A stretch of DNA of 64,000 nt from a virus, in the IMG/VR virus record IMGVR_UViG_3300013005_000001, positions 62,001-126,000 of that record, one strand, 5' to 3'. The notes under the pieces are model-generated. The model did no database searches. It had not been told where the DNA came from and saw nothing but the letters and a program-made list of their open reading frames with translations. Both the position numbers and the translations under genes were made by a program. Of this stretch, positions 1 through 64,000 are shown piece by piece. Position 1 is the first letter of the stretch. The number at the start of each line of letters is the position of its first letter.

Positions 1-149
1 GCTGGACTATGAGTTGCACTTCCAGTTCTAAAAACTCTAGCTACATCTCCACTAGCAAAAGCATCAGCTACATCTTTAGGTAAGTTTTCCCCAAAACGGG
101 GATCCATCCCTAGTGCAACCTGAAATAGATCTACTGGTTGTTTTGCCAT
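1..149 (-). CDS. Unknown protein, C-terminus cut off by window edge
   Basis: An open frame starts at an ATG at 147-149 and runs off the left edge without a stop (about 49 codons seen, beginning MAKQPVDLFQ). It is hydrophilic with no recognisable motif. It lies just downstream of the small zinc-ribbon gene in the same direction, so the two are probably co-transcribed. Confidence 0.55.
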   Translation of the reverse strand, partial: MAKQPVDLFQVALGMDPRFGENLPKDVADAFASGDVARVFRTGSATHSP

Positions 150-171
150 GGTTTAATCCTTTTAATTAAGA

Positions 172-390
172 TTATATTGATGCGGTTTCTTTAGCTGGGA
201 TACAAGTCCTGCAGCAATACATAGAGCTATTGTCTTCATATACTATACCTTTGACTAAACTTCTTTTGCAAGAAGGACAAACGAATGGTCTATCTGGAAC
301 ACCATAATACATTATAGCTTTTCCGGGAAGTTCTTTTTTAACTTCCTTTGTAGTTGTCACATTTCTTTTTGCTGGTTTTTTACCGGCCAT
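172..390 (-). CDS. Small zinc-ribbon protein
   Basis: A 72-residue Lys-rich protein with a C-terminal CPSC...CCRTC pattern, which is a likely four-cysteine zinc site. I place the start at the ATG at 390 rather than 405 because a GGAGGT Shine-Dalgarno sits five bases upstream of it. The role is unknown; such small zinc ribbons are common accessory phage proteins that bind nucleic acid or partner proteins. Confidence 0.6.
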   Translation of the reverse strand: MAGKKPAKRNVTTTKEVKKELPGKAIMYYGVPDRPFVCPSCKRSLVKGIVYEDNSSMYCCRTCIPAKETASI

Positions 391-466
391 AACATACCTC
401 CACATATTGGTTACTATTAGTATATAGTAAGTAAATTACTGCAAATACCTTCGAATTGGTGGCAAT

Positions 467-1855
467 ATGACGCAAAATAGAACATTTAATGTTGATGATT
501 ATATAAGGGTATCTCCATTTATAGAACAGGGCCCATACCGTGATTCGATACAAAATTTAACTGAACGCCTTAAAAAAGCTAGGCTAGAAAACTCTATAGC
601 AACAATAAGAAATGTTCAATCTACAAGATCATTAAGTCCATCTAGAGCAGCAAAAACTTTTGGGTCTGGAACATTAAGTGTAGGTCAAGTTTTAAACCAA
701 AGTTTTCCATCTTATGGACAGCTATTTGGAAAATCTATCTATGCATTTACAAGCCCGGAAGGATGGGATGATTCCATAGATCAAATTTTTGGAATGTTTG
801 GGTCTCTTAGTACCATGGACACAGCAGCTTTTCAAATGGCTCTTGATCCTAATGAAGTTCCGAAAAACGCCGGCGCTACAACCACGCATCAAGATGTAAT
901 GGAGGCATTAACAGGAGACGTAAGGCAAAAAACTAAACTTTTTTCTGGTGATCCTATTCCAGGAGAAACAGTAGGTGGAAAAGTAAAAATTTCAATTCCT
1001 AACCCTCAAGAAATATTTCATCTTAATATGACAAAACCGCCTGGTGGTGGGATTGGAGGTCCTAAAGCTGGATCAGTTCCAGATATTGAAAGAGAAGTAA
1101 AAATTACTGGACATGAACTAACTCACGTGTTAACAGCAGAGGCCGGAACAAGAAACGAAACACTTAAGCAAAATCTCGAGCAGTCTATTGTATCATTAAT
1201 GACTCCCGATAGAGAATCTCATATTAATAGTATCTTTCGTAAGCGCTTTGCTCTTATGACTAGATACCAAAAATTTTTAAAATCACAAGGATTAACCGAA
1301 GAAGAAATATCTGACAGAACTCCTTACACCTTAAAAGAAGATCGAAGTAAAAAAATAGCACAAAGGCTTTCTACATCTGTCGATCCAAAATTAAAACTGT
1401 CAATTAATTCTCCACAAATTCAAGAAATTTTACAAGGCGCAAGAACTTTTATGCACGAAAAAGTTATCGAAGAAGTAACTGCTGAAGTTGGTGGAAATTT
1501 AATCAGTTTAAGATCTGGAAATGTTGAAGATTTAGTTCAAAATATAAGTAAAATTGCTGGGGTAGGTTATTTTGCACCAAGTGCTTGGACTGGATATTCA
1601 AGTGGTGTGCTTGGTAAAGCTAAATCAACTTTAATTCAATTAGCAGATTCCGGCTTGTTAATGGGCGAAAAAGGAGAATCTATGACTAGTGAGGCAGTAG
1701 AACAATTCTTTGAAGCTTCTAAGCAATCTATTTTAGATTTTAGCGGCGCGGCATTTGCTGTTGGAATGGAAGACTCTATTTTATCGCTTCCCGACAGTAT
1801 GGATGGAAAATCTTTGAAAGAATTCAAACAGGCATATTTACGGAGCAATTCGTAA
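467..1855 (+). CDS. Metalloprotease-like protein with HELTH zinc motif
   Basis: A 462-residue protein carrying HELTH at residues 216-220, preceded by Gly and followed by V-L-T-A-E. This is the HExxH signature of zincin metallopeptidases, with two zinc-binding His and a catalytic Glu. The rest matches no family I recognise. It sits in a plus-strand block with Gly/Ala-rich proteins that look virion-associated, so an internal virion or maturation protease is possible (inference). The C-terminus is suspect: the last residues before the stop look out of frame, and coding-like sequence continues in another frame (see the entry at 1842-2330). The true protein may therefore be about 620 residues. Confidence 0.6.
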   Translation: MTQNRTFNVDDYIRVSPFIEQGPYRDSIQNLTERLKKARLENSIATIRNVQSTRSLSPSRAAKTFGSGTLSVGQVLNQSFPSYGQLFGKSIYAFTSPEGWDDSIDQIFGMFGSLSTMDTAAFQMALDPNEVPKNAGATTTHQDVMEALTGDVRQKTKLFSGDPIPGETVGGKVKISIPNPQEIFHLNMTKPPGGGIGGPKAGSVPDIEREVKITGHELTHVLTAEAGTRNETLKQNLEQSIVSLMTPDRESHINSIFRKRFALMTRYQKFLKSQGLTEEEISDRTPYTLKEDRSKKIAQRLSTSVDPKLKLSINSPQIQEILQGARTFMHEKVIEEVTAEVGGNLISLRSGNVEDLVQNISKIAGVGYFAPSAWTGYSSGVLGKAKSTLIQLADSGLLMGEKGESMTSEAVEQFFEASKQSILDFSGAAFAVGMEDSILSLPDSMDGKSLKEFKQAYLRSNS

Positions 1856-2330
1856 AAGAGTAAGGGAACAAGAAACTACCACAGAATATGTAAAGCGGAA
1901 ATGTCCCCGGCTATTCGAGGAGAACAGATTATAAAACTCGGAATAGAAAGTCTAACAAGAAATAAAAGTGCAGTAAAAATACCTAATGTTGGATATCAAA
2001 GAGCTTATATAGAATTAAAAACTGGAACATTAGCACCTGAAATAGATCATTTTGGAAGAGTAATTGATATAGCACCCATGATTGATACACCACCCTCTGG
2101 TCAGGGTGTAAGTGCAGTTGTTTCTAGTGCTACTGCTACTAGTCCATCTAACCAGACTATGAGAATGACGGAATCAATTCTTCGGAACTCCAAGAGTCTC
2201 AAAAAGAGTTCCTCAAAGCACATCTGCAGTATCCGAAGCAGTTGCTGCTGGCACTAAAGCTTCAAGAAAACTTGGTTCCTCAGCTGTTCAAGCTTTAAGA
2301 GGTACTAATTTTGGTAGACTATTTCGTTAA
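1842..2330 (+). pseudogene. Frame-broken continuation of the metalloprotease-like gene
   Basis: Coding-like sequence moves between frames here. Frame 3 gives GAIRKRVREQETTTEYVK from about 1842. The 1901 frame then gives a stretch beginning MSPAIRGEQIIKLGIES, and after about 2169 the coding character is again in frame 3, ending ...GTNFGRLFR with a stop at 2328-2330. An open frame from 1901 to 2257 exists, but its last 30 residues look like noise. The final stop shares its TTAA with the stop of the convergent gene at 2327, which supports frame 3 as the true end. Sequence errors, real decay or programmed shifts are all possible. Confidence 0.5.
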
Positions 2331-3337
2331 TCTCTCCACAGCCATTCAGGATGAGCCTTAGTCCACTCAACTGTAAGCTCTAAAGATCTCTCCAGTGCCA
2401 TTGGAGCAACCCATCCAGCATCAGCAAGCTTCTTTCCGTCAAGGGCATAGCGTAGGTCATGTCCCGGTCTTGTGGTATGGAAGTCCTCGAATATAAAATT
2501 CAATTCCTTGCCCCAGTACTTAGCTACAAGCTGAGCCATCTCAAGGTTATTAATCTCTTTCTCGCCCACAATATGATACTTATCTGGTCGATCTGAGTTT
2601 GGATAATGTGTAGCAGGTAGATTCTTTAGAATAAAGACGAGAGCATCTGCTTGATTTCTTGCGTGTAAATAAAAGCGTGAACCAATATTATCTGGAGTGC
2701 CATGGATTGTCATTGGTACATCTTTTTCAAGACAGTACATGATCTTTGGAATAAACTTCTCAGGATCCTGACGCTCACCAATAATATTCATGGTGTTAGT
2801 TATGACTACTGGAACGTCAAACGTTCTCCAATATGAGATACAAGCAGCTTCCTGTGCAGCTTTAGAGCCTGAGTATGGATTAGATGGCAGGATAGTGTCC
2901 CATTCCTTGTGGGCATATCCCTTGGGAGCAGGACCATAAACCTCATCTGTTGAGACATGTAGAAATACTTCTGGCTTAATCTTGCGTGCAAGCTCTAGCA
3001 TGTTAACGACCAATGCTACATTGTTCATGATGAATGGTGCTGGGTCTGTAATAGATCTATCTACGTGTGAATCAGATGCCATAGAAATAATATAATCAAT
3101 ATGACCCATGTCTTTAATCATTACATCAGAAAATGGAACAGTAAGATCATGAGTAATTAATTTAACTCTGTGCTTGTTTTCTTCCCAAGATTTAATGGAG
3201 GTAATTCTATCTGTTACTCCACGATGACGGAATGAATCGCTAATGACGACATCCCAGTCTGTTGTTTTAAAAATATGTTCTAGAGTGTGGTGTCCTACGA
3301 AACCACCTGCTCCTGTTAAAAATACTCTTTTATTCAC
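2327..3337 (-). CDS. NAD-dependent nucleotide-sugar dehydratase/epimerase (RmlB-like)
   Basis: A 336-residue extended short-chain dehydrogenase. The NAD-binding Rossmann motif is TGAGGFVG at residues 8-15, the catalytic Thr-Asp-Glu is in STDEVYG (130-132), and the Tyr-Lys pair is Y155 and K159 in PYSGSK. The TDE triad with YxxxK is typical of dTDP-glucose 4,6-dehydratase, which makes 4-keto-6-deoxy sugars. The length is normal. The start codon is GTG. In a phage this may serve glycosylation of DNA, virion or cell envelope (inference). A tRNA-Gly gene lies just upstream, and the stop overlaps that of the convergent plus-strand gene. Confidence 0.85.
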   Translation of the reverse strand: MNKRVFLTGAGGFVGHHTLEHIFKTTDWDVVISDSFRHRGVTDRITSIKSWEENKHRVKLITHDLTVPFSDVMIKDMGHIDYIISMASDSHVDRSITDPAPFIMNNVALVVNMLELARKIKPEVFLHVSTDEVYGPAPKGYAHKEWDTILPSNPYSGSKAAQEAACISYWRTFDVPVVITNTMNIIGERQDPEKFIPKIMYCLEKDVPMTIHGTPDNIGSRFYLHARNQADALVFILKNLPATHYPNSDRPDKYHIVGEKEINNLEMAQLVAKYWGKELNFIFEDFHTTRPGHDLRYALDGKKLADAGWVAPMALERSLELTVEWTKAHPEWLWRD

Positions 3338-3362
3338 TGTATTACTTTCTTGATTATTAGAT

Positions 3363-3438
<76 letters not shown>

Positions 3439-3545
3439 ATAGGTGGTACTAGTATACCATGGATATACTGAATATGATTTTCTTTTTGATAGGATTAATG
3501 CAAAGGTGGAGGGTTTATTGGACCCTATTAACTACCCCTGCAAAA

Positions 3546-3773
3546 TTAATTCTTATCATCTAGATCATAACCACCTAGTTTTACTGTAGCAGTAAACTCT
3601 TCTACTATGTCCATTATCTCATCCATTATAAATGGAAATTGCACCTTAGTATAAATGAATATATCATTCATTGCGTCAGCTATACGAAGAGCAGCCTTGT
3701 GAGTTTTTTCGTGTGGTAGATTTGCTTTAGAAATCGCTGCATAAACCTGCTTGTAGTTTTCAGTGTAAGTCAT
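3546..3773 (-). CDS. Small unknown protein, paralogue of the 39214 gene
   Basis: A 75-residue protein whose first 40 residues match the product at 39214-39411 in the pattern MxYTxxYxxxY...H...LRIxDAxND. Function is unknown. The start overlaps the end of the upstream gene (3760) by 14 bases, so translation is probably coupled. Confidence 0.6.
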   Translation of the reverse strand: MTYTENYKQVYAAISKANLPHEKTHKAALRIADAMNDIFIYTKVQFPFIMDEIMDIVEEFTATVKLGGYDLDDKN

Positions 3774-4161
3774 CTATTTCTTCTTTCGTTGGAGATAGCA
3801 TGGTAGCACTGACCAAAAGACTATCTGTAAATTTAAGGTCATATTTTAACCATAAGTCATATGTATTAACTTTAGTGCCAGGGGCATCAGGGTCTAAGTA
3901 TATACCCATGTAAACTTGAATGTGACCATGGTAATATATTTTTTCATAAGTTGATCTTACATCTTCCTCAAAGTCAATAAGATTAGAAGCATATATTCTA
4001 CCAGCATTGTCAATATAATATCGATCCAAGAAACAATCTAAGTCCTTTGTTTGAAACTCATCTTGATTGAAAGCTGCCTGTATATAAGGGACATACTTTT
4101 CAGGTATATAACTTGGAATTGGTAGTGGATAATCTATTTTAAAGTAATCAAACATTCCCAT
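3760..4161 (-). CDS. Phage protein of the 'MGMFD' type
   Basis: A 133-residue protein starting MGMFDYFK with FQTKDLDCFLDRYYID in the middle. I recognise this pattern from many phage hypothetical proteins, which have no known function. It is the first gene of a two-gene unit. A TATGATACAAT promoter-like sequence lies about 56 bases upstream. Confidence 0.6.
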   Translation of the reverse strand: MGMFDYFKIDYPLPIPSYIPEKYVPYIQAAFNQDEFQTKDLDCFLDRYYIDNAGRIYASNLIDFEEDVRSTYEKIYYHGHIQVYMGIYLDPDAPGTKVNTYDLWLKYDLKFTDSLLVSATMLSPTKEEIDDLH

Positions 4162-4216
4162 TATTTTCCTGCGATTTAAGGTCTAGGCTGCTAACCTGTG
4201 GATATAAAGCAATCAA

Positions 4217-4227
4217 ATTGTATCATA
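4217..4227 (-). promoter_or_regulatory. Candidate -10 element (TATGATACAAT)
   Basis: The minus strand reads TATGATACAAT in the divergent intergenic gap, upstream of the gene starting at 4161. The same GATACAAT core occurs before the lysin leader at 43553. No good -35 box is visible. Confidence 0.35.
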
Positions 4228-4282
4228 AAAAAAACATAAAAGATGAGTACTATTATAGAATAATAACCCAAAGGGAGAAACT

Positions 4283-5203
4283 ATGGCTAGTGTAAGAGGA
4301 ATTTCTGCAAGCATACTAGCCGGTAGCAGTGTGGGAGCTATGGGTTATGCTTATAATAGGAATAGCCAAGGCGGATATGCAGATGCACTTGGAGCAGGAA
4401 CTATTGGTATTGGCCTCGGAGCTGGAGCTTATAAAATTGCTCGTGGCGGTGGAAAATCTTTATCTAATGCTGAAGTCGCAAGACGTGGGGCCACTGCTAT
4501 AGAAAAAACTAGTGGCAGATTTAAAAAAGGTGGAATTGGTCTTGGTGCAGTAGGTGTAGGTGGAGCAGCTTATAGCTATCAACAGTTTCAACAGGGGGAT
4601 TATGGTCAAGCTGCAATAGGGGCAGGAGTGTCAGCTGTGGGCTTTACTGGAGCCGCAGGGATGCTTGGAGCCATGTCTAAGGGCAATAAGGTCTCTGGTG
4701 CTATCCGTTCTAGTTTAGATAGTGCAGATGAGGCCATGAAAGCCTCTAAAAAACTTGCAAATAGAGCAGACTTATTTAAGAAGCCAAGAAACGTTGGTTA
4801 CGGAACAGTTGCAGCTGGTGCATTAACTATGGTAGGGGGTTTTCAACAGGGTTCTATGGGAGGAATAGCTGCAGGAGCAGGAATCATGGCCTTAGGAGGC
4901 GGCATTGCTGCCATTGGTAGGAGTGGCATTTCTAGGAATATGGGCAAGTCAAACGCAGCAAAAAGAACAGCACTAGACCTAGAAGAAGACGCAGCTAGAG
5001 TAGCTAGAAAAGCTAAAGATTTTGGAACACGTCATCTTTCAACCACAACTGCAGCATCTGGAGCTGCAAGAAGGGCAGACAAAGCCCTATCAGAAAGCGT
5101 TACTCTATTAAGAAAGAGTAAGGCCGGCTATGGAGCTGCTGCTGTTATAGGGCTCGGAGCTGTGTCTGCTGGAGTGCTAGGTCATAGCATGGGATTATTC
5201 TAA
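4283..5203 (+). CDS. Gly/Ala-rich, glycine-zipper virion-like protein
   Basis: A 306-residue protein with three repeats of Gly/Ala-rich hydrophobic stretches (around residues 5-55, 80-130 and 170-210), plus a similar C-terminal segment, separated by basic helices. Such glycine-zipper segments can insert in membranes. It may be an internal virion or injection protein (inference). An AAAGGGAG ribosome site precedes the ATG, and the next gene begins directly after the stop. Confidence 0.55.
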   Translation: MASVRGISASILAGSSVGAMGYAYNRNSQGGYADALGAGTIGIGLGAGAYKIARGGGKSLSNAEVARRGATAIEKTSGRFKKGGIGLGAVGVGGAAYSYQQFQQGDYGQAAIGAGVSAVGFTGAAGMLGAMSKGNKVSGAIRSSLDSADEAMKASKKLANRADLFKKPRNVGYGTVAAGALTMVGGFQQGSMGGIAAGAGIMALGGGIAAIGRSGISRNMGKSNAAKRTALDLEEDAARVARKAKDFGTRHLSTTTAASGAARRADKALSESVTLLRKSKAGYGAAAVIGLGAVSAGVLGHSMGLF

Positions 5204-5362
5204 ATGGGCTTCTTTGATAAATTAAAGAAGGGTCTAGGCATAGGTGATCTTGGTCCACTTGGGCTTTCGGGAATGCTAGAGTCTATACATAGTGAATTAC
5301 AAAGTTCACAAACTGCTGTAGAGGCTGCAGCTAGCCGGTGTGTCACAAACATTTACAAATGA
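5204..5362 (+). CDS. Short ORF, likely 5' end of a frame-broken gene
   Basis: The ATG follows the stop of the previous gene immediately. The frame gives MGFFDKLKKGLGIGDLG and about 52 residues, but the last ten look out of frame. Removing one base near 5334 would join it to the 360-residue frame that begins with a GTG at 5340, giving one protein of about 405 residues. Confidence 0.45.
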   Translation: MGFFDKLKKGLGIGDLGPLGLSGMLESIHSELQSSQTAVEAAASRCVTNIYK

Positions 5363-6422
5363 TGTTGTTTATCCCAACTTAAATCCTCGTGTACCTACAC
5401 CTGTTCCAGAGTTAGATACAAAACCTATAGAAAAATTCTTGCAAGACATTGGTAGAATTTCAAACCCAGATGAGTTTTCTGAAGCTGAAGCCTTGCATCC
5501 GTTACAAAGAGGTAAAAAAGTATTCTTTTATCATGCCTCTACATCTCCAATAGCACCTCATTTAATGATCCATCCTCAAGTCAAGCAGGCTATAGATAAT
5601 TTATTTAATGCAGGAATTATTAAAACAGAAGAATTGGAAGCTGCAAAAAATCCAGAAACACTTTTGAAGATTATTAGTGAAAGGGTTGAAGGTACACCCT
5701 TTGCAGAAAGGCACAGCCTTCATATAAAAAGAGTTACTGATTTTCTAAGCGGAGAATCTCAACAAGACGCTGCCTCAGTCTTTCATGCTGGAACCCTATC
5801 TTCTGCTCGTGAAAGAATGGGAGTTTATCCTTCTGGAACTGAAATTTTCTTACACGCATATGAAGTGGACTCAAGTATGATGGATCCAATAATCCATGAT
5901 GACATAGAGGTAGGTAGCCTAGGATATGGTGGGTCAAAAAATTCTATGTTTCGTCAGAGATTAAATACTAGCCTTCAAAGAGGAGATCGCAATATATCCG
6001 GCAGAAAACCAATTGAAGCATTAGGCGAAGTTGAATCAACCATAACAGATACAATAGCTACGGGAAAAAAGGTTGCACTTTCTGGCCAAGTACACCCCTA
6101 TAGAAATGCTGTGGAAGACGCAGGTAATGTGTCTGTTTCAATACCAAGAACTGCAATAGGTTCTTCAGTTAGATATTCCGGCGCAGTCGATATGACCCCC
6201 GTAGGGAGTGCTGATATCTTTGATGAATTCGTTAGAAAGCCGATCATAGCAGCAAGAACAGCTCTTGGCACGCTTGGTGCAAAAGTATCTTCTGCTGCAG
6301 ATGAGATAACTGAAAGTGCAGGTCCTGTACAAAGGGTGACTAGAAGGATCGGTGTTATGAGCAGGGGTACATTGGCTAAAGTGATTGAGGCAGGAGAAAC
6401 TGCAGCTAGAGTAATGAGATAA
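5340..6422 (+). CDS. Unknown protein, probably continuing from 5204
   Basis: A 360-residue frame whose only early start is a GTG with no good ribosome site. This favours it being the continuation of the 5204 frame after a one-base shift. It contains VFFYHASTSP near residue 60 and a second FHAGT motif. These faintly resemble the His-containing start of ADP-ribosyltransferase-like folds, but I would not assign that function. Its neighbours suggest a virion-associated protein. Confidence 0.5.
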   Translation: MSQTFTNDVVYPNLNPRVPTPVPELDTKPIEKFLQDIGRISNPDEFSEAEALHPLQRGKKVFFYHASTSPIAPHLMIHPQVKQAIDNLFNAGIIKTEELEAAKNPETLLKIISERVEGTPFAERHSLHIKRVTDFLSGESQQDAASVFHAGTLSSARERMGVYPSGTEIFLHAYEVDSSMMDPIIHDDIEVGSLGYGGSKNSMFRQRLNTSLQRGDRNISGRKPIEALGEVESTITDTIATGKKVALSGQVHPYRNAVEDAGNVSVSIPRTAIGSSVRYSGAVDMTPVGSADIFDEFVRKPIIAARTALGTLGAKVSSAADEITESAGPVQRVTRRIGVMSRGTLAKVIEAGETAARVMR

Positions 6423-6491
6423 TTTTCGGCAATTTAAGGGCCTAGAAATAAAAAAATATTACTATATATAATAGTTTAAACAGGAGTCATT

Positions 6492-6827
6492 ATGGGAATT
6501 AAACTATCTAAAAATGATATGAAAATAATTGCTACAAGTGGTGGAATGATAGCTGGAGGACATGTAGCAAGCAGTGCAAGTGGAGATAGTGGACCAGTTG
6601 GAATAGCTGGTACCGCTACAAAAATGACAGGCATGATGGGGCTTAGTTATGTTGGAGCTCATGAAACTCTTCAAATGATGGGCATGGGTAGCAAGATTCA
6701 AATGAAAAAGTATGGACAAGACGCAAAAAGAATGGGTGGAGCAATTAGTTCTTCTGCTAGAAGAGCAGCACCAGGATTAAAACTTCTTGCTGGAAAGATA
6801 GCTCAAGGAGCTAATCAAATAATATAG
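6492..6827 (+). CDS. Small Gly/Met-rich membrane-associated protein
   Basis: A 111-residue protein with two Gly/Ala/Met-rich hydrophobic stretches (about 14-35 and 40-60) and a basic C-terminal helix. CAGGAG precedes the ATG, and a TATAAT-like sequence lies near 6466. It is the last plus-strand gene. Its composition resembles the 4283 product, suggesting a shared virion or membrane role. Confidence 0.5.
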   Translation: MGIKLSKNDMKIIATSGGMIAGGHVASSASGDSGPVGIAGTATKMTGMMGLSYVGAHETLQMMGMGSKIQMKKYGQDAKRMGGAISSSARRAAPGLKLLAGKIAQGANQII

Positions 6828-6947
6828 TTCTATTTTGTACTAGAAAAAAAGATTTAAATTCCCAGGTGCTAAGAAAAACCTAAAAGGGAATTGGGGCTAA
6901 AAATTTTTTTCCAATTTTACCCTATATAGGTATTTTAAAAACTATTT

Positions 6948-7100
6948 TTATTTATCATCTTTTGGAGATGGACCAAAGTACTTAATTACAATAGCTTCAG
7001 CTTCTTCTTCGGTTCTTCCGTGATCAAGGACTTCGTGTCGCATATAGAAATGCACGTAATTACCTTGCTCGTCTTTATCGGTCCATTTAGGCTGTGTCAT
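6948..7100 (-). CDS. Small acidic protein, 50 aa
   Basis: The ATG at 7098-7100 has an AAGGA ribosome site four to eight bases upstream and opens a 50-codon frame (MTQPKWTDKD...). It is acidic in the middle (TEEEAEA), with no family recognised. It is the most downstream gene of the long minus-strand series. Confidence 0.55.
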   Translation of the reverse strand: MTQPKWTDKDEQGNYVHFYMRHEVLDHGRTEEEAEAIVIKYFGPSPKDDK

Positions 7101-7119
7101 GATTATTTCCTTTTAAATG

Positions 7120-7344
7120 CTATTCAGCAATTTCTGTATAATTATATTCTTCACGCAAAGTAGCTATTTGAAGCTTAAGTGCTTCGTTTTCTAATTCTAA
7201 TTTTTTAGATTGATCTACCCAGAATTTGATAAGTTGTCTTTGATTAGCTATTGTTTCAGATTGAGTAAGATCAGGTTGATCTTGATTAATAGGATGACGC
7301 TTTAATTTTTTAATTACTTCTGTAATTGGATTATGATGTGTCAT
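7120..7344 (-). CDS. Small coiled-coil protein
   Basis: A 74-residue protein whose C-terminal half (about 35-68) is a Leu/Glu-rich heptad-like helix. Its start overlaps the stop of the 7341 gene by four bases (ATGA type), so the genes are coupled. Function unknown. Confidence 0.5.
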   Translation of the reverse strand: MTHHNPITEVIKKLKRHPINQDQPDLTQSETIANQRQLIKFWVDQSKKLELENEALKLQIATLREEYNYTEIAE

Positions 7345-7544
7345 TTTTTTCCTAAATCTTTTATTATACGGACAAAGAACTCTTCAACGGTAATGTCTGC
7401 AGACATAGCTGCAAGTGTTATTCTTAAAAAGTCTCTATCATTAAACTTAACAGTACAAATCTTCTTATCATTAGACTGAAGTCTAAATACAACTTTGTGT
7501 TTTTTGCGGTTTTTAATCTTTGAAATAATCATCTTCGTCTTCAA
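7341..7544 (-). CDS. Small basic protein
   Basis: A 67-residue protein, basic at its N-terminus (KIKNRKKHKV), with a mixed alpha/beta pattern after it. It overlaps the genes on both sides, in an operon of very small genes. No family recognised. Confidence 0.5.
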   Translation of the reverse strand: MKTKMIISKIKNRKKHKVVFRLQSNDKKICTVKFNDRDFLRITLAAMSADITVEEFFVRIIKDLGKK

Positions 7545-7716
7545 CTACTTCAAAGCAATCATCACAATACCATACTTTGTACATTTTATTAACTGTGATA
7601 AGATCGGTGTATCCACCTTGATTTTCATTAAATGGATTCTTGCAGTTATTGCAAAAATCATTGTGTATTTCGTCTAGTGCTCTAATCATGGCATCTCGCA
7701 TTTCTTTATGATCCAT
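7513..7716 (-). CDS. Small zinc-ribbon protein, acidic tail
   Basis: A 67-residue protein with CNNC and CDDC pairs about 27 residues apart, then a strongly acidic end (EDEDDYF). The two CxxC knuckles suggest a zinc ribbon. It overlaps the next gene upstream by 11 bases. Confidence 0.55.
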   Translation of the reverse strand: MDHKEMRDAMIRALDEIHNDFCNNCKNPFNENQGGYTDLITVNKMYKVWYCDDCFEVVEDEDDYFKD

Positions 7717-7903
7717 CAGATGGAACTCCCCATTCTTGGCTTATCACCTGACATCTCTGTTTACATACAGGACAGGATGGGTTTGAATATTGTCCCCACA
7801 TAGAATGTGCTGGTACTTGTCCACAAGAACACTCTAGTATTACTTCAGGGCCCCAAGTTCTAATCAATCTATCTTTAGATTCAGAAGATATATTTCTTCT
7901 CAT
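7706..7903 (-). CDS. Small zinc-ribbon protein
   Basis: A 65-residue protein with ECSCGQ near residue 25 and CPVCKQRC near residue 45, a likely zinc-binding fold. It sits among other small zinc ribbons (7513, 9197). Function unknown. Confidence 0.55.
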   Translation of the reverse strand: MRRNISSESKDRLIRTWGPEVILECSCGQVPAHSMWGQYSNPSCPVCKQRCQVISQEWGVPSDGS

Positions 7904-7904
7904 A

Positions 7905-8342
7905 TCAAGATAGATCGTGGTTATGTGGAAAGTCCCATATTTCTTTAGAAGAAGGATTAATTCTCTTATTGTACTTATCTTGAATAGATCTTTTTCTTAA
8001 AGAAATAAGCTTATGAATAGGAGCATGCAAAGAAGGCCAATGTGTACTAAGGCTATCCATAACTTTAGTAAAAGCAATATCAGCACTAGTATAATTAGGA
8101 TCTATAGCTTTAGTTGCAAGAGCTTTATAAATATAATAAAGCTGTTCTTTTTCAGCAGGGGTTAAACTAAACCAACCTTCAGTATCTTTAGATGCATACG
8201 AAGAAGTAATGGTAACAGAACCAGTATAAGGATTAGAGGTTGTTGTCTGAGGAGCAGGTTTAGGGATAATAGTTTTTCTACTATCAGCAAGTTTGCTTAT
8301 AGAATTAGCTAAGTTATTTATAGCGTTAACTAAAGATTTCAT
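7905..8342 (-). CDS. Unknown protein, 145 aa
   Basis: I set the start at the ATG at 8342 because GGAG lies six bases before it; an ATG four codons upstream lacks a site. The N-terminal 25 residues form an amphipathic helix. A Thr/Pro-rich linker and a helical basic domain follow. No family recognised. Confidence 0.5.
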   Translation of the reverse strand: MKSLVNAINNLANSISKLADSRKTIIPKPAPQTTTSNPYTGSVTITSSYASKDTEGWFSLTPAEKEQLYYIYKALATKAIDPNYTSADIAFTKVMDSLSTHWPSLHAPIHKLISLRKRSIQDKYNKRINPSSKEIWDFPHNHDLS

Positions 8343-8362
8343 ATTTTTCTCCATTAAATTAA

Positions 8363-8536
8363 TCAGGTGTAACCGCGAGCTAAAGCATTTTCTAGTCTAT
8401 GGATTTCTTGCTCACGATGAAGAGCAATTAATTTCCATTCATCAAGATCCATTTGAAGAATCTCAATTTTGGCAACAGCGCATTCAGGGCATTTAGTGAC
8501 CCAGGCTAAAAGGTCTTCTTTACTTTGGCTCATAGG
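8363..8536 (-). CDS. Small unknown protein
   Basis: A 57-residue protein (MSQSKEDLLAW...) with one CPEC and a helical C-terminal half. GGAGAA upstream of the ATG at 8536 decides the start over a longer frame. It overlaps the end of the upstream gene by 17 bases. Confidence 0.5.
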   Translation of the reverse strand, partial: PMSQSKEDLLAWVTKCPECAVAKIEILQMDLDEWKLIALHREQEIHRLENALARGYT

Positions 8537-8750
8537 GTTTTCTCCACATAGAAGGAGAGTGTGCACTCTCAACGTTTAGTTTATGCTCCGTGTCCTCGTA
8601 AAGACGAATCATATGCATACAAGGATCTGATCCTTCAGCAAATTGATTATCTTCTTCTTCGGTCATAGGAAAGCTGTCATGAGTATAGCATACAGCTGGT
8701 CCACACCAATTGTTATCTAAGCCTATTCTAATCCATTCGTCAAAATTCAT
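8520..8750 (-). CDS. Small phage protein (WCGP/DPCMH type)
   Basis: A 76-residue protein with WCGPAVCYTHD, an acidic EEEDNQF stretch and DPCMHMIRLYE. I recognise this pattern from short conserved proteins in actinobacteriophages; no function is known. The Cys/His spacing could bind a metal. Confidence 0.55.
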   Translation of the reverse strand: MNFDEWIRIGLDNNWCGPAVCYTHDSFPMTEEEDNQFAEGSDPCMHMIRLYEDTEHKLNVESAHSPSMWRKPYEPK

Positions 8751-8754
8751 AATA

Positions 8755-9189
8755 TTAAAACGAATCGTCTAAATCAACAGTAGGAATTGACTGTTGCTTA
8801 GGAAAAGGAATTTGACCTTTTGGATTATAATTCAATTGTTGTTGAGATTGGTCAATAAACTGTTCTTGAAAGCCTTGTTGAATAACAGCTAATTCGCTCA
8901 TGTTTTCTAAACTGTCTACGGCAAAACCTATTTGAATGTTTTTATATTTTAATTGATTATGATTAATAAATTTAGCTAAATCATCAAGAGCAGCTTTTAA
9001 TTCATTTTTAATTTTAGGGTCTAAATTACTTTCAACAATAAACTTTTGTTTTGAGGTAATGAAATTTTCAAAATCAGTGTCGTTAGTGATAGAAGAATCT
9101 TGAGTAGATTGAGTAATTTTGACAGCATTAGAGCTTTCATTTTTTGATACCTTTAAATTTTGTGGCATAGGCCAAATGGAACTAATCAT
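8755..9189 (-). CDS. Unknown protein with acidic DDSF tail
   Basis: A 144-residue protein: Asn/Ser-rich start, helical middle, Gln/Pro-rich linker and a C-terminus ending DLDDSF. The acidic, Phe-terminated tail resembles SSB-type tips (see findings). The start could also be the ATG seven codons in. No family recognised. Confidence 0.45.
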   Translation of the reverse strand: MISSIWPMPQNLKVSKNESSNAVKITQSTQDSSITNDTDFENFITSKQKFIVESNLDPKIKNELKAALDDLAKFINHNQLKYKNIQIGFAVDSLENMSELAVIQQGFQEQFIDQSQQQLNYNPKGQIPFPKQQSIPTVDLDDSF

Positions 9190-9196
9190 TAAAATA

Positions 9197-9505
9197 TTAA
9201 ACTCTTTCTAGAGGGAAAACTTTTTTAAGTCTTTTTTGACACTTGTGTGTTGGCTCATCGTTTATGCCAACGCATACTTTAACAGTTACTTGGCAAGAAC
9301 GGCACAACCATTTTGTGTTAGGAGGGTATTTAGTTTTAGCACGACGGGGTTCTGGAGACAAAGGAATATCTTCTATCGGATCTTCTTCTAGAACTTCTAC
9401 AGACTTAATAATACAGTCTGGGCAGACTTTAGGTTTTCTTCCTCTAGTTTTCTGACGGTTCCATTCGATGCCACATGAAGCGCATGTAAGTTTATCAAAA
9501 TCCAT
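9197..9505 (-). CDS. Double zinc-ribbon protein
   Basis: A 102-residue protein with two cysteine modules: CASC...CPDC in residues 8-32, and CRSC with a later Cys/His group in residues 68-90. The two are joined by a Pro-rich linker. CGGAAT precedes the ATG. It is probably a nucleic-acid or protein-binding adaptor. It lies directly downstream of the proteasome-like gene. Confidence 0.55.
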   Translation of the reverse strand: MDFDKLTCASCGIEWNRQKTRGRKPKVCPDCIIKSVEVLEEDPIEDIPLSPEPRRAKTKYPPNTKWLCRSCQVTVKVCVGINDEPTHKCQKRLKKVFPLERV

Positions 9506-9517
9506 TATTATTCCGTT

Positions 9518-10129
9518 CTATGTCTCTTCCTGTACATAACAATAGTAAGGGGGACCAGTGTGAGGATCAAATTTTGCAGAAACGGCAATAGCTTTAAGAC
9601 ACAGGCTTTTAGCTTGAGGGATGTTAGGAATGCCCTTTTTAGGAAACAGTATAGACATAGCCCCCAAAGCATAAGAAGCGCCTGTACCGAGCGCATAGAG
9701 GCCACTCACGTCAGATGTCCAGGAGTAATCACCATCTACAACATAGATGGAGCCATTTATTGAACAAATCACCGTAGACCCTTGCTCAGCTATATGGCTT
9801 GATTCATCTCTTTCTGGTGCAGCATAACCTTGAACTTCAAATGTAGCTCTTAGAGATGGTATGAACTTACTAGTAAAAAACTGGTCCAACTTAGAATCTG
9901 TTATGCCCGGTGGTGGTATTGGTGGTTGAAAAACATGATGCAGGATATTTATAGCCCTAACATCTCCAGCAGCACCTAAAAGATATCTACCATTAATAGC
10001 AACTTTAGAAGAATTTTTACCTAAAGTAGTTATTTGAGAAGCGAAACCGCCATCGTCCATAGAGGATATTCTAGAATCTGCACAAATGATACTGAAACCG
10101 TCACCTTGAACTCCAATTATTGTAGTCAT
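9518..10129 (-). CDS. Proteasome beta/HslV-like Ntn hydrolase
   Basis: A 203-residue protein beginning MTTIIGVQGDG. Removal of Met would expose Thr2 as the catalytic N-terminal nucleophile, as in HslV and proteasome beta subunits. Further matches are CADSR (Asp18), Lys38/Lys42 as candidates for the catalytic lysine, LLGAAGD (51-56) at the place of the family's AG..D turn, and ALGTGASYALGAM (147-158) matching the GxGxxYA-x-G segment. Its length matches the family. These enzymes form ring-shaped threonine proteases fed by AAA ATPases. Here an AAA ATPase and a Ubl/E1/E2-like/JAB set lie 8-14 kb away on the same strand. It has its own promoter-like sequence. A self-compartmentalising protease is likely; the partner is inferred. 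Confidence 0.75.
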   Translation of the reverse strand: MTTIIGVQGDGFSIICADSRISSMDDGGFASQITTLGKNSSKVAINGRYLLGAAGDVRAINILHHVFQPPIPPPGITDSKLDQFFTSKFIPSLRATFEVQGYAAPERDESSHIAEQGSTVICSINGSIYVVDGDYSWTSDVSGLYALGTGASYALGAMSILFPKKGIPNIPQAKSLCLKAIAVSAKFDPHTGPPYYCYVQEET

Positions 10130-10161
10130 ATAAATCCTTGTTTATAAATACGGGCAAAAGG

Positions 10162-10190
10162 ATTATACTACATATCTTGAACAAAAACAA
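10162..10190 (-). promoter_or_regulatory. Promoter for the proteasome-like gene
   Basis: The minus strand has TTGTTT, a spacer of exactly 17 bases, then TATAAT, about 33 bases upstream of the ATG at 10129. This is a good match to a bacterial sigma-70 type promoter. Confidence 0.55.
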
Positions 10191-10191
10191 T

Positions 10192-10341
10192 TTAAATAGA
10201 GTCTTGTTTAGGATTATAATATAAAGAACCAAATACTTTTAAAGCTATTTCTTTAATTTGCCTAGGATCTTTAGTCTGATAGGAATAGTATTTTTGCTGT
10301 TTTTGATAAGTTTTACTTTTGTTTTTTCTACGTTTGGACAA
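10192..10341 (-). CDS. Small basic protein with TTG start
   Basis: A 49-codon frame begins with TTG at 10339-10341, eight bases after GAGGG, inside the end of the KTSC gene. The product is Lys/Gln/Tyr-rich (SKRRKNKSKTYQKQQKYY). It is a plausible translationally coupled basic peptide; there is no other support. Confidence 0.4.
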   Translation of the reverse strand: MSKRRKNKSKTYQKQQKYYSYQTKDPRQIKEIALKVFGSLYYNPKQDSI

Positions 10342-10579
10342 CTGTAACACCCTCTTTGTACAGGCACAGAGAAGGGTAAGTATCTCTTATGTCTGTATTG
10401 AAAAATTTACCAGAAGAAGAAGAAGTTATAAAGTTCTGATAAATAGTTTCAGGAATTTGGCGATAAAGCCAAACTGCTCTTGATCGAAAAATAACGATAA
10501 GATCTTTTGTCTCAGTATTCCAAGAAGCAGCGTGTAAAACGCTACTATCTTTAAAGTTGTGTAGTCTAAATGTCTCCAT
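10328..10579 (-). CDS. KTSC-domain protein
   Basis: An 83-residue protein with the KTSC fold pattern: SSVLHAASWN, then a beta strand ending in VWLYRQIPETIYQNF, then SSGKFFNTDIRDTYP. KTSC proteins are small beta-rich phage and bacterial proteins, often found near lysyl-tRNA synthetase or nucleic-acid genes; the molecular role is unknown. The Arg-tRNA gene lies just upstream. Confidence 0.75.
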   Translation of the reverse strand: METFRLHNFKDSSVLHAASWNTETKDLIVIFRSRAVWLYRQIPETIYQNFITSSSSGKFFNTDIRDTYPSLCLYKEGVTVVQT

Positions 10580-10604
10580 AATACTTTCCGTATAATATGT
10601 GTAG

Positions 10605-10676
10605 CGCCTCCACTAGGAATCGAACCTAGAACGGGGGATTAGAAGTCCCATGTTATATCCATTTAACTACAGAGGC
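10605..10676 (-). tRNA. tRNA-Arg (anticodon TCT)
   Basis: Acceptor GCCTCTG/TGGAGGC with two G-U pairs, T-arm CTAGG-TTCGATT-CCTAG, and anticodon loop CTTCTAA giving TCT, which reads AGA. There is no encoded CCA. AGA is common in this AT-rich genome, fitting codon supplementation. Confidence 0.88.
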
Positions 10677-10696
10677 ATTAGACAATTATATCACCG

Positions 10697-11122
10697 CTAC
10701 GGGTATCCATAATTGCTATGAGTGTTAGAGTCTATAAATAGTTTAACTTGAAGAATAGTTTTGTCTTCTCTAACAACATAAACAAATCCATTAGTCCAAC
10801 ATGAACCTTCAACAATATAACCAGGGTCAGGGTCAGTAGGATCTACTAGGCCACATTTTAAATTGTCTAATAACTTAAATCTAAAAGAATTTAATGGAAC
10901 TGCACTCCAATATGAATCATTAAGAATATCTTCAGGAAAAGGAATCTTTCCATGAAAGTTCATAAAATTATTTGCTAAAGAAACAACAAGTTCATGAGAT
11001 AGTTCCTTAGAGTCGTATACTAACCATTCTTTATAGAACTGGTAAAATATTAAAAACTCATAAGAATCTTCTTCAAAAAAAGAAGAATCTAAAGACTGCA
11101 GTGCTTCTATAGAAATAGCCAT
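10697..11122 (-). CDS. Unknown protein, 141 aa
   Basis: Acidic and aromatic-rich, with FLIFYQFYKEWLVY near residue 23 and a beta-rich C-terminal half. No family recognised and no clear ribosome site. It is separated by one base from the next gene in the operon. Confidence 0.5.
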   Translation of the reverse strand: MAISIEALQSLDSSFFEEDSYEFLIFYQFYKEWLVYDSKELSHELVVSLANNFMNFHGKIPFPEDILNDSYWSAVPLNSFRFKLLDNLKCGLVDPTDPDPGYIVEGSCWTNGFVYVVREDKTILQVKLFIDSNTHSNYGYP

Positions 11123-11123
11123 A

Positions 11124-11504
11124 TTATTTATTTTTCAATAACAACTTAACATAAAGGGTTCTTCTTTCAATATTAGAAAGAAACTTTACGGCTGTCATTC
11201 TCCAGTTGTTTTGTTTATTAACATAATCTAAAACTTCAGATTCTGAATATTGTGAATTGTTTTTTCTTAGATTGTTTTTGTGCATTTCAACTTTAGTTTT
11301 TTGGCACGATAATTGAAGTTCAATTTCTCTTCTAACCAATTGAAGGCTGTAGTGCCAAAGTTCAAGGTGAGAGTGAAGATAAGATTTAACTTCATCAGAA
11401 GTTTCAGGAGATTTAATGTCGCTGGCAACGACCTCTTGAAACTTGGACATCTCTTTGTCTGATATAGAATCTATAGTTCTATCATTCAGGTATATGAGCT
11501 CCAT
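11124..11504 (-). CDS. Unknown helical protein, 126 aa
   Basis: Almost entirely charged helices, with likely coiled-coil at residues 40-95. The start overlaps the end of the uracil-DNA glycosylase gene by 23 bases. No motif recognised. Confidence 0.45.
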   Translation of the reverse strand: MELIYLNDRTIDSISDKEMSKFQEVVASDIKSPETSDEVKSYLHSHLELWHYSLQLVRREIELQLSCQKTKVEMHKNNLRKNNSQYSESEVLDYVNKQNNWRMTAVKFLSNIERRTLYVKLLLKNK

Positions 11505-12240
11505 TTTTGTTGCCTTTCTTATATATAAATTGGTACACTTGTAAGATATCTTCCTTAAAGGAAGCTTGAGCAGATTCTCCAGATTTTAAAACATAATTTA
11601 GAGAATACAATGGGTAAATTGGCCAACTACCTAGCCAATTAAGTTTTTGTTTATAATCTTTCATTTTGACATCAGTGCCAAAAAGATTAGATAAAACAGT
11701 ATTTCCTATTGGACATATAATTTTAGGATTCATAATATGAATCTCATTATGAAGATATGGCAAACAGTTGTCTATATACTTTTGATCTACTTCTCTAGTA
11801 GGGCATCTTAACAGATATGTTAAACAAGCTTTATCGGAAGAAAAGCCTACTTCTTTTAAAGAAGATATAAAGAAATCAGAAGAAGCCTGATCTAAATAAG
11901 AAGTTTCAAAAATAAATAAAACGTCAGGGTTATTAACATTCCATTTTGGTAGAACTGGAGTAGAAGAGAATTGACACTTCCTACAATTGTGAGTAACCGT
12001 ATGCAGGTCTGTAATCTTTAAAGAATTTTTTAAAGAATTAGAAGAAACTCTTGCCTCTTTGATAATGTCAGCAACATCTGCATTTGGCAATTTTTTATCA
12101 ATTGCCGAGAATATATTAGAAACTATATCTGTCTCCATAAAGCCGAGTTGACCATAAGATCTTTCGACTGATGGAGATTCAGATAAAGCTTCGTTTATAA
12201 TTTCTTCTACTAAGGAAGCGTCAAATGAATTAGAACTCAT
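11482..12240 (-). CDS. 4Fe-4S uracil-DNA glycosylase superfamily protein
   Basis: A 252-residue protein. Cysteines at 86, 89, 146 and 161 give the CxxC...C...C pattern of the iron-sulfur uracil-DNA glycosylases. PKIICPIGNTVLSNLFG (172-188) matches the family's conserved 'P..ii.lG..a...l.g' helix. It would remove uracil from DNA, with the SSB gene directly upstream. The canonical water-activating motif is replaced by FIFETSYL (109-116), so catalysis needs testing. The N-terminal 75 residues are an extra helical region. I chose the ATG at 12240, which overlaps the SSB stop. Confidence 0.7.
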   Translation of the reverse strand: MSSNSFDASLVEEIINEALSESPSVERSYGQLGFMETDIVSNIFSAIDKKLPNADVADIIKEARVSSNSLKNSLKITDLHTVTHNCRKCQFSSTPVLPKWNVNNPDVLFIFETSYLDQASSDFFISSLKEVGFSSDKACLTYLLRCPTREVDQKYIDNCLPYLHNEIHIMNPKIICPIGNTVLSNLFGTDVKMKDYKQKLNWLGSWPIYPLYSLNYVLKSGESAQASFKEDILQVYQFIYKKGNKNGAHIPE

Positions 12241-12667
12241 CCGGAACAGAGTTAGCAGAACCACCCTGTTTAGCTTGACTGCTTGTAGCGGTTGCAGTGT
12301 CAGACTTCTGGAAAGAAGAACCAACATAAGTTAAAGCTTCTGCAACAATAACAATCTTTGAACGAGCTGAACCTTCTTGCTGCCAACGCTCTTGAACTAA
12401 GCGTCCAACAAGCTGAACTTGTGAACCCTTTTTCATTTTGCCTTCGCTAAGTTGTTTAGAAACAAATGAAGCATTCTTAGTTGCAAAATCTGTTCCATCT
12501 TTAAGATAGTATGTAACATCAAAGTATCCTGAGGTTACGCCTGCACCTTTTTCGCTGCCTGCAAAATCAACGGCAATTCTGAACTTAGCGATATTGCCAT
12601 TAGCAATTACTTCAGGGTCAGACACAATGCCTGCGGTTAATATTACGTTGTTACGTGGATCTATCAT
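12230..12667 (-). CDS. ssb: Single-stranded DNA-binding protein
   Basis: A 145-residue SSB. The OB-fold region has VILTAGIVSDPEV, FRIAVDF, YFDVTYY, a Gly/Lys linker and VQLVGRLVQERW (about residues 8-95). A Ser/Thr/Gln/Gly-rich tail follows and ends VPDEF, like the acidic Phe-ended tip used by bacterial SSBs to bind partner enzymes. The ATG at 12667 has GGAG nine bases upstream; the apparent longer frame begins with a TTG that is part of that ribosome site. It is coupled to the UDG gene. Confidence 0.88.
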   Translation of the reverse strand: MIDPRNNVILTAGIVSDPEVIANGNIAKFRIAVDFAGSEKGAGVTSGYFDVTYYLKDGTDFATKNASFVSKQLSEGKMKKGSQVQLVGRLVQERWQQEGSARSKIVIVAEALTYVGSSFQKSDTATATSSQAKQGGSANSVPDEF

Positions 12668-12682
12668 TTCTATTGTCTCCAA

Positions 12683-12931
12683 TTATTCTTTGTTTAATGT
12701 ATCTTTAAATGTATTAGATATTTGATCTAAAAATCCAGTAGAAATCTTAACAGCTTCTACTGAACCATATTCTACCATAAGGTAGTTCAAAAGATTAAGA
12801 TATAAATTATATATTCCCATCTTAAGATCTGTAACCACATCAGTGGTAGTGCCTTCGGGAATATCCTCAAGGAGTTTAAACCCTTCGGCATATTCTTGTT
12901 CTTGCTGGTCTTTATTATCTTCTGTTGACAT
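12683..12931 (-). CDS. Small acidic unknown protein
   Basis: An 82-residue acidic protein (MSTEDNKDQQEQEY...) with one long hydrophobic helix around residues 40-55. The start overlaps the end of the HTH gene by 17 bases. Function unknown. Confidence 0.5.
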   Translation of the reverse strand: MSTEDNKDQQEQEYAEGFKLLEDIPEGTTTDVVTDLKMGIYNLYLNLLNYLMVEYGSVEAVKISTGFLDQISNTFKDTLNKE

Positions 12932-13229
12932 TAGTAGTCACCCTATTCGATAAAGCTTCGTCAATTATCTGACCAAGATATTTAGTATCTTTGTAACCTT
13001 TGTCATACAAAACAGATATAATTGGCTTTGGATCAACGTGATTATAAGTTACCAGTTGAAGATTTAAAACATCGTTTATAGTATAAATTCTATAATTATT
13101 TAAATCTCTTCTAGGATTGGGATACTTCTTGTTTTTTTCTCGGTTAGCAATAGTCAATGTGGAAACATTGAGAATTTTAGCTACTTCAGATCTATTAAAA
13201 GAAGGCTGAGATGATTTGTTTTTACTCAT
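12915..13229 (-). CDS. MerR-like HTH DNA-binding protein
   Basis: A 104-residue protein with FNRSEVAKILNVSTLTIANREKN, followed by YRIYTINDVLNLQ. This is the winged-helix start of MerR/excisionase-type regulators (helix-turn-helix at about 10-32, then the wing). It is the first gene after the E2-like pair, and a TATATAAT sequence lies about 30 bases upstream. It may regulate the SSB-UDG operon. Confidence 0.65.
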   Translation of the reverse strand: MSKNKSSQPSFNRSEVAKILNVSTLTIANREKNKKYPNPRRDLNNYRIYTINDVLNLQLVTYNHVDPKPIISVLYDKGYKDTKYLGQIIDEALSNRVTTNVNRR

Positions 13230-13284
13230 TTAAATTACCTTTTCAAGTTTAGATTATATATAATAGCAAAAAGGTATATAAAAG

Positions 13285-14523
13285 TCAAGACGTAACAAGA
13301 GAATTTTGAAGAATATTAGAAAACATTCTTTTGCATTGAACATAAGAATTTGGTTTTACATTTATTCTATTGGTTTTTAAAAACTTAACAGAAGCTTCTA
13401 AGGCTTTTAGTAGAGTTCGGTCTTCTAAAGAAAGACGCTTAGAAACAAAGGTTAAATAAGCTTGTGATTCGTGAATTTCATGAACATAACTACAGTTATC
13501 TGGGCAATAGTCATTGTGATCTTCGTCTTCGGTATGGTCTTCATGAATTACAATATCAAAGTTATTGCAAAAATCATTAATTAAATGTTCTCTAACATTC
13601 ATTAAATGTTGGTAATAAAAATCTGTATCAGTAAAAGGATTCCAAGTTAATGAAGAAACTTCAGAAAGAGGAATTTCTTCCCAACATTTAAAAAAGGGAA
13701 CATGCCATTGAATAGGAAGATTAGAAGGAAGGTTTTGCAAGGGATGATTTTGCAACCATGTTAAATTTGCTTTAGTTTCTGGTTTTAAATATTTTTCGAA
13801 TTGTTCATACTTGTTAGTATGCAAGAAGAAAGATATACCCTCGGTAATGTCAAAGTTAAAACCACTGTTCCAAATCCAATCGTAAGCAGAAGCCATAACT
13901 CCAGAAAGATCTTTAGGATATTTTTCAATATCTTCCATACTACTAAAGAAAGGTCTGCACAATGTGCCGTTAGAATAAAAGTTATACAATGGTGGAGAAT
14001 ATATAGTTTGATCTAATGAAGACAAAGAATTAGATGCAAAAAACATTTTAACAGAAACTAGTCTCATATCTTCTGGATTGTACATAGCAATATATACCTG
14101 CCAAGGAATAGGTAGGTAGTATTCAGATGTGCCAGTTTGAGTACTTATTTGATCTCTGTAATCGTTGTATGCTGAAACAACTTTATAAGTTGGAGGGCGT
14201 TCAAACAATATAATTCCAGGAGACAAATGTCTTACACCGGGAAATAAAAGAGATTCATCTTCATCAACAGAACGTGAAGCAGTAGCTAAATTAAGTTGTT
14301 CTATTGCATTTTCAGCAAAAGATATATTTTGAAATTCAGTATCAATAATAGGAGAAGTGGTTATTTTTTTAGAAGAAATTCCTGATTCATTAGATACTTT
14401 TAATAAGTAATCACAAACAGCATAAGAAGCGTATCGATCAGGAAAAGCTAAAATATTATAATTAAGCTCAATGTAAGAAGAAGAATAATCTTCATTAAAT
14501 ATAAAATCAGCAGGAGTTAACAT
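13285..14523 (-). CDS. E2-like (PRTRC protein B-like) protein, copy 1
   Basis: A 412-residue protein. A core of about 130 residues follows the layout of the prokaryotic E2-like family typified by PRTRC protein B: LLFPGVRHLSPG (92-103), FERPP, IPWQVYIAM, VSVKMFFASNSLSS, then SPPLYNFYSNGTLC with Cys189 and a following WIWNSGFNFD. The Cys after the N-x-x-x-G turn is where the thioester cysteine would be. The same layout recurs at 14527 and 22604. In this pathway an E2-like protein would take the ubiquitin-like protein from the ThiF/E1 enzyme. The C-terminal 170 residues have HxxH and Cys groups (HEDHTEDEDHNDYCPDNC) that may bind zinc. Assignment is by eye. Confidence 0.5.
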   Translation of the reverse strand: MLTPADFIFNEDYSSSYIELNYNILAFPDRYASYAVCDYLLKVSNESGISSKKITTSPIIDTEFQNISFAENAIEQLNLATASRSVDEDESLLFPGVRHLSPGIILFERPPTYKVVSAYNDYRDQISTQTGTSEYYLPIPWQVYIAMYNPEDMRLVSVKMFFASNSLSSLDQTIYSPPLYNFYSNGTLCRPFFSSMEDIEKYPKDLSGVMASAYDWIWNSGFNFDITEGISFFLHTNKYEQFEKYLKPETKANLTWLQNHPLQNLPSNLPIQWHVPFFKCWEEIPLSEVSSLTWNPFTDTDFYYQHLMNVREHLINDFCNNFDIVIHEDHTEDEDHNDYCPDNCSYVHEIHESQAYLTFVSKRLSLEDRTLLKALEASVKFLKTNRINVKPNSYVQCKRMFSNILQNSLVTS

Positions 14524-14526
14524 AAT

Positions 14527-15687
14527 TTAAACAATCTCCGATTGTTGGATATAGGAAGCAACTTCATCATGTTGAAATTCACTAAAGAAATCTTTATTAG
14601 GATCTTCATAATTAAGAAGTACAGACTTATATATAGAAGAAATAATATATGGATTAGAAATATAATTAGCAATAGAAGAAGGTTGATAATTTTTAACTAC
14701 TACTCTATAATTTGTTTCTAAAGAACAAGAAGGATAATGAGAATACACTGCAGATAAAACTTTTGCTATTTTAGCCCAAGGAGTTACTGCATTTGAATAA
14801 GTTTGAGGTATTAAGGAAGAAGAAGAAGAATTAGAATTAGACTTTTTTAAATGGTGTTTTAAAGTTGGATAATGAGAAGTGTTTTGTTTAGTATAAGTAA
14901 TATAACCAATATGTTCTTCTAAAGAAGTATTGGACAAAAGAAACAATAAGCTTTTAAAATACTTTGCTGTGTTGTATCTATAGCCCATATTAGCAAGAAT
15001 AGCAGCATTTTTTTTAGAAGAAGCAGATATTCTATCAATTATAGGAGCAAAGTATTCTTGATTAAACATATGAGGAGATAAATCACAATTCCATCCACCA
15101 AAATAAGAATTAAAAATATGATTATAAACGTCGGTAATAGAAGAACCGTTTTGAATAAGTTGAGTAGCTATAAGAGAATCTTGACCCATGCAAATATTTC
15201 CACCACTAGAATTTGGAAGGTAGCAAGGAACCAACACATCATCAAGAGACTGAAGAGGCTTATCATTAAAATATAAATGAAAACCAAAAGTGCTGCTAAA
15301 TGAATGAGATTGATAATTGGTAGATATAACAGAAACTGTCCATGGAATCCAAATTTTCACAGATTGTAAAAACTTAGGAGAAATTCTAGGACGATAAGAA
15401 GTTGAGGTAGAAAAGTCTACTTCTATTTCAAATGGAGGACGTTCTATGACGTGCATTTTTCCATCTGGAGATGAGTACCTAACAGCTAGGGGAAGCAAGG
15501 AATAATCTGTAGTAGAAGTAGTTTCATAATGTTGATTTATAAGTTTGTAAGTATCTAAAAAGTTAACGTGATAGTTAATCCAAAGATCGTTTTCAACTAC
15601 TCTAGGAGTTGCTTGGTGAGTAAGATTAAAAATATTTTCAGGGATATATAATGAATAATTATAGTCGTAAAAATCAATAGAGTTCAT
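14527..15687 (-). CDS. E2-like (PRTRC protein B-like) protein, copy 2
   Basis: A 386-residue protein aligned over its N-terminal half with the 13285 and 22604 products: LLPLAVRYSSPDG, IERPPFEIEV, IWIPWTVSVI, FGFHLYFNDKPLQSLDDVLVPCYLPN, then GGNICMGQ with Cys166 and IFNSYFGGWN. The GxxCxG turn is the best match of the three to the family. The C-terminal half is Ser/Tyr-rich and unknown. The ATG at 15687 with AAGGAA upstream sets the start, five bases before the upstream gene's stop. The thioester role is inferred. Confidence 0.5.
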   Translation of the reverse strand: MNSIDFYDYNYSLYIPENIFNLTHQATPRVVENDLWINYHVNFLDTYKLINQHYETTSTTDYSLLPLAVRYSSPDGKMHVIERPPFEIEVDFSTSTSYRPRISPKFLQSVKIWIPWTVSVISTNYQSHSFSSTFGFHLYFNDKPLQSLDDVLVPCYLPNSSGGNICMGQDSLIATQLIQNGSSITDVYNHIFNSYFGGWNCDLSPHMFNQEYFAPIIDRISASSKKNAAILANMGYRYNTAKYFKSLLFLLSNTSLEEHIGYITYTKQNTSHYPTLKHHLKKSNSNSSSSSLIPQTYSNAVTPWAKIAKVLSAVYSHYPSCSLETNYRVVVKNYQPSSIANYISNPYIISSIYKSVLLNYEDPNKDFFSEFQHDEVASYIQQSEIV

Positions 15688-15691
15688 GGCA

Positions 15692-16288
15692 TTATTCCTT
15701 AGAAACAAGAGTCTTTAAATAAGAGTTTGTTTCTTTCTGAACAGGAATAAACATAGCATCTTGCGCAATTTCTTCTTCGGTAAATTGTATGGAAAGATCA
15801 ATCAAAAACCTGTTGAAGAGAGCATTAGCTTCTATGTTTAAGTTATCGTTTTCAATTTGAATTTGAGAATATTTAAGTTCAGAATAAACATTTAAATTAT
15901 TATCGTAGATTTTATAATAATAAGTTCCATCATAAGAACGAAATCTAGAAAGATAATAATCAGTATCTACATCTACAGCATTTCTTACTTTGCGAATAAC
16001 AGAAAAGTCTGGTTTGTAGAGAGGGCAGTTGTTTTGCTCCATTGGATAAACGCAAGATAAAGGACGTGAATCATCATTATTTTTACGAGAAGGGACTGAG
16101 CAAGAAAATATACCAGGGTTGTTAGCATAAGCGTAAGAAGTGGCTGGATTGATATTAGAAGGTGAAGTGTAATGAGAACAAGAAGTTAAAAGAGTTTTAG
16201 AAATCTCATTGGCAAATTCGTAGTCGTTGCTTTTGGGATCTTTTATACTTTTTAAAAGAAGATCTATTGCTGATGTTGTAGTTGTCAT
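15692..16288 (-). CDS. Unknown protein, 198 aa
   Basis: Ser/Asn/Tyr-rich. Its middle has four cysteines over about 40 residues (CSHYTS, FSCSV, LSCVYP, NNCPLYK), which could bind metal. GGAG upstream of the ATG at 16288 sets the start. It lies between the E2-like gene and the 16294 gene in one operon. No family recognised. Confidence 0.5.
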   Translation of the reverse strand: MTTTTSAIDLLLKSIKDPKSNDYEFANEISKTLLTSCSHYTSPSNINPATSYAYANNPGIFSCSVPSRKNNDDSRPLSCVYPMEQNNCPLYKPDFSVIRKVRNAVDVDTDYYLSRFRSYDGTYYYKIYDNNLNVYSELKYSQIQIENDNLNIEANALFNRFLIDLSIQFTEEEIAQDAMFIPVQKETNSYLKTLVSKE

Positions 16289-16293
16289 ATTAA

Positions 16294-16938
16294 TTATCTC
16301 CAAGTCATTTGAGAAACTTGATAATTCTCTGTTTTAAGTCTTTGAATTTCTTCAAGAAGAGAATTTATATATATATCTTTTTCAGATAAAAGATTTGAAA
16401 GGTACTGATTATCAAGTTTAGTTAGATTAAAAGAATCAATAAAAGAAGATATAGAAGAATGAAAAGAATCAGAATTATTAAAAGAATGAACAACAAAAGG
16501 TTGGTCTAATTTATGTGTATTCAAAAGAACAACAGAGCCAGATCCTTGGCCAACTATTTTGATATAGTTGTTAGCAGTTAACTCTGCAATTATAGTGTTG
16601 TAATCACTAGGCAGAAATGAGTTAAAAGCTAATGTTTTAAATAATTTCTTTGATCCAATGAAAGCATAAGAGATATGCTGAGTGTTAAAAAGATCATTAG
16701 CAAAAGCGCGTGCAATAACTGTTTGACTTAGTGTCAATTCAGAAGTTAATTGAGCATACCGTTCTACGCTTATTTCAGAACTTTTAGGCAAAGTCTTAAG
16801 ATAAGAATAATTCTTGTTAAGAAGATGATAAGCAATAAAAGTATTTACTGGATACAAATAATCATCAATAGAATCAAGAATATCATCTAGATGTTCATTA
16901 GCAAATCCAGTAGAAGGCATTTGGTATATAGGTAACAT
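16294..16938 (-). CDS. Unknown helical protein, 214 aa
   Basis: A mostly helical protein with a winged-helix-like stretch (about 95-135: FNSFLPSDYNTIIAELTANN, then IKIVGQG) and a C-terminal coiled coil. The ATG shares TAATG with the upstream stop, and GGAG precedes it. Function unknown. Confidence 0.5.
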   Translation of the reverse strand: MLPIYQMPSTGFANEHLDDILDSIDDYLYPVNTFIAYHLLNKNYSYLKTLPKSSEISVERYAQLTSELTLSQTVIARAFANDLFNTQHISYAFIGSKKLFKTLAFNSFLPSDYNTIIAELTANNYIKIVGQGSGSVVLLNTHKLDQPFVVHSFNNSDSFHSSISSFIDSFNLTKLDNQYLSNLLSEKDIYINSLLEEIQRLKTENYQVSQMTWR

Positions 16939-17216
16939 TAAGTCTCCGTAAGTATAGATTCAAAAGATAAGGTATTATTTTGTAATGAATCAAGAAGTGG
17001 CAAAGATGACAAATGCAACGAATGTATTTCGTCATGCACTTGTTTTGCAATTGGATATATTTTGTGTAAAAAATAAAAATTGTTTAATATATTAAAGTTT
17101 TCAGATTCTACAAATAAAACAGAAACGTTATTGATCGGTTCCGTCAGATAACTTTTCGTCAGCCAGGCTCTCAATGGCTGAGGCAACTCCTGGACTTTCT
17201 GCAGCCAATAGACCAC
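16938..17216 (-). CDS. Unknown small protein, start uncertain
   Basis: The reading frame is clearly open and ends next to the following ATG (TAATG overlap). No ATG lies between its end and the preceding gene; the only starts (GTG at 17216 and two TTGs) are inside that gene. The true protein is probably 60-90 residues. No motif recognised. Confidence 0.35.
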   Translation of the reverse strand: MVYWLQKVQELPQPLRAWLTKSYLTEPINNVSVLFVESENFNILNNFYFLHKIYPIAKQVHDEIHSLHLSSLPLLDSLQNNTLSFESILTET

Positions 17217-17517
17217 CGGCTCCTTCTTTCATGGCTTCAAGCATTTGTTTTCTGCTTTGAGCTATAGTGTCCATAAATATTTTTTGAGATTCAGGAGAAG
17301 CAAATTTAATTTGGGCTATAAGGCCTTCCATATTAACTGCTTGCTCACCAAAACCAAGAATTAAAGTAGCAATCTGCTTTTCTAAGTTCTCGATAGACTC
17401 ATCAAATTCTTTAAATCTTTCATCTATTTTAGCAGACATAGATATAATAAGTTGCTGAGTTTGTTCTCTAAGCAAATCTATATCGTTTATTCCTTCAAAT
17501 AATGAATCATCTGACAT
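17128..17517 (-). CDS. Coiled-coil protein, 129 aa
   Basis: An acidic, highly helical protein with heptad-like patterning over residues 10-65. It is linked by TAATG to the upstream gene. Its position inside the AAA/E2-like gene series makes an adaptor role possible, but nothing in the sequence proves it. Confidence 0.5.
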   Translation of the reverse strand: MSDDSLFEGINDIDLLREQTQQLIISMSAKIDERFKEFDESIENLEKQIATLILGFGEQAVNMEGLIAQIKFASPESQKIFMDTIAQSRKQMLEAMKEGAGGLLAAESPGVASAIESLADEKLSDGTDQ

Positions 17518-18134
17518 TACGCATCATACCATTCTGTGTTGTTGGTAACGTGAGAAACCAAAGAAAGATCTAGTAAATAAGAAATACTTACAACATCTTG
17601 ACGAGTTACTTTAATAGAGTCAACAGATAAAGGTGATTTCATATCAGGTATGAATGCACCACTGTCAGACTTGCGAGCTTTAAAATGACCGGCTTTCCAG
17701 ATGAATGCAGAAGTATCTACATTGTCACCTGATTGCCAATACTGGCATTTAAAGATTCTACTAATTGATTGACCAGCAGCAGTCATTGTTCCACCGTAAG
17801 AAACATATGCTTCAGGTGTAGCAAGGCCAAGTCGCTCATTGGCAGGAAAGTTAAGAGCAGCAGTTCCATTAGTTATTGCTTTAAGATAGGCTGCAAAGTC
17901 AATGGCATCAACAAAACAATTAGTGTTACTTTCAAGTTTTCCAGAAGCATTGGTCTTGCCAATGTCAATGGAGAATTTCATACCTTGAAACCAAGGTCGA
18001 ATAGAAACAAAACCACTTTGAGATTTAGATTTAAACCACTTTTTATAAAGTGTGTTAGTGTATTTTGGTTTATCATCTTGGTTATCAGAATCTAGTGATT
18101 CTAAAAACTCTTCTACATTTTCTTCAATTGACAT
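17517..18134 (-). CDS. Unknown protein, 205 aa
   Basis: An acidic N-terminus (EENVEEFLESLDSDNQDD) is followed by a beta-rich domain with several Trp/Phe strands (SGFVSIRPWFQGMKFSIDIG). An OB-like or ssDNA-binding fold is conceivable; I do not recognise the family. GAGGT precedes the ATG, which lies 22 bases downstream of the AAA ATPase stop, so the two are co-transcribed. Confidence 0.5.
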   Translation of the reverse strand: MSIEENVEEFLESLDSDNQDDKPKYTNTLYKKWFKSKSQSGFVSIRPWFQGMKFSIDIGKTNASGKLESNTNCFVDAIDFAAYLKAITNGTAALNFPANERLGLATPEAYVSYGGTMTAAGQSISRIFKCQYWQSGDNVDTSAFIWKAGHFKARKSDSGAFIPDMKSPLSVDSIKVTRQDVVSISYLLDLSLVSHVTNNTEWYDA

Positions 18135-18156
18135 AATTACCTCTTGTTTAAGATTG

Positions 18157-19755
18157 TTAAACTTTCAAGTCCCATGAAGGGGCTTGAGAAGATTTTTGTT
18201 TACCAAGTATATCATCTATATCATTGTACTGGAAGCTAGAAGCCCAGTCCCAGTTTTCATAAGCATAGCGATATAAGTCTTTAATCATTTCGCGTTCTTT
18301 ATTCCAAAGAATATTGCGCATAAATGGAGCAGCTTTTACTACGTCAGCAGTATTTAGCATGCGGTGTTCAGCAGAAACAACATTAAATTTTGTTTCTTTA
18401 ACAAGTGATTTAATTTCTGCACCAGTAAAATACTTAGTTGCATGAGCTATAGCAGAATAATCATACGTATCTTCAGGAAGATAAATCTTAATAATTTCAA
18501 TTCGTTCTTCAAATGATGGCAAGCCAACAAAGAAGATCTTATCGAATCGTTCTGCACGAAGCATTTCTGGCTTAAGATGATTAAGCTGGTTAGCAGCACA
18601 CATTAAGAATACGTCATTAGGAAGTTCTTGAAGACCAGTAAGAAATTCGCCATGAACACGATCGGTAGTGCCACCGTCTACTTGAGATGAGCTTTGACCA
18701 CCAGACATGTCTCGACCGAACTCGTCAATCCAAACACAAAGAGGAGCCATGACTTTAATCTGTTGAAAGACTGTACGCATGTTTTGTTCTGATTGACCAA
18801 TGAAGGAATTCATTACTTGACTTACACCAGTTCGAGCAAGATCAAGACCAAGTGCACTAGCAGTTGCTTCACAAATAGCAGATTTACCAGTGCCCGGAAT
18901 ACCAACAGTTAGCATGCGACGAATAGGCTGAATGCCAAACTTCTGAGCTTCTTGAGGATTATTCCAAAAATAAAGATTGCGCATAATAACATCTTTAATA
19001 TTATCAAGGCCACCAATTTGATCAAAAGTAATCTTAGGTTTGATTATTTCAAGAATTCCATTTTTCTTAACATTAGCCATTTTAGCTTCGTAAATATAAG
19101 AAGAGCTAATTGTCCCATGCTCAAGAACTGACATAAGACAGAGGTTGATGAACTTAGATTCTGTAAGGCCAAGTCCAGCATTAGAAATTTCTTTAGCCTT
19201 AGCAGCATCTAACACTTCGCCATTAGTTGAAGTGTGTATGTGATTAAGAATTTCGTTTAGTTCTTGAAGAGTAGGGTACATATCTTCATGAACATAAAAT
19301 AGATGAGCAATTTCCTCTGGAACATCAGATGCGCTCAACACTATTAGCTGAAGTGGCATCAGAGAAATGTCATCAGATTTAAAAGATTTTCTGTAGTCAG
19401 AATGAAGAGAAGAAACTAAACCTGAGAATTCGTTAGCAAATGCTTTGGGGTCTCCAATTAAATTGTAAATAAAAGACTTAGGAAGATCTTTAACATCAGG
19501 AGAATTAAACATGTAATCAAATGATAATGAAAGATCTGTAGTTGTTTTCACCATGGGTGGAGCGCCTTCTTCAGGCGCAGGTATAGAAACAAGAACTGGT
19601 TTCCACTGAAAGTTTACGTTTTGAGAAAATCCATCTTTTGAAATCGTAAAATAAGTACGCTTATCAAAAGATATAATGTTTTCTTCAAGTCTGTAGGGGT
19701 CGGTTGTTTTAATCCATATGGCAGGAATGCCAAGTTGAATTTGCTGAAAGAGCAT
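18157..19755 (-). CDS. AAA+ ATPase, Ycf46-like
   Basis: A 532-residue protein. The N-terminal 240 residues resemble a degenerate, non-catalytic P-loop region. The C-terminal AAA domain has FDQIGGLDNIK, Walker A GIPGTGKS (285-292), Walker B CVWIDEF (D344, E345), a sensor-1 Asn in CAANQLNHL and a second region of homology ending LRAERFDKIFF with candidate arginine fingers. The layout matches the Ycf46 group of AAA proteins, which are relatives of FtsH and proteasomal ATPases. It could unfold tagged substrates for the Ntn hydrolase at 9518 (inference). I chose the ATG at 19755 with GGAG six bases upstream. It lies just downstream of the ubiquitin-like gene. Confidence 0.8.
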   Translation of the reverse strand: MLFQQIQLGIPAIWIKTTDPYRLEENIISFDKRTYFTISKDGFSQNVNFQWKPVLVSIPAPEEGAPPMVKTTTDLSLSFDYMFNSPDVKDLPKSFIYNLIGDPKAFANEFSGLVSSLHSDYRKSFKSDDISLMPLQLIVLSASDVPEEIAHLFYVHEDMYPTLQELNEILNHIHTSTNGEVLDAAKAKEISNAGLGLTESKFINLCLMSVLEHGTISSSYIYEAKMANVKKNGILEIIKPKITFDQIGGLDNIKDVIMRNLYFWNNPQEAQKFGIQPIRRMLTVGIPGTGKSAICEATASALGLDLARTGVSQVMNSFIGQSEQNMRTVFQQIKVMAPLCVWIDEFGRDMSGGQSSSQVDGGTTDRVHGEFLTGLQELPNDVFLMCAANQLNHLKPEMLRAERFDKIFFVGLPSFEERIEIIKIYLPEDTYDYSAIAHATKYFTGAEIKSLVKETKFNVVSAEHRMLNTADVVKAAPFMRNILWNKEREMIKDLYRYAYENWDWASSFQYNDIDDILGKQKSSQAPSWDLKV

Positions 19756-19800
19756 GTGTACTCCGAATATCAAAATAATAATCTAAGGGCTTTATAAAAA

Positions 19801-19872
19801 ATGATGGGGGGGACCACTCTATTAAGAGTTTAATAAACTATCAAGTAGTTTAATAGCCCCCCCCACGATCAT
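19801..19872 (-). ncRNA. Branched hairpin between the Ubl and AAA genes
   Basis: A 7-G run at 19806-19812 pairs with the C run at 19857-19864, extended by ATGAT/ATCAT outside. Inside are two hairpins: ACTCT-ATTA-AGAGT (19816-19829) and TAAACTA-TCAAG-TAGTTTA (19834-19852). The result is a three-way-junction-like structure in a 130-base gap. It may be a terminator, an expression-ratio control element or an RNA signal. Confidence 0.5.
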
Positions 19873-19885
19873 AGTAGGAAAGGTA

Positions 19886-20137
19886 TTAGCCCTTTTCGCC
19901 TGCACGGCGATGGAACTCAACGTTGTCGTTTGGCTGAATGACATAGTTCTCGTCGAGCTTGTCTTTACCCTTGTAAGCAATAGCGTCTGAGCTAATGCCC
20001 CAGAGCTTGCTGAACTGCTCACGAACTTGTCCAACAGTCTTTCCTGAGACTGGTGCTGGCTGATTGTATACACCGTAACGAACGTTGGCTACGCCTTCGC
20101 TTGAGCTGGTGCTTGTTTGGTTGGAATTCATTTCCAT
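19886..20137 (-). CDS. Ubiquitin-like protein (PRTRC protein C-like)
   Basis: An 83-residue protein. After a Ser/Thr-rich start, residues 18-78 fit a beta-grasp: VRYGVYN, KTVGQVREQFSKLWG helix, AIAYKGKDKLDENYVIQPND, VEFHRRAG. It ends GEKG, a terminal glycine as needed for adenylation by an E1-like enzyme. The end RRAGEKG closely resembles, from memory, the GTKG end of PRTRC system protein C. Neighbours are the AAA ATPase, ThiF and JAB genes. GGAG lies eight bases before the ATG. No processing of the C-terminus would be needed. Confidence 0.7.
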   Translation of the reverse strand: MEMNSNQTSTSSSEGVANVRYGVYNQPAPVSGKTVGQVREQFSKLWGISSDAIAYKGKDKLDENYVIQPNDNVEFHRRAGEKG

Positions 20138-20158
20138 GTTATTATCTCCGTTTATTAG

Positions 20159-20908
20159 TTATAGGTAAGCGGGTTGCTGTTGATTAACCATACGATTGTA
20201 TGGCTGGGACATGCCAAGACCTAAATCAAAGTAGATCTCTGACTGTTCTGGATTTTGTTCGGAAACAATAGTATATTGAATACGACCAAGAATCATTGCA
20301 GCAACAGCCATGTTGGTGGCAAGTATTTGTGTACCACCTTCTACTTCGGCTCGTTCTTGACAAGACATTTCACCTGGATTGCGATCAGGTGGATTTTGGT
20401 ATTCTGGGTGTGTTTCTACCGGATGAGCAGTAACGTCTACGCCATCGCGACGACGATAATGATAGATGCTACCAAAAAGGTTATCATCATTTCCACCAGT
20501 AAAAACATCTACGTTGTTAAGCTTTGAAGCTGCGTCAAATAAAATTTTACGAGCAGCAAAGTTGTCAACAACAGCAAGAACAATATCGCCTTCAGTAATT
20601 AACTGAGTAGCTCTGATCTTGCTAGATTCTTCATCTGTTTCAGGATGTTCATCTGAAACAACCCACTTAGGAATAGGTATAACAAGAGTCTGATTAAACT
20701 GCTTAGTTAGCTCAAGAGCTTTAACTGAAGCCTTGTTTCCTACTTGAGTAAATGATTGACGCTCTAAGTTTCTTTGCTCATAACTGTCACCATCAACAAT
20801 TATTAAAGCAGATCCAGGATATTTCCATTCAAGAAGTCTTACGACTCCTTCTGCTAACCAGGTGCCAATGCCACCGGCACCAACTAGAACTACTCTTTTG
20901 GGGTCCAT
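20159..20908 (-). CDS. ThiF/E1-like adenylating enzyme
   Basis: A 249-residue ThiF-fold protein: nucleotide loop GAGGIG (10-15), VDGD (38-41), RNLERQ (46-51) as the E1 arginine/asparagine motif, and VVDNFAARK (113-121). The only cysteine, C183 in MSCQERAE, is at the place of the E1 catalytic or crossover-loop cysteine and precedes the helix GGTQILATNMAVA. E1-like enzymes adenylate the C-terminus of ubiquitin-like proteins and pass them on as thioesters. The size fits the short PRTRC-type ThiF. The gene lies between ubl and jab, 21 and 10 bases away. Confidence 0.85.
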   Translation of the reverse strand: MDPKRVVLVGAGGIGTWLAEGVVRLLEWKYPGSALIIVDGDSYEQRNLERQSFTQVGNKASVKALELTKQFNQTLVIPIPKWVVSDEHPETDEESSKIRATQLITEGDIVLAVVDNFAARKILFDAASKLNNVDVFTGGNDDNLFGSIYHYRRRDGVDVTAHPVETHPEYQNPPDRNPGEMSCQERAEVEGGTQILATNMAVAAMILGRIQYTIVSEQNPEQSEIYFDLGLGMSQPYNRMVNQQQPAYL

Positions 20909-20918
20909 AAATTATTCC

Positions 20919-22571
20919 TTAATCGTAATAAGCCAAGCTATTAGTATGCTCATAAGCAACATAATCTTGACATTGAGTAATAGGGTTTTCAATTTTTCTT
21001 TTACTTATAGCAAAATCAAGAATTGAAGTTAAATAAGGTTTGCAATTGCGAGAATAATAAAATTCACAATCAACGCAACTTGACTGATTATCATACACGT
21101 TGTATGGATGAGTGTGATCAAATTCAATTACATCATCATAATATACAGTCTTCTCACAGGTGCATTGTTCAATTAAAGATAAAGGAATGTCACAGCAAAC
21201 TGTTCTAGTCTGATCAAATCCTTCATAGAAATAATCATCAAGAACTTCTACAGTTGTTCCTTCGTTACTAGAAAGTAATGAAGTATGCAAAGAACTGTCA
21301 TCATCGTTATAATCAACTTCTTTAATTCGCATAAGCAAATCTTGATCTTTGCCATCTTTAGTCCAAAGGTAATAAGTTACATTAGGATCTAAATTTCTGT
21401 CAGTTAAATACTTTTTAGCGTTATCGATTATCTCAGCATAAGAATCTGATATAAGAGCAAAGCACAAATCGCAAGTGTCACAATAGAAATTCTTTGCGTA
21501 ATAAGCAAGTACTTCAGTTTGACATGATGGGCATTCAGATCCAGCAGAATCTACTTCACCTATAACGAGATATGGTTCATCGTCTTTTGGATCTGGATAC
21601 TCTTGAAGTCGAGGATCTCCGTTACGAATACCAGGATGAGTAGAGGCCTGCGGAAGACTCTGTGCCTGCGTTGTAGCCTGCGTTGTAGACGCCTGCGCCA
21701 CCCGAGTAACCGAACCCCCCGCTATAGGGGGGAGTGCTTTTTTTACTTTAGAAGTCCATTCTACTACTTGAGGATCGGGTTCTTTAAGAAAAATATAATC
21801 TTCAAATACATCTTCTGGCTTAAGGGTATAAGTATGACCGGCCATTTGCATTTCAATATGATATTGAGTTGCGCCATTATTGACAGATTTTTGCCATCCA
21901 TAAGTAATATGGATACCATCAAAATCAGCTTGGTCTGCATGATCTGTGCCAGATGCATATGCAGCCATATCGGGATGGCTATGAACAGAACCAACAATTA
22001 AAACATCTTCTGGTTTTTGATCTACGATACTGTCCGCATCGTACTTACAGTGAACAGAAGTGTTTACTTGGTCTGGAACAAGAACGCCCCAGCCTTGAGA
22101 AGTGCCTTCATACTGAGGATCAAATGTCAAAAGAACAATTGACTCAGTGCCGTGCTGAGCATGAACCAATCTAAAGAACTCGTCTAGCTTGTCAATAATA
22201 ACACGAGGAATGGCAGGAAGACTGTATTCAGCTGTTTCACGAGTAACGTCAAAGTCAAAGAGGTCTTCGTCAACTATTTCAGAAACAGTTCTTCCAACAA
22301 AGTTGTTAACAACCTTAACAATCTTAGTAGAAAGATCAGTTACGTAAGAAACATTCTTAGTTGTAATGCCCTTATCGTAAACGTTTGTTTCAACTTTGCG
22401 GTCAGTAGCAACATTGCAAATTAGATAATAAATATTGAAACCAAGAAATTCAATTTCTTCTTCAATGTTATCTCTGTTTGCCATAAAGCATGGGACTCCG
22501 GATTTAGTCCAGAAGTAATTTAAGTCTTCTAACTTAACATCCATATAAGTAATATTATCTATTTGGTCCAT
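20919..22571 (-). CDS. JAB/JAMM metallopeptidase with zinc ribbons
   Basis: A 550-residue protein. The JAMM motif HSHP...SGTD (His197, His199, Ser207, Asp210) matches HxH-x7-S-x2-D exactly. An upstream acidic residue in the 143-160 strand region would complete the site. Such enzymes cleave isopeptide or peptide bonds after ubiquitin-like proteins. After an Ala/Thr/Gln-rich linker (about 290-315) come cysteine modules: CPSC...CDTCDLC (367-395), CC...CTC (470-490) and CVDC. The long C-terminal region is unusual for a JAB protein and may recognise substrate. GGAG precedes the ATG. Neighbours are ThiF and the E2-like 22604 gene. Confidence 0.85.
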   Translation of the reverse strand: MDQIDNITYMDVKLEDLNYFWTKSGVPCFMANRDNIEEEIEFLGFNIYYLICNVATDRKVETNVYDKGITTKNVSYVTDLSTKIVKVVNNFVGRTVSEIVDEDLFDFDVTRETAEYSLPAIPRVIIDKLDEFFRLVHAQHGTESIVLLTFDPQYEGTSQGWGVLVPDQVNTSVHCKYDADSIVDQKPEDVLIVGSVHSHPDMAAYASGTDHADQADFDGIHITYGWQKSVNNGATQYHIEMQMAGHTYTLKPEDVFEDYIFLKEPDPQVVEWTSKVKKALPPIAGGSVTRVAQASTTQATTQAQSLPQASTHPGIRNGDPRLQEYPDPKDDEPYLVIGEVDSAGSECPSCQTEVLAYYAKNFYCDTCDLCFALISDSYAEIIDNAKKYLTDRNLDPNVTYYLWTKDGKDQDLLMRIKEVDYNDDDSSLHTSLLSSNEGTTVEVLDDYFYEGFDQTRTVCCDIPLSLIEQCTCEKTVYYDDVIEFDHTHPYNVYDNQSSCVDCEFYYSRNCKPYLTSILDFAISKRKIENPITQCQDYVAYEHTNSLAYYD

Positions 22572-22603
22572 AAAATCTCCAGATTTAGGGTTTCTTTATT
22601 TTG

Positions 22604-24448
22604 TTAAAAAGGGTCAGTGAAAGATTGATTGTTAGCTTGTAAAAAGTTTTGATGTTTTTTAATTCCAACAGATTTGGATAAAGTGTGTACAGATTGCTGA
22701 ATAGCAACTTGAACATACTGTTCTTGGAATGGCTGATAATAAGCTACCATTTCTCCTTCAGGAGATTCTGTAACATTACCAAGGCATTCTGCACAACACT
22801 GAGTTACAGTAAGAGAAGTGTCTTCAGGTAAAATAGTGGGAGTACAAGGTCCAAATTGAGAATTATTATTCTTCAACAATCCGCAAGGGCAAGTAAAATG
22901 CTGAGCATTGCATGATTGACAAAGGGTAATAACTTTAGGAGCTAAGATTAAATCAGGTGAAACAACCATGGCCTTAGACTGAGGATAACTTTCTTGCCAA
23001 CCATTAGTTTCAATAGCAACAGCTGCACATACATAACAGTTAGTAGGAGTTAATTCATTATCTGCTATATAACCAGGTTGGCAGTTAGAACATACCACTT
23101 CTTCAGATTCAGGAATGTGTAGAAGTTGTTTAGCTAAAGCAGTTTTTGCATTTTCAGAATTTCCTATAACGCCTATCCAACTTGAGCAAATATGGCATTC
23201 TGCTACAGTATCATGTTGGGTATGATAGTATTCACAGTCTGATTCAGAAAAAACTATATTAGGATCTTCGTTATTATAGTATTTATCAACAGACTCAATA
23301 AAAGAGTAATGATCATTTATGCATGAGTTGCATACATCATTGCCGTAAGCATCGCAAATTGGTTCTTCATCGCTCATATGATGAATGTCTTCACAGCATG
23401 AGCAAACCCAATCGTTTTCATTATCTTCGTCTTGAGAAAATAAGTTTGGCTGGATTAAAACTGCAGAACCGTTTTTCTCTCTGTTAGCAACAGTAAAATC
23501 ATAAGGGTTATCTTTAGCAGTATGAGTATAATTTACTGGAGAAGAAGCAAAAGCTTTTTTAAACATATCAGCAATGTTTAGATCGGTAAAAGATAAATCA
23601 GGACGAGATACAATATTATACATCTTAGGAATGTTAGTATCAGAATAGTATGCTTGGTAGTTACCTAACATAGCCATAGCAAGAGTTAGCTCTTGTCCGT
23701 TGTAATCATGTTGAGCTTGATTATCCATGTCTTTAACTTTAACAGGGATCCAAAGGTTTTCATCTAGAGTCCAATTAAAACCTTCTTCATCAGACTTTTG
23801 CTGCCAAAGCTTTGGATTTGTAATATATTCAGGCTTTCCGTTAGCAGCATAAAAACGAGGACCATCAGTCTCTGACATGTTGGCATCATTATAAGTCTCT
23901 ACTCCTGAGCAGCGCTCAATGAAACGAGAAACTTTTTCATTAAAAGGAAAAGAAGACCAATCATCTTTATGATACAAGCAAATCCAACCTACGGCATTGC
24001 CTCGATAGCCTTTGCAGTTAATGTTAGGAAGGTTAACGTGATAAAGAACGTTATTAGGAGAAGTGATTGGATATGGAGAATAAAACATTTTAGCACCTAG
24101 AAGGTTGCCGTTTTCAAAGTCTCCAATAACAATGCGATAGGGCTGAGCTACATAGTAAGTTTTAGCGTGTATATCGCCCTCGTGAGAGCCCCAGTTGAGG
24201 TGATACATGCCGGGGGCGTGTTGGGTCACAACTTGGGTATGAGGACCCGCAGAACGGATTGCAAGCACTCCTGTGCCATTCAAGGGAAGTAAGCCTGTAT
24301 CAAAGGATGCAAACTGAGAAAAGTTACTGTAAAAAGATACGATATCTTTATCAGTTACATGGTCTAAGTTAAAAGATTTAACAGAAGACCGGACGGCATA
24401 AGTGCCTTGATCGTTTTTAACGAGAGAGTAGTTATATGAGTCAGTCAT
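22604..24448 (-). CDS. E2-like protein fused to multiple zinc-finger modules, copy 3
   Basis: A 614-residue protein. Residues 50-170 follow the E2-like layout seen at 13285 and 14527: LLPLNGTGVLAIRSAGP, YRIVIGDF, GAKMFYSPYPITSP, LYHVNLPN and GNAVGWICLY with Cys157. Its last 260 residues carry at least five CxxC groups (VCSCC, CNSC, CHIC, CSNC...CYVC, CQSC...CPC, CCAEC), probably treble-clef, RING-like or ribbon zinc fingers. It ends FTDPF. An E2-like domain with attached zinc modules could combine E2 and E3 roles (inference). I prefer the ATG at 24448 (GGAA upstream), which overlaps the previous gene. Confidence 0.5.
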   Translation of the reverse strand: MTDSYNYSLVKNDQGTYAVRSSVKSFNLDHVTDKDIVSFYSNFSQFASFDTGLLPLNGTGVLAIRSAGPHTQVVTQHAPGMYHLNWGSHEGDIHAKTYYVAQPYRIVIGDFENGNLLGAKMFYSPYPITSPNNVLYHVNLPNINCKGYRGNAVGWICLYHKDDWSSFPFNEKVSRFIERCSGVETYNDANMSETDGPRFYAANGKPEYITNPKLWQQKSDEEGFNWTLDENLWIPVKVKDMDNQAQHDYNGQELTLAMAMLGNYQAYYSDTNIPKMYNIVSRPDLSFTDLNIADMFKKAFASSPVNYTHTAKDNPYDFTVANREKNGSAVLIQPNLFSQDEDNENDWVCSCCEDIHHMSDEEPICDAYGNDVCNSCINDHYSFIESVDKYYNNEDPNIVFSESDCEYYHTQHDTVAECHICSSWIGVIGNSENAKTALAKQLLHIPESEEVVCSNCQPGYIADNELTPTNCYVCAAVAIETNGWQESYPQSKAMVVSPDLILAPKVITLCQSCNAQHFTCPCGLLKNNNSQFGPCTPTILPEDTSLTVTQCCAECLGNVTESPEGEMVAYYQPFQEQYVQVAIQQSVHTLSKSVGIKKHQNFLQANNQSFTDPF

Positions 24449-24845
24449 TGTATTTTCCATTCGCAATGTCATCTAGTTCCAAATCTACGTCCATAGAAAA
24501 GTCACCAAAGGCCATAGCCAGCCAGTTGGGATCTTGTTCAGCAGTCGTAATTAATTGAAGCTTAGGTAGTATTTTGTTTTTAGCATCAATAAGATCGGCA
24601 ACGCGATCTAAGGCTTTAGCAACTTTTTTTATCTCTTCTTTATCTTCACTAATGTTTAAAATAAACCTTATAATAGGCATATCAGATAAAGTAAAATGAT
24701 CAACAATTTTATCTATTCTTTCATCAATATGAGAAAGATCAGACTGAAGCTGTTTTTTAACACCTTTAGCTGCGTCAAGTCTAAAGTAAAAATTATCTAT
24801 AGGACCGTTAGCACTGGTGGGAATTTTTTCTGGATAAGAAGACAT
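24441..24845 (-). CDS. Unknown helical protein, 134 aa
   Basis: Start at the ATG at 24845 with AAGGA upstream, ten bases after the previous stop; the longer frame overlaps that gene. Helical and charged, with DKIVDHF and KALDRVADLIDAKN helices. It immediately precedes the E2-like zinc-finger gene and overlaps it by eight bases. Function unknown. Confidence 0.5.
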   Translation of the reverse strand: MSSYPEKIPTSANGPIDNFYFRLDAAKGVKKQLQSDLSHIDERIDKIVDHFTLSDMPIIRFILNISEDKEEIKKVAKALDRVADLIDAKNKILPKLQLITTAEQDPNWLAMAFGDFSMDVDLELDDIANGKYND

Positions 24846-24855
24846 ATGATCCTTG

Positions 24856-25527
24856 TTAATAAACCTTAAAGCCAAGAGATTCTCTAATGGACTGAAAGGA
24901 TTGATTGATATAAGCGTTAGAAGAGAAAGATCTGACATCAAGATTAGAATAGTCTCTATCTACAATGGCTTTCATCGGAACTCTATTGATTTGTTCACAC
25001 AACTTTTGATAAATATCAATGTTGCGATTTATGGCATGATTTAAAATTTTATGCATAGACCCAAAGTATACGCGAATAAAAGAATCATCTAAAGTAATAT
25101 TTAAATGTTTAGCAGCAAGTTCAAAAGATTTTGTATTGTCTGCTTGCATTATTGCATTTAAAAATTCAATGATAGAAAATCGCTTTGCAATTGATTCTTC
25201 CAATGTATCTGCATACAAATCTTTAGAATATTTGCCATCAGATAAAGTATTTAAAGCATTAAAAATAGAGCGACTTAGGGAATCAGTTTCAAAAACAAAA
25301 CGATTTGTAACTTCATAAAAAGAAGTTATTATGCCAGTTCTAAGCATAAAGCCACCGGAACCGACTCCTTTATTTTTAGCATAGTCTTTAGTAGACTCAA
25401 TAAGGGATTCTAATTCTTCGTCTTTTGTAAATGTTGAATTTGAAAATACGTTATGAAAAGAAGGGGACTGAGTTTGAGGTGATGGCTCTTGAAAAAGATC
25501 ATCATCGTTATCAGAAAAATGAGACAT
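24856..25527 (-). CDS. Unknown protein, 223 aa
   Basis: An acidic Ser/Pro-rich N-terminus of about 35 residues precedes an all-helical domain. No motif recognised. It is the second gene of the long operon that runs through the Ubl cluster. Confidence 0.5.
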   Translation of the reverse strand: MSHFSDNDDDLFQEPSPQTQSPSFHNVFSNSTFTKDEELESLIESTKDYAKNKGVGSGGFMLRTGIITSFYEVTNRFVFETDSLSRSIFNALNTLSDGKYSKDLYADTLEESIAKRFSIIEFLNAIMQADNTKSFELAAKHLNITLDDSFIRVYFGSMHKILNHAINRNIDIYQKLCEQINRVPMKAIVDRDYSNLDVRSFSSNAYINQSFQSIRESLGFKVY

Positions 25528-25575
25528 TAAATATCCAAACTGTAAGTGGTCTATTTTTTTGTGTAAGATTAAAGA

Positions 25576-25833
25576 CTAATCATAATACTGATTGTCTTCT
25601 TCTTTAGGCATAAAGGAGCGCCTACTTAAATATCGTTGCTTTAACCATGGATTGTATTTTTTGTAAAGTCCAATCATAGTATTATTGTATAAAACAAAAG
25701 CATCGATGTAACACATTAAATCATCATGATGTGATTCGTTAATCTTTTTTTGATACATTTGAAAGACTTTAGTTCTTGCAGAAAGAGGAGGATGCCTAAA
25801 GGGTTGCTTAACCCATTGGTCATTATAAGCCAT
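25576..25833 (-). CDS. Small unknown protein, 85 aa
   Basis: Basic and aromatic-rich, with a hydrophobic helix (CYIDAFVLYNNTMIGLY) near residue 40 and an acidic end (KEEDNQYYD). AAAGGATT precedes the ATG. Possibly the first gene of the operon leading into the Ubl cluster. Confidence 0.5.
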   Translation of the reverse strand: MAYNDQWVKQPFRHPPLSARTKVFQMYQKKINESHHDDLMCYIDAFVLYNNTMIGLYKKYNPWLKQRYLSRRSFMPKEEDNQYYD

Positions 25834-25859
25834 GTAAAAAAATCCTTTTTAGAATAAGT

Positions 25860-25939
25860 TGGTACGGGCGACGGGACTTGAACCCGCGTGCCACCAACTA
25901 CCCTTTCTACACTTTATAAGAGTGAGGGGATACGCCCGT
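25860..25939 (-). ncRNA. tRNA-like element with atypical D region
   Basis: 80 bases. The acceptor ACGGGCG/CGCCCGT is perfect, followed by A and an encoded CCA. The T-arm GCGGG-TTCAAGT-CCCGT is good. The middle does not fold as a normal tRNA. A four-pair hairpin CACT-CTTATAA-AGTG comes straight after the acceptor linker (loop would give anticodon TAT), with no normal D-arm, and is followed by 22 bases including GGGTAGTTGGTGGCAC. It may be a divergent tRNA-Ile(TAT), a degraded tRNA or a tRNA mimic. Confidence 0.5.
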
Positions 25940-25983
25940 GTGTAAAAACAGAGATGTATCCAAGCATATTCGAAAATCTAATC

Positions 25984-26253
25984 TCATTGTGCGTTCTCTT
26001 TACGGGGTTGTTCTTTGACCATTTGATATAAAGCTTTTATTCCAAGCGGAGTTATAGTATAACCTTTGTTGGATTTGATTGCAAATCGTTGACGGACAAG
26101 AATGTCTAGTGAGCGGGTAGCAGTACTAATTCTTTTATTATACTTTGTAGGAGATAAAGCCATAAGATCATTAACAGTAGACCATTTCTGGCCTCTGGTC
26201 TTAAGATAGTATAACGCTACATGAGTAGGGGAATTACGCTTAATGTTAATCAT
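25984..26253 (-). CDS. Winged-helix DNA-binding protein
   Basis: An 89-residue protein from the ATG at 26253, with CGGAGGAATC directly upstream. The pattern LYYLKTRGQKWSTVNDLMAL, RISTATRSLDILVRQ, then FAIKSNKGYTITPLG looks like a winged helix with recognition helix and wing. It probably acts as a transcription regulator. It follows a 280-base non-coding, structured region. Confidence 0.6.
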   Translation of the reverse strand: MINIKRNSPTHVALYYLKTRGQKWSTVNDLMALSPTKYNKRISTATRSLDILVRQRFAIKSNKGYTITPLGIKALYQMVKEQPRKENAQ

Positions 26254-26283
26254 GATTCCTCCGATATATAATATAAATAAATT

Positions 26284-26507
26284 GATAGCAGGCAATGGAG
26301 CGATATGGGGCCACTAGTGTCATTGCTTTTTCGTTAGCAATTCAGTCGGCTTATTTCTGTGTTTTATCACGTAGTAAGTTTGAATTTACTAGCTGCTATC
26401 AAAACTAATGATGGTGAACGCTCACGTCCACAAACGTCCACCATCAAACTAATTAACTAGCATTTACAACGGGAGATATGTGCCCACCCTAAAATGTTGT
26501 AATTCCG
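26284..26507 (-). ncRNA. Candidate structured RNA in a non-coding gap
   Basis: The 26254-26536 gap has no ORF but contains several strong pairings. GATAGCAG (26284) pairs with CTGCTATC (26393-26400). Inside this, GCAATG pairs with CATTGC (26321), and TAGTAAG pairs with TTTACTA. Next is GATGGTG-A-ACG/CGT-C-CACCATC (about 26409-26446), then TTACAAC/GTTGTAA around 26464-26503 enclosing GGG/CCC. A competing ATTGC/GCAAT hairpin uses the same bases as CATTGC. It could be a leader RNA for the 26253 gene or a separate RNA. Confidence 0.45.
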
Positions 26508-26536
26508 TATCCACTACAAAGGCTACTAGTTAAATC

Positions 26537-27007
26537 TTAATGGATATTAAATCCACCACAGTTTTCAAGAAAGACTTGAAATTCTTTCATAACTTCTAAA
26601 TCCATATGGTACCAAGTTGAAAAAGATTTAACTTTTAAAGTACCTTGACAATTATTACATTGTTCAGTTTTAACAGTTCCATCTTCTTGATCCCAATCTC
26701 GAGTTCCTTGACTATTACAAAGTTTGCAATCTTCTAACGGAAGAGAATCCATATGTGCGTAGTATTGAGAAATGTATTCTTCAATAATTCCTTTTTCTAA
26801 ATCTTTTTTTAAAAGCTTAGACAAGGCTAAAGAGTCTCTAGCATTTAAACCATCGCCAGAGTTATCATGTGGAGATTCACATTTGTCACAAATAACAGGA
26901 TGAAGCTGATGTAGGCAGTCCCATAAAGGGTGCCAGTACCAAACATTGGCGCGAAAGTATTCGCCCTGTTCGTTCTTTGGCTTTCTGCCATAAACGTCCA
27001 TTCCCAT
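26537..27007 (-). CDS. Phage protein of the 'MGMDVYG' type with zinc knuckles
   Basis: A 156-residue protein starting MGMDVYGRKP...GEYFRANVWYWHPLW, a start I recognise from many phage hypotheticals. CDKC at about 40, then CKLCNSQG and CNNCQG (97-125) form a DnaJ-like zinc-binding pattern. Function unknown. Confidence 0.65.
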   Translation of the reverse strand: MGMDVYGRKPKNEQGEYFRANVWYWHPLWDCLHQLHPVICDKCESPHDNSGDGLNARDSLALSKLLKKDLEKGIIEEYISQYYAHMDSLPLEDCKLCNSQGTRDWDQEDGTVKTEQCNNCQGTLKVKSFSTWYHMDLEVMKEFQVFLENCGGFNIH

Positions 27008-27009
27008 GT

Positions 27010-27273
27010 TTAATCTCCTACTAGCTTAGTGTACACTTCACCATTCTCTTGTATTTTTGTGTCTTCATACGGTGCTGCAATACGACGATAGAGTTCTAGT
27101 TTTGCGCACTCTAAAGCTCCAATAACTTCGTTAATGGTAGAGTATGATTTACCCTTCTTATCAATAAAATGATTAATAAGGGTAGAGATGTAATAATTTA
27201 ATTCGCCGGCATTGACAATAGCTTCAGGGCTAAACAATATCTCGGCTCGTATTTCTGGTTTAATGTAGGGCAT
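27010..27273 (-). CDS. DUF6899-like phage protein
   Basis: An 87-residue protein: MPYIKPEIRAEI, AGELNYYISTLI, INEVIGALECAKLELYRRIAAPYEDTKI. This matches, from memory, a conserved phage family whose members share the AxxELNY and ECAKLELYRR..APYED motifs; its function is unknown. The ATG at 27273 is preferred to the longer frame. Confidence 0.7.
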   Translation of the reverse strand: MPYIKPEIRAEILFSPEAIVNAGELNYYISTLINHFIDKKGKSYSTINEVIGALECAKLELYRRIAAPYEDTKIQENGEVYTKLVGD

Positions 27274-27275
27274 AA

Positions 27276-27533
27276 TTAATAATCTTCTTCTTCGCCAAAT
27301 ACTTGTTTCCAACAAGCTGGATGAGTTCCAGAGATCATCCATTCTCTAATATCTTTATCAAGATTAGGGAATACGTCTTGGATGTAAAGTCCACGAACTT
27401 TCCATTTGTTGTATTGTTCTTTGGTCATTAAAAAGAATGTTTCACCTTCACAGTGAATACATTCTGTATGAACATTGTCTGGACAATAAGCGTTTTCATC
27501 TCCTGCAACACGATAATAAATAACGTTAGTCAT
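27276..27533 (-). CDS. Small unknown protein with Cys pairs
   Basis: An 85-residue protein with CPDN..TECIHCEG near the N-terminus and a helical, Trp-rich C-terminal half. AGAGGA precedes the ATG at 27533, which overlaps the stop of the upstream membrane-peptide gene (ATGA). Function unknown. Confidence 0.5.
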   Translation of the reverse strand: MTNVIYYRVAGDENAYCPDNVHTECIHCEGETFFLMTKEQYNKWKVRGLYIQDVFPNLDKDIREWMISGTHPACWKQVFGEEEDY

Positions 27534-27688
27534 AGGTTTTCCTCTTCGGTATAATACCAATTTTTTGTAGGAGCATAAACAATTTTAGAAGCAATATAAA
27601 AAATAAATATTGCAAGCAATTGAATAAATAAAGATTGAGTTAATCCTATATAGATTAACCAAATGTAGGTAAACATAAGATTTAGCAT
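27530..27688 (-). CDS. Small membrane protein, 52 aa
   Basis: Not previously obvious because of its length: the ATG at 27686-27688 opens a 52-codon frame with two hydrophobic segments (LMFTYIWLIYIGL and LFIQLLAIFIFYIA), then a charged end. Its TGA overlaps the next ATG. Likely an inner-membrane phage peptide. Confidence 0.5.
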   Translation of the reverse strand: MLNLMFTYIWLIYIGLTQSLFIQLLAIFIFYIASKIVYAPTKNWYYTEEENL

Positions 27689-27690
27689 AG

Positions 27691-27764
27691 TGGGCCCTCT
27701 GGGGCTCGAACCCAGGACACACGGATTATGAGTCCGATGCTCTAACCGACTGAGCTAAGGGCCC
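27691..27764 (-). tRNA. tRNA with anticodon CAT (Met or Ile2)
   Basis: A full cloverleaf: acceptor GGGCCCT/AGGGCCC, D-arm AGCTCAGTCGGTTAGAGC, anticodon loop CTCATAA, T-arm CTGGG-TTCGAGC-CCCAG. No CCA is encoded. Elongator Met and lysidine-modified Ile2 cannot be separated by sequence reading alone. Confidence 0.9.
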
Positions 27765-27911
27765 GTAGAACAGTTGTGACCATCTGGTCTGGGGGGCAGA
27801 TGAATTGGTATATTCACTTTGTGGACGGGCCAGTCGTAAACGAGTGGGACTCCGTAACAATGGGGACTGTTAACTCCCAAAATCAATATGATTGCATGTC
27901 ACTGCATAACA
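27765..27911 (-). other. Non-coding gap next to the tRNA
   Basis: No ORF of useful length. It contains a D-arm-like TGAATTGGTATATTCA, a GGGG-ACTGTTAA-CTCCC T-arm-like hairpin and other short pairings, but no complete cloverleaf on either strand. It may be a remnant tRNA. Confidence 0.3.
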
Positions 27912-28055
27912 TTAATCAGATAAAACAGGAACTAATAAACTAAAAGTAGAAAAAGATATTTTATAGTTATTAATATATTTATCTACAGATTTTTGTTCTT
28001 CTAATTCCCGTTCCAATTGATCAAGATCATGTTGTTCGATTGAACCTGAGCACAT
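27912..28055 (-). CDS. Small unknown protein, 47 aa
   Basis: The ATG overlaps the upstream stop (TAATG). The product MCSGSIEQHDLDQLEREL... is acidic and helical, then hydrophobic. The coupling supports it being real. Confidence 0.45.
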   Translation of the reverse strand: MCSGSIEQHDLDQLERELEEQKSVDKYINNYKISFSTFSLLVPVLSD

Positions 28056-28255
28056 TACAGTTTACCTGCTCCAGGAATATACATTTTAATCTGAGCTGAT
28101 TCAAACATAACTGAAGGTTGATCTTCTTTTTCGTATTCATAACCGATTTCGAAGCGTTCGTTTATTTCTTCTTGAAGTAATTGAACTGCATCTGCGTCGT
28201 CTTGGAATTCGCCAGGAATATCGGCGTGAATTTCAACGTTAATTTTAACTTTCAT
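28055..28255 (-). CDS. Small acidic beta/alpha protein
   Basis: A 66-residue protein with a regular strand-helix-strand pattern (MKVKINVEIHADIPG, then an acidic helix, then SAQIKMYIPG). The start lies within the end of the upstream gene and the stop overlaps the next start. Function unknown. Confidence 0.55.
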   Translation of the reverse strand: MKVKINVEIHADIPGEFQDDADAVQLLQEEINERFEIGYEYEKEDQPSVMFESAQIKMYIPGAGKL

Positions 28256-28409
28256 GAGTAGGTGTAGCCTCTTCTGTGAGTAGTAGGTATAAACGAATGT
28301 CTAATAACAAGTCTGTCATTTCAGATGACGAGACAAGCTGTTGGCCAGAAATGTCTCCAATGGCTTTGTCGACCATTTGGATTGCATTAGTTTTTGGATT
28401 AATAGTCAT
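28245..28409 (-). CDS. Small helical protein, 54 aa
   Basis: The ATG at 28407-28409 overlaps the previous stop (TAATG), and the frame ends 11 bases inside the next gene. The product MTINPKTNAIQMVDKAI... is mostly helical. The tight overlaps on both sides support it. Confidence 0.5.
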   Translation of the reverse strand: MTINPKTNAIQMVDKAIGDISGQQLVSSSEMTDLLLDIRLYLLLTEEATPTHES

Positions 28410-28687
28410 TACGCTTTCCCTCCACGTTTTTTGTATATAGTAACTGCTTTTTCTAAGGTGGTGCAGTAATCACCATTTGATGCTTCAAAACCTTGAGGTC
28501 TTGCTGTTACGCTCCATACTACGTATGGATGAAGTTCATTTTCTCCAGAACAGATAGTTATCCAATAGGCATAACTATCTCCAGGAATTCTGTTTGCCAT
28601 TTTAGTAGAAGCAATGACCATACGGTTAGTGGTGCCAACTAAGTCACCAATACGTAGTTCATTGTCTAGGTTTAATTCATTTGTCAT
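28409..28687 (-). CDS. Unknown protein, 92 aa
   Basis: The ATG at 28687 is preferred because the longer frame runs through the tRNA-Lys gene. The product is beta-rich (ELRIGDLVGTTNRMVIAS) with SYAYWITICSGENE and a basic end. It may be a small beta-barrel. No family recognised. Confidence 0.5.
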   Translation of the reverse strand: MTNELNLDNELRIGDLVGTTNRMVIASTKMANRIPGDSYAYWITICSGENELHPYVVWSVTARPQGFEASNGDYCTTLEKAVTIYKKRGGKA

Positions 28688-28689
28688 AG

Positions 28690-28762
28690 TACGCCCTCCG
28701 GGGCTCGAACCCGGGACACACGGATTAAAAGTCCGATGCTCTACCAACTGAGCTAAAGGCGC
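28690..28762 (-). tRNA. tRNA-Lys (anticodon TTT)
   Basis: A full cloverleaf: acceptor GCGCCTT/AGGGCGT, D-arm AGCTCAGTTGGTAGAGC, anticodon loop CTTTTAA, T-arm CCCGG-TTCGAGC-CCCGG, discriminator A. AAA codons are very frequent in the left-hand genes. Confidence 0.92.
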
Positions 28763-28768
28763 GTATTG

Positions 28769-28945
28769 CTATCTATTAGCTTGCCACCATCGATCTTCTA
28801 GATCTTGGTCGGGTAAATTTGATTTTTGAGAATGCTTGCGAGCAGACTCAACCATTTCCTTAATTTCTTTATCTTCTTCACGAATAGCAATAAAAGTAAA
28901 GATGCCCCATAAAGTGCCCAGTGCAATGATTACATAAGTTAACAT
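28769..28945 (-). CDS. Small membrane protein, 58 aa
   Basis: A single N-terminal transmembrane helix (LTYVIIALGTLWGIFTFIAI), followed by a charged cytoplasmic-type tail. Its ATG overlaps the stop of the next tiny gene (TAATG). Too short for most gene callers. Confidence 0.5.
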   Translation of the reverse strand: MLTYVIIALGTLWGIFTFIAIREEDKEIKEMVESARKHSQKSNLPDQDLEDRWWQANR

Positions 28946-29019
28946 TAGAAGTATCTTTTCTTTATAAATTCAAAAATATAGACAACAAAAAAAGCAATCA
29001 ATATATTATAAATAATCAT
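28945..29019 (-). CDS. Tiny membrane peptide, 24 aa
   Basis: AGAAGGATTTAAA precedes the ATG at 29019. The product is MIIYNILIAFFVVYIFEFIK and three more residues, one transmembrane helix with a basic end. It is coupled to the 28769 gene. Confidence 0.4.
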   Translation of the reverse strand: MIIYNILIAFFVVYIFEFIKKRYF

Positions 29020-29035
29020 TTTAAATCCTTCTGAG

Positions 29036-29119
29036 TTAAAGATCAGTATTTTCTAAAATCCAGATAGCAGAACCAATAATAGAATAAAATATCACTAAAG
29101 TTATTAATACTTTAATCAT
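29036..29119 (-). CDS. Tiny membrane peptide, 27 aa
   Basis: The ATG overlaps the stop of the 29116 gene (ATGA). The product is MIKVLITLVIFYSIIGSAIW plus a short acidic end, one transmembrane helix. It resembles its neighbour at 28945 in form. Confidence 0.4.
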   Translation of the reverse strand: MIKVLITLVIFYSIIGSAIWILENTDL

Positions 29120-29334
29120 TGAGGATAGATATCGTCAATAGTAGTAGGTTCAATTATTTCTACTTGTTGTAGAATTTTCTTGAACTTCTTACGTTTTTTA
29201 ATCTTGTATCCGTTAATTTCAAGTTCTGAAACTATTTGTTCCGGTATACCATACCAAACAGTAATGCCATTACGAGTTAATACATGAGCTATAATGTCCA
29301 GTTTATTTTTAACGTGCATTTTAACGTATGTCAT
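29116..29334 (-). CDS. Small unknown protein, 72 aa
   Basis: Basic, with a strand-helix-strand core (GITVWYGIPEQIVSELEINGYKI), a Lys-rich turn and an acidic end. Located between the cold-shock gene and tiny membrane peptides. Function unknown. Confidence 0.5.
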   Translation of the reverse strand: MTYVKMHVKNKLDIIAHVLTRNGITVWYGIPEQIVSELEINGYKIKKRKKFKKILQQVEIIEPTTIDDIYPQ

Positions 29335-29343
29335 TGATCGGAC

Positions 29344-29544
29344 CTATACTGTGCGAACGTTGATTGCTTCAGGACCTTTACGTCCTTCGCCAATATCGAA
29401 TTGAACATTCTGGCCTGTAGTCAATGCAGGTTGAGCAGCTTGTTCAACATTTGAAGTATGAACAAAGATGTCTCCATCTGTGTCTGTAGAAATAAAGCCA
29501 AAGCCTTTTTCTTCATTGAAAAATTTTACAATACCTGTAGGCAT
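29344..29544 (-). CDS. csp: Cold-shock domain protein
   Basis: 66 residues covering one complete cold-shock domain: MPTGIVKFFNEEKGFGFIST (RNP1 KGFGFI), then DIFVHTSNV (RNP2 FVH), GQNVQFDI and a C-terminal strand. It binds single-stranded RNA or DNA and can melt RNA structure. Actinobacterial phages often carry one. It lies next to the WhiB gene. Confidence 0.93.
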   Translation of the reverse strand: MPTGIVKFFNEEKGFGFISTDTDGDIFVHTSNVEQAAQPALTTGQNVQFDIGEGRKGPEAINVRTV

Positions 29545-29600
29545 TAGTACTCATTTCTATTATATTATTTGTTTTATTGATTCCATAATAAATTATGGTT

Positions 29601-29888
29601 TCATATTCCATCTTTGTTGATAGTTCTTCTAGGCTTTCTTTTAGCATTACCATAAGGTAAATAGCCAAGAGATACACGTTGTTCTTCTGTTTCGCCACCC
29701 CATATGCCATATTCAAGATTGTTGCGAGCATAAGCTCTACATTGAGTGACTACTGGACATTGGGCGCAAATAGTTAAAGCTTTTGCTTCTCGTTTTACTC
29801 TAGCTTGAGGGCGTTCGTTATAAAGCGGAAAGAATAAATCAGTTTGATTTTTACATGCCGCTGCATCGAACCATGAAGGGTGATACAT
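29601..29888 (-). CDS. whiB: WhiB-family iron-sulfur transcription factor
   Basis: A 95-residue protein with Cys12, Cys41, Cys44 and Cys50 in the C...CxxCxxxxxC pattern that holds a 4Fe-4S cluster. GIWGG at 61-65 and a basic C-terminus (NAKRKPRRT) for DNA binding complete the family layout. WhiB proteins act by binding the sigma factor and are restricted to Actinobacteria and their phages, so this is the best single clue to the host. Phage WhiB proteins can repress host regulators. Confidence 0.93.
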   Translation of the reverse strand: MYHPSWFDAAACKNQTDLFFPLYNERPQARVKREAKALTICAQCPVVTQCRAYARNNLEYGIWGGETEEQRVSLGYLPYGNAKRKPRRTINKDGI

Positions 29889-29931
29889 TTAAATCCTTAA
29901 AAGATACTAATTTGATATAAAGGTTACTTAA

Positions 29932-30222
29932 TTAAAGTGGCCAATGTTTTGAATCTGCCTTAGGATCTAAAGCAGGAATTATATTACATGATATATTAAA
30001 TTTTTCTTGAGTTGATTCAACCCAAGCTTTTGCCTGCTCCAATGTAGGAAAGGGTCCCCATGATACCACATGGGTATAGCCATGATACTGAGCAAAGTAA
30101 CTATACTTGGGAATATCTTCTGTTGTTAAAACAGAATTGTACCAATCAATTTTAGACATATTAACATCTATATCTTCTAACATAGATATAGTTTTAAGGG
30201 TATTCTTAATTTTTTTAAACAT
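29932..30222 (-). CDS. Unknown protein, 96 aa
   Basis: Helical start, then a strand-helix-strand part (YTHVVSWGPFPTLEQAKAWVESTQ) like small phage 'SPOR-like' or signal-domain proteins. Ends AD..KHWPL. No firm family. Confidence 0.5.
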   Translation of the reverse strand: MFKKIKNTLKTISMLEDIDVNMSKIDWYNSVLTTEDIPKYSYFAQYHGYTHVVSWGPFPTLEQAKAWVESTQEKFNISCNIIPALDPKADSKHWPL

Positions 30223-30225
30223 GTC

Positions 30226-30519
30226 TTAGTCCTGACCGAAGTTAACGTGAACGACATTAGTGGTGTCAGTAGATTTAGGATTGTACATAAGTACTTTGGC
30301 TAAAGCCTGAGAATAATTTTTAAATGCTGGGTGATTAATTTTCTCTTCAGGAATTTCATCTCCGTATTCTGCGCGATGGATATAAAGAACACGTCCATCT
30401 TCAAAGTGGAAATCTAAACGATATCCAGAATCAGCAGTAAAAGCTTCTAAAGCATGTTCAATATTTAAATGATCAGCAGTTAAGCCGTCATTTGAACGAG
30501 TTGAGTAAGTAATAAACAT
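30226..30519 (-). CDS. Unknown protein, 97 aa
   Basis: ATG at 30519 with GGAAG upstream. A beta-strand pair (YRLDFHFEDGRVLYIHRAEYGDE) and helices suggest a small alpha/beta fold. It overlaps the stop of the DUF4314-like gene. Function unknown. Confidence 0.5.
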   Translation of the reverse strand: MFITYSTRSNDGLTADHLNIEHALEAFTADSGYRLDFHFEDGRVLYIHRAEYGDEIPEEKINHPAFKNYSQALAKVLMYNPKSTDTTNVVHVNFGQD

Positions 30520-30731
30520 TATAGGTACTTCCATTTATCAATTCCAGGGATAAGGCCTAATGTAGAACCAGTATCCCAATTTACAAAAACTGTACCATTA
30601 TCATCTACATAGTTGATAACACCCTGAATACCAGGGGTTAAAGCTGTAAATTCATCTGTACAGAGAATCAATTCGATTCTTTTTCCGATAAGAGTTTTGC
30701 CATAATTGGCATACAGTGGATTTTTTTTCAT
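30519..30731 (-). CDS. DUF4314-like protein
   Basis: A 70-residue protein: GKRIELILCTDEFTALTPGIQGVINYVDDNG, then VNWDTGSTLGLIPGIDKW. The 'G.RIEL...P...G..G.V..VDD.G...V.WD.GS.L' pattern matches DUF4314, a small beta-barrel family common in phages and mobile elements. The ATG at 30731 avoids the tRNA-Asn gene upstream. Confidence 0.75.
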   Translation of the reverse strand: MKKNPLYANYGKTLIGKRIELILCTDEFTALTPGIQGVINYVDDNGTVFVNWDTGSTLGLIPGIDKWKYL

Positions 30732-30733
30732 AG

Positions 30734-30806
30734 CTCCCAGAGTAGGGCTCGAACCTACGACCAACGGATTAACAGTCCGTAGCTCTGCCAACTGAGCTAT
30801 CTGGGA
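30734..30806 (-). tRNA. tRNA-Asn (anticodon GTT)
   Basis: A full cloverleaf: acceptor TCCCAGA/TCTGGGA, D-arm AGCTCAGTTGGCAGAGC, anticodon loop CTGTTAA, T-arm GTAGG-TTCGAGC-CCTAC, discriminator G, as expected for Asn. Confidence 0.92.
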
Positions 30807-30813
30807 TAAATTT

Positions 30814-31074
30814 TTAAATTATTACTTCAGTTGAAGGATCATAATTTTGCAACTGAGGATTATCAAGAAGTTGAATAGCAAATAACGGAGTAACGTCGTG
30901 ACTATCAAAATCTGTTTCAGTGTTGGCAAATGACAAAGTCAAATTAGATTCATGAAGAGATAATAAAAGCTCTCTAAGGTCAAGACCTATAGGTCTAAGA
31001 TTATCAATTAAGCGATGAGCTAAAAGAATAAGATCTTGTGCTTCTTGACGGGTTGGTTGTAATTTGGTTTTCAT
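30814..31074 (-). CDS. Unknown helical protein, 86 aa
   Basis: N-terminal helices (TRQEAQDLILLAHRLIDNL) and a Leu-rich middle. No family recognised. AAAGGAAAA precedes the ATG. Confidence 0.5.
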   Translation of the reverse strand: MKTKLQPTRQEAQDLILLAHRLIDNLRPIGLDLRELLLSLHESNLTLSFANTETDFDSHDVTPLFAIQLLDNPQLQNYDPSTEVII

Positions 31075-31095
31075 ATTTTTCCTTTATTGTAGTTG

Positions 31096-31320
31096 CTACC
31101 ATGTAAACATGAATAACAAAGTAGTAAAAATTAAAACAATAAGAGCTAATATTTCATTTCTATATTGCATATACTTACGGGCATATTTTATACCGTTACG
31201 ATATATAGGGCTTAATTTGTTATCACCAAAATAAGTAAAAAAATGTTTATCTTCTATTGTTTTGTAGTGTTTGACTCCATAATCAAAACCACAAAAAAAA
31301 GTCTTAATGTTTTGCCACAT
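31096..31320 (-). CDS. Small C-tail membrane protein
   Basis: A 74-residue protein, basic and aromatic over the first 50 residues, ending in one transmembrane helix (NEILALIVLIFTTLLFMF). Probably membrane-anchored by its C-terminus. Confidence 0.55.
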   Translation of the reverse strand: MWQNIKTFFCGFDYGVKHYKTIEDKHFFTYFGDNKLSPIYRNGIKYARKYMQYRNEILALIVLIFTTLLFMFTW

Positions 31321-31368
31321 GTTTATTTCCTTGTAAGTATTGTTGCATTGTTTAATATAAACATACAG

Positions 31369-31452
31369 TACCCGAGACCGGACTTGAACCGGTAAGAGGT
31401 TGCCCTCCGGGGGGTTTAAGCCCCCTGCGTCTGCCTATTCCGCCACTCGGGC
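31369..31452 (-). tRNA. tRNA-Leu (anticodon TAA)
   Basis: An 84-base class II tRNA: acceptor GCCCGAG/CTCGGGT, D-arm TGGCGGAATAGGCAGACGCA, anticodon stem GGGGG/CCCCC with loop CTTAAAC, long variable arm, T-arm ACCGG-TTCAAGT-CCGGT. It reads UUA, common in this AT-rich genome. Confidence 0.92.
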
Positions 31453-31462
31453 TAGTGATAAA

Positions 31463-31630
31463 TTAGCTATCTTGAGTTTTTCCAATGATAGCATTTTTAA
31501 GGCAGGTTATACAGAGTAGTTTATTTAAAAGAACAGATTTGTTAACATCATTGGAAGTAACTCCACAAGATGAACATTTCTTTTTAGAAGTAAAATTTCT
31601 ATTTAATGAATTGTTCTGAGGGTTCTTCAT
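31463..31630 (-). CDS. Small zinc-ribbon protein, 55 aa
   Basis: Open from the ATG at 31630, inside the end of the upstream gene. CSSC and CITC pairs lie about 22 residues apart within a Lys/Asn-rich protein, a classic zinc ribbon. No strong ribosome site; coupling to the upstream gene is likely. Confidence 0.5.
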   Translation of the reverse strand: MKNPQNNSLNRNFTSKKKCSSCGVTSNDVNKSVLLNKLLCITCLKNAIIGKTQDS

Positions 31631-31877
31631 TTTTTAGATAATCTTGATATTCATCATTTTCTTGTTCTGTCATACCAGGATTAGTAAGGATATAATGCAT
31701 TCCAGCAAAGTACCCTGAAATATGTTCTATTTCAGGTTTGCTAATTTTTGCATCACCATACTCTACATAAGTAGCGTGTTCTCCGAGCATATTTTCAACT
31801 AACTTAATAATTTTAATAGTTGTAGTAAGATTAGATAAATCTTCGGGAGAAGACGTTATCATCATTGCCATTGTCAT
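31599..31877 (-). CDS. Unknown acidic protein, 92 aa
   Basis: Starts MTMAMMITSSPEDLSN. An amphipathic helix KIIKLVENMLGEH and an acidic C-terminal tail follow. No family recognised. GGAAG precedes the ATG. Confidence 0.5.
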   Translation of the reverse strand: MTMAMMITSSPEDLSNLTTTIKIIKLVENMLGEHATYVEYGDAKISKPEIEHISGYFAGMHYILTNPGMTEQENDEYQDYLKNEEPSEQFIK

Positions 31878-31916
31878 AATATCTTCCTTTCTTGGGTAAG
31901 ATTGTTATTATTTTTA

Positions 31917-32267
31917 TTATCTATAAAATATATTTAATATAGAATCAATTACTTGTTGAGACACAGATTGTGAATCATCGCCTACAATTAAAGCATCACC
32001 ATAAATTGTAGAGTTTTGATATATATTAGTATATGTTCTATAGAGAACGGTTGCATCATGATTAACTTTAGAATAAACTCCAAAGTCATTATATGATAAA
32101 ATCATATGTACTTGATCAGTAATCTTTATTTTGTATGTGGATTGATTATCGAAAACGTAATCGATAACTTTATCGTATTCTTCTAAGAGAATACATGCAC
32201 GTCCCTCATAAGGAACGAACAAAGTTTCAATTTTATTTTCAAGATCAATTTGTTTTAAAAGAGTCAA
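31917..32267 (-). CDS. Unknown protein, 116 aa
   Basis: A mixed alpha/beta protein, Tyr-rich, with IETLFVPYEGRACILLEEYDK near residue 12. It starts one base downstream of the subtilase stop, so it is co-transcribed. Possibly a partner or cytoplasmic inhibitor of the protease, but nothing in the sequence shows this. Confidence 0.45.
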   Translation of the reverse strand: MTLLKQIDLENKIETLFVPYEGRACILLEEYDKVIDYVFDNQSTYKIKITDQVHMILSYNDFGVYSKVNHDATVLYRTYTNIYQNSTIYGDALIVGDDSQSVSQQVIDSILNIFYR

Positions 32268-32268
32268 A

Positions 32269-33795
32269 TTATTTTCCTTTAGATTTAATACTTAAAGAAG
32301 AACTTTTGTTTTTAGGATATATGTTTTGATTAGAAGTGTAAGATGATGTAGAACCATCATAAGATACGGATCTCATAGCACAGTATGAAATATTCTTAGC
32401 TGGAACTTTTAATCTATAAACGTTCCATCCATAAGAAGCGCTACGAGGAATCATATATTCAGTAGATCCATTGCACTTTAATGTATAATAAGAAACATTT
32501 TTAAAGTTTACATATGGATCTCTATAATAAATTTGAACATAGGTTTTAAATTTACCATCAACTTCATGTAAGTTGGGTGTAGATACTCGTCTAGGTGTAG
32601 TTCCAGGAATTGTTGTAGTGACTACAGGAAGTGTAGTGGTAGTAACAATTGGGACTACAGTAGTGGTAGTAACAGGTGCTGGAACAGTAGTTGAAACAAC
32701 TGGAACTGTAGTAGTTGTAACTATTACAGGAACAGTAGTAGTGGTTAGTGGAAGTGTTGTACTGGTTGTAGTAGTAGGAGTATCTGTTGCAAATATATGA
32801 GCAAAGTCTAAACGAGGAATTGTTATGCGAGCATAAGAATCATAAGCAGTTTTAGTTGTAGATTTAAAATCAGAAACAACTTTAGAAACAGATTGAATTC
32901 CAAACTTAGATCTGTAAACAGCAAATGCTCCAACTACAAATGGTGTTGCCATTGAAGTTCCAGAAGCTGTTCCATAAGTAGATCCAGTTTTTGAAGAGTT
33001 AATAGCATAACCTGGAGCAGCTATTGTAGTGTACTTGCTAATATTTGAAAAATTAGTGATAGTACTTGTACCAGTATACATGGCAGCTACAGAGACTGAG
33101 GAAGAAATGCATGCAGGAGCACTCATTCCGTGAGAATAGTTATTACCAGCAGCAATTACTGTAGCTATGTTCTTAGCTCTAAGATTTTCAATAGCTTTTG
33201 TCATTGATGGAATATAATCGTCACAGGTAGTTAGATATGTAATGTTTCCACCAAGAGACATATTAATTGCAGCAATATTATAAGTATCTGAAATTGATAA
33301 AACCCAATTTAAAGCACGAGTAATATCATCATCGTATGCTGCTCCGGTAGCGTCAAATACATTGATAGCAATGATATTAGCTTCAGGGGCTACGCCATAA
33401 AAAGAAGAATTGTATCCGGCTGCAATTCCGGCAACATGAGTTCCATGCCAGTGAATTGGCTTAGCTGCTCCTGAGCCGATCTGTTGATTCTTGCCATTAG
33501 GACATACAGCAGCAAAACAGGCTTCTAAAGCAACTCTGTTTTGAAAGAAGGGATGAGACACTTCTACACCAGTATCTATGATAACAGTATAGACTCCTTG
33601 ACCACGATACTGTGATTCAAAAGGAATGTTACCAGAGATAAAAGGTATTGAAGTGTTTAATGCATATTTGAATTTAACACGAGAAGTTGCAGGAGCAACA
33701 TCGTATGTATTGTATTGGGCTTTTGCTGGACTGTATATGAATATACTAGAAATTAAAGCAGCAGAAAGCACGAGGTGCTTGAGCTTAAAGGACAT
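32269..33795 (-). CDS. Secreted subtilisin-like (S8) serine protease
   Basis: A 508-residue protein with a signal peptide (basic start, hydrophobic 8-21, cut after AKA at 26). The S8 catalytic triad is in place: Asp74 in IIDTG, His117 in HGTHVAG, Ser281 in GTSMATP, with the oxyanion Asn218 in AAGNN. A Thr/Val/Pro-rich linker of about 65 residues (345-410) leads to a C-terminal beta-rich domain of about 90 residues. Such TTTTVP linkers are typical of secreted Acidimicrobiia-type proteins. There is no obvious prodomain. A secreted protease is unusual for a phage and may be acquired from the host, acting on the cell surface or on competitors (inference). Confidence 0.9.
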   Translation of the reverse strand: MSFKLKHLVLSAALISSIFIYSPAKAQYNTYDVAPATSRVKFKYALNTSIPFISGNIPFESQYRGQGVYTVIIDTGVEVSHPFFQNRVALEACFAAVCPNGKNQQIGSGAAKPIHWHGTHVAGIAAGYNSSFYGVAPEANIIAINVFDATGAAYDDDITRALNWVLSISDTYNIAAINMSLGGNITYLTTCDDYIPSMTKAIENLRAKNIATVIAAGNNYSHGMSAPACISSSVSVAAMYTGTSTITNFSNISKYTTIAAPGYAINSSKTGSTYGTASGTSMATPFVVGAFAVYRSKFGIQSVSKVVSDFKSTTKTAYDSYARITIPRLDFAHIFATDTPTTTTSTTLPLTTTTVPVIVTTTTVPVVSTTVPAPVTTTTVVPIVTTTTLPVVTTTIPGTTPRRVSTPNLHEVDGKFKTYVQIYYRDPYVNFKNVSYYTLKCNGSTEYMIPRSASYGWNVYRLKVPAKNISYCAMRSVSYDGSTSSYTSNQNIYPKNKSSSLSIKSKGK

Positions 33796-33869
33796 GATTT
33801 TTCCGTTTCATATAATATATATAAATAGATAATAATTAATAAATATTTTTTTTTTGTATTTACTAAATA

Positions 33870-35543
33870 TTAAAAGTTTTTTTTATTAGATATTTTGTTT
33901 TGTAGCCATTTAGGCTTAGGATTATTTTCGTAATAACGAGATATGATTTGACTGGCCATTCCCTTGGTCATATCAGAAGTAATAGGAACGCCTATACGCT
34001 TTAAAAGCTTTTGCTGAGAATCGGTTGGAGCATCTGCTCTCCATGTAGCTGATGAATCAAGCAAGGAAACAGATGATGCTCTATTAGATTGTATCCATCT
34101 ATCTGAACGAGCAAATGCTTCACGCATATCAGGAGTGATACCTAAAACTCTAGTAGATTTTTGGTGATTGTCATGTATGGTAACATTCCAACGACCAAGA
34201 GTATCACATTTAATGCGCATAGATTCAGTATTATTTAATCCAAGATGGAATTCATCTTCTGCTATCTCAGCCCAAACTAGCTTAGAATACTCTAATACTA
34301 CAGGGTTTGGTGGAGGTGGCATAAATAAATTAATACGAGTATATGCTACATCGATGTCATCTGGATTGAGAACACGAACGGCTTCACCTGGACAATAAGA
34401 TTCAAGTTCTTTAAACTTGTTAGCAACGTCTGTTAGAGACTGACCTTGTAAATCGAAGTCTGGTGGCATTCCCAATAGAGTAGGAAGGCCAATAGGCTTT
34501 TTGCCTTTAGTAGTATCAGAGATGTCTATAATTATACAATTTTCTTTACCTTCAAATAAACGAGTTCCTCGTCCAACTATTTGGGTATAGAGAAGTGTAC
34601 TTCGTGTTGGTTTGGCCAATATGATGGCTTCTAACGATGGCTCGTCAAAGCCTTCAGTCAAAACGCCAACATTTACAATAACGGAAATCTGGCCACTTGC
34701 AAACTGAGCAAGGATTTTTTCTCGTTCTTCTCGTGGGGTTGAACCCACGATTACTGCTGTTTCTACCGACGCTTGTCTAAAGGATAAGGCCAGGTTTTCG
34801 GCGTGTCTGACGCCGGATGCGAATACAAGGGCTTTTTTAGCCATTGCCAAATTGCGATAGGCAGCGACAACATGAGCATTACGCTCAGGGTTATCAATTT
34901 TTTCTTCCAATTGCGATTGACTATATTCGCCATTTTGGATCTCCACTTCTGAAATGTCGGTACTTGTTTTTACTCTATATCCAACGAGTGGAGCTAACCA
35001 TCCGTCTTGAATAAGATCTTGTATAGTTCTATAGTAGACTATTTCGTCAAAGACATCAATTAGTCTAGTAGAATCTGATCTTTGAGGTGTAGCTGTAACA
35101 CCCAATAAAAAATCAGGAGAAAAATAATCAATGATTCTTTTATAAGACGGAGCAGCAGCATGATGAGCTTCGTCTATAACAATTGATTTAAAATAATCTT
35201 TAGGATATTCTTCAATACGAGGAGTATTGTTTCTACCTAAAGTAGCAACGCTAGCAACGACTACGTCTACTTTGCCAGCTTTACGATCAGCTTGTTCAAT
35301 CTCTACGGTGAGACTAGGGTTTGATGCTAGGATTTTAGACCTAGCTTGTTCTAATAATTCAGATCTATGAGCCAATACTAACATTGGCAAAGTATCTGGT
35401 TTAATTATAGGAAGCTGTGAAAATATAACAGTTTTTCCTGCACCGGTAGGAAGTACGACTAGTTGTTTAGAAATACCATTATTAGCATTTAAAACAACAG
35501 CGTCGAGAGCTTCTTGTTGATATGGTCGCAGTATGAGAGTCAT
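33870..35543 (-). CDS. Superfamily 2 DNA/RNA helicase (DEAH box)
   Basis: A 557-residue protein with the Q-like LRPYQQEA, Walker A PTGAGKT (32-38), DEAH (124-127), motif III VTATPQR, a second RecA domain with VFASGVRHAE, VGVLTEGFDEP and motif VI QIVGRGTR. The layout matches XPB/SSL2/RadD-type phage helicases used in replication or recombination. About 150 C-terminal residues add a non-conserved domain. GAGAG and an AT-rich leader precede the next gene. Confidence 0.92.
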   Translation of the reverse strand: MTLILRPYQQEALDAVVLNANNGISKQLVVLPTGAGKTVIFSQLPIIKPDTLPMLVLAHRSELLEQARSKILASNPSLTVEIEQADRKAGKVDVVVASVATLGRNNTPRIEEYPKDYFKSIVIDEAHHAAAPSYKRIIDYFSPDFLLGVTATPQRSDSTRLIDVFDEIVYYRTIQDLIQDGWLAPLVGYRVKTSTDISEVEIQNGEYSQSQLEEKIDNPERNAHVVAAYRNLAMAKKALVFASGVRHAENLALSFRQASVETAVIVGSTPREEREKILAQFASGQISVIVNVGVLTEGFDEPSLEAIILAKPTRSTLLYTQIVGRGTRLFEGKENCIIIDISDTTKGKKPIGLPTLLGMPPDFDLQGQSLTDVANKFKELESYCPGEAVRVLNPDDIDVAYTRINLFMPPPPNPVVLEYSKLVWAEIAEDEFHLGLNNTESMRIKCDTLGRWNVTIHDNHQKSTRVLGITPDMREAFARSDRWIQSNRASSVSLLDSSATWRADAPTDSQQKLLKRIGVPITSDMTKGMASQIISRYYENNPKPKWLQNKISNKKNF

Positions 35544-35546
35544 ATT

Positions 35547-35726
35547 TTAAAATCCAAACAGGTCACATTCTCCGAAGAATGGTTCGAAGGTAAATTTATC
35601 TTCTAGTTCTTTGTAATCAAACAATTCTAGTTTACCACAGACAAGAGTGTCTGCGTCTTTAATACATACTAAAGATTCAGTAAAATGAAAATGTTCTTTA
35701 TCTAGAACATTAATAGGTGGTTTCAT
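35547..35726 (-). CDS. Small acidic protein, 59 aa
   Basis: The ATG at 35724-35726 has AAGGAAAAAT upstream. The product MKPPINVLDKEHFHF... is acidic, with two later Cys. It ends four bases before the helicase ATG. Function unknown. Confidence 0.5.
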   Translation of the reverse strand: MKPPINVLDKEHFHFTESLVCIKDADTLVCGKLELFDYKELEDKFTFEPFFGECDLFGF

Positions 35727-35734
35727 ATTTTTCC

Positions 35735-36391
35735 TTAAGCTAAAAACGAAGCAGGTCGTTTTTGTAGATTTTCTTTGTTAACAATTTCATATATCATGTC
35801 ATTGTCATCGAAATAAGCAAGAACATCGTCAATGTGAAAAGGACCAGTATTTTCTACGTGAGAGAAAATATAAAAAAGTTCTAACATATCGCCAGCAGCA
35901 GCAGCAGCAGCTTCGTCTTCTTTGATAACAGATATCATATGAGATTGATCATAATCAAATATTACTTCATTGGCATCTTCAATTTTATATGGAAGAGTAT
36001 ATATAAAGCAAAAATCAGGAGATACAAAAGTCATATTCATAGCATCTTGTTTAGAATTATCATCTTCAGGATCTCTTATTACAGTATCTGTAATAACAAT
36101 AAATAATTCAGAACGAATAGATACAGGAAGAAATAATATTTCACAAAGAGATTGATATAGATCTTCTTTACCAGAAACTGGTCGAGAAGTAACAATTGCT
36201 GAAAGTTCTTTGTCGCAATTAAATACTACAACAGTAGCAGAAAATGTATTTGGACCATTTGCTTTAATTACTTGAGCAAAAAATTTAGTAGATTTAGTTA
36301 CTTGAGCCCAAGCATCAGAAAGAATAGGGGAAGTCTTTTCATTAAAGTCTTCTGGGTTAGTGAATTTAAAGTTATTGTCTTTATCAGACAT
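35735..36391 (-). CDS. Unknown protein, 218 aa
   Basis: An acidic alpha/beta protein. The central part has strands FSATVVVFNCD, ELFIVITDTVI and FCFIYTLPY. A GCA-repeat run encodes five alanines at about 163-168. It is separated from the polymerase-like gene by a strong terminator, so it starts the helicase operon. No family recognised. Confidence 0.5.
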   Translation of the reverse strand: MSDKDNNFKFTNPEDFNEKTSPILSDAWAQVTKSTKFFAQVIKANGPNTFSATVVVFNCDKELSAIVTSRPVSGKEDLYQSLCEILFLPVSIRSELFIVITDTVIRDPEDDNSKQDAMNMTFVSPDFCFIYTLPYKIEDANEVIFDYDQSHMISVIKEDEAAAAAAGDMLELFYIFSHVENTGPFHIDDVLAYFDDNDMIYEIVNKENLQKRPASFLA

Positions 36392-36434
36392 AAGGTCTCC
36401 AATTTAAAATATTAAACTAAAATACAAAAGAAGA

Positions 36435-36460
36435 GTCTGGGGATATTGCTATCCCCAGAC
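36435..36460 (-). terminator. Intrinsic terminator after the 36479 gene
   Basis: A perfect 11-base-pair hairpin GTCTGGGGATA/TATCCCCAGAC with a four-base loop, followed on the minus strand by TCTTCTTTTG. It ends transcription of the large polymerase-like gene. Confidence 0.8.
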
Positions 36461-36478
36461 ACTCCAATTTTATATTTA

Positions 36479-39019
36479 CTAGAACTCAGCTTTGAGTCTA
36501 CGTGCAGGAGCAAGTGCTTCATTGTTAGTAAACACAATAGGTGAAAAGGTTGCATGATGCTTCTGGTATTCGAGCACATCGTTAAAGACGTGTTCTGTAC
36601 CATCAGGATCAGTGTAGACCCACTTATTGTGTCTAAAAGTTTTGATCTTATACTCATTGTCTTCGTATTGCATGATTACACGCTTACCAATACCGTAGTG
36701 AATGAGAGCTTTCTCAAGATACGGATATACAGTGCGGTTCATAACAATTTGGTCAGACAACTTACCTGAACTAGTAGGCTCTTTAATGCTTGAGCAATAC
36801 AAAGCAAGTACAAAGTCATGTTGATCCTCGACGCGTTCAAATGAATTGATTGCATCGACAACAAACTTGTACAAGTAATCCCATTCTTCACGCTTTATAG
36901 AACCAACAGTTTGAACGAATTCGTTGCTGTTAGTATTATAAATGTTCATACGGAACTTACGTAGTATGGGGCCAGCGTGAAAGTACAAGCGTTCAGCAAG
37001 AGCTTGAATAGTCGGAGACAATTCAATATTTTCTTGTGAATACTTGGTTACACGCTCTACATACAATGCATTGTAGTGCTTGCAGAGATTATTCAAATGA
37101 GTAAGTGTACCTTCGTAGGTTTCTACTTCAGGATGCTTACGAGCAAGATTCTTAAAGCGACCAAACCATAGATCATGATCTATTGGACGGCCGGAATTAA
37201 GAACCTCTTGAATAATAGTTTCTGCTTCAGCATCGATAGCTTGACGATCACGAGGATCTGAAGTCTGAGTACATCCGTCAATAGCAGATTCTAAAGAACA
37301 TACTTGAACTGGACGATGTTTTCCTAAAGTGGAAGAGTGAAGCATTGATCCGTTTACAAAACGACCAACGTTACCACCCATCATCGCAGTATCAATGTCT
37401 GCCATAACATCTGCTACAGAATAATTTTGCTCAGTCTTACGGACAGGCAAAGGGTTGTGATCACTTGGCAAACCAAGATACTTAACCTGATCGTTACGAA
37501 TTGCATAAGACAATCGAACTGGCCAGTTACGACCATTTACTTCAGGAAAGCTAATCACTTCGCCATTAGCTTTAGACCAAGTAGGATACCACTCGTCTTC
37601 AACATAGCTAAGAATGGTGTATTCACCATAGCCATTAGGAGAACGAGCGATAATAACTACTTTTTGACCGTCTTGAGTACCACCGGTAAGTGTACGATAG
37701 AATAACTTAAAGAAGTCGTCTTGATCATGACCGCCATGGCTCTCGTACATCTCAAGCCAGTCAAAGTCATTGACAACGTGAACACCGATATCATTGAGTC
37801 GACGAATTGTACCTTCTTCAACTTCAATATCCCATCCGCCCATACGTGCTAACGATTCAGGAATAACCTGCTCGTAAACACTGCACGGGATAGGGATACG
37901 GTTTTCAAGTGGCTTTGCGTGTGAGATAGCAAGAGTCTTAAACAACCACGGAGAATCCGTAATTGATAGTCCCATACTAGCCCAACGATAACCAACGTAT
38001 CCGATGCGAGCTTGAGCTTCTACATCTTCGACTTCTTTATTGTCACGTGAGAACTGACGAACAAAGTATGACTTCCAGTTGGTGAGAAGACGTCCATTGA
38101 CTGCGTCTTGGAACATCTTTTCATAGTCTTCTTTAAGCCACATTTCCATGTCAGCTTTGCGGAACAACTTTGGAAAGTTGATTACTGTTTGATCGTCAGT
38201 AACTACACGGGATTTAGGTCCTTGAGGTTCTGCGATAAGACGGAATCCACTAGAATAAGCAAGTTCTTTCTTAACGTTTTCACGAGTTGAAAGAATGTCA
38301 ACTCCTTCTGGAAGATTATCGGAAACAATGAAGTTGCCTTTAATCATGCCGTCTTCAAATAGAAGTCGACCATTGAATACGCGAGATTCAATTAGAAATC
38401 TGCGAAGGTCTGCTTGAATCTTTGGATCATAGTATACATCGTTTTGATCTTCTGAGTTGTTAGAGTCATAGATAGGCATTGCTTCTACAGCCTTACGAAT
38501 AAGACGTGAAGAAACAATGAAGCCACCATCGAGAAGTCGAGGTGTAGCTTGTTCTACCCATTCTGCCCAACCAGATTCAAAATTGAAACGTGTATAGTCA
38601 GTAGGATTAACCCATTGAATATTGACATCATCAAAATGAGCATTGATAAGTGCAGCACGGTGTACGGTTTTAAGACGCTTAGAGGTCTTGCCACCACCTT
38701 TGACTTTATATCCAGACTTAGTAAGTGCTGAAAGCCATCCGTTAGATCCCTTAAGGGATACAGCAACAATCTTGTTCTTGTCAACCAAAGCGTATTCGAC
38801 TGAAGGATGAGAAATAATCTTTTCAACTTCTGCACGGTCAAATACATTGGTGGGAATAGGCATTGTTGCTACACGAAACTCGGAAGCATCAACATTTTCC
38901 ATAAGCTCACGCATGATGCCTATGTCATAGAATCCAATTTGGTAGTCGTTAGTAGAACGCAATGGAGCATCCTTAAATGCTTTCATGCGTACTGTTGGTC
39001 GGTATGTATTAAAGTTCAT
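36479..39019 (-). CDS. Putative two-barrel RNA polymerase (YonO/QDE-1-like), copy 1
   Basis: An 846-residue protein. Three features recall single-chain two-barrel polymerases. LLDGGFIVSSRLIRKAV (162-178) is like the DGxGxIS motif of cellular RNA-dependent RNA polymerases. RLLFEDGMIKGNF (218-230, Lys227) is like the barrel-1 KG motif. SHGGHDQDDFF (427-437, Asp432/434/435) is like the SGGDLDGDxFF metal-binding loop, here DxDD rather than DxDGD. A later ARSPNGYGEY is shared with the paralogue at 50818. It is the only gene between a terminator and an A-rich GAAGGG promoter-like motif. AAGGAGGG precedes the ATG. The function is inferred and needs a profile or structure search. Confidence 0.45.
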   Translation of the reverse strand: MNFNTYRPTVRMKAFKDAPLRSTNDYQIGFYDIGIMRELMENVDASEFRVATMPIPTNVFDRAEVEKIISHPSVEYALVDKNKIVAVSLKGSNGWLSALTKSGYKVKGGGKTSKRLKTVHRAALINAHFDDVNIQWVNPTDYTRFNFESGWAEWVEQATPRLLDGGFIVSSRLIRKAVEAMPIYDSNNSEDQNDVYYDPKIQADLRRFLIESRVFNGRLLFEDGMIKGNFIVSDNLPEGVDILSTRENVKKELAYSSGFRLIAEPQGPKSRVVTDDQTVINFPKLFRKADMEMWLKEDYEKMFQDAVNGRLLTNWKSYFVRQFSRDNKEVEDVEAQARIGYVGYRWASMGLSITDSPWLFKTLAISHAKPLENRIPIPCSVYEQVIPESLARMGGWDIEVEEGTIRRLNDIGVHVVNDFDWLEMYESHGGHDQDDFFKLFYRTLTGGTQDGQKVVIIARSPNGYGEYTILSYVEDEWYPTWSKANGEVISFPEVNGRNWPVRLSYAIRNDQVKYLGLPSDHNPLPVRKTEQNYSVADVMADIDTAMMGGNVGRFVNGSMLHSSTLGKHRPVQVCSLESAIDGCTQTSDPRDRQAIDAEAETIIQEVLNSGRPIDHDLWFGRFKNLARKHPEVETYEGTLTHLNNLCKHYNALYVERVTKYSQENIELSPTIQALAERLYFHAGPILRKFRMNIYNTNSNEFVQTVGSIKREEWDYLYKFVVDAINSFERVEDQHDFVLALYCSSIKEPTSSGKLSDQIVMNRTVYPYLEKALIHYGIGKRVIMQYEDNEYKIKTFRHNKWVYTDPDGTEHVFNDVLEYQKHHATFSPIVFTNNEALAPARRLKAEF

Positions 39020-39046
39020 AATCCCTCCTTAGGATTAGTCATTGGT

Positions 39047-39057
39047 CCCTTCTTTTT
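39047..39057 (-). promoter_or_regulatory. A-rich GAAGGG motif upstream of 36479 gene
   Basis: The minus strand reads TATACAAAAAGAAGGGA about 30 bases before the ATG at 39019. The same AAAAAGAAGGG core recurs before several genes up to 50.7 kb. It may be the initiation region of a phage promoter. Confidence 0.4.
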
Positions 39058-39213
39058 GTATAAACTATTCCCTTATTAAAAAATAATTTACACAATTAGA
39101 ATATTTGATACTTGTATGTGTGAGTGCCAGCTGTTATATTTTCGAAGCCAGGCTGGCGCTGGTTCTTTTCAGGTATATAACTAAACCTGTTCTTAGTTAG
39201 CTTTGGAGCATTG

Positions 39214-39411
39214 CTAAGAAACTTTACGAGGGACAGAGTAACCCAACTTAGGGCCAGGAGCCTTAGTTAATGTTGCCTTGCCACTGATAAGTATGTTGTA
39301 ATCATTTAAAGCGTCACAAATTCGCAAGCAAATATTGTGAAGCTCATGGTGGTTGATTTGGTTTGTTTGCAGACTTTCGTAGATGTCTGAATACATTTGT
39401 GTATAATTCAC
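39214..39411 (-). CDS. Small unknown protein, paralogue of the 3546 gene
   Basis: 65 residues; the first 40 match the 3546 product (MNYTQMY..IY...H...LRICDALND). It ends in a Gly/Pro/Lys-rich tail. The 39061-39213 gap downstream holds hairpins (TAACTAA/TTAGTTA and GCCAGC/GCTGGC) that probably end its transcript. Confidence 0.6.
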   Translation of the reverse strand: MNYTQMYSDIYESLQTNQINHHELHNICLRICDALNDYNILISGKATLTKAPGPKLGYSVPRKVS

Positions 39412-39499
39412 AAATATCTCCTTTTATAGACATGAACTACTCATCTACAGCATAAAGTTAATAAGCTGTTGAAGAATGTTCAAGTATTTTAACTTGTCA

Positions 39500-40081
39500 T
39501 TATTTTGCAGGTACCAGAAGGCCGTTAGTAAAGTTTTCAAACTTAGGACGACCCTTAGTAGAGATTCGCCATAAGTTGAAAGCCCAACGGTCTGGATCTA
39601 CATCTTCTGTCCAATGCAAATTCTTGCAATTGAACTCGAAGACTTCTCCACCAGTCATTTCAATCTTAGTGATTTCAGGTGGATTAATTTGATGTTCTTC
39701 AGGTACCCATTTATACATTGGGTACGCTTTAGAATAGCACCATGTAACTCTACCAAGATTAATTCCGATAGAACGGAAGTCAGCATAAGCTGCATCTCGG
39801 TGAGGACTAATGCTGCCACCTTTGGAAACCAGACCTAACTCTGGTTCCCATTCAAATGTTGAACAAATGTTTTTAACAAATGTCCAGATCTTATCATCTT
39901 GACAAGCAAGTTGATAGTCTCTGGCTTCACTTAGTGGAGCTTCGTATGGAAACCATACTCGACTTCGACCAGGTGCATAGTTAGAAACGTCAGTGCCAAG
40001 TTGAGGTACAATATTCTCTTCGAGGTATTGAACTGCTTTAGCAACACGTTCTGGACTTATTGTTGTAATAATATTAAGCAT
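39500..40081 (-). CDS. 2-oxoglutarate/Fe(II) dioxygenase-like protein
   Basis: A 193-residue protein with HRDAAYADF (His94, Asp96), then a second His156 in NLHWTED and Arg165 in DPDRWAFNLW. This HxD...H...R layout on a beta-helix scaffold is typical of 2OG oxygenases of the aspartyl/prolyl hydroxylase type. The substrate is unknown; in phages such enzymes modify bases or proteins. Confidence 0.75.
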   Translation of the reverse strand: MLNIITTISPERVAKAVQYLEENIVPQLGTDVSNYAPGRSRVWFPYEAPLSEARDYQLACQDDKIWTFVKNICSTFEWEPELGLVSKGGSISPHRDAAYADFRSIGINLGRVTWCYSKAYPMYKWVPEEHQINPPEITKIEMTGGEVFEFNCKNLHWTEDVDPDRWAFNLWRISTKGRPKFENFTNGLLVPAK

Positions 40082-40089
40082 TGTGTTCC

Positions 40090-40530
40090 TTATGGCTTGA
40101 ATGGGTCGTTAAAAATTGAATTTAAATCAAATTTTGGTTTTGAAGTTTTGCGAGGAGTAACAGGTAAAGCTGATACTGCAAAAAACAAATTAACTTGTGA
40201 GCGTCGAACTGTAACCATTCTTCCATCAGAAAGTTGAACTTTAGATTTTGTAACAGGTTCAGGAATATCACCGCTTGCAAGAGTATTTAACTCTCCATTG
40301 ACACTATAGACAAGAGCCCATCCAGTAGCACCAGGAGGAATTCTTGTTCCATACTTAGATGCACGAATTCCGTAGAAGTCAAATGATTCAGTGTTGTTCT
40401 TTTTTCTGCGATAGCCTAGAAGAGCACGAGCAAACAATGAGTCTGCGTAGCCTTCTTCGTCTTTAGTAGCATGCAAAACAAAATAGCAGTCAGCAAAGTC
40501 TGTAGGGATTGTTAATTCATTAGTATTCAT
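40090..40530 (-). CDS. Unknown protein, 146 aa
   Basis: Alpha/beta protein with PTDFADCYFVLHATKDEEGYADSL at the start and a basic linker before a C-terminus ending FNDPFKP. It lies eight bases upstream of the dioxygenase start. No family recognised. Confidence 0.5.
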   Translation of the reverse strand: MNTNELTIPTDFADCYFVLHATKDEEGYADSLFARALLGYRRKKNNTESFDFYGIRASKYGTRIPPGATGWALVYSVNGELNTLASGDIPEPVTKSKVQLSDGRMVTVRRSQVNLFFAVSALPVTPRKTSKPKFDLNSIFNDPFKP

Positions 40531-40539
40531 TTTAATTTT

Positions 40540-41286
40540 TTATTCTTTAAATGGGTTGTTAGGGATTGGGACTTCTTGCTTTTCACCATCAATATAAATA
40601 AAAGATGGACGATCAGGAACAACATTGTAATGTGCCTGGTAAGCAACAGCGTGGTAATGGCTCAAAAAGATCTTGACAGCAAACCTACGTGCTTGAGCAT
40701 CTATCTGTTCTTGGGGAAGTTTTCCCAGAGATAGAGTATCAAGGTTCAGTTTATTTTTTGAACTTGCATTGTCAAGAAGTTCATAAGCTTTATCAGCATA
40801 CATTAAACTGTTGTTATTGTCAGTTCGTCTTGCGCGATCTTGCAAATATAGGTGTCCATAAAAACACTTGGAACGATTAGCATACTTTGAAAAATTTAAA
40901 CCAATTTTCCAACAAATGTTTTTAAGTTCACCATTGTATGCTGCTTTGCCACTGTCTTGTGCAGATGGATCAAAACCAGCATAACGCCAGAGAGCACCAG
41001 CTGTGTTGGCTTTGGTGATATCAATATGGGACATAATGCCCGCAGTAAGTACTGGGCCAAGACCATATTGGTTAATACACCATTCGCCAACAACTGAAGC
41101 TGTTGAATAGTTAGTAAGTGGACGCTTAATGAGAGCGTCTACCGAATCAAGCGAGTCAAGCATAAGCTCGACAAGTTCGATGTCATCTTCGTCTTTAAGA
41201 AGATGTTCGATAGATGCTTTAGCCTCTTGAATTTTGTAATAAGAAGCTACAATTTTGCGGACAGAATTGTTATCTAAATTGGACAT
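40540..41286 (-). CDS. HhH protein resembling IS110 transposase C-terminal domain
   Basis: A 248-residue protein. YGLGPVLTAGIMSHIDITKANTAGALWRYAGFDP (about 74-107) is the helix-hairpin-helix plus 'aG..P' pattern of IS110-type transposase C-termini. The RuvC-like DEDD half is absent and no inverted repeats flank it, so it is a phage DNA-binding protein rather than an insertion sequence. The C-terminal part is HxH- and Tyr-rich. Confidence 0.6.
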   Translation of the reverse strand: MSNLDNNSVRKIVASYYKIQEAKASIEHLLKDEDDIELVELMLDSLDSVDALIKRPLTNYSTASVVGEWCINQYGLGPVLTAGIMSHIDITKANTAGALWRYAGFDPSAQDSGKAAYNGELKNICWKIGLNFSKYANRSKCFYGHLYLQDRARRTDNNNSLMYADKAYELLDNASSKNKLNLDTLSLGKLPQEQIDAQARRFAVKIFLSHYHAVAYQAHYNVVPDRPSFIYIDGEKQEVPIPNNPFKE

Positions 41287-41312
41287 GATACTATTCCTTT
41301 ATGTAATATAAA

Positions 41313-41756
41313 TTATGAAGCTTTTTTATAAGCCTTGTACTTGGTAGTTGCCTTACGGCTAATCCAAATGGGTGCAGTAATAACTTTACCGGTACCGTAT
41401 GCAACTTTAGCCAAATCACCGGCAAGTTCTTTGCCTTTATCTGATTTGTCTTTTACCACGGTTTTAATATGAACAGTACGAGGAGTCCCAAGAGTCTGAG
41501 CTTTAGGACTATCGTAGTTCCAATGCAAGAATGCATAACCGGGAATTGACAATACGGTCGATATCATAGCTGCACCAAGGGCAATTAAGCCTTGAGCACC
41601 AAATGCAAGACCCAAGATAAATGAGATTAGCACGGATACAACCATGTTAAACCATTTGTACTTGTGAGCATTGACTCGCCAACCAGCAAAGTTGGCAGCA
41701 AACATCATTTCGACAATAGTCGAAGAGATTGCTAGCATTATCATCATCATAAACAT
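41313..41756 (-). CDS. Membrane protein, 147 aa
   Basis: Three hydrophobic segments (about 3-22, 38-57, 59-75) followed by a basic cytoplasmic tail rich in Lys/Thr. AGGAGAATATAC precedes the ATG. It may belong to the lysis or membrane-remodelling set near the lysin (inference). Confidence 0.55.
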   Translation of the reverse strand: MFMMMIMLAISSTIVEMMFAANFAGWRVNAHKYKWFNMVVSVLISFILGLAFGAQGLIALGAAMISTVLSIPGYAFLHWNYDSPKAQTLGTPRTVHIKTVVKDKSDKGKELAGDLAKVAYGTGKVITAPIWISRKATTKYKAYKKAS

Positions 41757-41801
41757 TGTATATTCTCCTATGTAATTATATAGTCTTTAGTTTTGTAGAT
41801 A

Positions 41802-41942
41802 CTATAGTTTTTTTTTCTTGTCAATTTTCTCCTGTTCACGCTTAGATCTGTATTCAGGATCTCCTTTTAGAAAGAAGACTAATAAGACTATGAAGCATAT
41901 TGGAAAGAATATAATAGTTATAAGATCTATGTATACTGGCAT
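41802..41942 (-). CDS. Small membrane protein, 46 aa
   Basis: ATG at 41942 (MPVYIDLITIIFFPICF...) after AGAAGGTAATTTT. One transmembrane helix, then a strongly basic tail ending KKKKL. Small size, single helix and a basic tail resemble a spanin or holin-type peptide. The longer frame begins inside the promoter-like motif. Confidence 0.5.
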   Translation of the reverse strand: MPVYIDLITIIFFPICFIVLLVFFLKGDPEYRSKREQEKIDKKKKL

Positions 41943-41965
41943 AAAATTACCTTCTGTGTAGTGTT

Positions 41966-41977
41966 CCCTTCTTTTTT
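41966..41977 (-). promoter_or_regulatory. A-rich GAAGGG motif
   Basis: The minus strand reads GTACAAAAAAGAAGGGAAC, 24-35 bases before the ATG at 41942 and just after a terminator, as expected for a promoter. Confidence 0.4.
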
Positions 41978-42007
41978 GTACGAACAAAAAAAGTGGATAC
42001 ATAGCAA

Positions 42008-42037
42008 AGGGGCCGGACTCTTGCGAGCCCGACCCCT
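42008..42037 (-). terminator. Terminator after the 42064 gene
   Basis: A 13-pair hairpin (AGGGGTCGGGCTC/GAGTCCGGCCCCT) with a GCAA tetraloop, then TTTGC on the minus strand. It separates the 42064 gene from the 41802 gene. Confidence 0.75.
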
Positions 42038-42063
42038 AAATGCCGTGTCTTTTGTTGCTTATC

Positions 42064-42426
42064 CTAGCGGCTAAGTTCTACCCAAAGATTCCAAGCGTTG
42101 GCTTTGGTTTGATCTTGTACGATACAACGACTTAGTCTAAGGCCGTCTTGATTGGCTTTAGCGTACATGGTAGCTGCAAAGTTGTTTGCTTCTTTTTGAG
42201 TAGCAAACGGGATATTGATATGGAATGATTGGTTCATGTTTTCCAGAAGATGTGCGTACATCTGTGTGGTAATAGCATTACGCTTACGTCCACGGCCAGC
42301 TCCTATTGGAAAGCTAGCTACTGGTGTCATGAGTGAGGTTACATCAGTTATACCAAATCGCTCTGGGCGTTTGATCAACTGAGTAGCAGTGGACATGTCT
42401 GACAGGTTACGAATCCGTGTGGTCAT
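42064..42426 (-). CDS. Unknown basic protein, 120 aa
   Basis: Starts MTTRIRNLSDMS. GAGRGRKRNAITTQMYAHLLENM in the middle and a C-terminal strand-helix-strand part (FHINIPFATQKEANNFAATMYAKANQDGLRLSRCIV). Possibly DNA-binding. AAGGAGAATACG precedes the ATG. Confidence 0.5.
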   Translation of the reverse strand: MTTRIRNLSDMSTATQLIKRPERFGITDVTSLMTPVASFPIGAGRGRKRNAITTQMYAHLLENMNQSFHINIPFATQKEANNFAATMYAKANQDGLRLSRCIVQDQTKANAWNLWVELSR

Positions 42427-42487
42427 CGTATTCTCCTTATATTAATAATGAAAGTTTGGTATATTTCTGTACATACAGCTGTACATA

Positions 42488-43363
42488 CTATTGTCTAGCT
42501 TTTATATTCCAATTGGATAATCTTCCACTTGAAAAGTGTAAGATCCAGCTGGCAAACAAAGCGTTGACTTTTGGATTCATTAAATCTTCAGGACTATATC
42601 CAAATTGTTCTCTTAATGTTTTAAACCATGAAGAGTTAATTTGTAATAGACCTGAATCATATGATCCATTGCTGTTAAGTGTCCAAACTAATTTGCCATT
42701 TTCCCATTTAGCATTGACGGCTCCAGGATTACACCTAGATTCACGCCAAGCAATATAGGAAAAGACTTTAGGTGGCATAGCATACTGTTTAAAAGTAGGT
42801 TCATATTGAGGACAATAGAACTGATCACCTATAGGTAACTTAGCTTTTAGTACAGTGTCTTTTTTAGCTTTTAGATAGGCGTTGTTTTTAATACAACCCC
42901 ATCCATTGAATCCTACTGCTGGACGATAGAAAGGCTTATTAGCCAATTTATCTTCTAGAGTTAGGAATTCTTTTGTTTGGTAACCGAGTACAGCTATTCT
43001 GTTAGCTACAACAATTTGTTCTAGCACAGTCGCTTTGGAAGGGTGAGAAGCAAATTCTTTGCCTCCGTAACCCTCCCAGGTAGATCTGGCTATGCCAAGT
43101 CCACCTCCCCAGTTACCACCATCTTGCCAGTTTTGGGCAGTTTCACATTGTGCCACTTTAGTCCAATACTTTATGGAAGGTCCCATCTTAAATGTGACGT
43201 ATTTCCATTTGGTTGGAACACTAGGCAGGTTTGTACTTCGGGGTTCGGAAGATGACTCCGAAACACCTCCGACATCCTGGGCAGATGCTGATGTTGTTGT
43301 TGCTGGTAATACTCCAGCTATTGCCACTATAAGTGACAATAATATATTTCGTATGTTGCGCAT
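42488..43363 (-). CDS. Secreted Rpf-type transglycosylase fused to a lysozyme-like domain
   Basis: A 291-residue protein with a signal peptide cut after ASA (residue 28). Residues 67-125 are an Rpf domain: VAQCETAQNW with catalytic Glu74, GGGLGIARSTW and a VANRIAVLG end. Residues 200-285 are a second lytic-transglycosylase/lysozyme domain: YIAWRESRCNP with Glu208, then SYDSGLLQINSSWF. Rpf proteins cleave actinobacterial peptidoglycan and wake dormant cells. A phage copy may be the endolysin or may stimulate host growth. AAAGGAGCGATACC precedes the ATG, and a 200-base structured leader lies upstream. Confidence 0.88.
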   Translation of the reverse strand: MRNIRNILLSLIVAIAGVLPATTTSASAQDVGGVSESSSEPRSTNLPSVPTKWKYVTFKMGPSIKYWTKVAQCETAQNWQDGGNWGGGLGIARSTWEGYGGKEFASHPSKATVLEQIVVANRIAVLGYQTKEFLTLEDKLANKPFYRPAVGFNGWGCIKNNAYLKAKKDTVLKAKLPIGDQFYCPQYEPTFKQYAMPPKVFSYIAWRESRCNPGAVNAKWENGKLVWTLNSNGSYDSGLLQINSSWFKTLREQFGYSPEDLMNPKVNALFASWILHFSSGRLSNWNIKARQ

Positions 43364-43563
43364 GGTATCGCTCCTTTCGTGTGGGTCTGAGACTTACGTC
43401 TCATTAGCAAACGCGCAGGTTGCGAAACCGAAGATGCACGGACACAACGAATTGTCCGTAGCAGTGGCAGGATTGCCTCTCCGACTTCGTAGATATAACT
43501 ATCTATTTGGGTTGGGGATGTTACCCCTGCCCGTTGCAAGCGGGCATCATATATTGTATCACA
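43364..43563 (-). promoter_or_regulatory. Structured 5' leader of the Rpf-lysozyme gene
   Basis: Between the candidate promoter and the ATG lie about 190 non-coding bases with successive hairpins: GCCCG-CTTGCAA-CGGGC, GGGG-TAACAT-CCCC, ACGGACA...TGTCCGT and TGAGAC-GTAA-GTCTCA. This is more structure than a plain leader needs and suggests a riboswitch or protein-controlled leader. It does not match a class I can name with confidence. Confidence 0.5.
43553..43563 (-). promoter_or_regulatory. Candidate -10 element for the lysin gene
   Basis: The minus strand reads TGTGATACAAT, an extended -10-like sequence with the same GATACAAT core as at 4217. No convincing -35 is visible. Confidence 0.4.
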
Positions 43564-43690
43564 TAGTTGATAGTGTTGGTAGTTTTTAAACTAAACAGTT
43601 TGTTCCTCCAGTGTTTTACCATACAGGATATTATTTAATATAATATTTTCCTGTTTTAATTTCATTTGAAATTATGGTATAAACGGAAAA

Positions 43691-43771
43691 AGGAATACAT
43701 TACTTAAAAGTAGATATCCCGAGAAACTGTTGGGACAATTTCCCGGGATATTACAAAGACATTGTATTCCT
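43691..43771 (-). terminator. Terminator after the 43842 HTH gene
   Basis: Outer stem AGGAATACA/TGTATTCCT followed on the minus strand by TTTTTCC, enclosing a second strong hairpin ATATCCCG...CGGGATAT. A small CGCAAT/ATTGCG hairpin lies just upstream at about 43779-43796. Confidence 0.65.
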
Positions 43772-43841
43772 GCGCTTCGCAATAATTTAATTGCGTTCTA
43801 TAAATAGTAACGGTTTTTAAAGTATTACTAAGCTTTGGTGT

Positions 43842-44096
43842 TTACATTTCCGTAGATGCGTCAATTGTCATGCTGCCACTGCTGCTGCTGTTAACAGCGT
43901 TAGTGCCAGATGGATTAACTTTATATACGCCTCTACGAACTTGAGAGAATCTAGAAGAATTCTTTCGCATGTAGATGTAAACGTTTTGAACAGTGCAGCC
44001 AATTTCTGTTGCAAGTTGAGCAACAGTGATTTCAGTTCCGTTGCTGTACTTGGTATTGATGAGCTGTTCAATAGCATTTGTTTTTCCTCTTGGCAT
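43842..44096 (-). CDS. Small HTH DNA-binding protein
   Basis: An 84-residue protein: MPRGKTNAIEQLIN, then ITVAQLATEIGCTVQNVYIYMRKN, a clear helix-turn-helix, then a wing FSQVRRGVYKVNPSG and a Ser-rich tail. It shares the GVYK(V/I)xP wing with the 46071 product. Probably a phage regulator. Confidence 0.65.
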   Translation of the reverse strand: MPRGKTNAIEQLINTKYSNGTEITVAQLATEIGCTVQNVYIYMRKNSSRFSQVRRGVYKVNPSGTNAVNSSSSGSMTIDASTEM

Positions 44097-44169
44097 TTTG
44101 GTACTCCTCTATGAGGTTGTTGATGTTAATAAGATATATAAAGATATATAGCTACAGGTGTTAAATGTA

Positions 44170-44208
44170 GATGATATCAGAAATATCTAAAGTTTTTCAG
44201 ATACCATC
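44170..44208 (-). terminator. Hairpin after the 44286 gene
   Basis: GATGGTATC/GATATCATC with GAAA/TTTC beyond one mismatch forms a 13-pair stem. No long T-run follows. It lies between the 44286 and 43842 genes. Confidence 0.45.
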
Positions 44209-44285
44209 ATTACAAGTCATATATATTATATAGTATTAAAAACCTCAAAGGTGTATAAAATAGGAGGTTTAACAAAAAATACGAT

Positions 44286-44468
44286 TTAGAAGACAATTCC
44301 CTTAGCTTCGCACAAGGCTGGAAGAGACTGAGACATGTTACTAAAAGCTTGAGACAGAGTGTCAAATCCTTCAGTTAAAGATCTTAAGTCCTTCACGTTT
44401 TCTTGTACGATAGGAACTGTAATTAAACAATCATAATATTTTGTATAGGTTTCGTGAAAGACTCTCAA
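44286..44468 (-). CDS. Unknown helical protein, start uncertain
   Basis: The open frame has only a TTG at 44468. It stays open upstream with plausible coding (KIILPKQNPKTSLGELEAQFFEN) to an ATT at 44534, preceded by AAAAAGGGG, so an 82-residue protein with an unusual ATT start is possible. Helical, with a Ser/Gln-rich end. Confidence 0.4.
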   Translation of the reverse strand: MRVFHETYTKYYDCLITVPIVQENVKDLRSLTEGFDTLSQAFSNMSQSLPALCEAKGIVF

Positions 44469-44679
44469 GTTCTCAAAGAACTGAGCCTCTAGTTCACCTA
44501 GTGATGTTTTTGGATTTTGTTTAGGAAGAATAATCTTACCCCTTTTTAAAATAAAATTGGTGGAAGACCAGCCCCCAGTAGCACAAAGGATTAGACTACT
44601 GAGGACTGGACTGAGTTAGCTGTAGACCAAGCTTGACTACCTAGTGGGAGCTAAATGTAAAGGAGGGTATATATCCAGC

Positions 44680-44940
44680 TCAGCTTGGATCTTGAAGCGT
44701 AACTTTTTCCACTTTTTTTAACTTACTATAATTTTCAATCATATCTAGGATATCATCAATTCTTTGAATGGACGATTGAATTCTAGTATGATCTTCTTTA
44801 GTTATAGTGTTGGTCAAATCAAGGTTTAGATAATTTCTTAGTGTAGACTGTTGAGATAACAGTGATTTGTTGAGAATTTCTAAGTTAGATTCATCGTCAA
44901 AAATCTCGCTAATTAGATTGTTCATTATATCTCTTTTCAT
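44680..44940 (-). CDS. Unknown helical protein
   Basis: About 86 residues from the ATG at 44940; the ATG at 44925 is also possible. Charged helices throughout with likely coiled coil. The 44535-44679 gap downstream holds weak hairpins (CAGTAG/CTACTG) and no gene. Confidence 0.45.
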   Translation of the reverse strand: MKRDIMNNLISEIFDDESNLEILNKSLLSQQSTLRNYLNLDLTNTITKEDHTRIQSSIQRIDDILDMIENYSKLKKVEKVTLQDPS

Positions 44941-44970
44941 GCCAAATCCGGCGATTAATTTTTTTTTCAA

Positions 44971-45414
44971 TTAGAACGGATCATCTGAATCATCAGTGAT
45001 AGTGGGAAAAGCTAGGATAGTCTTGTTAAGGTTATCCTTAGCTGGCTTTAACCGTGTGCTGTACCAGTCTAACTCGTGATCTAGGTAATTAGACAGGTTG
45101 TCACCTGATTGTAAGATCCAGTCTGCTGGAGCAAATGAGTTTGCAGCGTATAGAATATCTAACGCTAGGGCTCGCCAGTCTACGGCTGGCTCGCCGGCAA
45201 AATCATTAGTAAAGTCTTTTGATGAGGATGATGAAGATATATCTGGAGAAGTATAATACTTGTCATGCCAGGCTTCTATCTGTGAGTTTAGTTCTGGATT
45301 GCTAGTACGCAAGGGTGCGTGTTCGCAATGGCCGGAACAAAAACCATCTGAATAGAATCCTATAGCTACAAGTAGCTCATGAACATCATTAGGGGGATAA
45401 GGTTTATTGGACAT
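44971..45414 (-). CDS. Unknown protein with acidic DDPF tail
   Basis: A 147-residue protein from the ATG at 45414. CSGHCEHAP near residue 27 may bind metal. A Ser-rich linker and helices follow. The end, DDSDDPF, is the kind of acidic Phe-ended tip seen in SSB proteins (see findings). Overlaps the upstream gene by 11 bases. Confidence 0.5.
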   Translation of the reverse strand: MSNKPYPPNDVHELLVAIGFYSDGFCSGHCEHAPLRTSNPELNSQIEAWHDKYYTSPDISSSSSSKDFTNDFAGEPAVDWRALALDILYAANSFAPADWILQSGDNLSNYLDHELDWYSTRLKPAKDNLNKTILAFPTITDDSDDPF

Positions 45415-45655
45415 GTTGGTAAGTTTCTGTGTGTAGTACGCCACGGATGGCGTAGGTGAATAGTGCTATTAGTGCTAGGGCTATAGAGGCTTGAATATAC
45501 ATGCCAGCTATCATAAGAGATATGACAAGGCCGGCAGAATAAAAGCTCTCTAATGCCCAATAGGATACTAATACTTTTCTAGGAGTATCTTTAGACTTAA
45601 TACGGTTAATAACCTTGGCTGTAGTACGGCCTATGTGCTTAAGTAGTCGTTTCAT
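45404..45655 (-). CDS. Small membrane protein, 83 aa
   Basis: A basic N-terminus followed by two hydrophobic helices (SFYSAGLVISLMIAGMYI and SIALALIALFTYAI). A two-helix protein of this size could be a holin (inference; it lies 2 kb from the lysin). Confidence 0.5.
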   Translation of the reverse strand: MKRLLKHIGRTTAKVINRIKSKDTPRKVLVSYWALESFYSAGLVISLMIAGMYIQASIALALIALFTYAIRGVLHTETYQHVQ

Positions 45656-46015
45656 AGATAGCTCCTATATCAGTGTTTTATCACATTGTATTCATAGCTT
45701 GATTAAGCATTTATAATACTTGTGTAGAGAGGGATTGTAGTGGTGGGTGGTGGGGACTAGTGGGGGATAGAGGGTAGGACTCATTTATAGGGTTGTATAG
45801 TTTATACAGGTTATATATGGGTACCCCTGCGCGAGGGTCTACCTTATGGGGTTTTATTAACAAAAAGGTTCAAGGATTGATCCTGTAGTTACCCTAAAGG
45901 TATACTGTCGCTATCCTATTTATGTATATACCATAGGTAAGTAAAGCATTATTTGATTGCGGCGATTCTCGCCCTAGAATTAAAAAATATAATATTTTAA
46001 CTAGGGACATACGAA
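45656..46015 (-). other. Non-coding gap of about 360 bases
   Basis: No gene seen. Contains G-rich tracts around 45735-45775, short hairpins (GGGTACCC, GGCGA-TTC-TCGCC) and one copy of an 18-base sequence repeated at 46412. Probably the promoter and leader region of the 45404 operon. Confidence 0.4.
45956..45973 (-). repeat. 18-base repeat, copy 1
   Basis: ATTGCGGCGATTCTCGCC on the plus strand, identical to 46412-46429. It contains a GGCGA-TTC-TCGCC hairpin. Both copies lie in non-coding leaders, so it may be an operator. Confidence 0.5.
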
Positions 46016-46053
46016 AAGCCGGCGTAGGTAACCACTATACCTACAACCGGCTT
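46016..46053 (-). terminator. Terminator after the 46071 gene
   Basis: Stem AAGCCGG..TAGGTA/TACCTA..CCGGCTT with a short loop, followed by TTCG on the minus strand. Strong hairpin in the right place for the HTH gene. Confidence 0.7.
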
Positions 46054-46070
46054 CTCAGTCCGCATATGAC

Positions 46071-46286
46071 TCAAACAGGGAGATTTACATTGTACAATCT
46101 TTTAAAGTCTCGACGCATGGGATGCAGGGCTGATTCTGTTCCATGTGTCGTGTACATAGGGCCTTGGATTGTAGAGGGGGGAACAATCTTGTATACGCCC
46201 GACTTAGCTCTTTCAACTTGGAATCCTAACCGGATTAGCTCCGATAGGACTTTTTTCATCGTGGATGATTGGTGTTGCCGAGGCAT
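46071..46286 (-). CDS. Small winged-helix-like protein
   Basis: A 71-residue basic protein (STMKKVLSELIRLGFQVERAKSGVYKIVP) with a wing like that of the 43842 product. AGGAG ten bases upstream of the ATG supports it. A likely DNA-binding regulator; the 18-base repeat at 46412 lies in its leader. Confidence 0.55.
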   Translation of the reverse strand: MPRQHQSSTMKKVLSELIRLGFQVERAKSGVYKIVPPSTIQGPMYTTHGTESALHPMRRDFKRLYNVNLPV

Positions 46287-46411
46287 GTCTATTATTTCTC
46301 CTTATATGAGTTGTCTGCTTAGACGATATAACTATATCAGTTGTATTCCTTGCGAGCAACTCGTAGGACAAATAATGACGGCTCGAATACCGCTTTTAAA
46401 ACAAGGTTTAA

Positions 46412-46429
46412 ATTGCGGCGATTCTCGCC
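46412..46429 (-). repeat. 18-base repeat, copy 2
   Basis: Identical to 45956-45973. It lies about 126 bases upstream of the 46286 start, in a leader with inverted repeats such as GATATA/TATATC. Confidence 0.5.
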
Positions 46430-46515
46430 TTATAGAAAAAAATAAAAAGGCATGTTATATACCACAGGGGATACATAACAATGCCTAATTAGATTTTTGT
46501 AGATACGGTTAATTA

Positions 46516-46758
46516 TTAGTCTCCAAAAGGAGAATGTTCTTTAACGAAGAGGACTCGATTGCGTTGAATTGCTTTATCGAGACAATCGTCACAGATGATT
46601 GCTTGGTATTGATTACAGTCAAATACAGAACCATAACTACCATAGATGATTACATCTGATGCACTATCAAGGTTTGATGATTCACCTGCTAGTTCTTCTG
46701 GCCATAGGTGTATGACTGCTTTTTCACATATAAGGCATGGTGTGAGTTCTTGTCTCAT
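46516..46758 (-). CDS. Zinc-ribbon protein, 80 aa
   Basis: CLIC near residue 8 and CDDC near residue 56, with an acidic central part: a split zinc ribbon. Overlaps the 46755 gene by four bases (ATGA). Function unknown. Confidence 0.55.
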   Translation of the reverse strand: MRQELTPCLICEKAVIHLWPEELAGESSNLDSASDVIIYGSYGSVFDCNQYQAIICDDCLDKAIQRNRVLFVKEHSPFGD

Positions 46759-46958
46759 TGTTTTGCCTTTGCTGCGAGCTTACCAAGATGATCTATTGCT
46801 ACTTCTTTAGATGCTGGATCATTGGTAAGTAGGAGCTTGTGGATTTGATTGATGTACTGGTATAGTTTCTCTTGTGCTTCGCCATGAGTTTTGACTACTA
46901 GCCTGTATTGTTCAATTAATTCTTGTTGTTGTTGGATGATTTCTTCTAGTGTGGTCAT
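46755..46958 (-). CDS. Coiled-coil protein, 67 aa
   Basis: Gln/Leu/Glu heptads over most of its length (LEEIIQQQQELIEQYRLVV). AAAGGAGAATATTA precedes the ATG, after a GTACAAAGGAG variant of the A-rich motif. Confidence 0.55.
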   Translation of the reverse strand: MTTLEEIIQQQQELIEQYRLVVKTHGEAQEKLYQYINQIHKLLLTNDPASKEVAIDHLGKLAAKAKQ

Positions 46959-47187
46959 TAATATTCTCCTTTGTACGAATAAAAAATGTATTTTTATATA
47001 TGTTTATGCGACTTGGGACCATTTTTAGATCATGTCCAGGATCATTGCCAATTGCAACACTAAATTTAGTATATTGATAGAACATTCGTCAATGCATATA
47101 CTAGGCATGATAATTTTACGCAGGTTTTCTATCAATCCCGACACGTCACTTTACTTATAATTAAGAAGGACACGTGCAGCCCTTAGT

Positions 47188-47280
47188 ACGCCTAAATGGA
47201 TTCGAACCATTATAATATTAAGTCTTTACTTTAACCAAGGTTCTTTTCGAGAACATTAATACCGATTACCTATCGACGTC
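47188..47280 (-). ncRNA. tRNA-like element with long atypical middle
   Basis: 93 bases. The T-arm AATGG-TTCGAAT-CCATT is perfect, and the acceptor ACGTCGA/TAGGCGT pairs at six of seven positions. The middle has a GTTC-TCGAAAA-GAAC hairpin and an AAGT-AAAG-ACTT hairpin, but no normal D-arm, and the base before the would-be anticodon is not T. Probably a degenerate or unusual tRNA-like RNA. The rest of the 46959-47415 gap has no gene. Confidence 0.4.
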
Positions 47281-47415
47281 TAGCCTTTTATATTGTCAAT
47301 GCTAAGGACAAGCTTTAAAAAAATACTAAGATTGTTTACAAACATCTTATGTAATTATAATAAATGTGCGTTTATTATACTGTATGCGCACCCCACAGTT
47401 GGTGGTTACCGAAGT

Positions 47416-48426
47416 TTAGAAGGGATCTTCTTCGGTTTCTGTTGCTCCAACGACAACTGAAGTCTGCTCAGCACGTGCCGAGTTACTCCAGAGATCGCAT
47501 GAAACGATTTCGCCTTGTACTGCAAGTGAGAAACGACCACAAGGGGCGTTTACTGGGTCATAGACATTCTGAGGTGTCTTTGAACCGTTCTTCTCAACCT
47601 TGATACGCTGTTGTGAGCCAGACCAGTTGGTGACCCATTGACGTGACAAGGCAAGAAGTTCCTTGCGCTTTTCTTCTGCTTCTTTGACTTTAGCTTGAGG
47701 AAGATCAGAAATCTTCTGGCCAAGTACATGTGCTTCAAGGCGAAGACCATAGACACGTTGGAACGTTTGAACAGAAGCGTCAACAAGGTTTAAGAAACCC
47801 TGATTGGTACGCGACTTTTCACGATCGGTTGTGCCAAGCTCGAAGCTGGTCATTGGAACACCTGTTTGATGTTGGTATGCAGCAACAATGCGACCAGGAT
47901 TCTCGATAGAACCTGTTACATCGATTGCACCAGCAGCTTTGAAAGCGTTGATGGCATGCTTGATACCTTCTTCGTTAGCACCGAACTGTTGGAAGAACAA
48001 CGGCATACCAGCAGAGTAGTTCATACCCATTGCTGTAAGGCTGTCTTCAAACTTCTGACGCTCAATGACGTTACCGCCATCTTGTGCAAATGCATGCAAA
48101 AGATCTACGATGCTCATTGAGTTACCGTCGATGTTGACGTTCAAATCAAGCTTGACTGGGTTCATTACACCAGTAACAAGCAGGTATTCCTTACCAGTGT
48201 ACGGTGACGACTGGCGAAGAACTGAAAGTCGGGACAAGTTAGCTTCACGAAGAGTAACTTCTGCAGGAACTTCAACGCCGTTAATCGAGCCAGTGAACTT
48301 GACTGTCTTGCCAACTACGAGGCTCTGTGTACGAGCAGTAGATTGCAAGTTGTCAATGTTCTCTGCGATTGCCGAGAAGAGGTCACCTGAGAGACCGAAC
48401 TTGTTGAGGATGGATGGATTGGACAT
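47416..48426 (-). CDS. Unknown protein with SSB-like tail, 336 aa
   Basis: Mixed alpha/beta with VGKTVKFTGSINGVEVPAEVTLREANL near residue 40 and helical parts after it. It ends TEEDPF, an acidic Phe-ended tip. Codon use is clearly more GC-rich than genes to its left. TAGGAGATATCC precedes the ATG, and an A-rich GAAGGG motif lies about 75 bases upstream. No family recognised. Confidence 0.55.
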   Translation of the reverse strand: MSNPSILNKFGLSGDLFSAIAENIDNLQSTARTQSLVVGKTVKFTGSINGVEVPAEVTLREANLSRLSVLRQSSPYTGKEYLLVTGVMNPVKLDLNVNIDGNSMSIVDLLHAFAQDGGNVIERQKFEDSLTAMGMNYSAGMPLFFQQFGANEEGIKHAINAFKAAGAIDVTGSIENPGRIVAAYQHQTGVPMTSFELGTTDREKSRTNQGFLNLVDASVQTFQRVYGLRLEAHVLGQKISDLPQAKVKEAEEKRKELLALSRQWVTNWSGSQQRIKVEKNGSKTPQNVYDPVNAPCGRFSLAVQGEIVSCDLWSNSARAEQTSVVVGATETEEDPF

Positions 48427-48496
48427 GGATATCTCCTATGTGTTATAATTGTGATTAATTGTGAATAATTTTGAAAAAAGGTATATCTGAGGTATA

Positions 48497-48507
48497 CCCT
48501 TCTTTTT
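48497..48507 (-). promoter_or_regulatory. A-rich GAAGGG motif
   Basis: The minus strand reads GGTATAAGCAAAAAGAAGGG upstream of the 48426 start, in the gap after the 48523 gene. Confidence 0.4.
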
Positions 48508-48522
48508 GCTTATACCGCAGTG

Positions 48523-48765
48523 TTAGGCTGTGGCTGTATCTGAGTCAGAAGTATCTTCAACTTCAGCAGGACGAACCTCGCGATAACCTTCTGCAATTGC
48601 ACCGGTGATGCTACGTGTGAGATCACTGGTTTTAGAAGGTGTTACTTTGATTGCGTCTACCGTTTTACCGGTAATGCTGCTAGTTGCAGAGATAGTTTTT
48701 GCGGTTAATTTACCGAAAAGCTTAGCTGTTTTTTCTGCCATGGGTGTTTTTTCTGTTGTGAACAT
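48523..48765 (-). CDS. Unknown Thr/Ser/Lys-rich protein, 80 aa
   Basis: Low-complexity basic N-terminal two thirds (TAKLFGKLTAKTISATSSI) and an acidic tail (AEVEDTSDSDTATA). The start could also be the internal ATG eight codons in. Possibly structural or DNA-associated; unknown. Confidence 0.45.
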   Translation of the reverse strand: MFTTEKTPMAEKTAKLFGKLTAKTISATSSITGKTVDAIKVTPSKTSDLTRSITGAIAEGYREVRPAEVEDTSDSDTATA

Positions 48766-48787
48766 GATTTTCCTTTTGTGTTTGTGA

Positions 48788-48865
48788 TTATTGGGTGTCT
48801 GTGTTTGTTCCTGGAATTATGAATTCTAGGATGTCTGTGATGAAATCGAGTAACCAATCAAGCAT
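48788..48865 (-). CDS. Tiny membrane-active peptide, 25 aa
   Basis: GGAGAAAACAA precedes the ATG. The product is MLDWLLDFITDILEFIIPG plus a polar end, an amphipathic acidic helix. It sits directly behind an A-rich GAAGGG motif. Confidence 0.45.
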   Translation of the reverse strand: MLDWLLDFITDILEFIIPGTNTDTQ

Positions 48866-48879
48866 TTGTTTTCTCCTTT

Positions 48880-48891
48880 CCCTTCTTTTTT
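48880..48891 (-). promoter_or_regulatory. A-rich GAAGGG motif
   Basis: CACAAAAAAGAAGGGAAAGGAG on the minus strand runs straight into the ribosome site of the 48865 gene, so if it is a promoter the leader is extremely short. Confidence 0.4.
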
Positions 48892-48948
48892 GTGGTTGCT
48901 GTCTGAGGAAGCATTTTAGAAGCTAGAAAGAAAAAACAAATACAACGG

Positions 48949-49068
48949 TCAATCACGCCACCTTTGAGGTGTGTAATTGCCGTTGTTATTGCTCTTTTGA
49001 TTAACGATTATATAAATGGTTGCTAAGAATGCGTAATTGCATACAAAGCCAAGCATAAACATTGCCAT
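48949..49068 (-). CDS. Small membrane protein, 39 aa
   Basis: The ATG overlaps the upstream stop (TAATG). One transmembrane helix (FMLGFVCNYAFLATIYIIV), then a polar, basic end. Confidence 0.45.
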   Translation of the reverse strand: MAMFMLGFVCNYAFLATIYIIVNQKSNNNGNYTPQRWRD

Positions 49069-49370
49069 TATACTAAGTCCAACTCTACAAGTTGAGTATT
49101 TTTCTGGTACCATTCTACTAAAGTAGCAGATTGTCCGCGAAGACGACTGCTGTGTTCGTAGTTATAGCCGGCGTACTCCTTGAAGTACTCGGTTCCGTCC
49201 ATAAGTTGAATGCTTGTTTTATTGTTGAGCGTATGATCAATAATCATAAGCACTGGACAACCTACAAACATTCTGATATATGCTTGTCCACCATTATAAT
49301 GGTAGAGTCTGTCTTCTTTGGCAGCGATATCTATCATTTCTAACGATTGGATGTATGTAACTTTTTCCAT
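49068..49370 (-). CDS. Unknown protein, 100 aa
   Basis: ATG at 49370 with CAAGGAGCAAATAAA upstream. A strand/helix mix with YHYNGGQAYIRMFVGCPVLMIIDHTLNN. No family recognised. Overlaps the next gene's start. Confidence 0.5.
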   Translation of the reverse strand: MEKVTYIQSLEMIDIAAKEDRLYHYNGGQAYIRMFVGCPVLMIIDHTLNNKTSIQLMDGTEYFKEYAGYNYEHSSRLRGQSATLVEWYQKNTQLVELDLV

Positions 49371-49371
49371 T

Positions 49372-49473
49372 TTATTTGCTCCTTGAGTTGTAAAGTGTTC
49401 GTGCTTTGTCGCCGGCGTATAGTCCGATGACAAAACACATTGTGGTGAATGCTACTGCAAGATGCTTACGCAT
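49372..49473 (-). CDS. Tiny membrane protein, 33 aa
   Basis: ATG at 49473, inside the end of the 49466 gene. One helix (LAVAFTTMCFVIGLYAG), then a basic end. The stop TAA lies one base before the next ATG and its ribosome site is inside this frame. Confidence 0.45.
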   Translation of the reverse strand: MRKHLAVAFTTMCFVIGLYAGDKARTLYNSRSK

Positions 49474-49672
49474 TGGTTGCCTTCCTTTTTTGTTGTGCTA
49501 ATTTGTACAGATCATTCATTGCTTGACCGTTATTGTACGTATCACGCAGTTTTTCTTCTGCAGGTGTTAGCTTTTTGCTTTTTTCTTCTTCGCCTTTGAT
49601 CCAAATGACGAAGGCTATTCCGAGGTATACGCCAGCTGAAAGCCAACGCATACGATTGATTATTGTGGACAT
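49466..49672 (-). CDS. Small membrane protein, 68 aa
   Basis: AAGGAGGAGAATACC precedes the ATG at 49672. One N-terminal transmembrane helix (WLSAGVYLGIAFVIWI), then a charged helical tail. Function unknown. Confidence 0.5.
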   Translation of the reverse strand: MSTIINRMRWLSAGVYLGIAFVIWIKGEEEKSKKLTPAEEKLRDTYNNGQAMNDLYKLAQQKRKATNA

Positions 49673-49737
49673 GGTATTCTCCTCCTTATAAAGAGATTTA
49701 GTGGTTAGGGATAAAAATAATAACAAGACACACCAGT

Positions 49738-49780
49738 GTGGATAGCCGGTCTAACTTAAGGGAAAGAACCGACTATCCAC
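49738..49780 (-). terminator. Strong hairpin terminator
   Basis: A 13-pair stem (GTGGATAGTCGGT/ACCGGCTATCCAC) lies between the 49908 and 49466 genes. A second small hairpin ACACTGGTGT and T-rich sequence follow on the minus strand. Confidence 0.65.
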
Positions 49781-49907
49781 AACCTGGGAGGTGTCATGCA
49801 GAGATAGAGAGCAGTTATTTGCAGTGTCGTACTCAGGACACTCTATGTAAGTCTGACAGAAGACTCAGTTTCGACTGTCAGCTAGGGACATAATCAATCC
49901 CTAAGAC

Positions 49908-50081
49908 CTATCGCCAAGAACCAGTCTCGATGATTTCGAGAATGATTCCACGTGGCTCAATGAACAAGTCACCGGCCGGAGAAATCCAGCGAATGATATC
50001 TAAGTTAGAAACAATGCTATCTGCTTCTGCGAGACGGGTAACAGTGTCATTGATAAGTCGCTCAAGTTTGGTAATGGACAT
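49908..50081 (-). CDS. Small unknown protein, 57 aa
   Basis: AAGGAGGAATACC precedes the ATG at 50081. The product MSITKLERLINDTVTRL... is a helix followed by strands (WISPAGDLFIEPRGIILEII). Single-gene unit between terminator and promoter-like motif. Confidence 0.55.
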   Translation of the reverse strand: MSITKLERLINDTVTRLAEADSIVSNLDIIRWISPAGDLFIEPRGIILEIIETGSWR

Positions 50082-50113
50082 GGTATTCCTCCTTGGAATG
50101 TTTTGGGCTTACA

Positions 50114-50125
50114 CCCTTCTTTTTT
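50114..50125 (-). promoter_or_regulatory. A-rich GAAGGG motif
   Basis: TATCAAAAAAGAAGGGTGT on the minus strand, 33 bases upstream of the 50081 start. Confidence 0.45.
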
Positions 50126-50181
50126 GATAGAATTCTCTTTTGTATGCACTAATTGAAGGACTAGTGAGAAAAAAGGGGAAA

Positions 50182-50222
50182 GTCCCAACAGACCCGCACT
50201 TGTGGTACGGATCTGCTGGGAC
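50182..50222 (-). terminator. Terminator after the 50246 gene
   Basis: Stem GTCCCAGCAGATCCG/CGGGTCTGTTGGGAC, then TTTCCCCTTTTTTC on the minus strand: a typical intrinsic terminator. Confidence 0.8.
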
Positions 50223-50245
50223 AAGGAACAAGGGACAAGAGGCGG

Positions 50246-50665
50246 TTAGGCCAAGACGTCATCTCCGTCGTCGTCACCGAGAAGAGCACGAAGCTCATCA
50301 GAGATAGACATTGTTGACTTGATGATTGTCAACTCGGACATTCCGTCAGCCCAACACGAGGCTTGCATCTCTTCGATCTTTTCGCCATCGTTGTTGATGT
50401 ACGAGTTGAGCTTTGGTTCTGTGATGATGATGTCGTCACAGGACAAGGCCAACTTAGATCCGTTCCGCTTAGCCAAGTTGAACGCCTTGGTGACCGCTTC
50501 GAGTTGATTTTCGAAGATTGTCATCGTGAGCTTGTTCACGTTGGACGCGTTCTTCTCGTCGAGGATGTTCTTTGACAAGCCGACCAAGACGGTGTAGAAC
50601 TGAGTTCCGTCCTTCTTGGTGTTGACTTTGGGTTGAGTGTTGATGAAGATAAGCTTCTTGGACAT
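50246..50665 (-). CDS. Acidic-tail paralogue family, copy 1
   Basis: A 139-residue protein related to the 53365 and 56830 products: INTQPKVNTKKDGTQFYTVLVGL, MTIFENQLE, LALSCDDIIITEPK.N.YI, ASCWADG and ISDELRALLGDDDGDD. A beta-rich core with a strongly acidic tail suggests an OB-like nucleic-acid-binding protein (inference). It is the most divergent copy. AGGAGG precedes the ATG. Confidence 0.6.
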   Translation of the reverse strand: MSKKLIFINTQPKVNTKKDGTQFYTVLVGLSKNILDEKNASNVNKLTMTIFENQLEAVTKAFNLAKRNGSKLALSCDDIIITEPKLNSYINNDGEKIEEMQASCWADGMSELTIIKSTMSISDELRALLGDDDGDDVLA

Positions 50666-50705
50666 GATTGAGACCTCCTAATGGTCGTTATGGATGAGGT
50701 AATCA

Positions 50706-50716
50706 CCCTTCTTTTT
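50706..50716 (-). promoter_or_regulatory. A-rich GAAGGG motif
   Basis: CTAAAAAGAAGGGTGATTACC on the minus strand, about 40 bases before the 50665 start. Confidence 0.45.
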
Positions 50717-50817
50717 AGACAGAAAGTCCTAGTTTAGAAGGGTATCTTGGGCATGTTATAGATTAAACACGCACTAAAGAGGCTTTAGAAGCAATATAAT
50801 ATTTGCTCCTATCATCT

Positions 50818-53196
50818 CTAGATTGAGTTAAGTGCTCGGATAAGCCAATCAATTGGTTGATTAGGGCTCTTTGCACTGAACGTGTACAACCACTGGTCGT
50901 GATTGGCCTTTGGATACTGACGCTTGGCAATATACGAGTGATAAGCCAGTGACAGTATCTTACGGTTCATGTAGTCGACACCCTTGTCTGGGTTGTTGTC
51001 GATACGAGTGAACAGATCGCACAAGTAATCTACCCATGCTTCTGCGGTCATGATGCTACGCTTGACAGTGAGCTTTTGGTGTTCTTGAGCTGCCTTAAGC
51101 AATTCTTCTTCTGTCCATTCGATATTGAACAGCACCTCTGGCTCAACAAGAGTTGTATTGAGATGGTCTGACATTTGAGAAACAGTGGTCCGCACCAGCA
51201 TTTCTCGCATTATGTGCATCTGACACCAAGGTGACTCTTCAACTGTAGTAGTCTCAAGGTCCTTAGCATGTGCTTCTGGCATACGAGTTACCATCCAGAA
51301 CATATCCATCTTGGTACCGTTAAGCCCATTTGTTTCACGGATTTGGCGATACAGTTCACCAACCCATTGTGCAATGAGCTTTACGTCAGCAACAGTAGCG
51401 AGTCCCTGTTCGATGCCATCAATGATCTCTTCGTTGCGAGCGACAGGATTCTTGATGTATTCGTTGATCAGAGCATGCCAAAGAATCTTAGGCAATACTG
51501 CAGAACCAACTCCACCAGGGAATGCAAGTGCTACAAGTCGGCTACGTCCTTCATCACCCAGAGAATACTCAGGATTGATCTTTAGAGTAGAACTACCAGG
51601 AAGGGTTCCGGGAACAACCAAATTGTTCTCTTCCAAGTACGAAGATTGAGGAACAGCCATAAACAGCTCCTCATAATCGATGACAGGTGGAAATGCAGTA
51701 TACCGATGGAATACTGGACCATAGTTCTCGATTGGAATCATAGACCATTCACCAAAGTCATTTGGGTTACGGAGGATGAACGCCATGAGCTTGATGTCTC
51801 CATCAGCAAAACGCACTAGTCGAACATGGATCTTCCATGTATCGTCTAAGTCATCTCCACCATGGTTGATGTGATTCTTCTCGAAGTACTTACCAGGTAC
51901 CGCAAAGCAATGTGTCTTCTTGTGGTAGTAGCCACAGTCATTATACACATTCTTGAAACCAAAGATCTCAAGAGCTTCTTGTGTCATCACGTGAGTTGCA
52001 TAGGCCCATTCAACTGGAAACCAATGATACTGCTTATGACGCCATACATTACCAATGCCTTCGCCTTCTTCGTAAGCACCAAGGAATGACCTCTTTAAGC
52101 CATTGACCGTTAACCAGCGAAGAGTCTGAGTTGCATCAAATGGTATTCCAGCCTGATCAAGATCACGAACAGCCTTCTGCACAATCTCAAGCGTAGACAC
52201 AGGTCGACGGAATTCATCTTCCTCGTTATCTTGATACTGGGCAACTGCATTATTATTATCCACCAGGGTAGTCATGAACTTGAATTGCTTACCTTCTGCA
52301 AGGTCAACTTTTGCTTGTTCAAGGGCACCTACTAGACCACGAATGACATCTTCTTGAGTATACAGACCATTTACCTTCTGGTAGATGGCCATAGTAAGGT
52401 CATCACTCTTGACAGGAATAGCCGAATACGACGGTTCGATTGTAGCAAACTGCCAACCCTTAGTGCTGATCTCAGGCTTGATGTTGGGACCAAAGGTCTT
52501 GATATCGTACCCATCCATCATCTTATCTGGGAGGATTAGAGCATTGCCCTTGATCAACCCATCTTTCATGAGGACTCGGATCTGAACTACTGATGTTTGA
52601 CCATCAAGGATTAGTGCAATCTGTTTGTTGATCCATTCACGTGATGCACGATGGTTACTTACAACACAGCGTATAGCAAAGCTTTGGCTGATTGCGGAGA
52701 TTCCATCTACATCACTATCGATGTACCCAAGATCTAGGTGGTCGATAGTTTGAACCTTGATGTTGCCATCCGGATCATATGTCCACATGCATGACATGCG
52801 AACAATTTCTGCCAATCGCTTGCTCATCTTCTTTGAGTTCTTGATCACAAGACCAACCTCATCGAGTCCAGCAAGCCACGTTGTCGTACGTCCACGATGG
52901 GGCTTCACACCTTTAATCCGTACTGTGTACTGATCTGATGAGTTGCTCCAACGCAGGATTTCTGAATTGGCTAAAACTGGCAGTGCTGTAGGATCCTGTG
53001 AAGGAACCCCAGTGTGCCAGCTCTTGTTTATCTTTCGCACTTCGATCCGGTAATGATCCGGAAAGAATTGCTCCAGAAAGGCGGGCCAATAAGGACCACC
53101 ATCAAACTCCTCAAGAACTTTATCGTTCTCAAGGAGAGGGAGTGCAGTGATAAGCCGGAACCAGCCATCATTGCGTTTGACAATACCATGAAACAT
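50818..53196 (-). CDS. Putative two-barrel RNA polymerase (YonO/QDE-1-like), copy 2
   Basis: A 792-residue paralogue of the 36479 product. DVDGISAISQSFAIRCVV (162-179) recalls the 'DGxGxIS..FA' motif of cellular RdRp-type polymerases. QIRVLMKDGLIKGNALI (205-221, Lys216) recalls 'QIRxxxxKGxxxV'. NHGGDDLDDTW (444-454) recalls the GGDLDGD loop but lacks the last Asp. FILRNPNDFGEW (474-485) matches ARSPNGYGEY of copy 1. The second two thirds are helical. GAGGATATC precedes the ATG. If real, the enzyme would transcribe phage DNA from its own promoters. This is a hypothesis from motif order and spacing. Confidence 0.45.
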   Translation of the reverse strand: MFHGIVKRNDGWFRLITALPLLENDKVLEEFDGGPYWPAFLEQFFPDHYRIEVRKINKSWHTGVPSQDPTALPVLANSEILRWSNSSDQYTVRIKGVKPHRGRTTTWLAGLDEVGLVIKNSKKMSKRLAEIVRMSCMWTYDPDGNIKVQTIDHLDLGYIDSDVDGISAISQSFAIRCVVSNHRASREWINKQIALILDGQTSVVQIRVLMKDGLIKGNALILPDKMMDGYDIKTFGPNIKPEISTKGWQFATIEPSYSAIPVKSDDLTMAIYQKVNGLYTQEDVIRGLVGALEQAKVDLAEGKQFKFMTTLVDNNNAVAQYQDNEEDEFRRPVSTLEIVQKAVRDLDQAGIPFDATQTLRWLTVNGLKRSFLGAYEEGEGIGNVWRHKQYHWFPVEWAYATHVMTQEALEIFGFKNVYNDCGYYHKKTHCFAVPGKYFEKNHINHGGDDLDDTWKIHVRLVRFADGDIKLMAFILRNPNDFGEWSMIPIENYGPVFHRYTAFPPVIDYEELFMAVPQSSYLEENNLVVPGTLPGSSTLKINPEYSLGDEGRSRLVALAFPGGVGSAVLPKILWHALINEYIKNPVARNEEIIDGIEQGLATVADVKLIAQWVGELYRQIRETNGLNGTKMDMFWMVTRMPEAHAKDLETTTVEESPWCQMHIMREMLVRTTVSQMSDHLNTTLVEPEVLFNIEWTEEELLKAAQEHQKLTVKRSIMTAEAWVDYLCDLFTRIDNNPDKGVDYMNRKILSLAYHSYIAKRQYPKANHDQWLYTFSAKSPNQPIDWLIRALNSI

Positions 53197-53279
53197 GATA
53201 TCCTCGCTTTCTGTTGAATTGGAGGCTTCAACATAGCCTTTTGTTTTAGTGGATAGGTTCTAGGTTTATGGCCTGTAGT

Positions 53280-53310
53280 CTATCCATAAAGAGAAAACCC
53301 CTTTCGGGGT
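53280..53310 (-). repeat. Intercistronic module 1
   Basis: Hairpin ACCCC-TTTC-GGGGT then T-rich TTTTCTC and TATGGATAG on the minus strand, 84 bases before the 53196 start. Confidence 0.6.
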
Positions 53311-53364
53311 CTCCTCCTTCTTCTAACAGAATGCTGTTAGGTATAGTCCCGTTGGATCCAACGA

Positions 53365-53808
53365 CTAGAGGATGTCTCCATCTTCTTCGCCGTTGAACTC
53401 TTCGAGGAGCTTCCGCAGTTCCTCTGAGATGCCCATCGATGATCCGATGACGTCCAGAGTTCCTCCGTTAGCCCAGCATGAAGCCTTGAAGCCTGTAACG
53501 GCGACACCATCTTTGGTGACGAAGTTATTTGGCTTGATGTCGGTCAATGTGAACTCGTCACACTTTACGACCAGCTTCAACCCAGCTGCCTTTGCTGCTG
53601 CAAAAGACGCTGCCACGGTTGCAACCTTTTCAGGGAAGATTGTCATCTCCACTTTGAGGTTGGCCAACATGTCCGCAGAGACTCCCTTTGCAGAGAGTAC
53701 ATCCTTGGCAATCCCAATCAAGACGGTCCAGAACATAGTTCCGTCCTTCTTTGAGTAGGCACGTGGTGCTGTGTTGACGTACAAGTACGCCTGCTTTTCT
53801 ACTGACAT
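53365..53808 (-). CDS. Acidic-tail paralogue family, copy 2
   Basis: A 147-residue protein very close to the 56830 product: YLYVNTAPRAYSKKDGTMFWTVLIG, KVEMTIFPEK, KLVVKCDEFTLTDIKPNNF, SCWANGGTLDVIGSSMGISEELRKLL and a tail ending GEEDGDIL. GGAGGT lies six bases before the ATG at 53808; the apparent longer frame starts at a TTG in that site. Confidence 0.65.
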   Translation of the reverse strand: MSVEKQAYLYVNTAPRAYSKKDGTMFWTVLIGIAKDVLSAKGVSADMLANLKVEMTIFPEKVATVAASFAAAKAAGLKLVVKCDEFTLTDIKPNNFVTKDGVAVTGFKASCWANGGTLDVIGSSMGISEELRKLLEEFNGEEDGDIL

Positions 53809-53973
53809 GACAACCTCCAAGTTGTATGTAGAGGTGAATATTATTGTTTTAACACGATGTACTCACATCACCGTGCCCACACTTTAGTTATCACATCTCT
53901 CAATATGATCTGGTAGTAAGCACCAGGTTCCTCCTGTAGTTTCGGCTCAGGCCCCTAGGGTATGATCTAGGAT

Positions 53974-54005
53974 CTACCCATAAAAGAAAAACCCCCCGAA
54001 GGGAG
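53974..54005 (-). repeat. Intercistronic module 2
   Basis: CTCCC-TTCG-GGGGGG hairpin, TTTTTCTTTTATGGGTAG on the minus strand, upstream of the 53365 gene. Almost identical to module 4, including an adjoining CCAGCAG-CGTT-CTGTTGG hairpin. Confidence 0.75.
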
Positions 54006-54058
54006 TTCTTCTTCTCTTCCAACAGAACGCTGCTGGGCATGGTCAGGTCGAATACCGA

Positions 54059-54325
54059 CTAGTGGCGGATAAGCACCACGTATGTCATCATCTTTGTGTT
54101 AACCCACTTGCCGTCGGTCCACGCAGAGGTGTATTTAACCCTGGTTGGTCGCTTTTCAGCAATGTTTCTGTTGTTCACAAGGAACAATTCTGCATCTGCT
54201 TGCTGGCTGAACCAGTAGATGGTGTATCCCTCATAGGACCTTGCGGTTGCGAAACCACCAGTGCCTGTCAGGAAAATGTCAGAGTTAAGGAACTCCGACC
54301 CATCATTTTTACTGAATTGGGGCAT
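54059..54325 (-). CDS. Small unknown protein, 88 aa
   Basis: ATG at 54325 with TTAGGAGGAGTC upstream. Gly-rich start, then strands and a Lys/Thr-rich C-terminal half (RPTRVKYTSAWTDGKW). Stands alone between two modules. Function unknown. Confidence 0.5.
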   Translation of the reverse strand: MPQFSKNDGSEFLNSDIFLTGTGGFATARSYEGYTIYWFSQQADAELFLVNNRNIAEKRPTRVKYTSAWTDGKWVNTKMMTYVVLIRH

Positions 54326-54451
54326 GACTCCTCCTAAAGTGTCATGTTGCATATGCACACCACGTGCATACGACTAACTATTTACTCGTTGACCTGGAGC
54401 TGCTAAGCCACAGGACCAGCATTAAATACTGGGTGGATATAGATCTAGGAC

Positions 54452-54489
54452 CTACCCATAAAAAAAAGATTTAAGCCCTAGGTATAGGG
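54452..54489 (-). repeat. Intercistronic module 3
   Basis: Weak CCCTA-TACC-TAGGG hairpin, then TTTTTTTTATGGGTAG on the minus strand, about 127 bases before the 54325 start. Confidence 0.6.
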
Positions 54490-54566
54490 TCACGTCCCAA
54501 TGTTTTAGAGATAGTTGTACTAGTGGTAGTTTTATTATTTAATAATATGATCCATGTCATGACGCA

Positions 54567-54812
54567 TCACTCCTCGATCTGATCGAAGAGACTTGGCTGG
54601 TGGAACCATGGGCAGACAGGAGTTGGCTGACCTTTTCTGTCATGCATATAGATGAACTGATGACACGCCCGGCACAAAACCATCTTATAAGGATGCCTTG
54701 ATGTGAACGTGTCATACTGGTAATCATCCAGTCCATGGGTACGACATTCATCGCATTGTTTGTAACCGCTGTATTCCCAACGACGGTTGCTTTTCTTTTT
54801 GTTGTATGACAT
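54567..54812 (-). CDS. Small zinc-finger protein, 81 aa
   Basis: ATG at 54812 with AAAAAGGAGACAG upstream; a longer frame to 54845 is possible. CDECRTHG and CRACHQFIYMHD give a C-x2-C...C-x2-C-H pattern, resembling HNH-adjacent zinc fingers, but no HNH catalytic set is clear. Confidence 0.55.
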   Translation of the reverse strand: MSYNKKKSNRRWEYSGYKQCDECRTHGLDDYQYDTFTSRHPYKMVLCRACHQFIYMHDRKGQPTPVCPWFHQPSLFDQIEE

Positions 54813-54850
54813 TTCTGTCTCCTTTTTGTTGTTGTTGTTTTTCATGTTAA

Positions 54851-56707
54851 TTACGCCCACCCTGCAATTTCTACGCTGAGTTTATCTTTCAAGAACTTAA
54901 TGATTGGCTTGCGTGTTTCCTCGGCAAGAGGCTGATTGTGCTTACCAAGAAGCTGAGTCATTGTGCCTTGAACCTCACCATTAAGTATTTGTAATGGCGT
55001 AGAACTCCTTCTTACTTCTGCGTGCCCAATCCAATTGCCTTCAACATCTTTGAAACCAATGATGATTGTCTGACCGTCGTAAACACGATCTGCGTAAGAG
55101 CCAATGCAATTGTTTTGAGTAGCTCCCCATTCAACAAGGTCATGCGTCATCTTAGGAACAATCATTTGAATCCCTTCTGCAATCCACTTTCCATCAAATT
55201 CTGCAAATGCTCTTAGGTAAGGAGTGTTTCGCAGCTTCTTGTTTTCTGTCTTGATCTTGTTGTACTCTGCAGTAACAAAGTCATGGATTTGTTCAACATT
55301 CATCCTTGATCGTGCTACGTGCTGCTTAATTGCAGTTCTGTGGTTACGGCCCTTGATTTGTGTAAACATGTGTGCTGCATCAACAGCGTGCTGCCCATTT
55401 AAATACAAATGACCAGGATCTTTGTCAGATGTAAACATTTGCAAGAGATATTCATCCTTATAACCAAAGTCCCGAAAGAATGCCTTAAAACGTTTTCTCA
55501 TTAAAGGACTTGAGTTATAGCGCATGTAGTGACACACTACGTCAAGATCTAACTTCTCTAGCACTTGAGGATTGAACCCACGGGCAATGATCAACAGGTT
55601 AATAGCTCCACGAAGATGATGGAGCGTATTGATCTTGTTTATGTCACCAAAGATCTTCTTAGTTACTCCGTGCGGATGCATGAAAGCCTTATTCAAGATT
55701 TTCTTAGTTGATGTCTCTCCACCAATCCAATAGATGTCAGATTGAGTAATTCCATTTGGGTACAGCCCTGCACACGTACCACCATACTCAGTTGGCATGT
55801 ACTTGAGGATTTTCAATACATCCTCTTCCTTAATCAACTGATCACGCAAACCAAGCACTGTCAGTTCGATTGTGTCATCCAGTGGAACCAATTTCTTTCT
55901 TGCCATCTGGCCGTAAATAAGACCCCAGATCGGTGTGCCTGTCTTTTTGTTCTTCCACATGAGACGGTACCCATTGTTGGTTTTGTTCATGAATAGAACT
56001 CCAGGCCACTTCTTTTGGTAGTGCTGACCCCTGGTGTTAATAGTTGCTGTTTTGAATTCAACAATCCAACCAGCTTTTTCACCAGGCATTTCCGAAACGT
56101 ACATCTCATTGATAGAGACGTAATCAAACAACTTGTGTTCCTCATATTCATCTCCATATGTTTGTTCAAATTTCAAGGCTCGTTTGGTGCGTTCCCCTTT
56201 GTTAACAACTCGAGTTGAGTATGCGCACAATGGAGAGAAGTTGTCTTCGCCGGAACCCAACAGTCCCAACTTTTCTACCTTCTCATTGAACTTTTTAATG
56301 GCATTTCTTGCATCCAAGTAGTTGTCATTAATAAGAGCCAATGACTCTATTACTTCAATCTTGGATTGGAACTCTTGCATTGAACTACCAGCTCGTGGGA
56401 AGGAACGATCATTGCCCACCATGGTCATAACACTTAAATGATGATCAATCTCAGCTCTACTCATTACTTGTTGGATCTGAGTGATATCAAGTATGGCTTT
56501 TGCCAAGTCCATTGAATTCATTTCTGCTGGATCCATGTTTGCAAACCAGATGTTATATTGCTCTAGCGTGCCTTTCTTTGTTTGAATTGTGAGCTTCATG
56601 GGCTCTACCTCTTTCTGTATAGGGAATGGGTTTTTCTCCTGCGGAAGCAGGATTGGTGGTTGTGGATAGTGGGTGGATGGGACATCAGTTTGCTCGAAAC
56701 TGCTCAT
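54851..56707 (-). CDS. PcfJ-like domain protein
   Basis: A 618-residue protein. Residues about 545-610 match the PcfJ-like pattern: LVEWGATQNNCIGSYADRVYDGQTIIIGFKD, then an Ala/Glu strand, then a Gln/Gly-Lys-x-N motif (TQLLGKHNQP). PcfJ-like proteins occur on plasmids and phages and are of unknown function. The N-terminal region is Pro-rich, and the middle is helical and basic. TGGAGGTAACC sets the start at 56707. The largest gene of the module-bearing region after the polymerase-like gene. Confidence 0.65.
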   Translation of the reverse strand: MSSFEQTDVPSTHYPQPPILLPQEKNPFPIQKEVEPMKLTIQTKKGTLEQYNIWFANMDPAEMNSMDLAKAILDITQIQQVMSRAEIDHHLSVMTMVGNDRSFPRAGSSMQEFQSKIEVIESLALINDNYLDARNAIKKFNEKVEKLGLLGSGEDNFSPLCAYSTRVVNKGERTKRALKFEQTYGDEYEEHKLFDYVSINEMYVSEMPGEKAGWIVEFKTATINTRGQHYQKKWPGVLFMNKTNNGYRLMWKNKKTGTPIWGLIYGQMARKKLVPLDDTIELTVLGLRDQLIKEEDVLKILKYMPTEYGGTCAGLYPNGITQSDIYWIGGETSTKKILNKAFMHPHGVTKKIFGDINKINTLHHLRGAINLLIIARGFNPQVLEKLDLDVVCHYMRYNSSPLMRKRFKAFFRDFGYKDEYLLQMFTSDKDPGHLYLNGQHAVDAAHMFTQIKGRNHRTAIKQHVARSRMNVEQIHDFVTAEYNKIKTENKKLRNTPYLRAFAEFDGKWIAEGIQMIVPKMTHDLVEWGATQNNCIGSYADRVYDGQTIIIGFKDVEGNWIGHAEVRRSSTPLQILNGEVQGTMTQLLGKHNQPLAEETRKPIIKFLKDKLSVEIAGWA

Positions 56708-56745
56708 GGTTACCTCCATGTTGGGACCTGGCGAAGGTCTTGGTT

Positions 56746-56777
56746 CTAGCCATAAAAGAAAAACCCCCCGAAGGGAG
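56746..56777 (-). repeat. Intercistronic module 4
   Basis: CTCCC-TTCG-GGGGGG hairpin, TTTTTCTTTTATGGCTAG, 39 bases before the 56707 start. About 80 bases here are nearly identical to module 2. Confidence 0.75.
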
Positions 56778-56829
56778 TTCTTCTTCTCTTCCAACAGAAC
56801 GCTGCTGGGATGGTCAGGTTAAATACCGA

Positions 56830-57276
56830 CTAGAGGATGTCACCATCTTCTTCGTCATTGTACTCATCAAGAAGCTTCCGGAGCTCCTCTGAAACGCCCA
56901 TGGATGAACCAAGAACGTCAAGAGTCTTTTCTCCATTAGCCCAGCACGAAGCTGCAAAGCCATTAACCGCAACACCATTGTTATTGGTGTAGTTGTTTGG
57001 CTTTACTTCTGTAAGAGTGAAATCTTCACACTTCAGAACCAGCTTCAACCCAGCTGCTTTTGCCTTAGCAAATGCATTAGCCATCAATTCGAGCTTGTCG
57101 GGAAAGACTGTCATCTTTACCTTGAGCGTCTTGGCTTGTGCCTCGGAAACTCCCTTTGCAGAGAGCAAGTCCGGGGTAAGCCCAATGAGGACAGTCCAGA
57201 AAACTGTTCCATCCCCCTTGTTGTTAGGCGCTGGTGCTGTGTTGACGTACAGGTACGTCTTTTTTGTTTCTGACAT
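56830..57276 (-). CDS. Acidic-tail paralogue family, copy 3
   Basis: A 148-residue near-copy of the 53365 product, with the same beta core (YLYVNTAPAPNNKGDGTVFWT) and tail EEDGDIL. GGAGGT precedes the ATG at 57276. Copies 2 and 3 look like a recent duplication together with their flanking modules. Confidence 0.65.
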   Translation of the reverse strand: MSETKKTYLYVNTAPAPNNKGDGTVFWTVLIGLTPDLLSAKGVSEAQAKTLKVKMTVFPDKLELMANAFAKAKAAGLKLVLKCEDFTLTEVKPNNYTNNNGVAVNGFAASCWANGEKTLDVLGSSMGVSEELRKLLDEYNDEEDGDIL

Positions 57277-57403
57277 GACAACCTCCAAGTTGTATGTAAG
57301 ATGCGGATGTACAGAATGCACATACGACTACTATTTACTCGTTACAGGAGCTGTTAAGCCACTGTTGACCACACCAAAAGGTGCTGAGGTTGTAATCTAG
57401 TTA

Positions 57404-57438
57404 CTACCCATAAAAGAAAAACCACACTGGATGTGTGG
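57404..57438 (-). repeat. Intercistronic module 5
   Basis: CCACACA-TCC-AGTGTGG hairpin and TTTTTCTTTTATGGGTAG before the 56830 gene. Confidence 0.75.
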
Positions 57439-57493
57439 CTCTTCTTGACCGTTATAAATGCATAGGTGGTCAACCTTGGTCATGAGTTAAAAC

Positions 57494-57706
57494 TCAATTG
57501 TTTTGCAAGTCTGCAATCTGCTCACGGGTGAATGTGTCAAACACCCACCGGATTGCCTTGCGGGAACATTTTTCATAGCTCCACTTGTGCTTGGGGTCAC
57601 TTTGGATTTTGTCTGCAATCTTGATGATTGCCAAGCCGAGCTCAAGCCCGTATTGACGACAAATCCTTTCTTGTACTTGAGTTTCCTCAAATTGGGACTG
57701 GGACAT
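57494..57706 (-). CDS. Small helical protein, 70 aa
   Basis: AAAAGGAGAAATCC precedes the ATG. Helical, with an amphipathic central helix (LELGLAIIKIADKIQ) and a Trp/Arg-rich helix. Function unknown. Confidence 0.55.
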   Translation of the reverse strand: MSQSQFEETQVQERICRQYGLELGLAIIKIADKIQSDPKHKWSYEKCSRKAIRWVFDTFTREQIADLQNN

Positions 57707-57747
57707 GGATTTCTCCTTTTGTTGGGCCCAAGCTTCATGCCTGGGGA

Positions 57748-57772
57748 CTACCCATAAAAAAAAGATTTTGAT
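57748..57772 (-). repeat. Intercistronic module 6
   Basis: Core TTTTTTTTATGGGTAG without a G/C-rich hairpin, 42 bases before the 57706 start. Confidence 0.6.
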
Positions 57773-57819
57773 ATTATAGATATAGTTATAGGATTAAAGG
57801 CTAGTGTCACCCACATCAC

Positions 57820-58251
57820 CTACTGCCAAACCTTTGCATCGATTACATTCAACCCAAGGCTTTTCATCATCTCCAGGTTAGGATCTTCGTCATCCATAGC
57901 CCATTGCAGGTCATATTTCTTCAAAAGCATCTTGATCATGTGCTCTTTGTATTTCCTGCTACTAATTCCATTCCACTTATTAGGCCTGTGCCAGATCGAA
58001 TCAACCAAATGGTCAATCTCTAATTCCCGCAACTTCTTCCAAGTATTTGCCTTGCAACTTTGCCCTCTTGCAGTTAAGAACACAAGTTCATAACCCATCA
58101 ATTTAAAGGCTTTAAGCATAGCTATACCTCCATCTAGACCATTTGCATTTAGCGTTTCTTGAACCCACTGGTCATCACGCTCTGGTGACCAGTTTGGTGT
58201 GACACTCACAAGAGTGCCGTCGATGTCCACAAGGACAGCTTTTGGTTTCAT
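57820..58251 (-). CDS. HAD-family phosphatase
   Basis: A 143-residue protein with VLVDIDGTL (Asp9, Asp11) as HAD motif I, LVFLTARG as motif II, a lysine region RPNKWNG and motif IV MDDEDPN. No cap domain. The layout resembles the 3'-phosphatase half of phage polynucleotide kinases and 5'-nucleotidases, so it probably repairs nucleic-acid ends or hydrolyses nucleotides. GGAG before the ATG at 58251 sets the start. Confidence 0.8.
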   Translation of the reverse strand: MKPKAVLVDIDGTLVSVTPNWSPERDDQWVQETLNANGLDGGIAMLKAFKLMGYELVFLTARGQSCKANTWKKLRELEIDHLVDSIWHRPNKWNGISSRKYKEHMIKMLLKKYDLQWAMDDEDPNLEMMKSLGLNVIDAKVWQ

Positions 58252-58293
58252 GATTTTCTCCAATCACTAGGGTCTAGACTTGGTGCCTAGAAA

Positions 58294-58326
58294 CTACCCA
58301 TAAAAGAAAAACTCCCCTAAGGGAGT
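58294..58326 (-). repeat. Intercistronic module 7
   Basis: ACTCCC-TTAG-GGGAGT hairpin, then TTTTCTTTTATGGGTAG, before the 57820 gene; an AACAG..CTGTT hairpin adjoins it as in modules 2 and 4. Confidence 0.75.
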
Positions 58327-58375
58327 CCTTCTTCTCTTCTAACAGAACGCTGTTAGGTATTGTCAATCAGTTGGA

Positions 58376-58702
58376 TTAGCTGTTAGGGCACTTACCCTCT
58401 ATGAGGAAGCGTTTGCTCCTCATGCATCCGTATTCCTCAACACGAGCCACTACCTTGTTGTAGTGAATCTTGTCTCCCGGCACACGTATGTATGCCTTGT
58501 TCATCAGTGCTCCAATGAGACGACCAACACCCCATGCGATGTCGCTCGCTTCATCTTTGAACTCTGCCATGCTCTTTGCTTCAAAAAGTTCGTAGATTTC
58601 TCCACGACGCTTTCCTTCCACAAGATCACGACTGAACAAGTCAGCAATGCCCTCCTTGAACGTGTGCACTTTCATGCATCCGCACCAATTTGTTGTTTCC
58701 AT
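58376..58702 (-). CDS. Unknown protein, possibly MazG-like
   Basis: A 108-residue protein from the ATG at 58702. A helical middle has EIYELFEAKSMAEFKDEASDIAW, where spaced Glu/Asp resemble the ExxE...ExxD metal site of MazG-type nucleotide pyrophosphohydrolases. The match is partial. Cys-rich start (WCGCMK) and basic end. Confidence 0.45.
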   Translation of the reverse strand: METTNWCGCMKVHTFKEGIADLFSRDLVEGKRRGEIYELFEAKSMAEFKDEASDIAWGVGRLIGALMNKAYIRVPGDKIHYNKVVARVEEYGCMRSKRFLIEGKCPNS

Positions 58703-58731
58703 TGTTACCTTTCTAAGCAGGGATCTCAACC

Positions 58732-58774
58732 CTACTCATAAAAAGAAAACGGCCCTATCTCCCGACAGTACCGT
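58732..58774 (-). repeat. Intercistronic module 8
   Basis: ACGG..CCGT hairpin with a long loop, TTTTCTTTTTATGAGTAG, before the 58376 gene. Confidence 0.6.
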
Positions 58775-58790
58775 TCCCTTTTCCAACCAC

Positions 58791-59141
58791 TTAGTAGTCG
58801 CGCTGGTTGAAGACGCAATCTCCAGTAAATGGCCTATCACCGGTATTGTATTTACCATCTCGATGTTCAGTCATTACTAAAGGTTTTGTACCTTCAGACA
58901 GAATTTCCTTAATGTACTTTTCTAGCTGTTGGTACTGCTTCTCGTAGGATTGCTCATTACCAACCTGACTGTGACACTCAATGTTCTCAAGCATGTTGAC
59001 AATGGTCTTTTCAACATCTGCATAAACATCGGTGATGTCATAGCCCCAGAAAGCCCAGTAATTGACGTATGCACGCCCCTCACTGGTGTGACCCAGTATG
59101 ATGTTGATCATCGTAATGATGATTTCCTTTGGAATGAACAT
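58791..59141 (-). CDS. Unknown protein, 116 aa
   Basis: Helical, with a hydrophobic start (MFIPKEIIITMINIIL), a Tyr/Trp-rich segment and a C-terminal KPLVMTEHRDGKYNTGDRPF loop. TGGAGGTAAAAC precedes the ATG. Function unknown. Confidence 0.5.
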   Translation of the reverse strand: MFIPKEIIITMINIILGHTSEGRAYVNYWAFWGYDITDVYADVEKTIVNMLENIECHSQVGNEQSYEKQYQQLEKYIKEILSEGTKPLVMTEHRDGKYNTGDRPFTGDCVFNQRDY

Positions 59142-59201
59142 GTTTTACCTCCATGTTCTAATGCCCACACCACGTTGGTGTAGGACTTGGTAGCTTTCAG
59201 A

Positions 59202-59236
59202 CTACCCATAAAGGAAAAACCACCCTGGATGGGTGG
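59202..59236 (-). repeat. Intercistronic module 9
   Basis: CCACCC-ATCCA-GGGTGG hairpin and TTTTTCCTTTATGGGTAG. The downstream leader has the ACACC..GGTGT hairpin shared with other modules. Confidence 0.75.
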
Positions 59237-59277
59237 TATCCTTCAGGTTTACTTGATTCAACCTTGTTGCTACAGTT

Positions 59278-59769
59278 TTACTTGTGAGCTTTGTGTGCCT
59301 TTGCTGGGTAACTACCCCAGTTTGCGTTGCGGACGTGATCCCAGGTGCAGTGACGAGAACTGCAGACGCTGCACTTTGGATGCGTTGCGCCGTTTCTCAC
59401 TTTCTTCACTTGGACTCTTTTTGCGTCCGCCTTTTCCATTTCTTCCTGAAGAAGATACATCTCATCGAGCTTGGTGTTTGCTTCGATGTACTCTTTGCGG
59501 GCAGTGCCCAGAGAGATGTAGTAGTCCAGTTTGTCTGAGCAGAACCAGCAGTAGCCCTCGTTGTGACCACTTGTGTCCCACTCAGTGCTTCCGCACGCTT
59601 TGCACGGTGAGCATTCCTGAACTTCTTCTTCCTTGACACTCTTCAGTTCGTTGATGGTTTCCTTGATGGATTCCTTGACGAAGTGCTTGATTGCCCTTTG
59701 CTGGAAGTTGATCACCAGATTGGAGACGAAGATCGCCACCAGACTGAGAATCAAGAAAAGATCTGCCAT
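59278..59769 (-). CDS. Membrane-anchored zinc-finger protein
   Basis: A 163-residue protein from the ATG at 59769 with AAGGAGGAATCTG upstream. N-terminal transmembrane helix (LFLILSLVAIFVSNLVI), then a charged helix, then CSPCKACG...CWFC (about 56-80) and CSVCSSRHC near the end. Two zinc sites on a membrane anchor; function unknown. Confidence 0.6.
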   Translation of the reverse strand: MADLFLILSLVAIFVSNLVINFQQRAIKHFVKESIKETINELKSVKEEEVQECSPCKACGSTEWDTSGHNEGYCWFCSDKLDYYISLGTARKEYIEANTKLDEMYLLQEEMEKADAKRVQVKKVRNGATHPKCSVCSSRHCTWDHVRNANWGSYPAKAHKAHK

Positions 59770-59830
59770 AACAGATTCCTCCTTTTTTTGTGCCCACACC
59801 CCAATGGTGTAGGACTTGGCAGCTTTCAAA

Positions 59831-59865
59831 CTACCCATAAAAGAAAAACTACACTGGATGTGTAG
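59831..59865 (-). repeat. Intercistronic module 10
   Basis: CTACACA-TCC-AGTGTAG hairpin and TTTTTCTTTTATGGGTAG before the 59278 gene. Confidence 0.75.
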
Positions 59866-59924
59866 CATTCTTTTGAACCGTTATAATAATATGTATAGGT
59901 GGTTAACCTTGGTCATACTTCTCG

Positions 59925-60245
59925 TTAAGGAAAGAAAGAGTCTCCTATTTCTTCACATGGATCACACCACATACCGTAACGATCTACGGGTGTAGTGTGA
60001 CACTTGTGGCATTTTGCAATGCAGCCGACATGTGCAGAAAGAAACTGATTCCTCTCCTCTTCTGAAACCAGGACGTAGTAACTGTCGTCGTTTTCCCATT
60101 CCAACCTTTCAGTTGGGAAATGGTAACCACAGTTACATACCCATGTCACCGGTGCAAGCCTGCCATCAATGTCATACTCACTTTCCGGATAGTATCCAAA
60201 GCGAAGAGCCCAGATACCTTCTGGTAACTTGAAGTTCAAAGGCAT
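59925..60245 (-). CDS. Zinc-ribbon protein, 106 aa
   Basis: CNCG near residue 37 and CIAKCHKCH...CDPC (75-95), giving one or two zinc sites, in a Trp/Tyr-rich acidic protein. AAAGGAGGCAGAA precedes the ATG. Function unknown. Confidence 0.55.
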   Translation of the reverse strand: MPLNFKLPEGIWALRFGYYPESEYDIDGRLAPVTWVCNCGYHFPTERLEWENDDSYYVLVSEEERNQFLSAHVGCIAKCHKCHTTPVDRYGMWCDPCEEIGDSFFP

Positions 60246-60304
60246 TTCTGCCTCCTTTCAGTTTTGCCCACATCGGAGTGATGCAGGACTTGGCAATCGT
60301 CAGA

Positions 60305-60339
60305 CTACCCATAAAAGAAAAACCACACTGGCTGTGTGG
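60305..60339 (-). repeat. Intercistronic module 11
   Basis: CCACACA-GCC-AGTGTGG hairpin and TTTTTCTTTTATGGGTAG before the 59925 gene. Confidence 0.75.
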
Positions 60340-60351
60340 CATTCTTTTGCA

Positions 60352-60591
60352 TCAAACTTCAACAATTTCCAATATGGATTGTGAATCCAACATGGTCAAG
60401 AGTCCGTCTGCTGCGTCGATGTATACAACTGTTCCAGCCAGAACTTGATGACACTCTGTGCCAAAATGTTCTTGATAGAATTCCATTGCTACATCGTTGG
60501 ATGGAATGATGAATTCGTCAATCACTTCTTCCTGATCGAAATCAGACCAGATATGAACGTAACGAATGTACACCCTTTTTCCTGCTTCCAT
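60352..60591 (-). CDS. Unknown protein, 79 aa
   Basis: ATG at 60591 with AAAGGAGGCAAA upstream; an in-frame ATG at 60624 also has a site (AAGGAGGAAGGTCC), so two starts or a short leader peptide are possible. Beta-rich and acidic. Function unknown. Confidence 0.5.
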   Translation of the reverse strand: MEAGKRVYIRYVHIWSDFDQEEVIDEFIIPSNDVAMEFYQEHFGTECHQVLAGTVVYIDAADGLLTMLDSQSILEIVEV

Positions 60592-60652
60592 TTTGCCTCC
60601 TTTCTCATTCGGTAATATGGACATGGACCTTCCTCCTTGAGTAATCGTCAGA

Positions 60653-60691
60653 CTACCCATAAAAGAGAAACCTCAGGAACTAACCCTGAGG
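60653..60691 (-). repeat. Intercistronic module 12
   Basis: CCTCAG...CTGAGG hairpin and TTTCTCTTTTATGGGTAG before the 60352 gene. Confidence 0.75.
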
Positions 60692-60703
60692 CTCTCTATC
60701 ATG

Positions 60704-60994
60704 TCACTTACTTATTGGAATCTGGATTGTTTGTCCAGGCCGCAAAGATGTGCCATTATGCACAACCAGGTAATCGGTTAGTGGTTGATATCCACTGCAA
60801 TTACCTGACTGCACTTGTTCTGATGCAATCCCTGTGATGGTGTCTCCCGACTTTACCACAACCTGGATTGCTTGTTTACAAAGGAACTTCTCTTGTAAAG
60901 AGTTCCCCAAAAATGAAATGACGTTAATCATTCCAATGATTGCAAGAACCAAGACAACAAGTGCCATGATTCTCCTGTACCAGTAGATGCTCAT
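60704..60994 (-). CDS. Membrane-anchored LysM protein
   Basis: A 96-residue protein from the ATG at 60994. A transmembrane anchor (MALVVLVLAIIGMINVISFL), then a LysM-type domain: VVVKSGDTITGIASEQ...YLVVHNGTSLRPGQTIQIP. LysM binds peptidoglycan, so the domain should face the cell wall. It may act in lysis, wall modification or superinfection exclusion. AAAGGAGATGTG precedes the ATG. Confidence 0.75.
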   Translation of the reverse strand: MSIYWYRRIMALVVLVLAIIGMINVISFLGNSLQEKFLCKQAIQVVVKSGDTITGIASEQVQSGNCSGYQPLTDYLVVHNGTSLRPGQTIQIPISK

Positions 60995-61049
60995 CACATC
61001 TCCTTTCAGTTTTGCCCACACGGTTATGCAGGACTTGGTGGTCGTCAGA

Positions 61050-61089
61050 CTACCCATAAAAGAAAAACACCATACTGGATGTATAGTGT
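61050..61089 (-). repeat. Intercistronic module 13
   Basis: ACACTATAC..GTATGGTGT hairpin and TTTTCTTTTATGGGTAG before the 60704 gene. Confidence 0.75.
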
Positions 61090-61141
61090 TTCTCTATTAG
61101 TGATTGTTCTGTTGCCAGGCGTCACTACTGCCCCGTACTAA

Positions 61142-61318
61142 TTACAGATCCTGCCTGGTATTCAAATACTCTTTAAGCTGTTTAAGCTTCAAGTGCATTT
61201 CTTCCTTGCATTCATCTATATTTAGGTGATGGTTCTCATCGTGCATATACATGACTGACTGTTGCCATTCACATGTTGCACCATAAGCATCACTTAACAA
61301 GTCTGCTAGATTGTTCAT
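61142..61318 (-). CDS. Small helical protein, tandem copy A
   Basis: 58 residues from the ATG at 61318, with AAAGGAGGAAGC upstream. About 70 percent identical by eye to the 61451 product: NLA.LLSDA..ATCEWQ.SVM.MHDENH.LNID.C. Its flanking module is duplicated too. Function unknown. Confidence 0.65.
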   Translation of the reverse strand: MNNLADLLSDAYGATCEWQQSVMYMHDENHHLNIDECKEEMHLKLKQLKEYLNTRQDL

Positions 61319-61362
61319 CTTGCTTCCTCCTTTCTGAATAGATGGCCTACCAAGCCTAGAAT

Positions 61363-61397
61363 CTACCCATAAAAGAAAAACTACACTGGATGTGTAG
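61363..61397 (-). repeat. Intercistronic module 14
   Basis: CTACACA-TCC-AGTGTAG hairpin and TTTTTCTTTTATGGGTAG between the two tandem copies. Confidence 0.75.
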
Positions 61398-61450
61398 TTC
61401 TTCTTCGTGATTGTTCTGTTGCCAGGCGTCACTACTGCCCCGTAGTCTAA

Positions 61451-61627
61451 TTACAGATCCTGCATGTTATCCAAATACTCTTTCAGGTTTTTAAGCCTCA
61501 AGCGCATTTCTTTATCACACTGGTCTATATTTAGGCGATGGTTCTCATCATGCATCCACATAACTGAATGTTGCCATTCACATGTTGCATTAAGAGCATC
61601 GCTTAACAAGGATGCTAGATTTTTCAT
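61451..61627 (-). CDS. Small helical protein, tandem copy B
   Basis: 58 residues, ATG at 61625-61627 with AAAGGAGGAAGC upstream. Tandem duplicate of the 61142 gene; most differences are conservative, so both copies appear to be under selection. Confidence 0.65.
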   Translation of the reverse strand: MKNLASLLSDALNATCEWQHSVMWMHDENHRLNIDQCDKEMRLRLKNLKEYLDNMQDL

Positions 61628-61671
61628 CTTGCTTCCTCCTTTCTAGATAGATGGCCTACCAAGCCTAGAAT

Positions 61672-61702
61672 CTATCCACAAAAAGAAAACCCCTTTCGGA
61701 GT
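61672..61702 (-). repeat. Intercistronic module 15
   Basis: ACTCC-GAAA-GGGGT hairpin and TTTTCTTTTTGTGGATAG before the 61451 gene. Confidence 0.65.
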
Positions 61703-61752
61703 CTTCTTAATCACCAATTATAATAATATTTATAGGATGGTGAATCCTTGGT

Positions 61753-62172
61753 CTAACCCTTCGTGAAGCCCTCGCTTGCGTTGAAGACATTGATTTCCAT
61801 CTTCGTGATGTGTTCTTCGTTATACATAACGACGATGTCATCACGCTGGATTTCTTTCTTCAGCCAAGCTTGCAGACATTCAGTCACAACATGATGACTG
61901 ATTTCTTTTGTTGGGCTCAGAAGACAAAACGGGTTGGTCTTTTCCCATTCGGAGTCATACTTGCTGACTACGGTAAACATCCAATTGAAGCCCTTTTCAA
62001 GGCCAATCAGCTCGACATCAACCCAGTTGGCAATGGGAACTACCTTTCCGTTGATGTATCGGCCCGGAGACACAATTTCATCAAGAGTCAGGTCGTAGCT
62101 TGCCCACAGAAGCAGTGCTCCAATAGGAAGATTCATGAGAGCTTCGACAAGCTCCCAATCCTTCTCGTCCAT
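61753..62172 (-). CDS. Unknown protein, 139 aa
   Basis: ATG at 62172 with GAAAGGAAACC upstream. Alpha/beta, with LPIGALLLWASYDLTLDEIV near residue 15 and PIANWVDVELIGLEKGFNWMF. A small beta-barrel or binding protein; no family recognised. Confidence 0.5.
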   Translation of the reverse strand: MDEKDWELVEALMNLPIGALLLWASYDLTLDEIVSPGRYINGKVVPIANWVDVELIGLEKGFNWMFTVVSKYDSEWEKTNPFCLLSPTKEISHHVVTECLQAWLKKEIQRDDIVVMYNEEHITKMEINVFNASEGFTKG

Positions 62173-62211
62173 GGTTTCCTTTCGGGTGGCCCCAACCAAG
62201 GGACTCTTAGT

Positions 62212-62249
62212 CTACCCATAAAAGAAAAACCCAGGAACTGACCCTGGGT
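62212..62249 (-). repeat. Intercistronic module 16
   Basis: ACCCAGG...CCTGGGT hairpin and TTTTTCTTTTATGGGTAG before the 61753 gene. The hairpin is identical to that of module 18. Confidence 0.75.
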
Positions 62250-62261
62250 TATCTTTATTGT

Positions 62262-62408
62262 CTAGTTTTCGAGTAGCTTCGCCAATACATCTAGCACTAA
62301 ATCCCATTCTCCCCATTCTTGGTCTGCAACGGTCTTACGGTTAATTGCATCGGCTAACTTAGTTTTCGCTGATTCGATATCGGCTAGAACTTCTTTTGGC
62401 AATGACAT
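62262..62408 (-). CDS. Small acidic helical protein, 48 aa
   Basis: ATG at 62406-62408 with GAGGAGAAATCC upstream. The product MSLPKEVLADIESAKTKLAD... is two helices. It has its own module on each side, which supports it as a gene despite its length. Confidence 0.6.
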   Translation of the reverse strand: MSLPKEVLADIESAKTKLADAINRKTVADQEWGEWDLVLDVLAKLLEN

Positions 62409-62448
62409 GGATTTCTCCTCTGTTAGATTAGGCTTTCATACCTAATGA

Positions 62449-62488
62449 CTATTCATAAAAGAAAAACCCCAGGGGATTGCCCTGAGGT
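62449..62488 (-). repeat. Intercistronic module 17
   Basis: ACCTCAGGGC..CCCCTGGGGT hairpin and TTTTTCTTTTATGAATAG before the 62262 gene. Confidence 0.7.
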
Positions 62489-62542
62489 TCTTCTTGACAG
62501 AGTATTTATTACACACCCCTGACTGGTGTGGGCACAAGTGGC

Positions 62543-62833
62543 CTACCGACTCAAGTCCGAAGGGCAGTCTCCAGAATGGCTAACCACTCTGTAGAGCTGC
62601 TCTCCGGTTGGTCCGAACTCCCTCTGAGGGTGGAAATTGCTCGGCTTCCGAAGAAGCTCAAGCAATCCTACCTTCTTATGGCAGAACAGACAACACTTCT
62701 CTGGTGAAAAGAGTCGAATTGTCATCAAATAACTCAAGGTTATCTGATTAAATTCGCTCTTCACCAAAGAAGACCGAAGTCGGTTGTGGAGAATGATCAT
62801 AAACCAGTAGACTCGAAAGTCTTCTGGTACCAT
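62543..62833 (-). CDS. Unknown basic protein, 96 aa
   Basis: ATG at 62833 with AAAGGGGGTATC upstream (62854 is also possible). A hydrophobic aromatic start, CCLFCHKK near residue 48 and a basic C-terminal half. One CxxC only, so a zinc site is uncertain. Confidence 0.5.
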   Translation of the reverse strand: MVPEDFRVYWFMIILHNRLRSSLVKSEFNQITLSYLMTIRLFSPEKCCLFCHKKVGLLELLRKPSNFHPQREFGPTGEQLYRVVSHSGDCPSDLSR

Positions 62834-62913
62834 GATGATACCCCCTTTCTCCATGGTTTCACCCATGGGTAAAGGCGCACACCGGGTTGGTGCACGACTT
62901 GGCAACCTTGCGG

Positions 62914-62951
62914 CTACCCATAAAAGAAAAACCCAGGAACTGACCCTGGGT
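62914..62951 (-). repeat. Intercistronic module 18
   Basis: ACCCAGG...CCTGGGT hairpin and TTTTTCTTTTATGGGTAG before the 62543 gene. Confidence 0.75.
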
Positions 62952-62970
62952 TATCTTTACGAGTTTTACA

Positions 62971-63291
62971 TCAAGCATCGTAGAAAAGCTTAATAAAGCC
63001 TTCTTCGATATCCTTTGTAGGAAGAACTTTAATTGAATAAAGATCATCTGCAAAGAGACTGATGTATCCACCTTCTTGGGCAACGGCCTGCAAATCATGC
63101 ACCCCCATAGGGACACAGACATACATGTCGTTTGGCAACGATACCAATGGATGCTTCTGGTTGTCCAGATAGCACCCGTCTAGCACTCGGCTGTGCGCCT
63201 GTGTGCATGACATGTGTACCTCCATAAGGGTGTCGCCCTCAAAGAAGAACACGTGGTACGTATTCCTAGAGTAAATGGTTACCTCTTCCAT
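62971..63291 (-). CDS. Unknown protein, 106 aa
   Basis: GAAAGGAGCAATT precedes the ATG. Beta-rich, with NTYHVFFFEGDTLMEVHMSC at the start and a hydrophobic DMYVCVPMGVHDL strand. No family recognised. Confidence 0.5.
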   Translation of the reverse strand: MEEVTIYSRNTYHVFFFEGDTLMEVHMSCTQAHSRVLDGCYLDNQKHPLVSLPNDMYVCVPMGVHDLQAVAQEGGYISLFADDLYSIKVLPTKDIEEGFIKLFYDA

Positions 63292-63360
63292 AATTGCTCC
63301 TTTCAGTTAGCAAGTAGGGGTTGCGTACACCGGTTGGTGCACGACTAAGTAGCTGTTGGA

Positions 63361-63399
63361 CTACCTATAAAAGAAAAACGGACGCATACGAGACGCCCG
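63361..63399 (-). repeat. Intercistronic module 19
   Basis: CGGGCGTC...GCGTCCG hairpin and TTTTTCTTTTATAGGTAG before the 62971 gene. Confidence 0.7.
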
Positions 63400-63502
63400 C
63401 TTTCCTTACCTGTGATCATTCGGCTTCTTTTTTCTCACTTACTAGATCTTCTGTTGCCAGGCCAAAGATATGGCCCCGAATCAAATTCAATTAGCGATCA
63501 AC

Positions 63503-63688
63503 TCAGATGTGCTTCTTGATGGTCCTTGCTCCGAAGAACGAGGCAACCACAAGAACGCCCAACCAGTTAACCAAGCCAAGAACGATTGCAACAACCGTCC
63601 AAGCCCAGCTCACTGCAGGAGTCACCAAGAGAACAACCACAAGGATTGCAAACCTGTGCTCCCGGAGGAACGCTTTGATTTTGTTCAT
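63503..63688 (-). CDS. Small membrane protein, 61 aa
   Basis: ATG at 63688 with GAAAGGAGGTGAA upstream. A basic start, then two hydrophobic helices (FAILVVVLLVTPAVSWAW and VVAIVLGLVNWLGVLVVASF), then a basic end. Possible holin-type or other membrane protein. Confidence 0.55.
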   Translation of the reverse strand: MNKIKAFLREHRFAILVVVLLVTPAVSWAWTVVAIVLGLVNWLGVLVVASFFGARTIKKHI

Positions 63689-63754
63689 TTCACCTCCTTT
63701 CACAAAGATGAACGAGCGCATGCCGGAGTGGCACACGACTTAGCAACCTCTCGG

Positions 63755-63793
63755 CTACTCATAAAAGAAAAACACCACACTGGCTGTGTGGTG
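63755..63793 (-). repeat. Intercistronic module 20
   Basis: CACCACACA-GCC-AGTGTGGTG hairpin and TTTTTCTTTTATGAGTAG before the 63503 gene. A further copy appears to start at the right edge (63998). Confidence 0.75.
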
Positions 63794-63854
63794 CCTCTTT
63801 ATCAGTGATTGTGATTAACAGAGCGTCACTACTGCTCCGGCTTAATACATGCAA

Positions 63855-63956
63855 CTAACCGTTATATGAACGATCGCAGCTAGGGCAACGTGTTTCTCCA
63901 TTATCTGGGAACTCGTGTCCACACCACCTGCACTTAAGCTTGAGTAAAAGGCGCAT
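63855..63956 (-). CDS. Tiny zinc-ribbon protein, 33 aa
   Basis: AAAGGAGGTTAG precedes the ATG at 63956. CRWCGHEF and CPSCDRSY make a complete rubredoxin-type zinc knuckle in only 33 residues. The strong ribosome site and flanking modules support it. Confidence 0.6.
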   Translation of the reverse strand: MRLLLKLKCRWCGHEFPDNGETRCPSCDRSYNG

Positions 63957-64000
63957 CTAACCTCCTTTCTTTGGGCTCAGGCTTCCATACCTGATAACTA

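Follow-up and report, generated by a model that had tools for sequence, protein, structure and literature searches.

The question raised by this locus is whether a phage carries a complete pathway for tagging proteins with a ubiquitin-like protein (Ubl) and then degrading them, as the initial annotation proposed, or a set of genes for conjugation itself. The window, i.e. the whole stretch of 64,000 nucleotides analysed here, corresponds to positions 62001-126000 of a 210,302-bp virus record, and the eight open reading frames on which the proposal was built are all present, all on the minus strand. Together with conserved neighbours they are arranged as follows (window coordinates, with supporting matches in brackets):

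9518..10129, minus strand: HslV/proteasome-like Ntn hydrolase (phrog_1040, 5.5e-18), separable from the cassette
13285..14523, minus strand: E2a, E2-like protein with invariant N181...C189 (PRTRC_B profile, 94%, 8.4e-8)
14527..15708, minus strand: E2b, E2-like protein with invariant N166...C173 (homology to E2a; PRTRC_B profile, 70%, 4e-5)
17517..18134, minus strand: 205-aa protein encoded immediately downstream of AAA, conserved in the related loci
18157..19755, minus strand: AAA+ ATPase, a conserved neighbour (phrog_8638; PF00004, 1.1e-22)
19793..19872, minus strand: terminator-like GC-rich hairpin with a T tract, directly after the Ubl stop codon
19886..20137, minus strand: Ubl with an invariant GEKG end (PRTRC_C profile, 6e-5; KLEB27-3 Ubl unit, 1.5e-6)
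20159..20908, minus strand: ThiF/E1-like adenylating enzyme (PF00899, 1.5e-13; PRTRC_ThiF, 1.1e-10)
20919..22571, minus strand: JAMM/JAB peptidase with an N-terminal domain and a cysteine-pair tail (Prok-JAB, 2.7e-6; PRTRC_A, 0.0027)
22604..24448, minus strand: E2c, with an E2-like domain at about residues 20-300 and a cysteine-pair (zinc-finger-like) tail (match to the E2a profile)
24441..24941, minus strand: conserved ORF upstream of E2c, overlapping or abutting it in most loci

The assignments originally made for the adenylating enzyme and the peptidase have proved sound. ThiF is matched by curated families, its best NCBIfam match being PRTRC_ThiF (TIGR03736), with a match under the curated cutoff of that family, and its GxGGxG motif, D39, N47, R50, D115 and C183 are invariant (with one row gapped at N-terminal positions). 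In JAMM the metalloprotease motif is complete (E143, H197-S-H199, S207, D210), and E143, H197, H199, S207 and D210 do not vary in 31 sequences; AMSH and Rpn11, both weak, were the only matches in a PDB sequence search. In the most divergent loci (L118, L121, L123, L125, L127) the cysteine-rich tail of JAMM is encoded on its own, by an ORF located between the JAMM and ThiF genes.

Ubl is a free protein of 83 residues, and the earlier observation that it ends in glycine extends to the whole family, in which G80-E-K-G83 is invariant. It has no Pfam match, and a PDB sequence search returned nothing meaningful. Its profile matches PRTRC_C (60-65%, 6.1e-5), the Prok_Ub-type assignment being a purely profile-based one, and, with divergent members added, the Ubl unit of the Bacillus phage KLEB27-3 at 90%; unrelated control profiles stayed at 0.028 or above, and there was no match to MoaD or ThiS of E. 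coli (ThiS, 0.017). At least five Ubls carry two further residues past the invariant GEKG, an extension that would fit a processed precursor.

The three proteins described as E2-like in the initial annotation require a more differentiated view. E2a and E2b are homologous to each other (99.6%, 1e-23) and match PRTRC_B directly; E2c gave no match to the PRTRC_B profile and is connected through E2a, which its N-terminal domain matches at 95% (4.7e-8; E2b, 3.5e-5; eleven unrelated control families, at least 0.048). Neither Ubl nor E2b nor E2c has a significant family match of its own, and that of E2a is weak (Prok-E2_D, E 0.063), with Prok-E2_D matched individually by 13 of 50 E2a/E2b members and other Pfam families by one member each. 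All three proteins have an invariant cysteine preceded by an invariant asparagine—C189 in E2a, C173 in E2b and C165 in E2c—and the motif N-x(6,7)-C is common to E2a, E2b and PRTRC_B. In E2c, N150, C153 and C165 are invariant in 32 sequences, with C165 lying in 'GWICLY' and residues numbered from a longer ORF start at 24472.

It is at the level of fold that the E2 assignment did not find the expected support. The AlphaFold2 model of E2a, calculated from 50 E2a/E2b sequences, reaches a pLDDT above 90 for most of the stretch between about residues 100 and 300 and has a core in which a helix is followed by several successive strands, a loop with N181 and C189, and finally helices. A Foldseek search of the PDB with this confident model found no solved E2 (best E 0.035, unrelated), and a PDB sequence search with E2a and E2b found nothing; among viral models, related uncharacterised phage proteins were matched, including a 294-aa protein of phage ME3 (E 1.5e-3). 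The E2c model is poor (pLDDT 59) and in this low-confidence form had no significant match in the PDB. Furthermore, E2-like proteins of operon type 6d are reported to have an absolutely conserved histidine after the cysteine (Iyer et al. 2006, PMC1779556), whereas no invariant histidine follows the cysteine in E2b or in E2a, where the position between N223 and D225 is variable. Kinship of the E2_D-like family to true E2 enzymes, for which published profile work exists (Iyer et al. 2006, PMC1779556), is what we infer here from those profiles and the N-x(6,7)-Cys motif, with no fold match; as the confident E2a model resembles no solved E2, E2 activity is treated as a prediction. A RING/IBR identity of the E2c tail, which came up in one of 16 members (E 0.02-0.03), is not relied upon.

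How closely these genes belong together can be seen from their relatives. Scanning IMG/VR with ThiF, E2c and AAA as queries yielded a family of contigs, many of them 150-216 kb long. Among 43 ThiF loci, those that are not cut all preserve the order g24856-g24441-E2c-JAMM-ThiF-Ubl-AAA-g17517-g17128-g16938, with insertions in the otherwise ordered block of the most divergent loci. A PRTRC-like set of Ubl, E1, E2-like and JAMM genes, as originally recognized in this one phage, is thus kept together in related phages as well. The ORF at 24441..24941 may possibly be a further operon member. Residues expected to be catalytic are invariant across 28-32 distinct sequences, which, since the contigs are mutually related, reflects purifying selection and not independent recruitment. 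A scan of a genome collection found a single contig, L127, a 10-kb piece of a metagenome-assembled genome (MAG) named Ectothiorhodospiraceae, which has the same E2c-JAMM-ThiF-Ubl block and is possibly a phage contig binned into that MAG.

For comparison with the plasmid-borne PRTRC genes, reference profiles of PRTRC A, B, C and ThiF were built from plasmid loci (with two KLEB27-3 units in the C set), and each of fifteen block families was compared with all four, i.e. in 60 pairs. Only the five expected pairs fell below 0.008: ThiF with ThiF (99.5%, 2.3e-22), E2a and E2b with B, Ubl with C, and JAMM with A (1.3e-4, a weaker assignment than that of ThiF); the other 55 were at 0.008 or above. In these profile comparisons ThiF, JAMM, Ubl, E2a and E2b each match their own PRTRC counterpart alone.

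The view that the virus is an actinophage is supported by a WhiB-type regulator gene in the record (window 29601-29888, minus strand). WhiB was detected in each of the ten virus records with the module that were tested, as well as in the Actinomycetia phage DSL-LC01, as compared to one of 14 control genomes (Corynebacterium), a distribution in favour of an actinobacterial host, and the family probably consists of large viruses infecting freshwater actinobacteria. The window also contains an IS110-type transposase-like ORF (40540-41286, minus strand).

Within the conserved block, a boundary can be recognized directly downstream of Ubl. The hairpin at this position folds with -31.9 kcal/mol (z -2.8) in the window, and by one fixed criterion a comparable stem follows Ubl in 21 of 29 distinct loci but ten other block genes in only 0-2 of 21-29 loci each. 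The gaps upstream of Ubl (32 bases between E2c and JAMM, 10 between JAMM and ThiF, 21 between ThiF and Ubl) are the same in the closest relative and have no such hairpin. Being present after Ubl and almost nowhere else in the block, the hairpin argues for E2c-JAMM-ThiF-Ubl as one unit and for AAA as the start of another; the transcription unit is therefore likely to end at Ubl, with a new one beginning at AAA. A promoter scan gave no excess over shuffled sequences.

This boundary bears on the proposed link to degradation, in which the neighbouring AAA would unfold Ubl-tagged proteins for the HslV-like peptidase to cut. The identities of these two proteins were correctly recognized, and the Walker residues of AAA are invariant; their membership in the tagging system, and with it the claim of a complete tag-and-degrade pathway, is not supported. 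Speaking for such a pathway are the position of AAA next to Ubl in nearly all loci, the detection of an HslV-like gene by single-sequence search in 13 of 22 records, and a ClpB/ClpA-type ATPase and a subtilase encoded by the same phage. On the other side, besides the hairpin between Ubl and AAA, six large records of 145-194 kb (G006, G007, G012, G015, G017, G018) keep the module and AAA and have no HslV-like gene by single-sequence or profile search; the former detected the gene in the 13 other records, and the latter was run without a positive control of its own. In G006, the one inspected in this respect, SSB, UDG, g11124 and g10697 are in place as neighbours, and the HslV-like gene is missing. 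AAA has no conserved HbYX docking motif, the C-termini of its family being variable, and proteins related to it were found in phages of Rhodobacter, Mycobacterium and Pseudomonas; in RcTiptonus, the one such phage inspected, no ThiF is annotated in the vicinity. Conversely, numerous unrelated phages carry HslV-like genes, among them DSL-LC01, in which the AAA profile finds nothing and a tblastn search of the phage collection with ThiF gave no match. The link is thus conceivable but finds no specific support, and we regard it as improbable; AAA and the HslV-like gene are probably outside the tagging cassette.

Other proteolysis-related genes were also seen. The single-ring ClpB/ClpA D2-like AAA+ ATPase is encoded outside the window (G000:C1 131091-132260; L128 1592-2761), and AAA_2 domains occur in 13 of 15 virus records tested, in none of which ClpP was found. 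The subtilisin-like serine protease (S8, mycosin-like; window 32269-33795, minus strand) is absent from the six records without an HslV-like gene. PADLOC matches of AAA to IetA were rejected, as they reflect generic AAA similarity, the subtilase lies about 12.5 kb away and, as just mentioned, it is missing from those six records.

Overall, E2c-JAMM-ThiF-Ubl together with E2a and E2b is likely to represent a phage-borne cassette for reversible Ubl conjugation of the PRTRC or Iyer 6d kind, which is probably functional. From the homologies, the invariant residues, the gene order and its conservation, and the likely unit boundary, we infer biochemical steps and a biological role along the following lines. 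Where an extension exists, JAMM would trim Ubl to its GEKG end; ThiF would adenylate the C-terminal glycine, and Ubl would then be handed over to one of the three E2-like proteins, forming a thioester with its conserved cysteine, and be attached to host or phage proteins, from which JAMM could take it off again. The cysteine-rich tails of E2c and JAMM are candidate adaptors for substrates or Ubl. The most likely use of such a cassette would be reversible protein modification during infection rather than degradation. Conjugation is favoured by the Ubl extensions past GEKG and by the GVKG repeats of the KLEB27-3 poly-Ubl, both as expected of a processed tag; against it count the lack of a PDB E2 match for E2a, the 6d histidine that is not kept, and the location of E2a and E2b past the hairpin, approximately 4-6.6 kb from the Ubl gene. 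More tentatively, large actinophages might possess a full Ubl pathway of their own, in which an E2 with a RING/IBR-like zinc tail acts as a built-in E3 and host or phage proteins are modified for takeover or counter-defence—a possible scenario, to which we give clearly less weight than to the cassette as such.

Could the same genes serve a different chemistry? The actinobacterial CysO/MoeZ/Mec+ system likewise consists of a Ubl, a ThiF-like enzyme and a JAMM peptidase, and with this common component set and an actinobacterial host, as suggested by WhiB, Ubl might be a sulfur carrier that is thiocarboxylated and whose product is released by JAMM. However, 12 records contain no CysM-type PALP enzyme (PF00291) in a search whose control worked, ThiF has no match to a rhodanese domain and is closer to PRTRC_ThiF (1.1e-10) than to MoeZ (1.9e-5), Ubl matches PRTRC_C and the KLEB27-3 unit rather than E. 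coli MoaD or ThiS, and the three E2-like proteins would be left unexplained, all of which makes a sulfur carrier a rather remote prospect. Somewhat less remote, but still unlikely, is that the E2_D-like proteins bind Ubl or serve as scaffolds without forming a thioester, with ThiF transferring Ubl directly in a manner reminiscent of archaeal SAMPylation. The confident E2a model without an E2 fold match and the non-conserved catalytic histidine would agree with this, but it does not account for the cysteine being invariant in E2a, E2b and E2c, or for the N-x(6,7)-C motif that E2a and E2b have in common with PRTRC_B. Finally, the phage context recalls tail assembly, since gpK of phage lambda cuts the Ubl domain of gpI (PMC12908700). 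A Ubl/JAB pair of this type is very improbable here, because 11 of 12 records, the window's among them, have no NlpC/P60 partner of the JAB domain, Ubl is a free protein, ThiF and E2-like proteins are present, and the block adjoins SSB and UDG genes.

Bacterial Ubl conjugation has so far been seen chiefly as an anti-phage weapon or in plasmid cassettes that are themselves uncharacterised. That a lineage of environmental actinophages conserves such a set, with its catalytic residues intact, suggests that phages themselves use Ubl conjugation. It also places the PRTRC/6d type, as yet uncharacterised, within an infection cycle that is short and can be tested, and it is relevant to the spread of ubiquitin-type chemistry by mobile elements. 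A literature search, with subscription papers and preprints outside its range, found no paper on a phage-borne E1/E2/Ubl/JAB set.

Among known systems, the closest is the PRTRC plasmid cassette, i.e. ParB, E, C (Ubl), F, B (E2_D), A (JAB) and ThiF, which is operon type 6d (Iyer et al. 2006, PMC1779556). Four component classes are homologous to those in the window, and the order B-A-ThiF corresponds to E2c-JAMM-ThiF. In contrast to PRTRC, the window set is phage-borne, its Ubl gene follows ThiF instead of being upstream, it includes three E2-like proteins without a conserved histidine after the cysteine, and E2c and JAMM have cysteine-rich tails; ParB-type, E and F proteins had no match among the neighbouring ORFs scanned, which were part of all ORFs. 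The 9518 protein is related in sequence to HslV and the 20S proteasome beta subunit, from which it differs in being encoded separably from the cassette and in having no demonstrated cognate unfoldase.

Phages, too, provide parallels. Bacillus phage vB_BauM_KLEB27-3 (gp194-gp199) has ThiF, JAB, E2_D and Ubl like the window, and its gp199 (OM634661.1 172930-173637; L030 2730-3437), near the JAB, ThiF and E2_D genes, consists of four near-identical 57-aa Prok_Ub units in tandem, each ending in GVKG, followed by a short tail—a layout like that of a polyubiquitin precursor. The phage-borne PRTRC-type cassette is thus a recurring kind and not confined to the present lineage. KLEB27-3 differs in its tandem Ubl array, a single recognised E2_D and the absence of a relative of the window AAA, whereas the window variant has three E2-like proteins, cysteine-rich tails, Ubl directly after ThiF and AAA as a constant neighbour. 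Acinetobacter phage ME3 shares ThiF, a PRTRC_A-like protein and an E2a-fold protein (ME3_130, ME3_135, ME3_136); ME3_136 has the length of the 294-aa protein matched by E2a and adjoins the PRTRC_A-like gene, with ThiF nearby, so that in a second phage lineage, too, E2_D-like proteins seem to keep company with JAB and ThiF. No Ubl was recognised in ME3 and, unlike in the window, its JAB gene seems to be split by an intron: a group I intron (Rfam RF00028, 5e-20), together with a tRNA-Met, separates ME3_135, which represents the N-terminal portion of PRTRC_A, from ME3_131, which at its start is similar to the C-terminal JAB portion (KU935715.1; L131 2100-4600). PcfJ-like proteins are encoded in both phages, in the window at 54851-56794 (minus strand) and in ME3 two genes from ThiF (ME3_128).

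Bacterial Ubl systems such as Bil (BilABCD), CBASS Cap2/Cap3 and Bub (PMC11354881, PMC10097602) share the logic of E1, E2, Ubl and JAB with the window set, even though among PADLOC models there was no match to Bil, and ThiF gave only generic matches to E1-E2 fusion or adenylation-domain models. Those systems are host-borne and directed against phages; a Ubl pathway in actinophages, if it indeed exists as proposed here, would be their mirror image.
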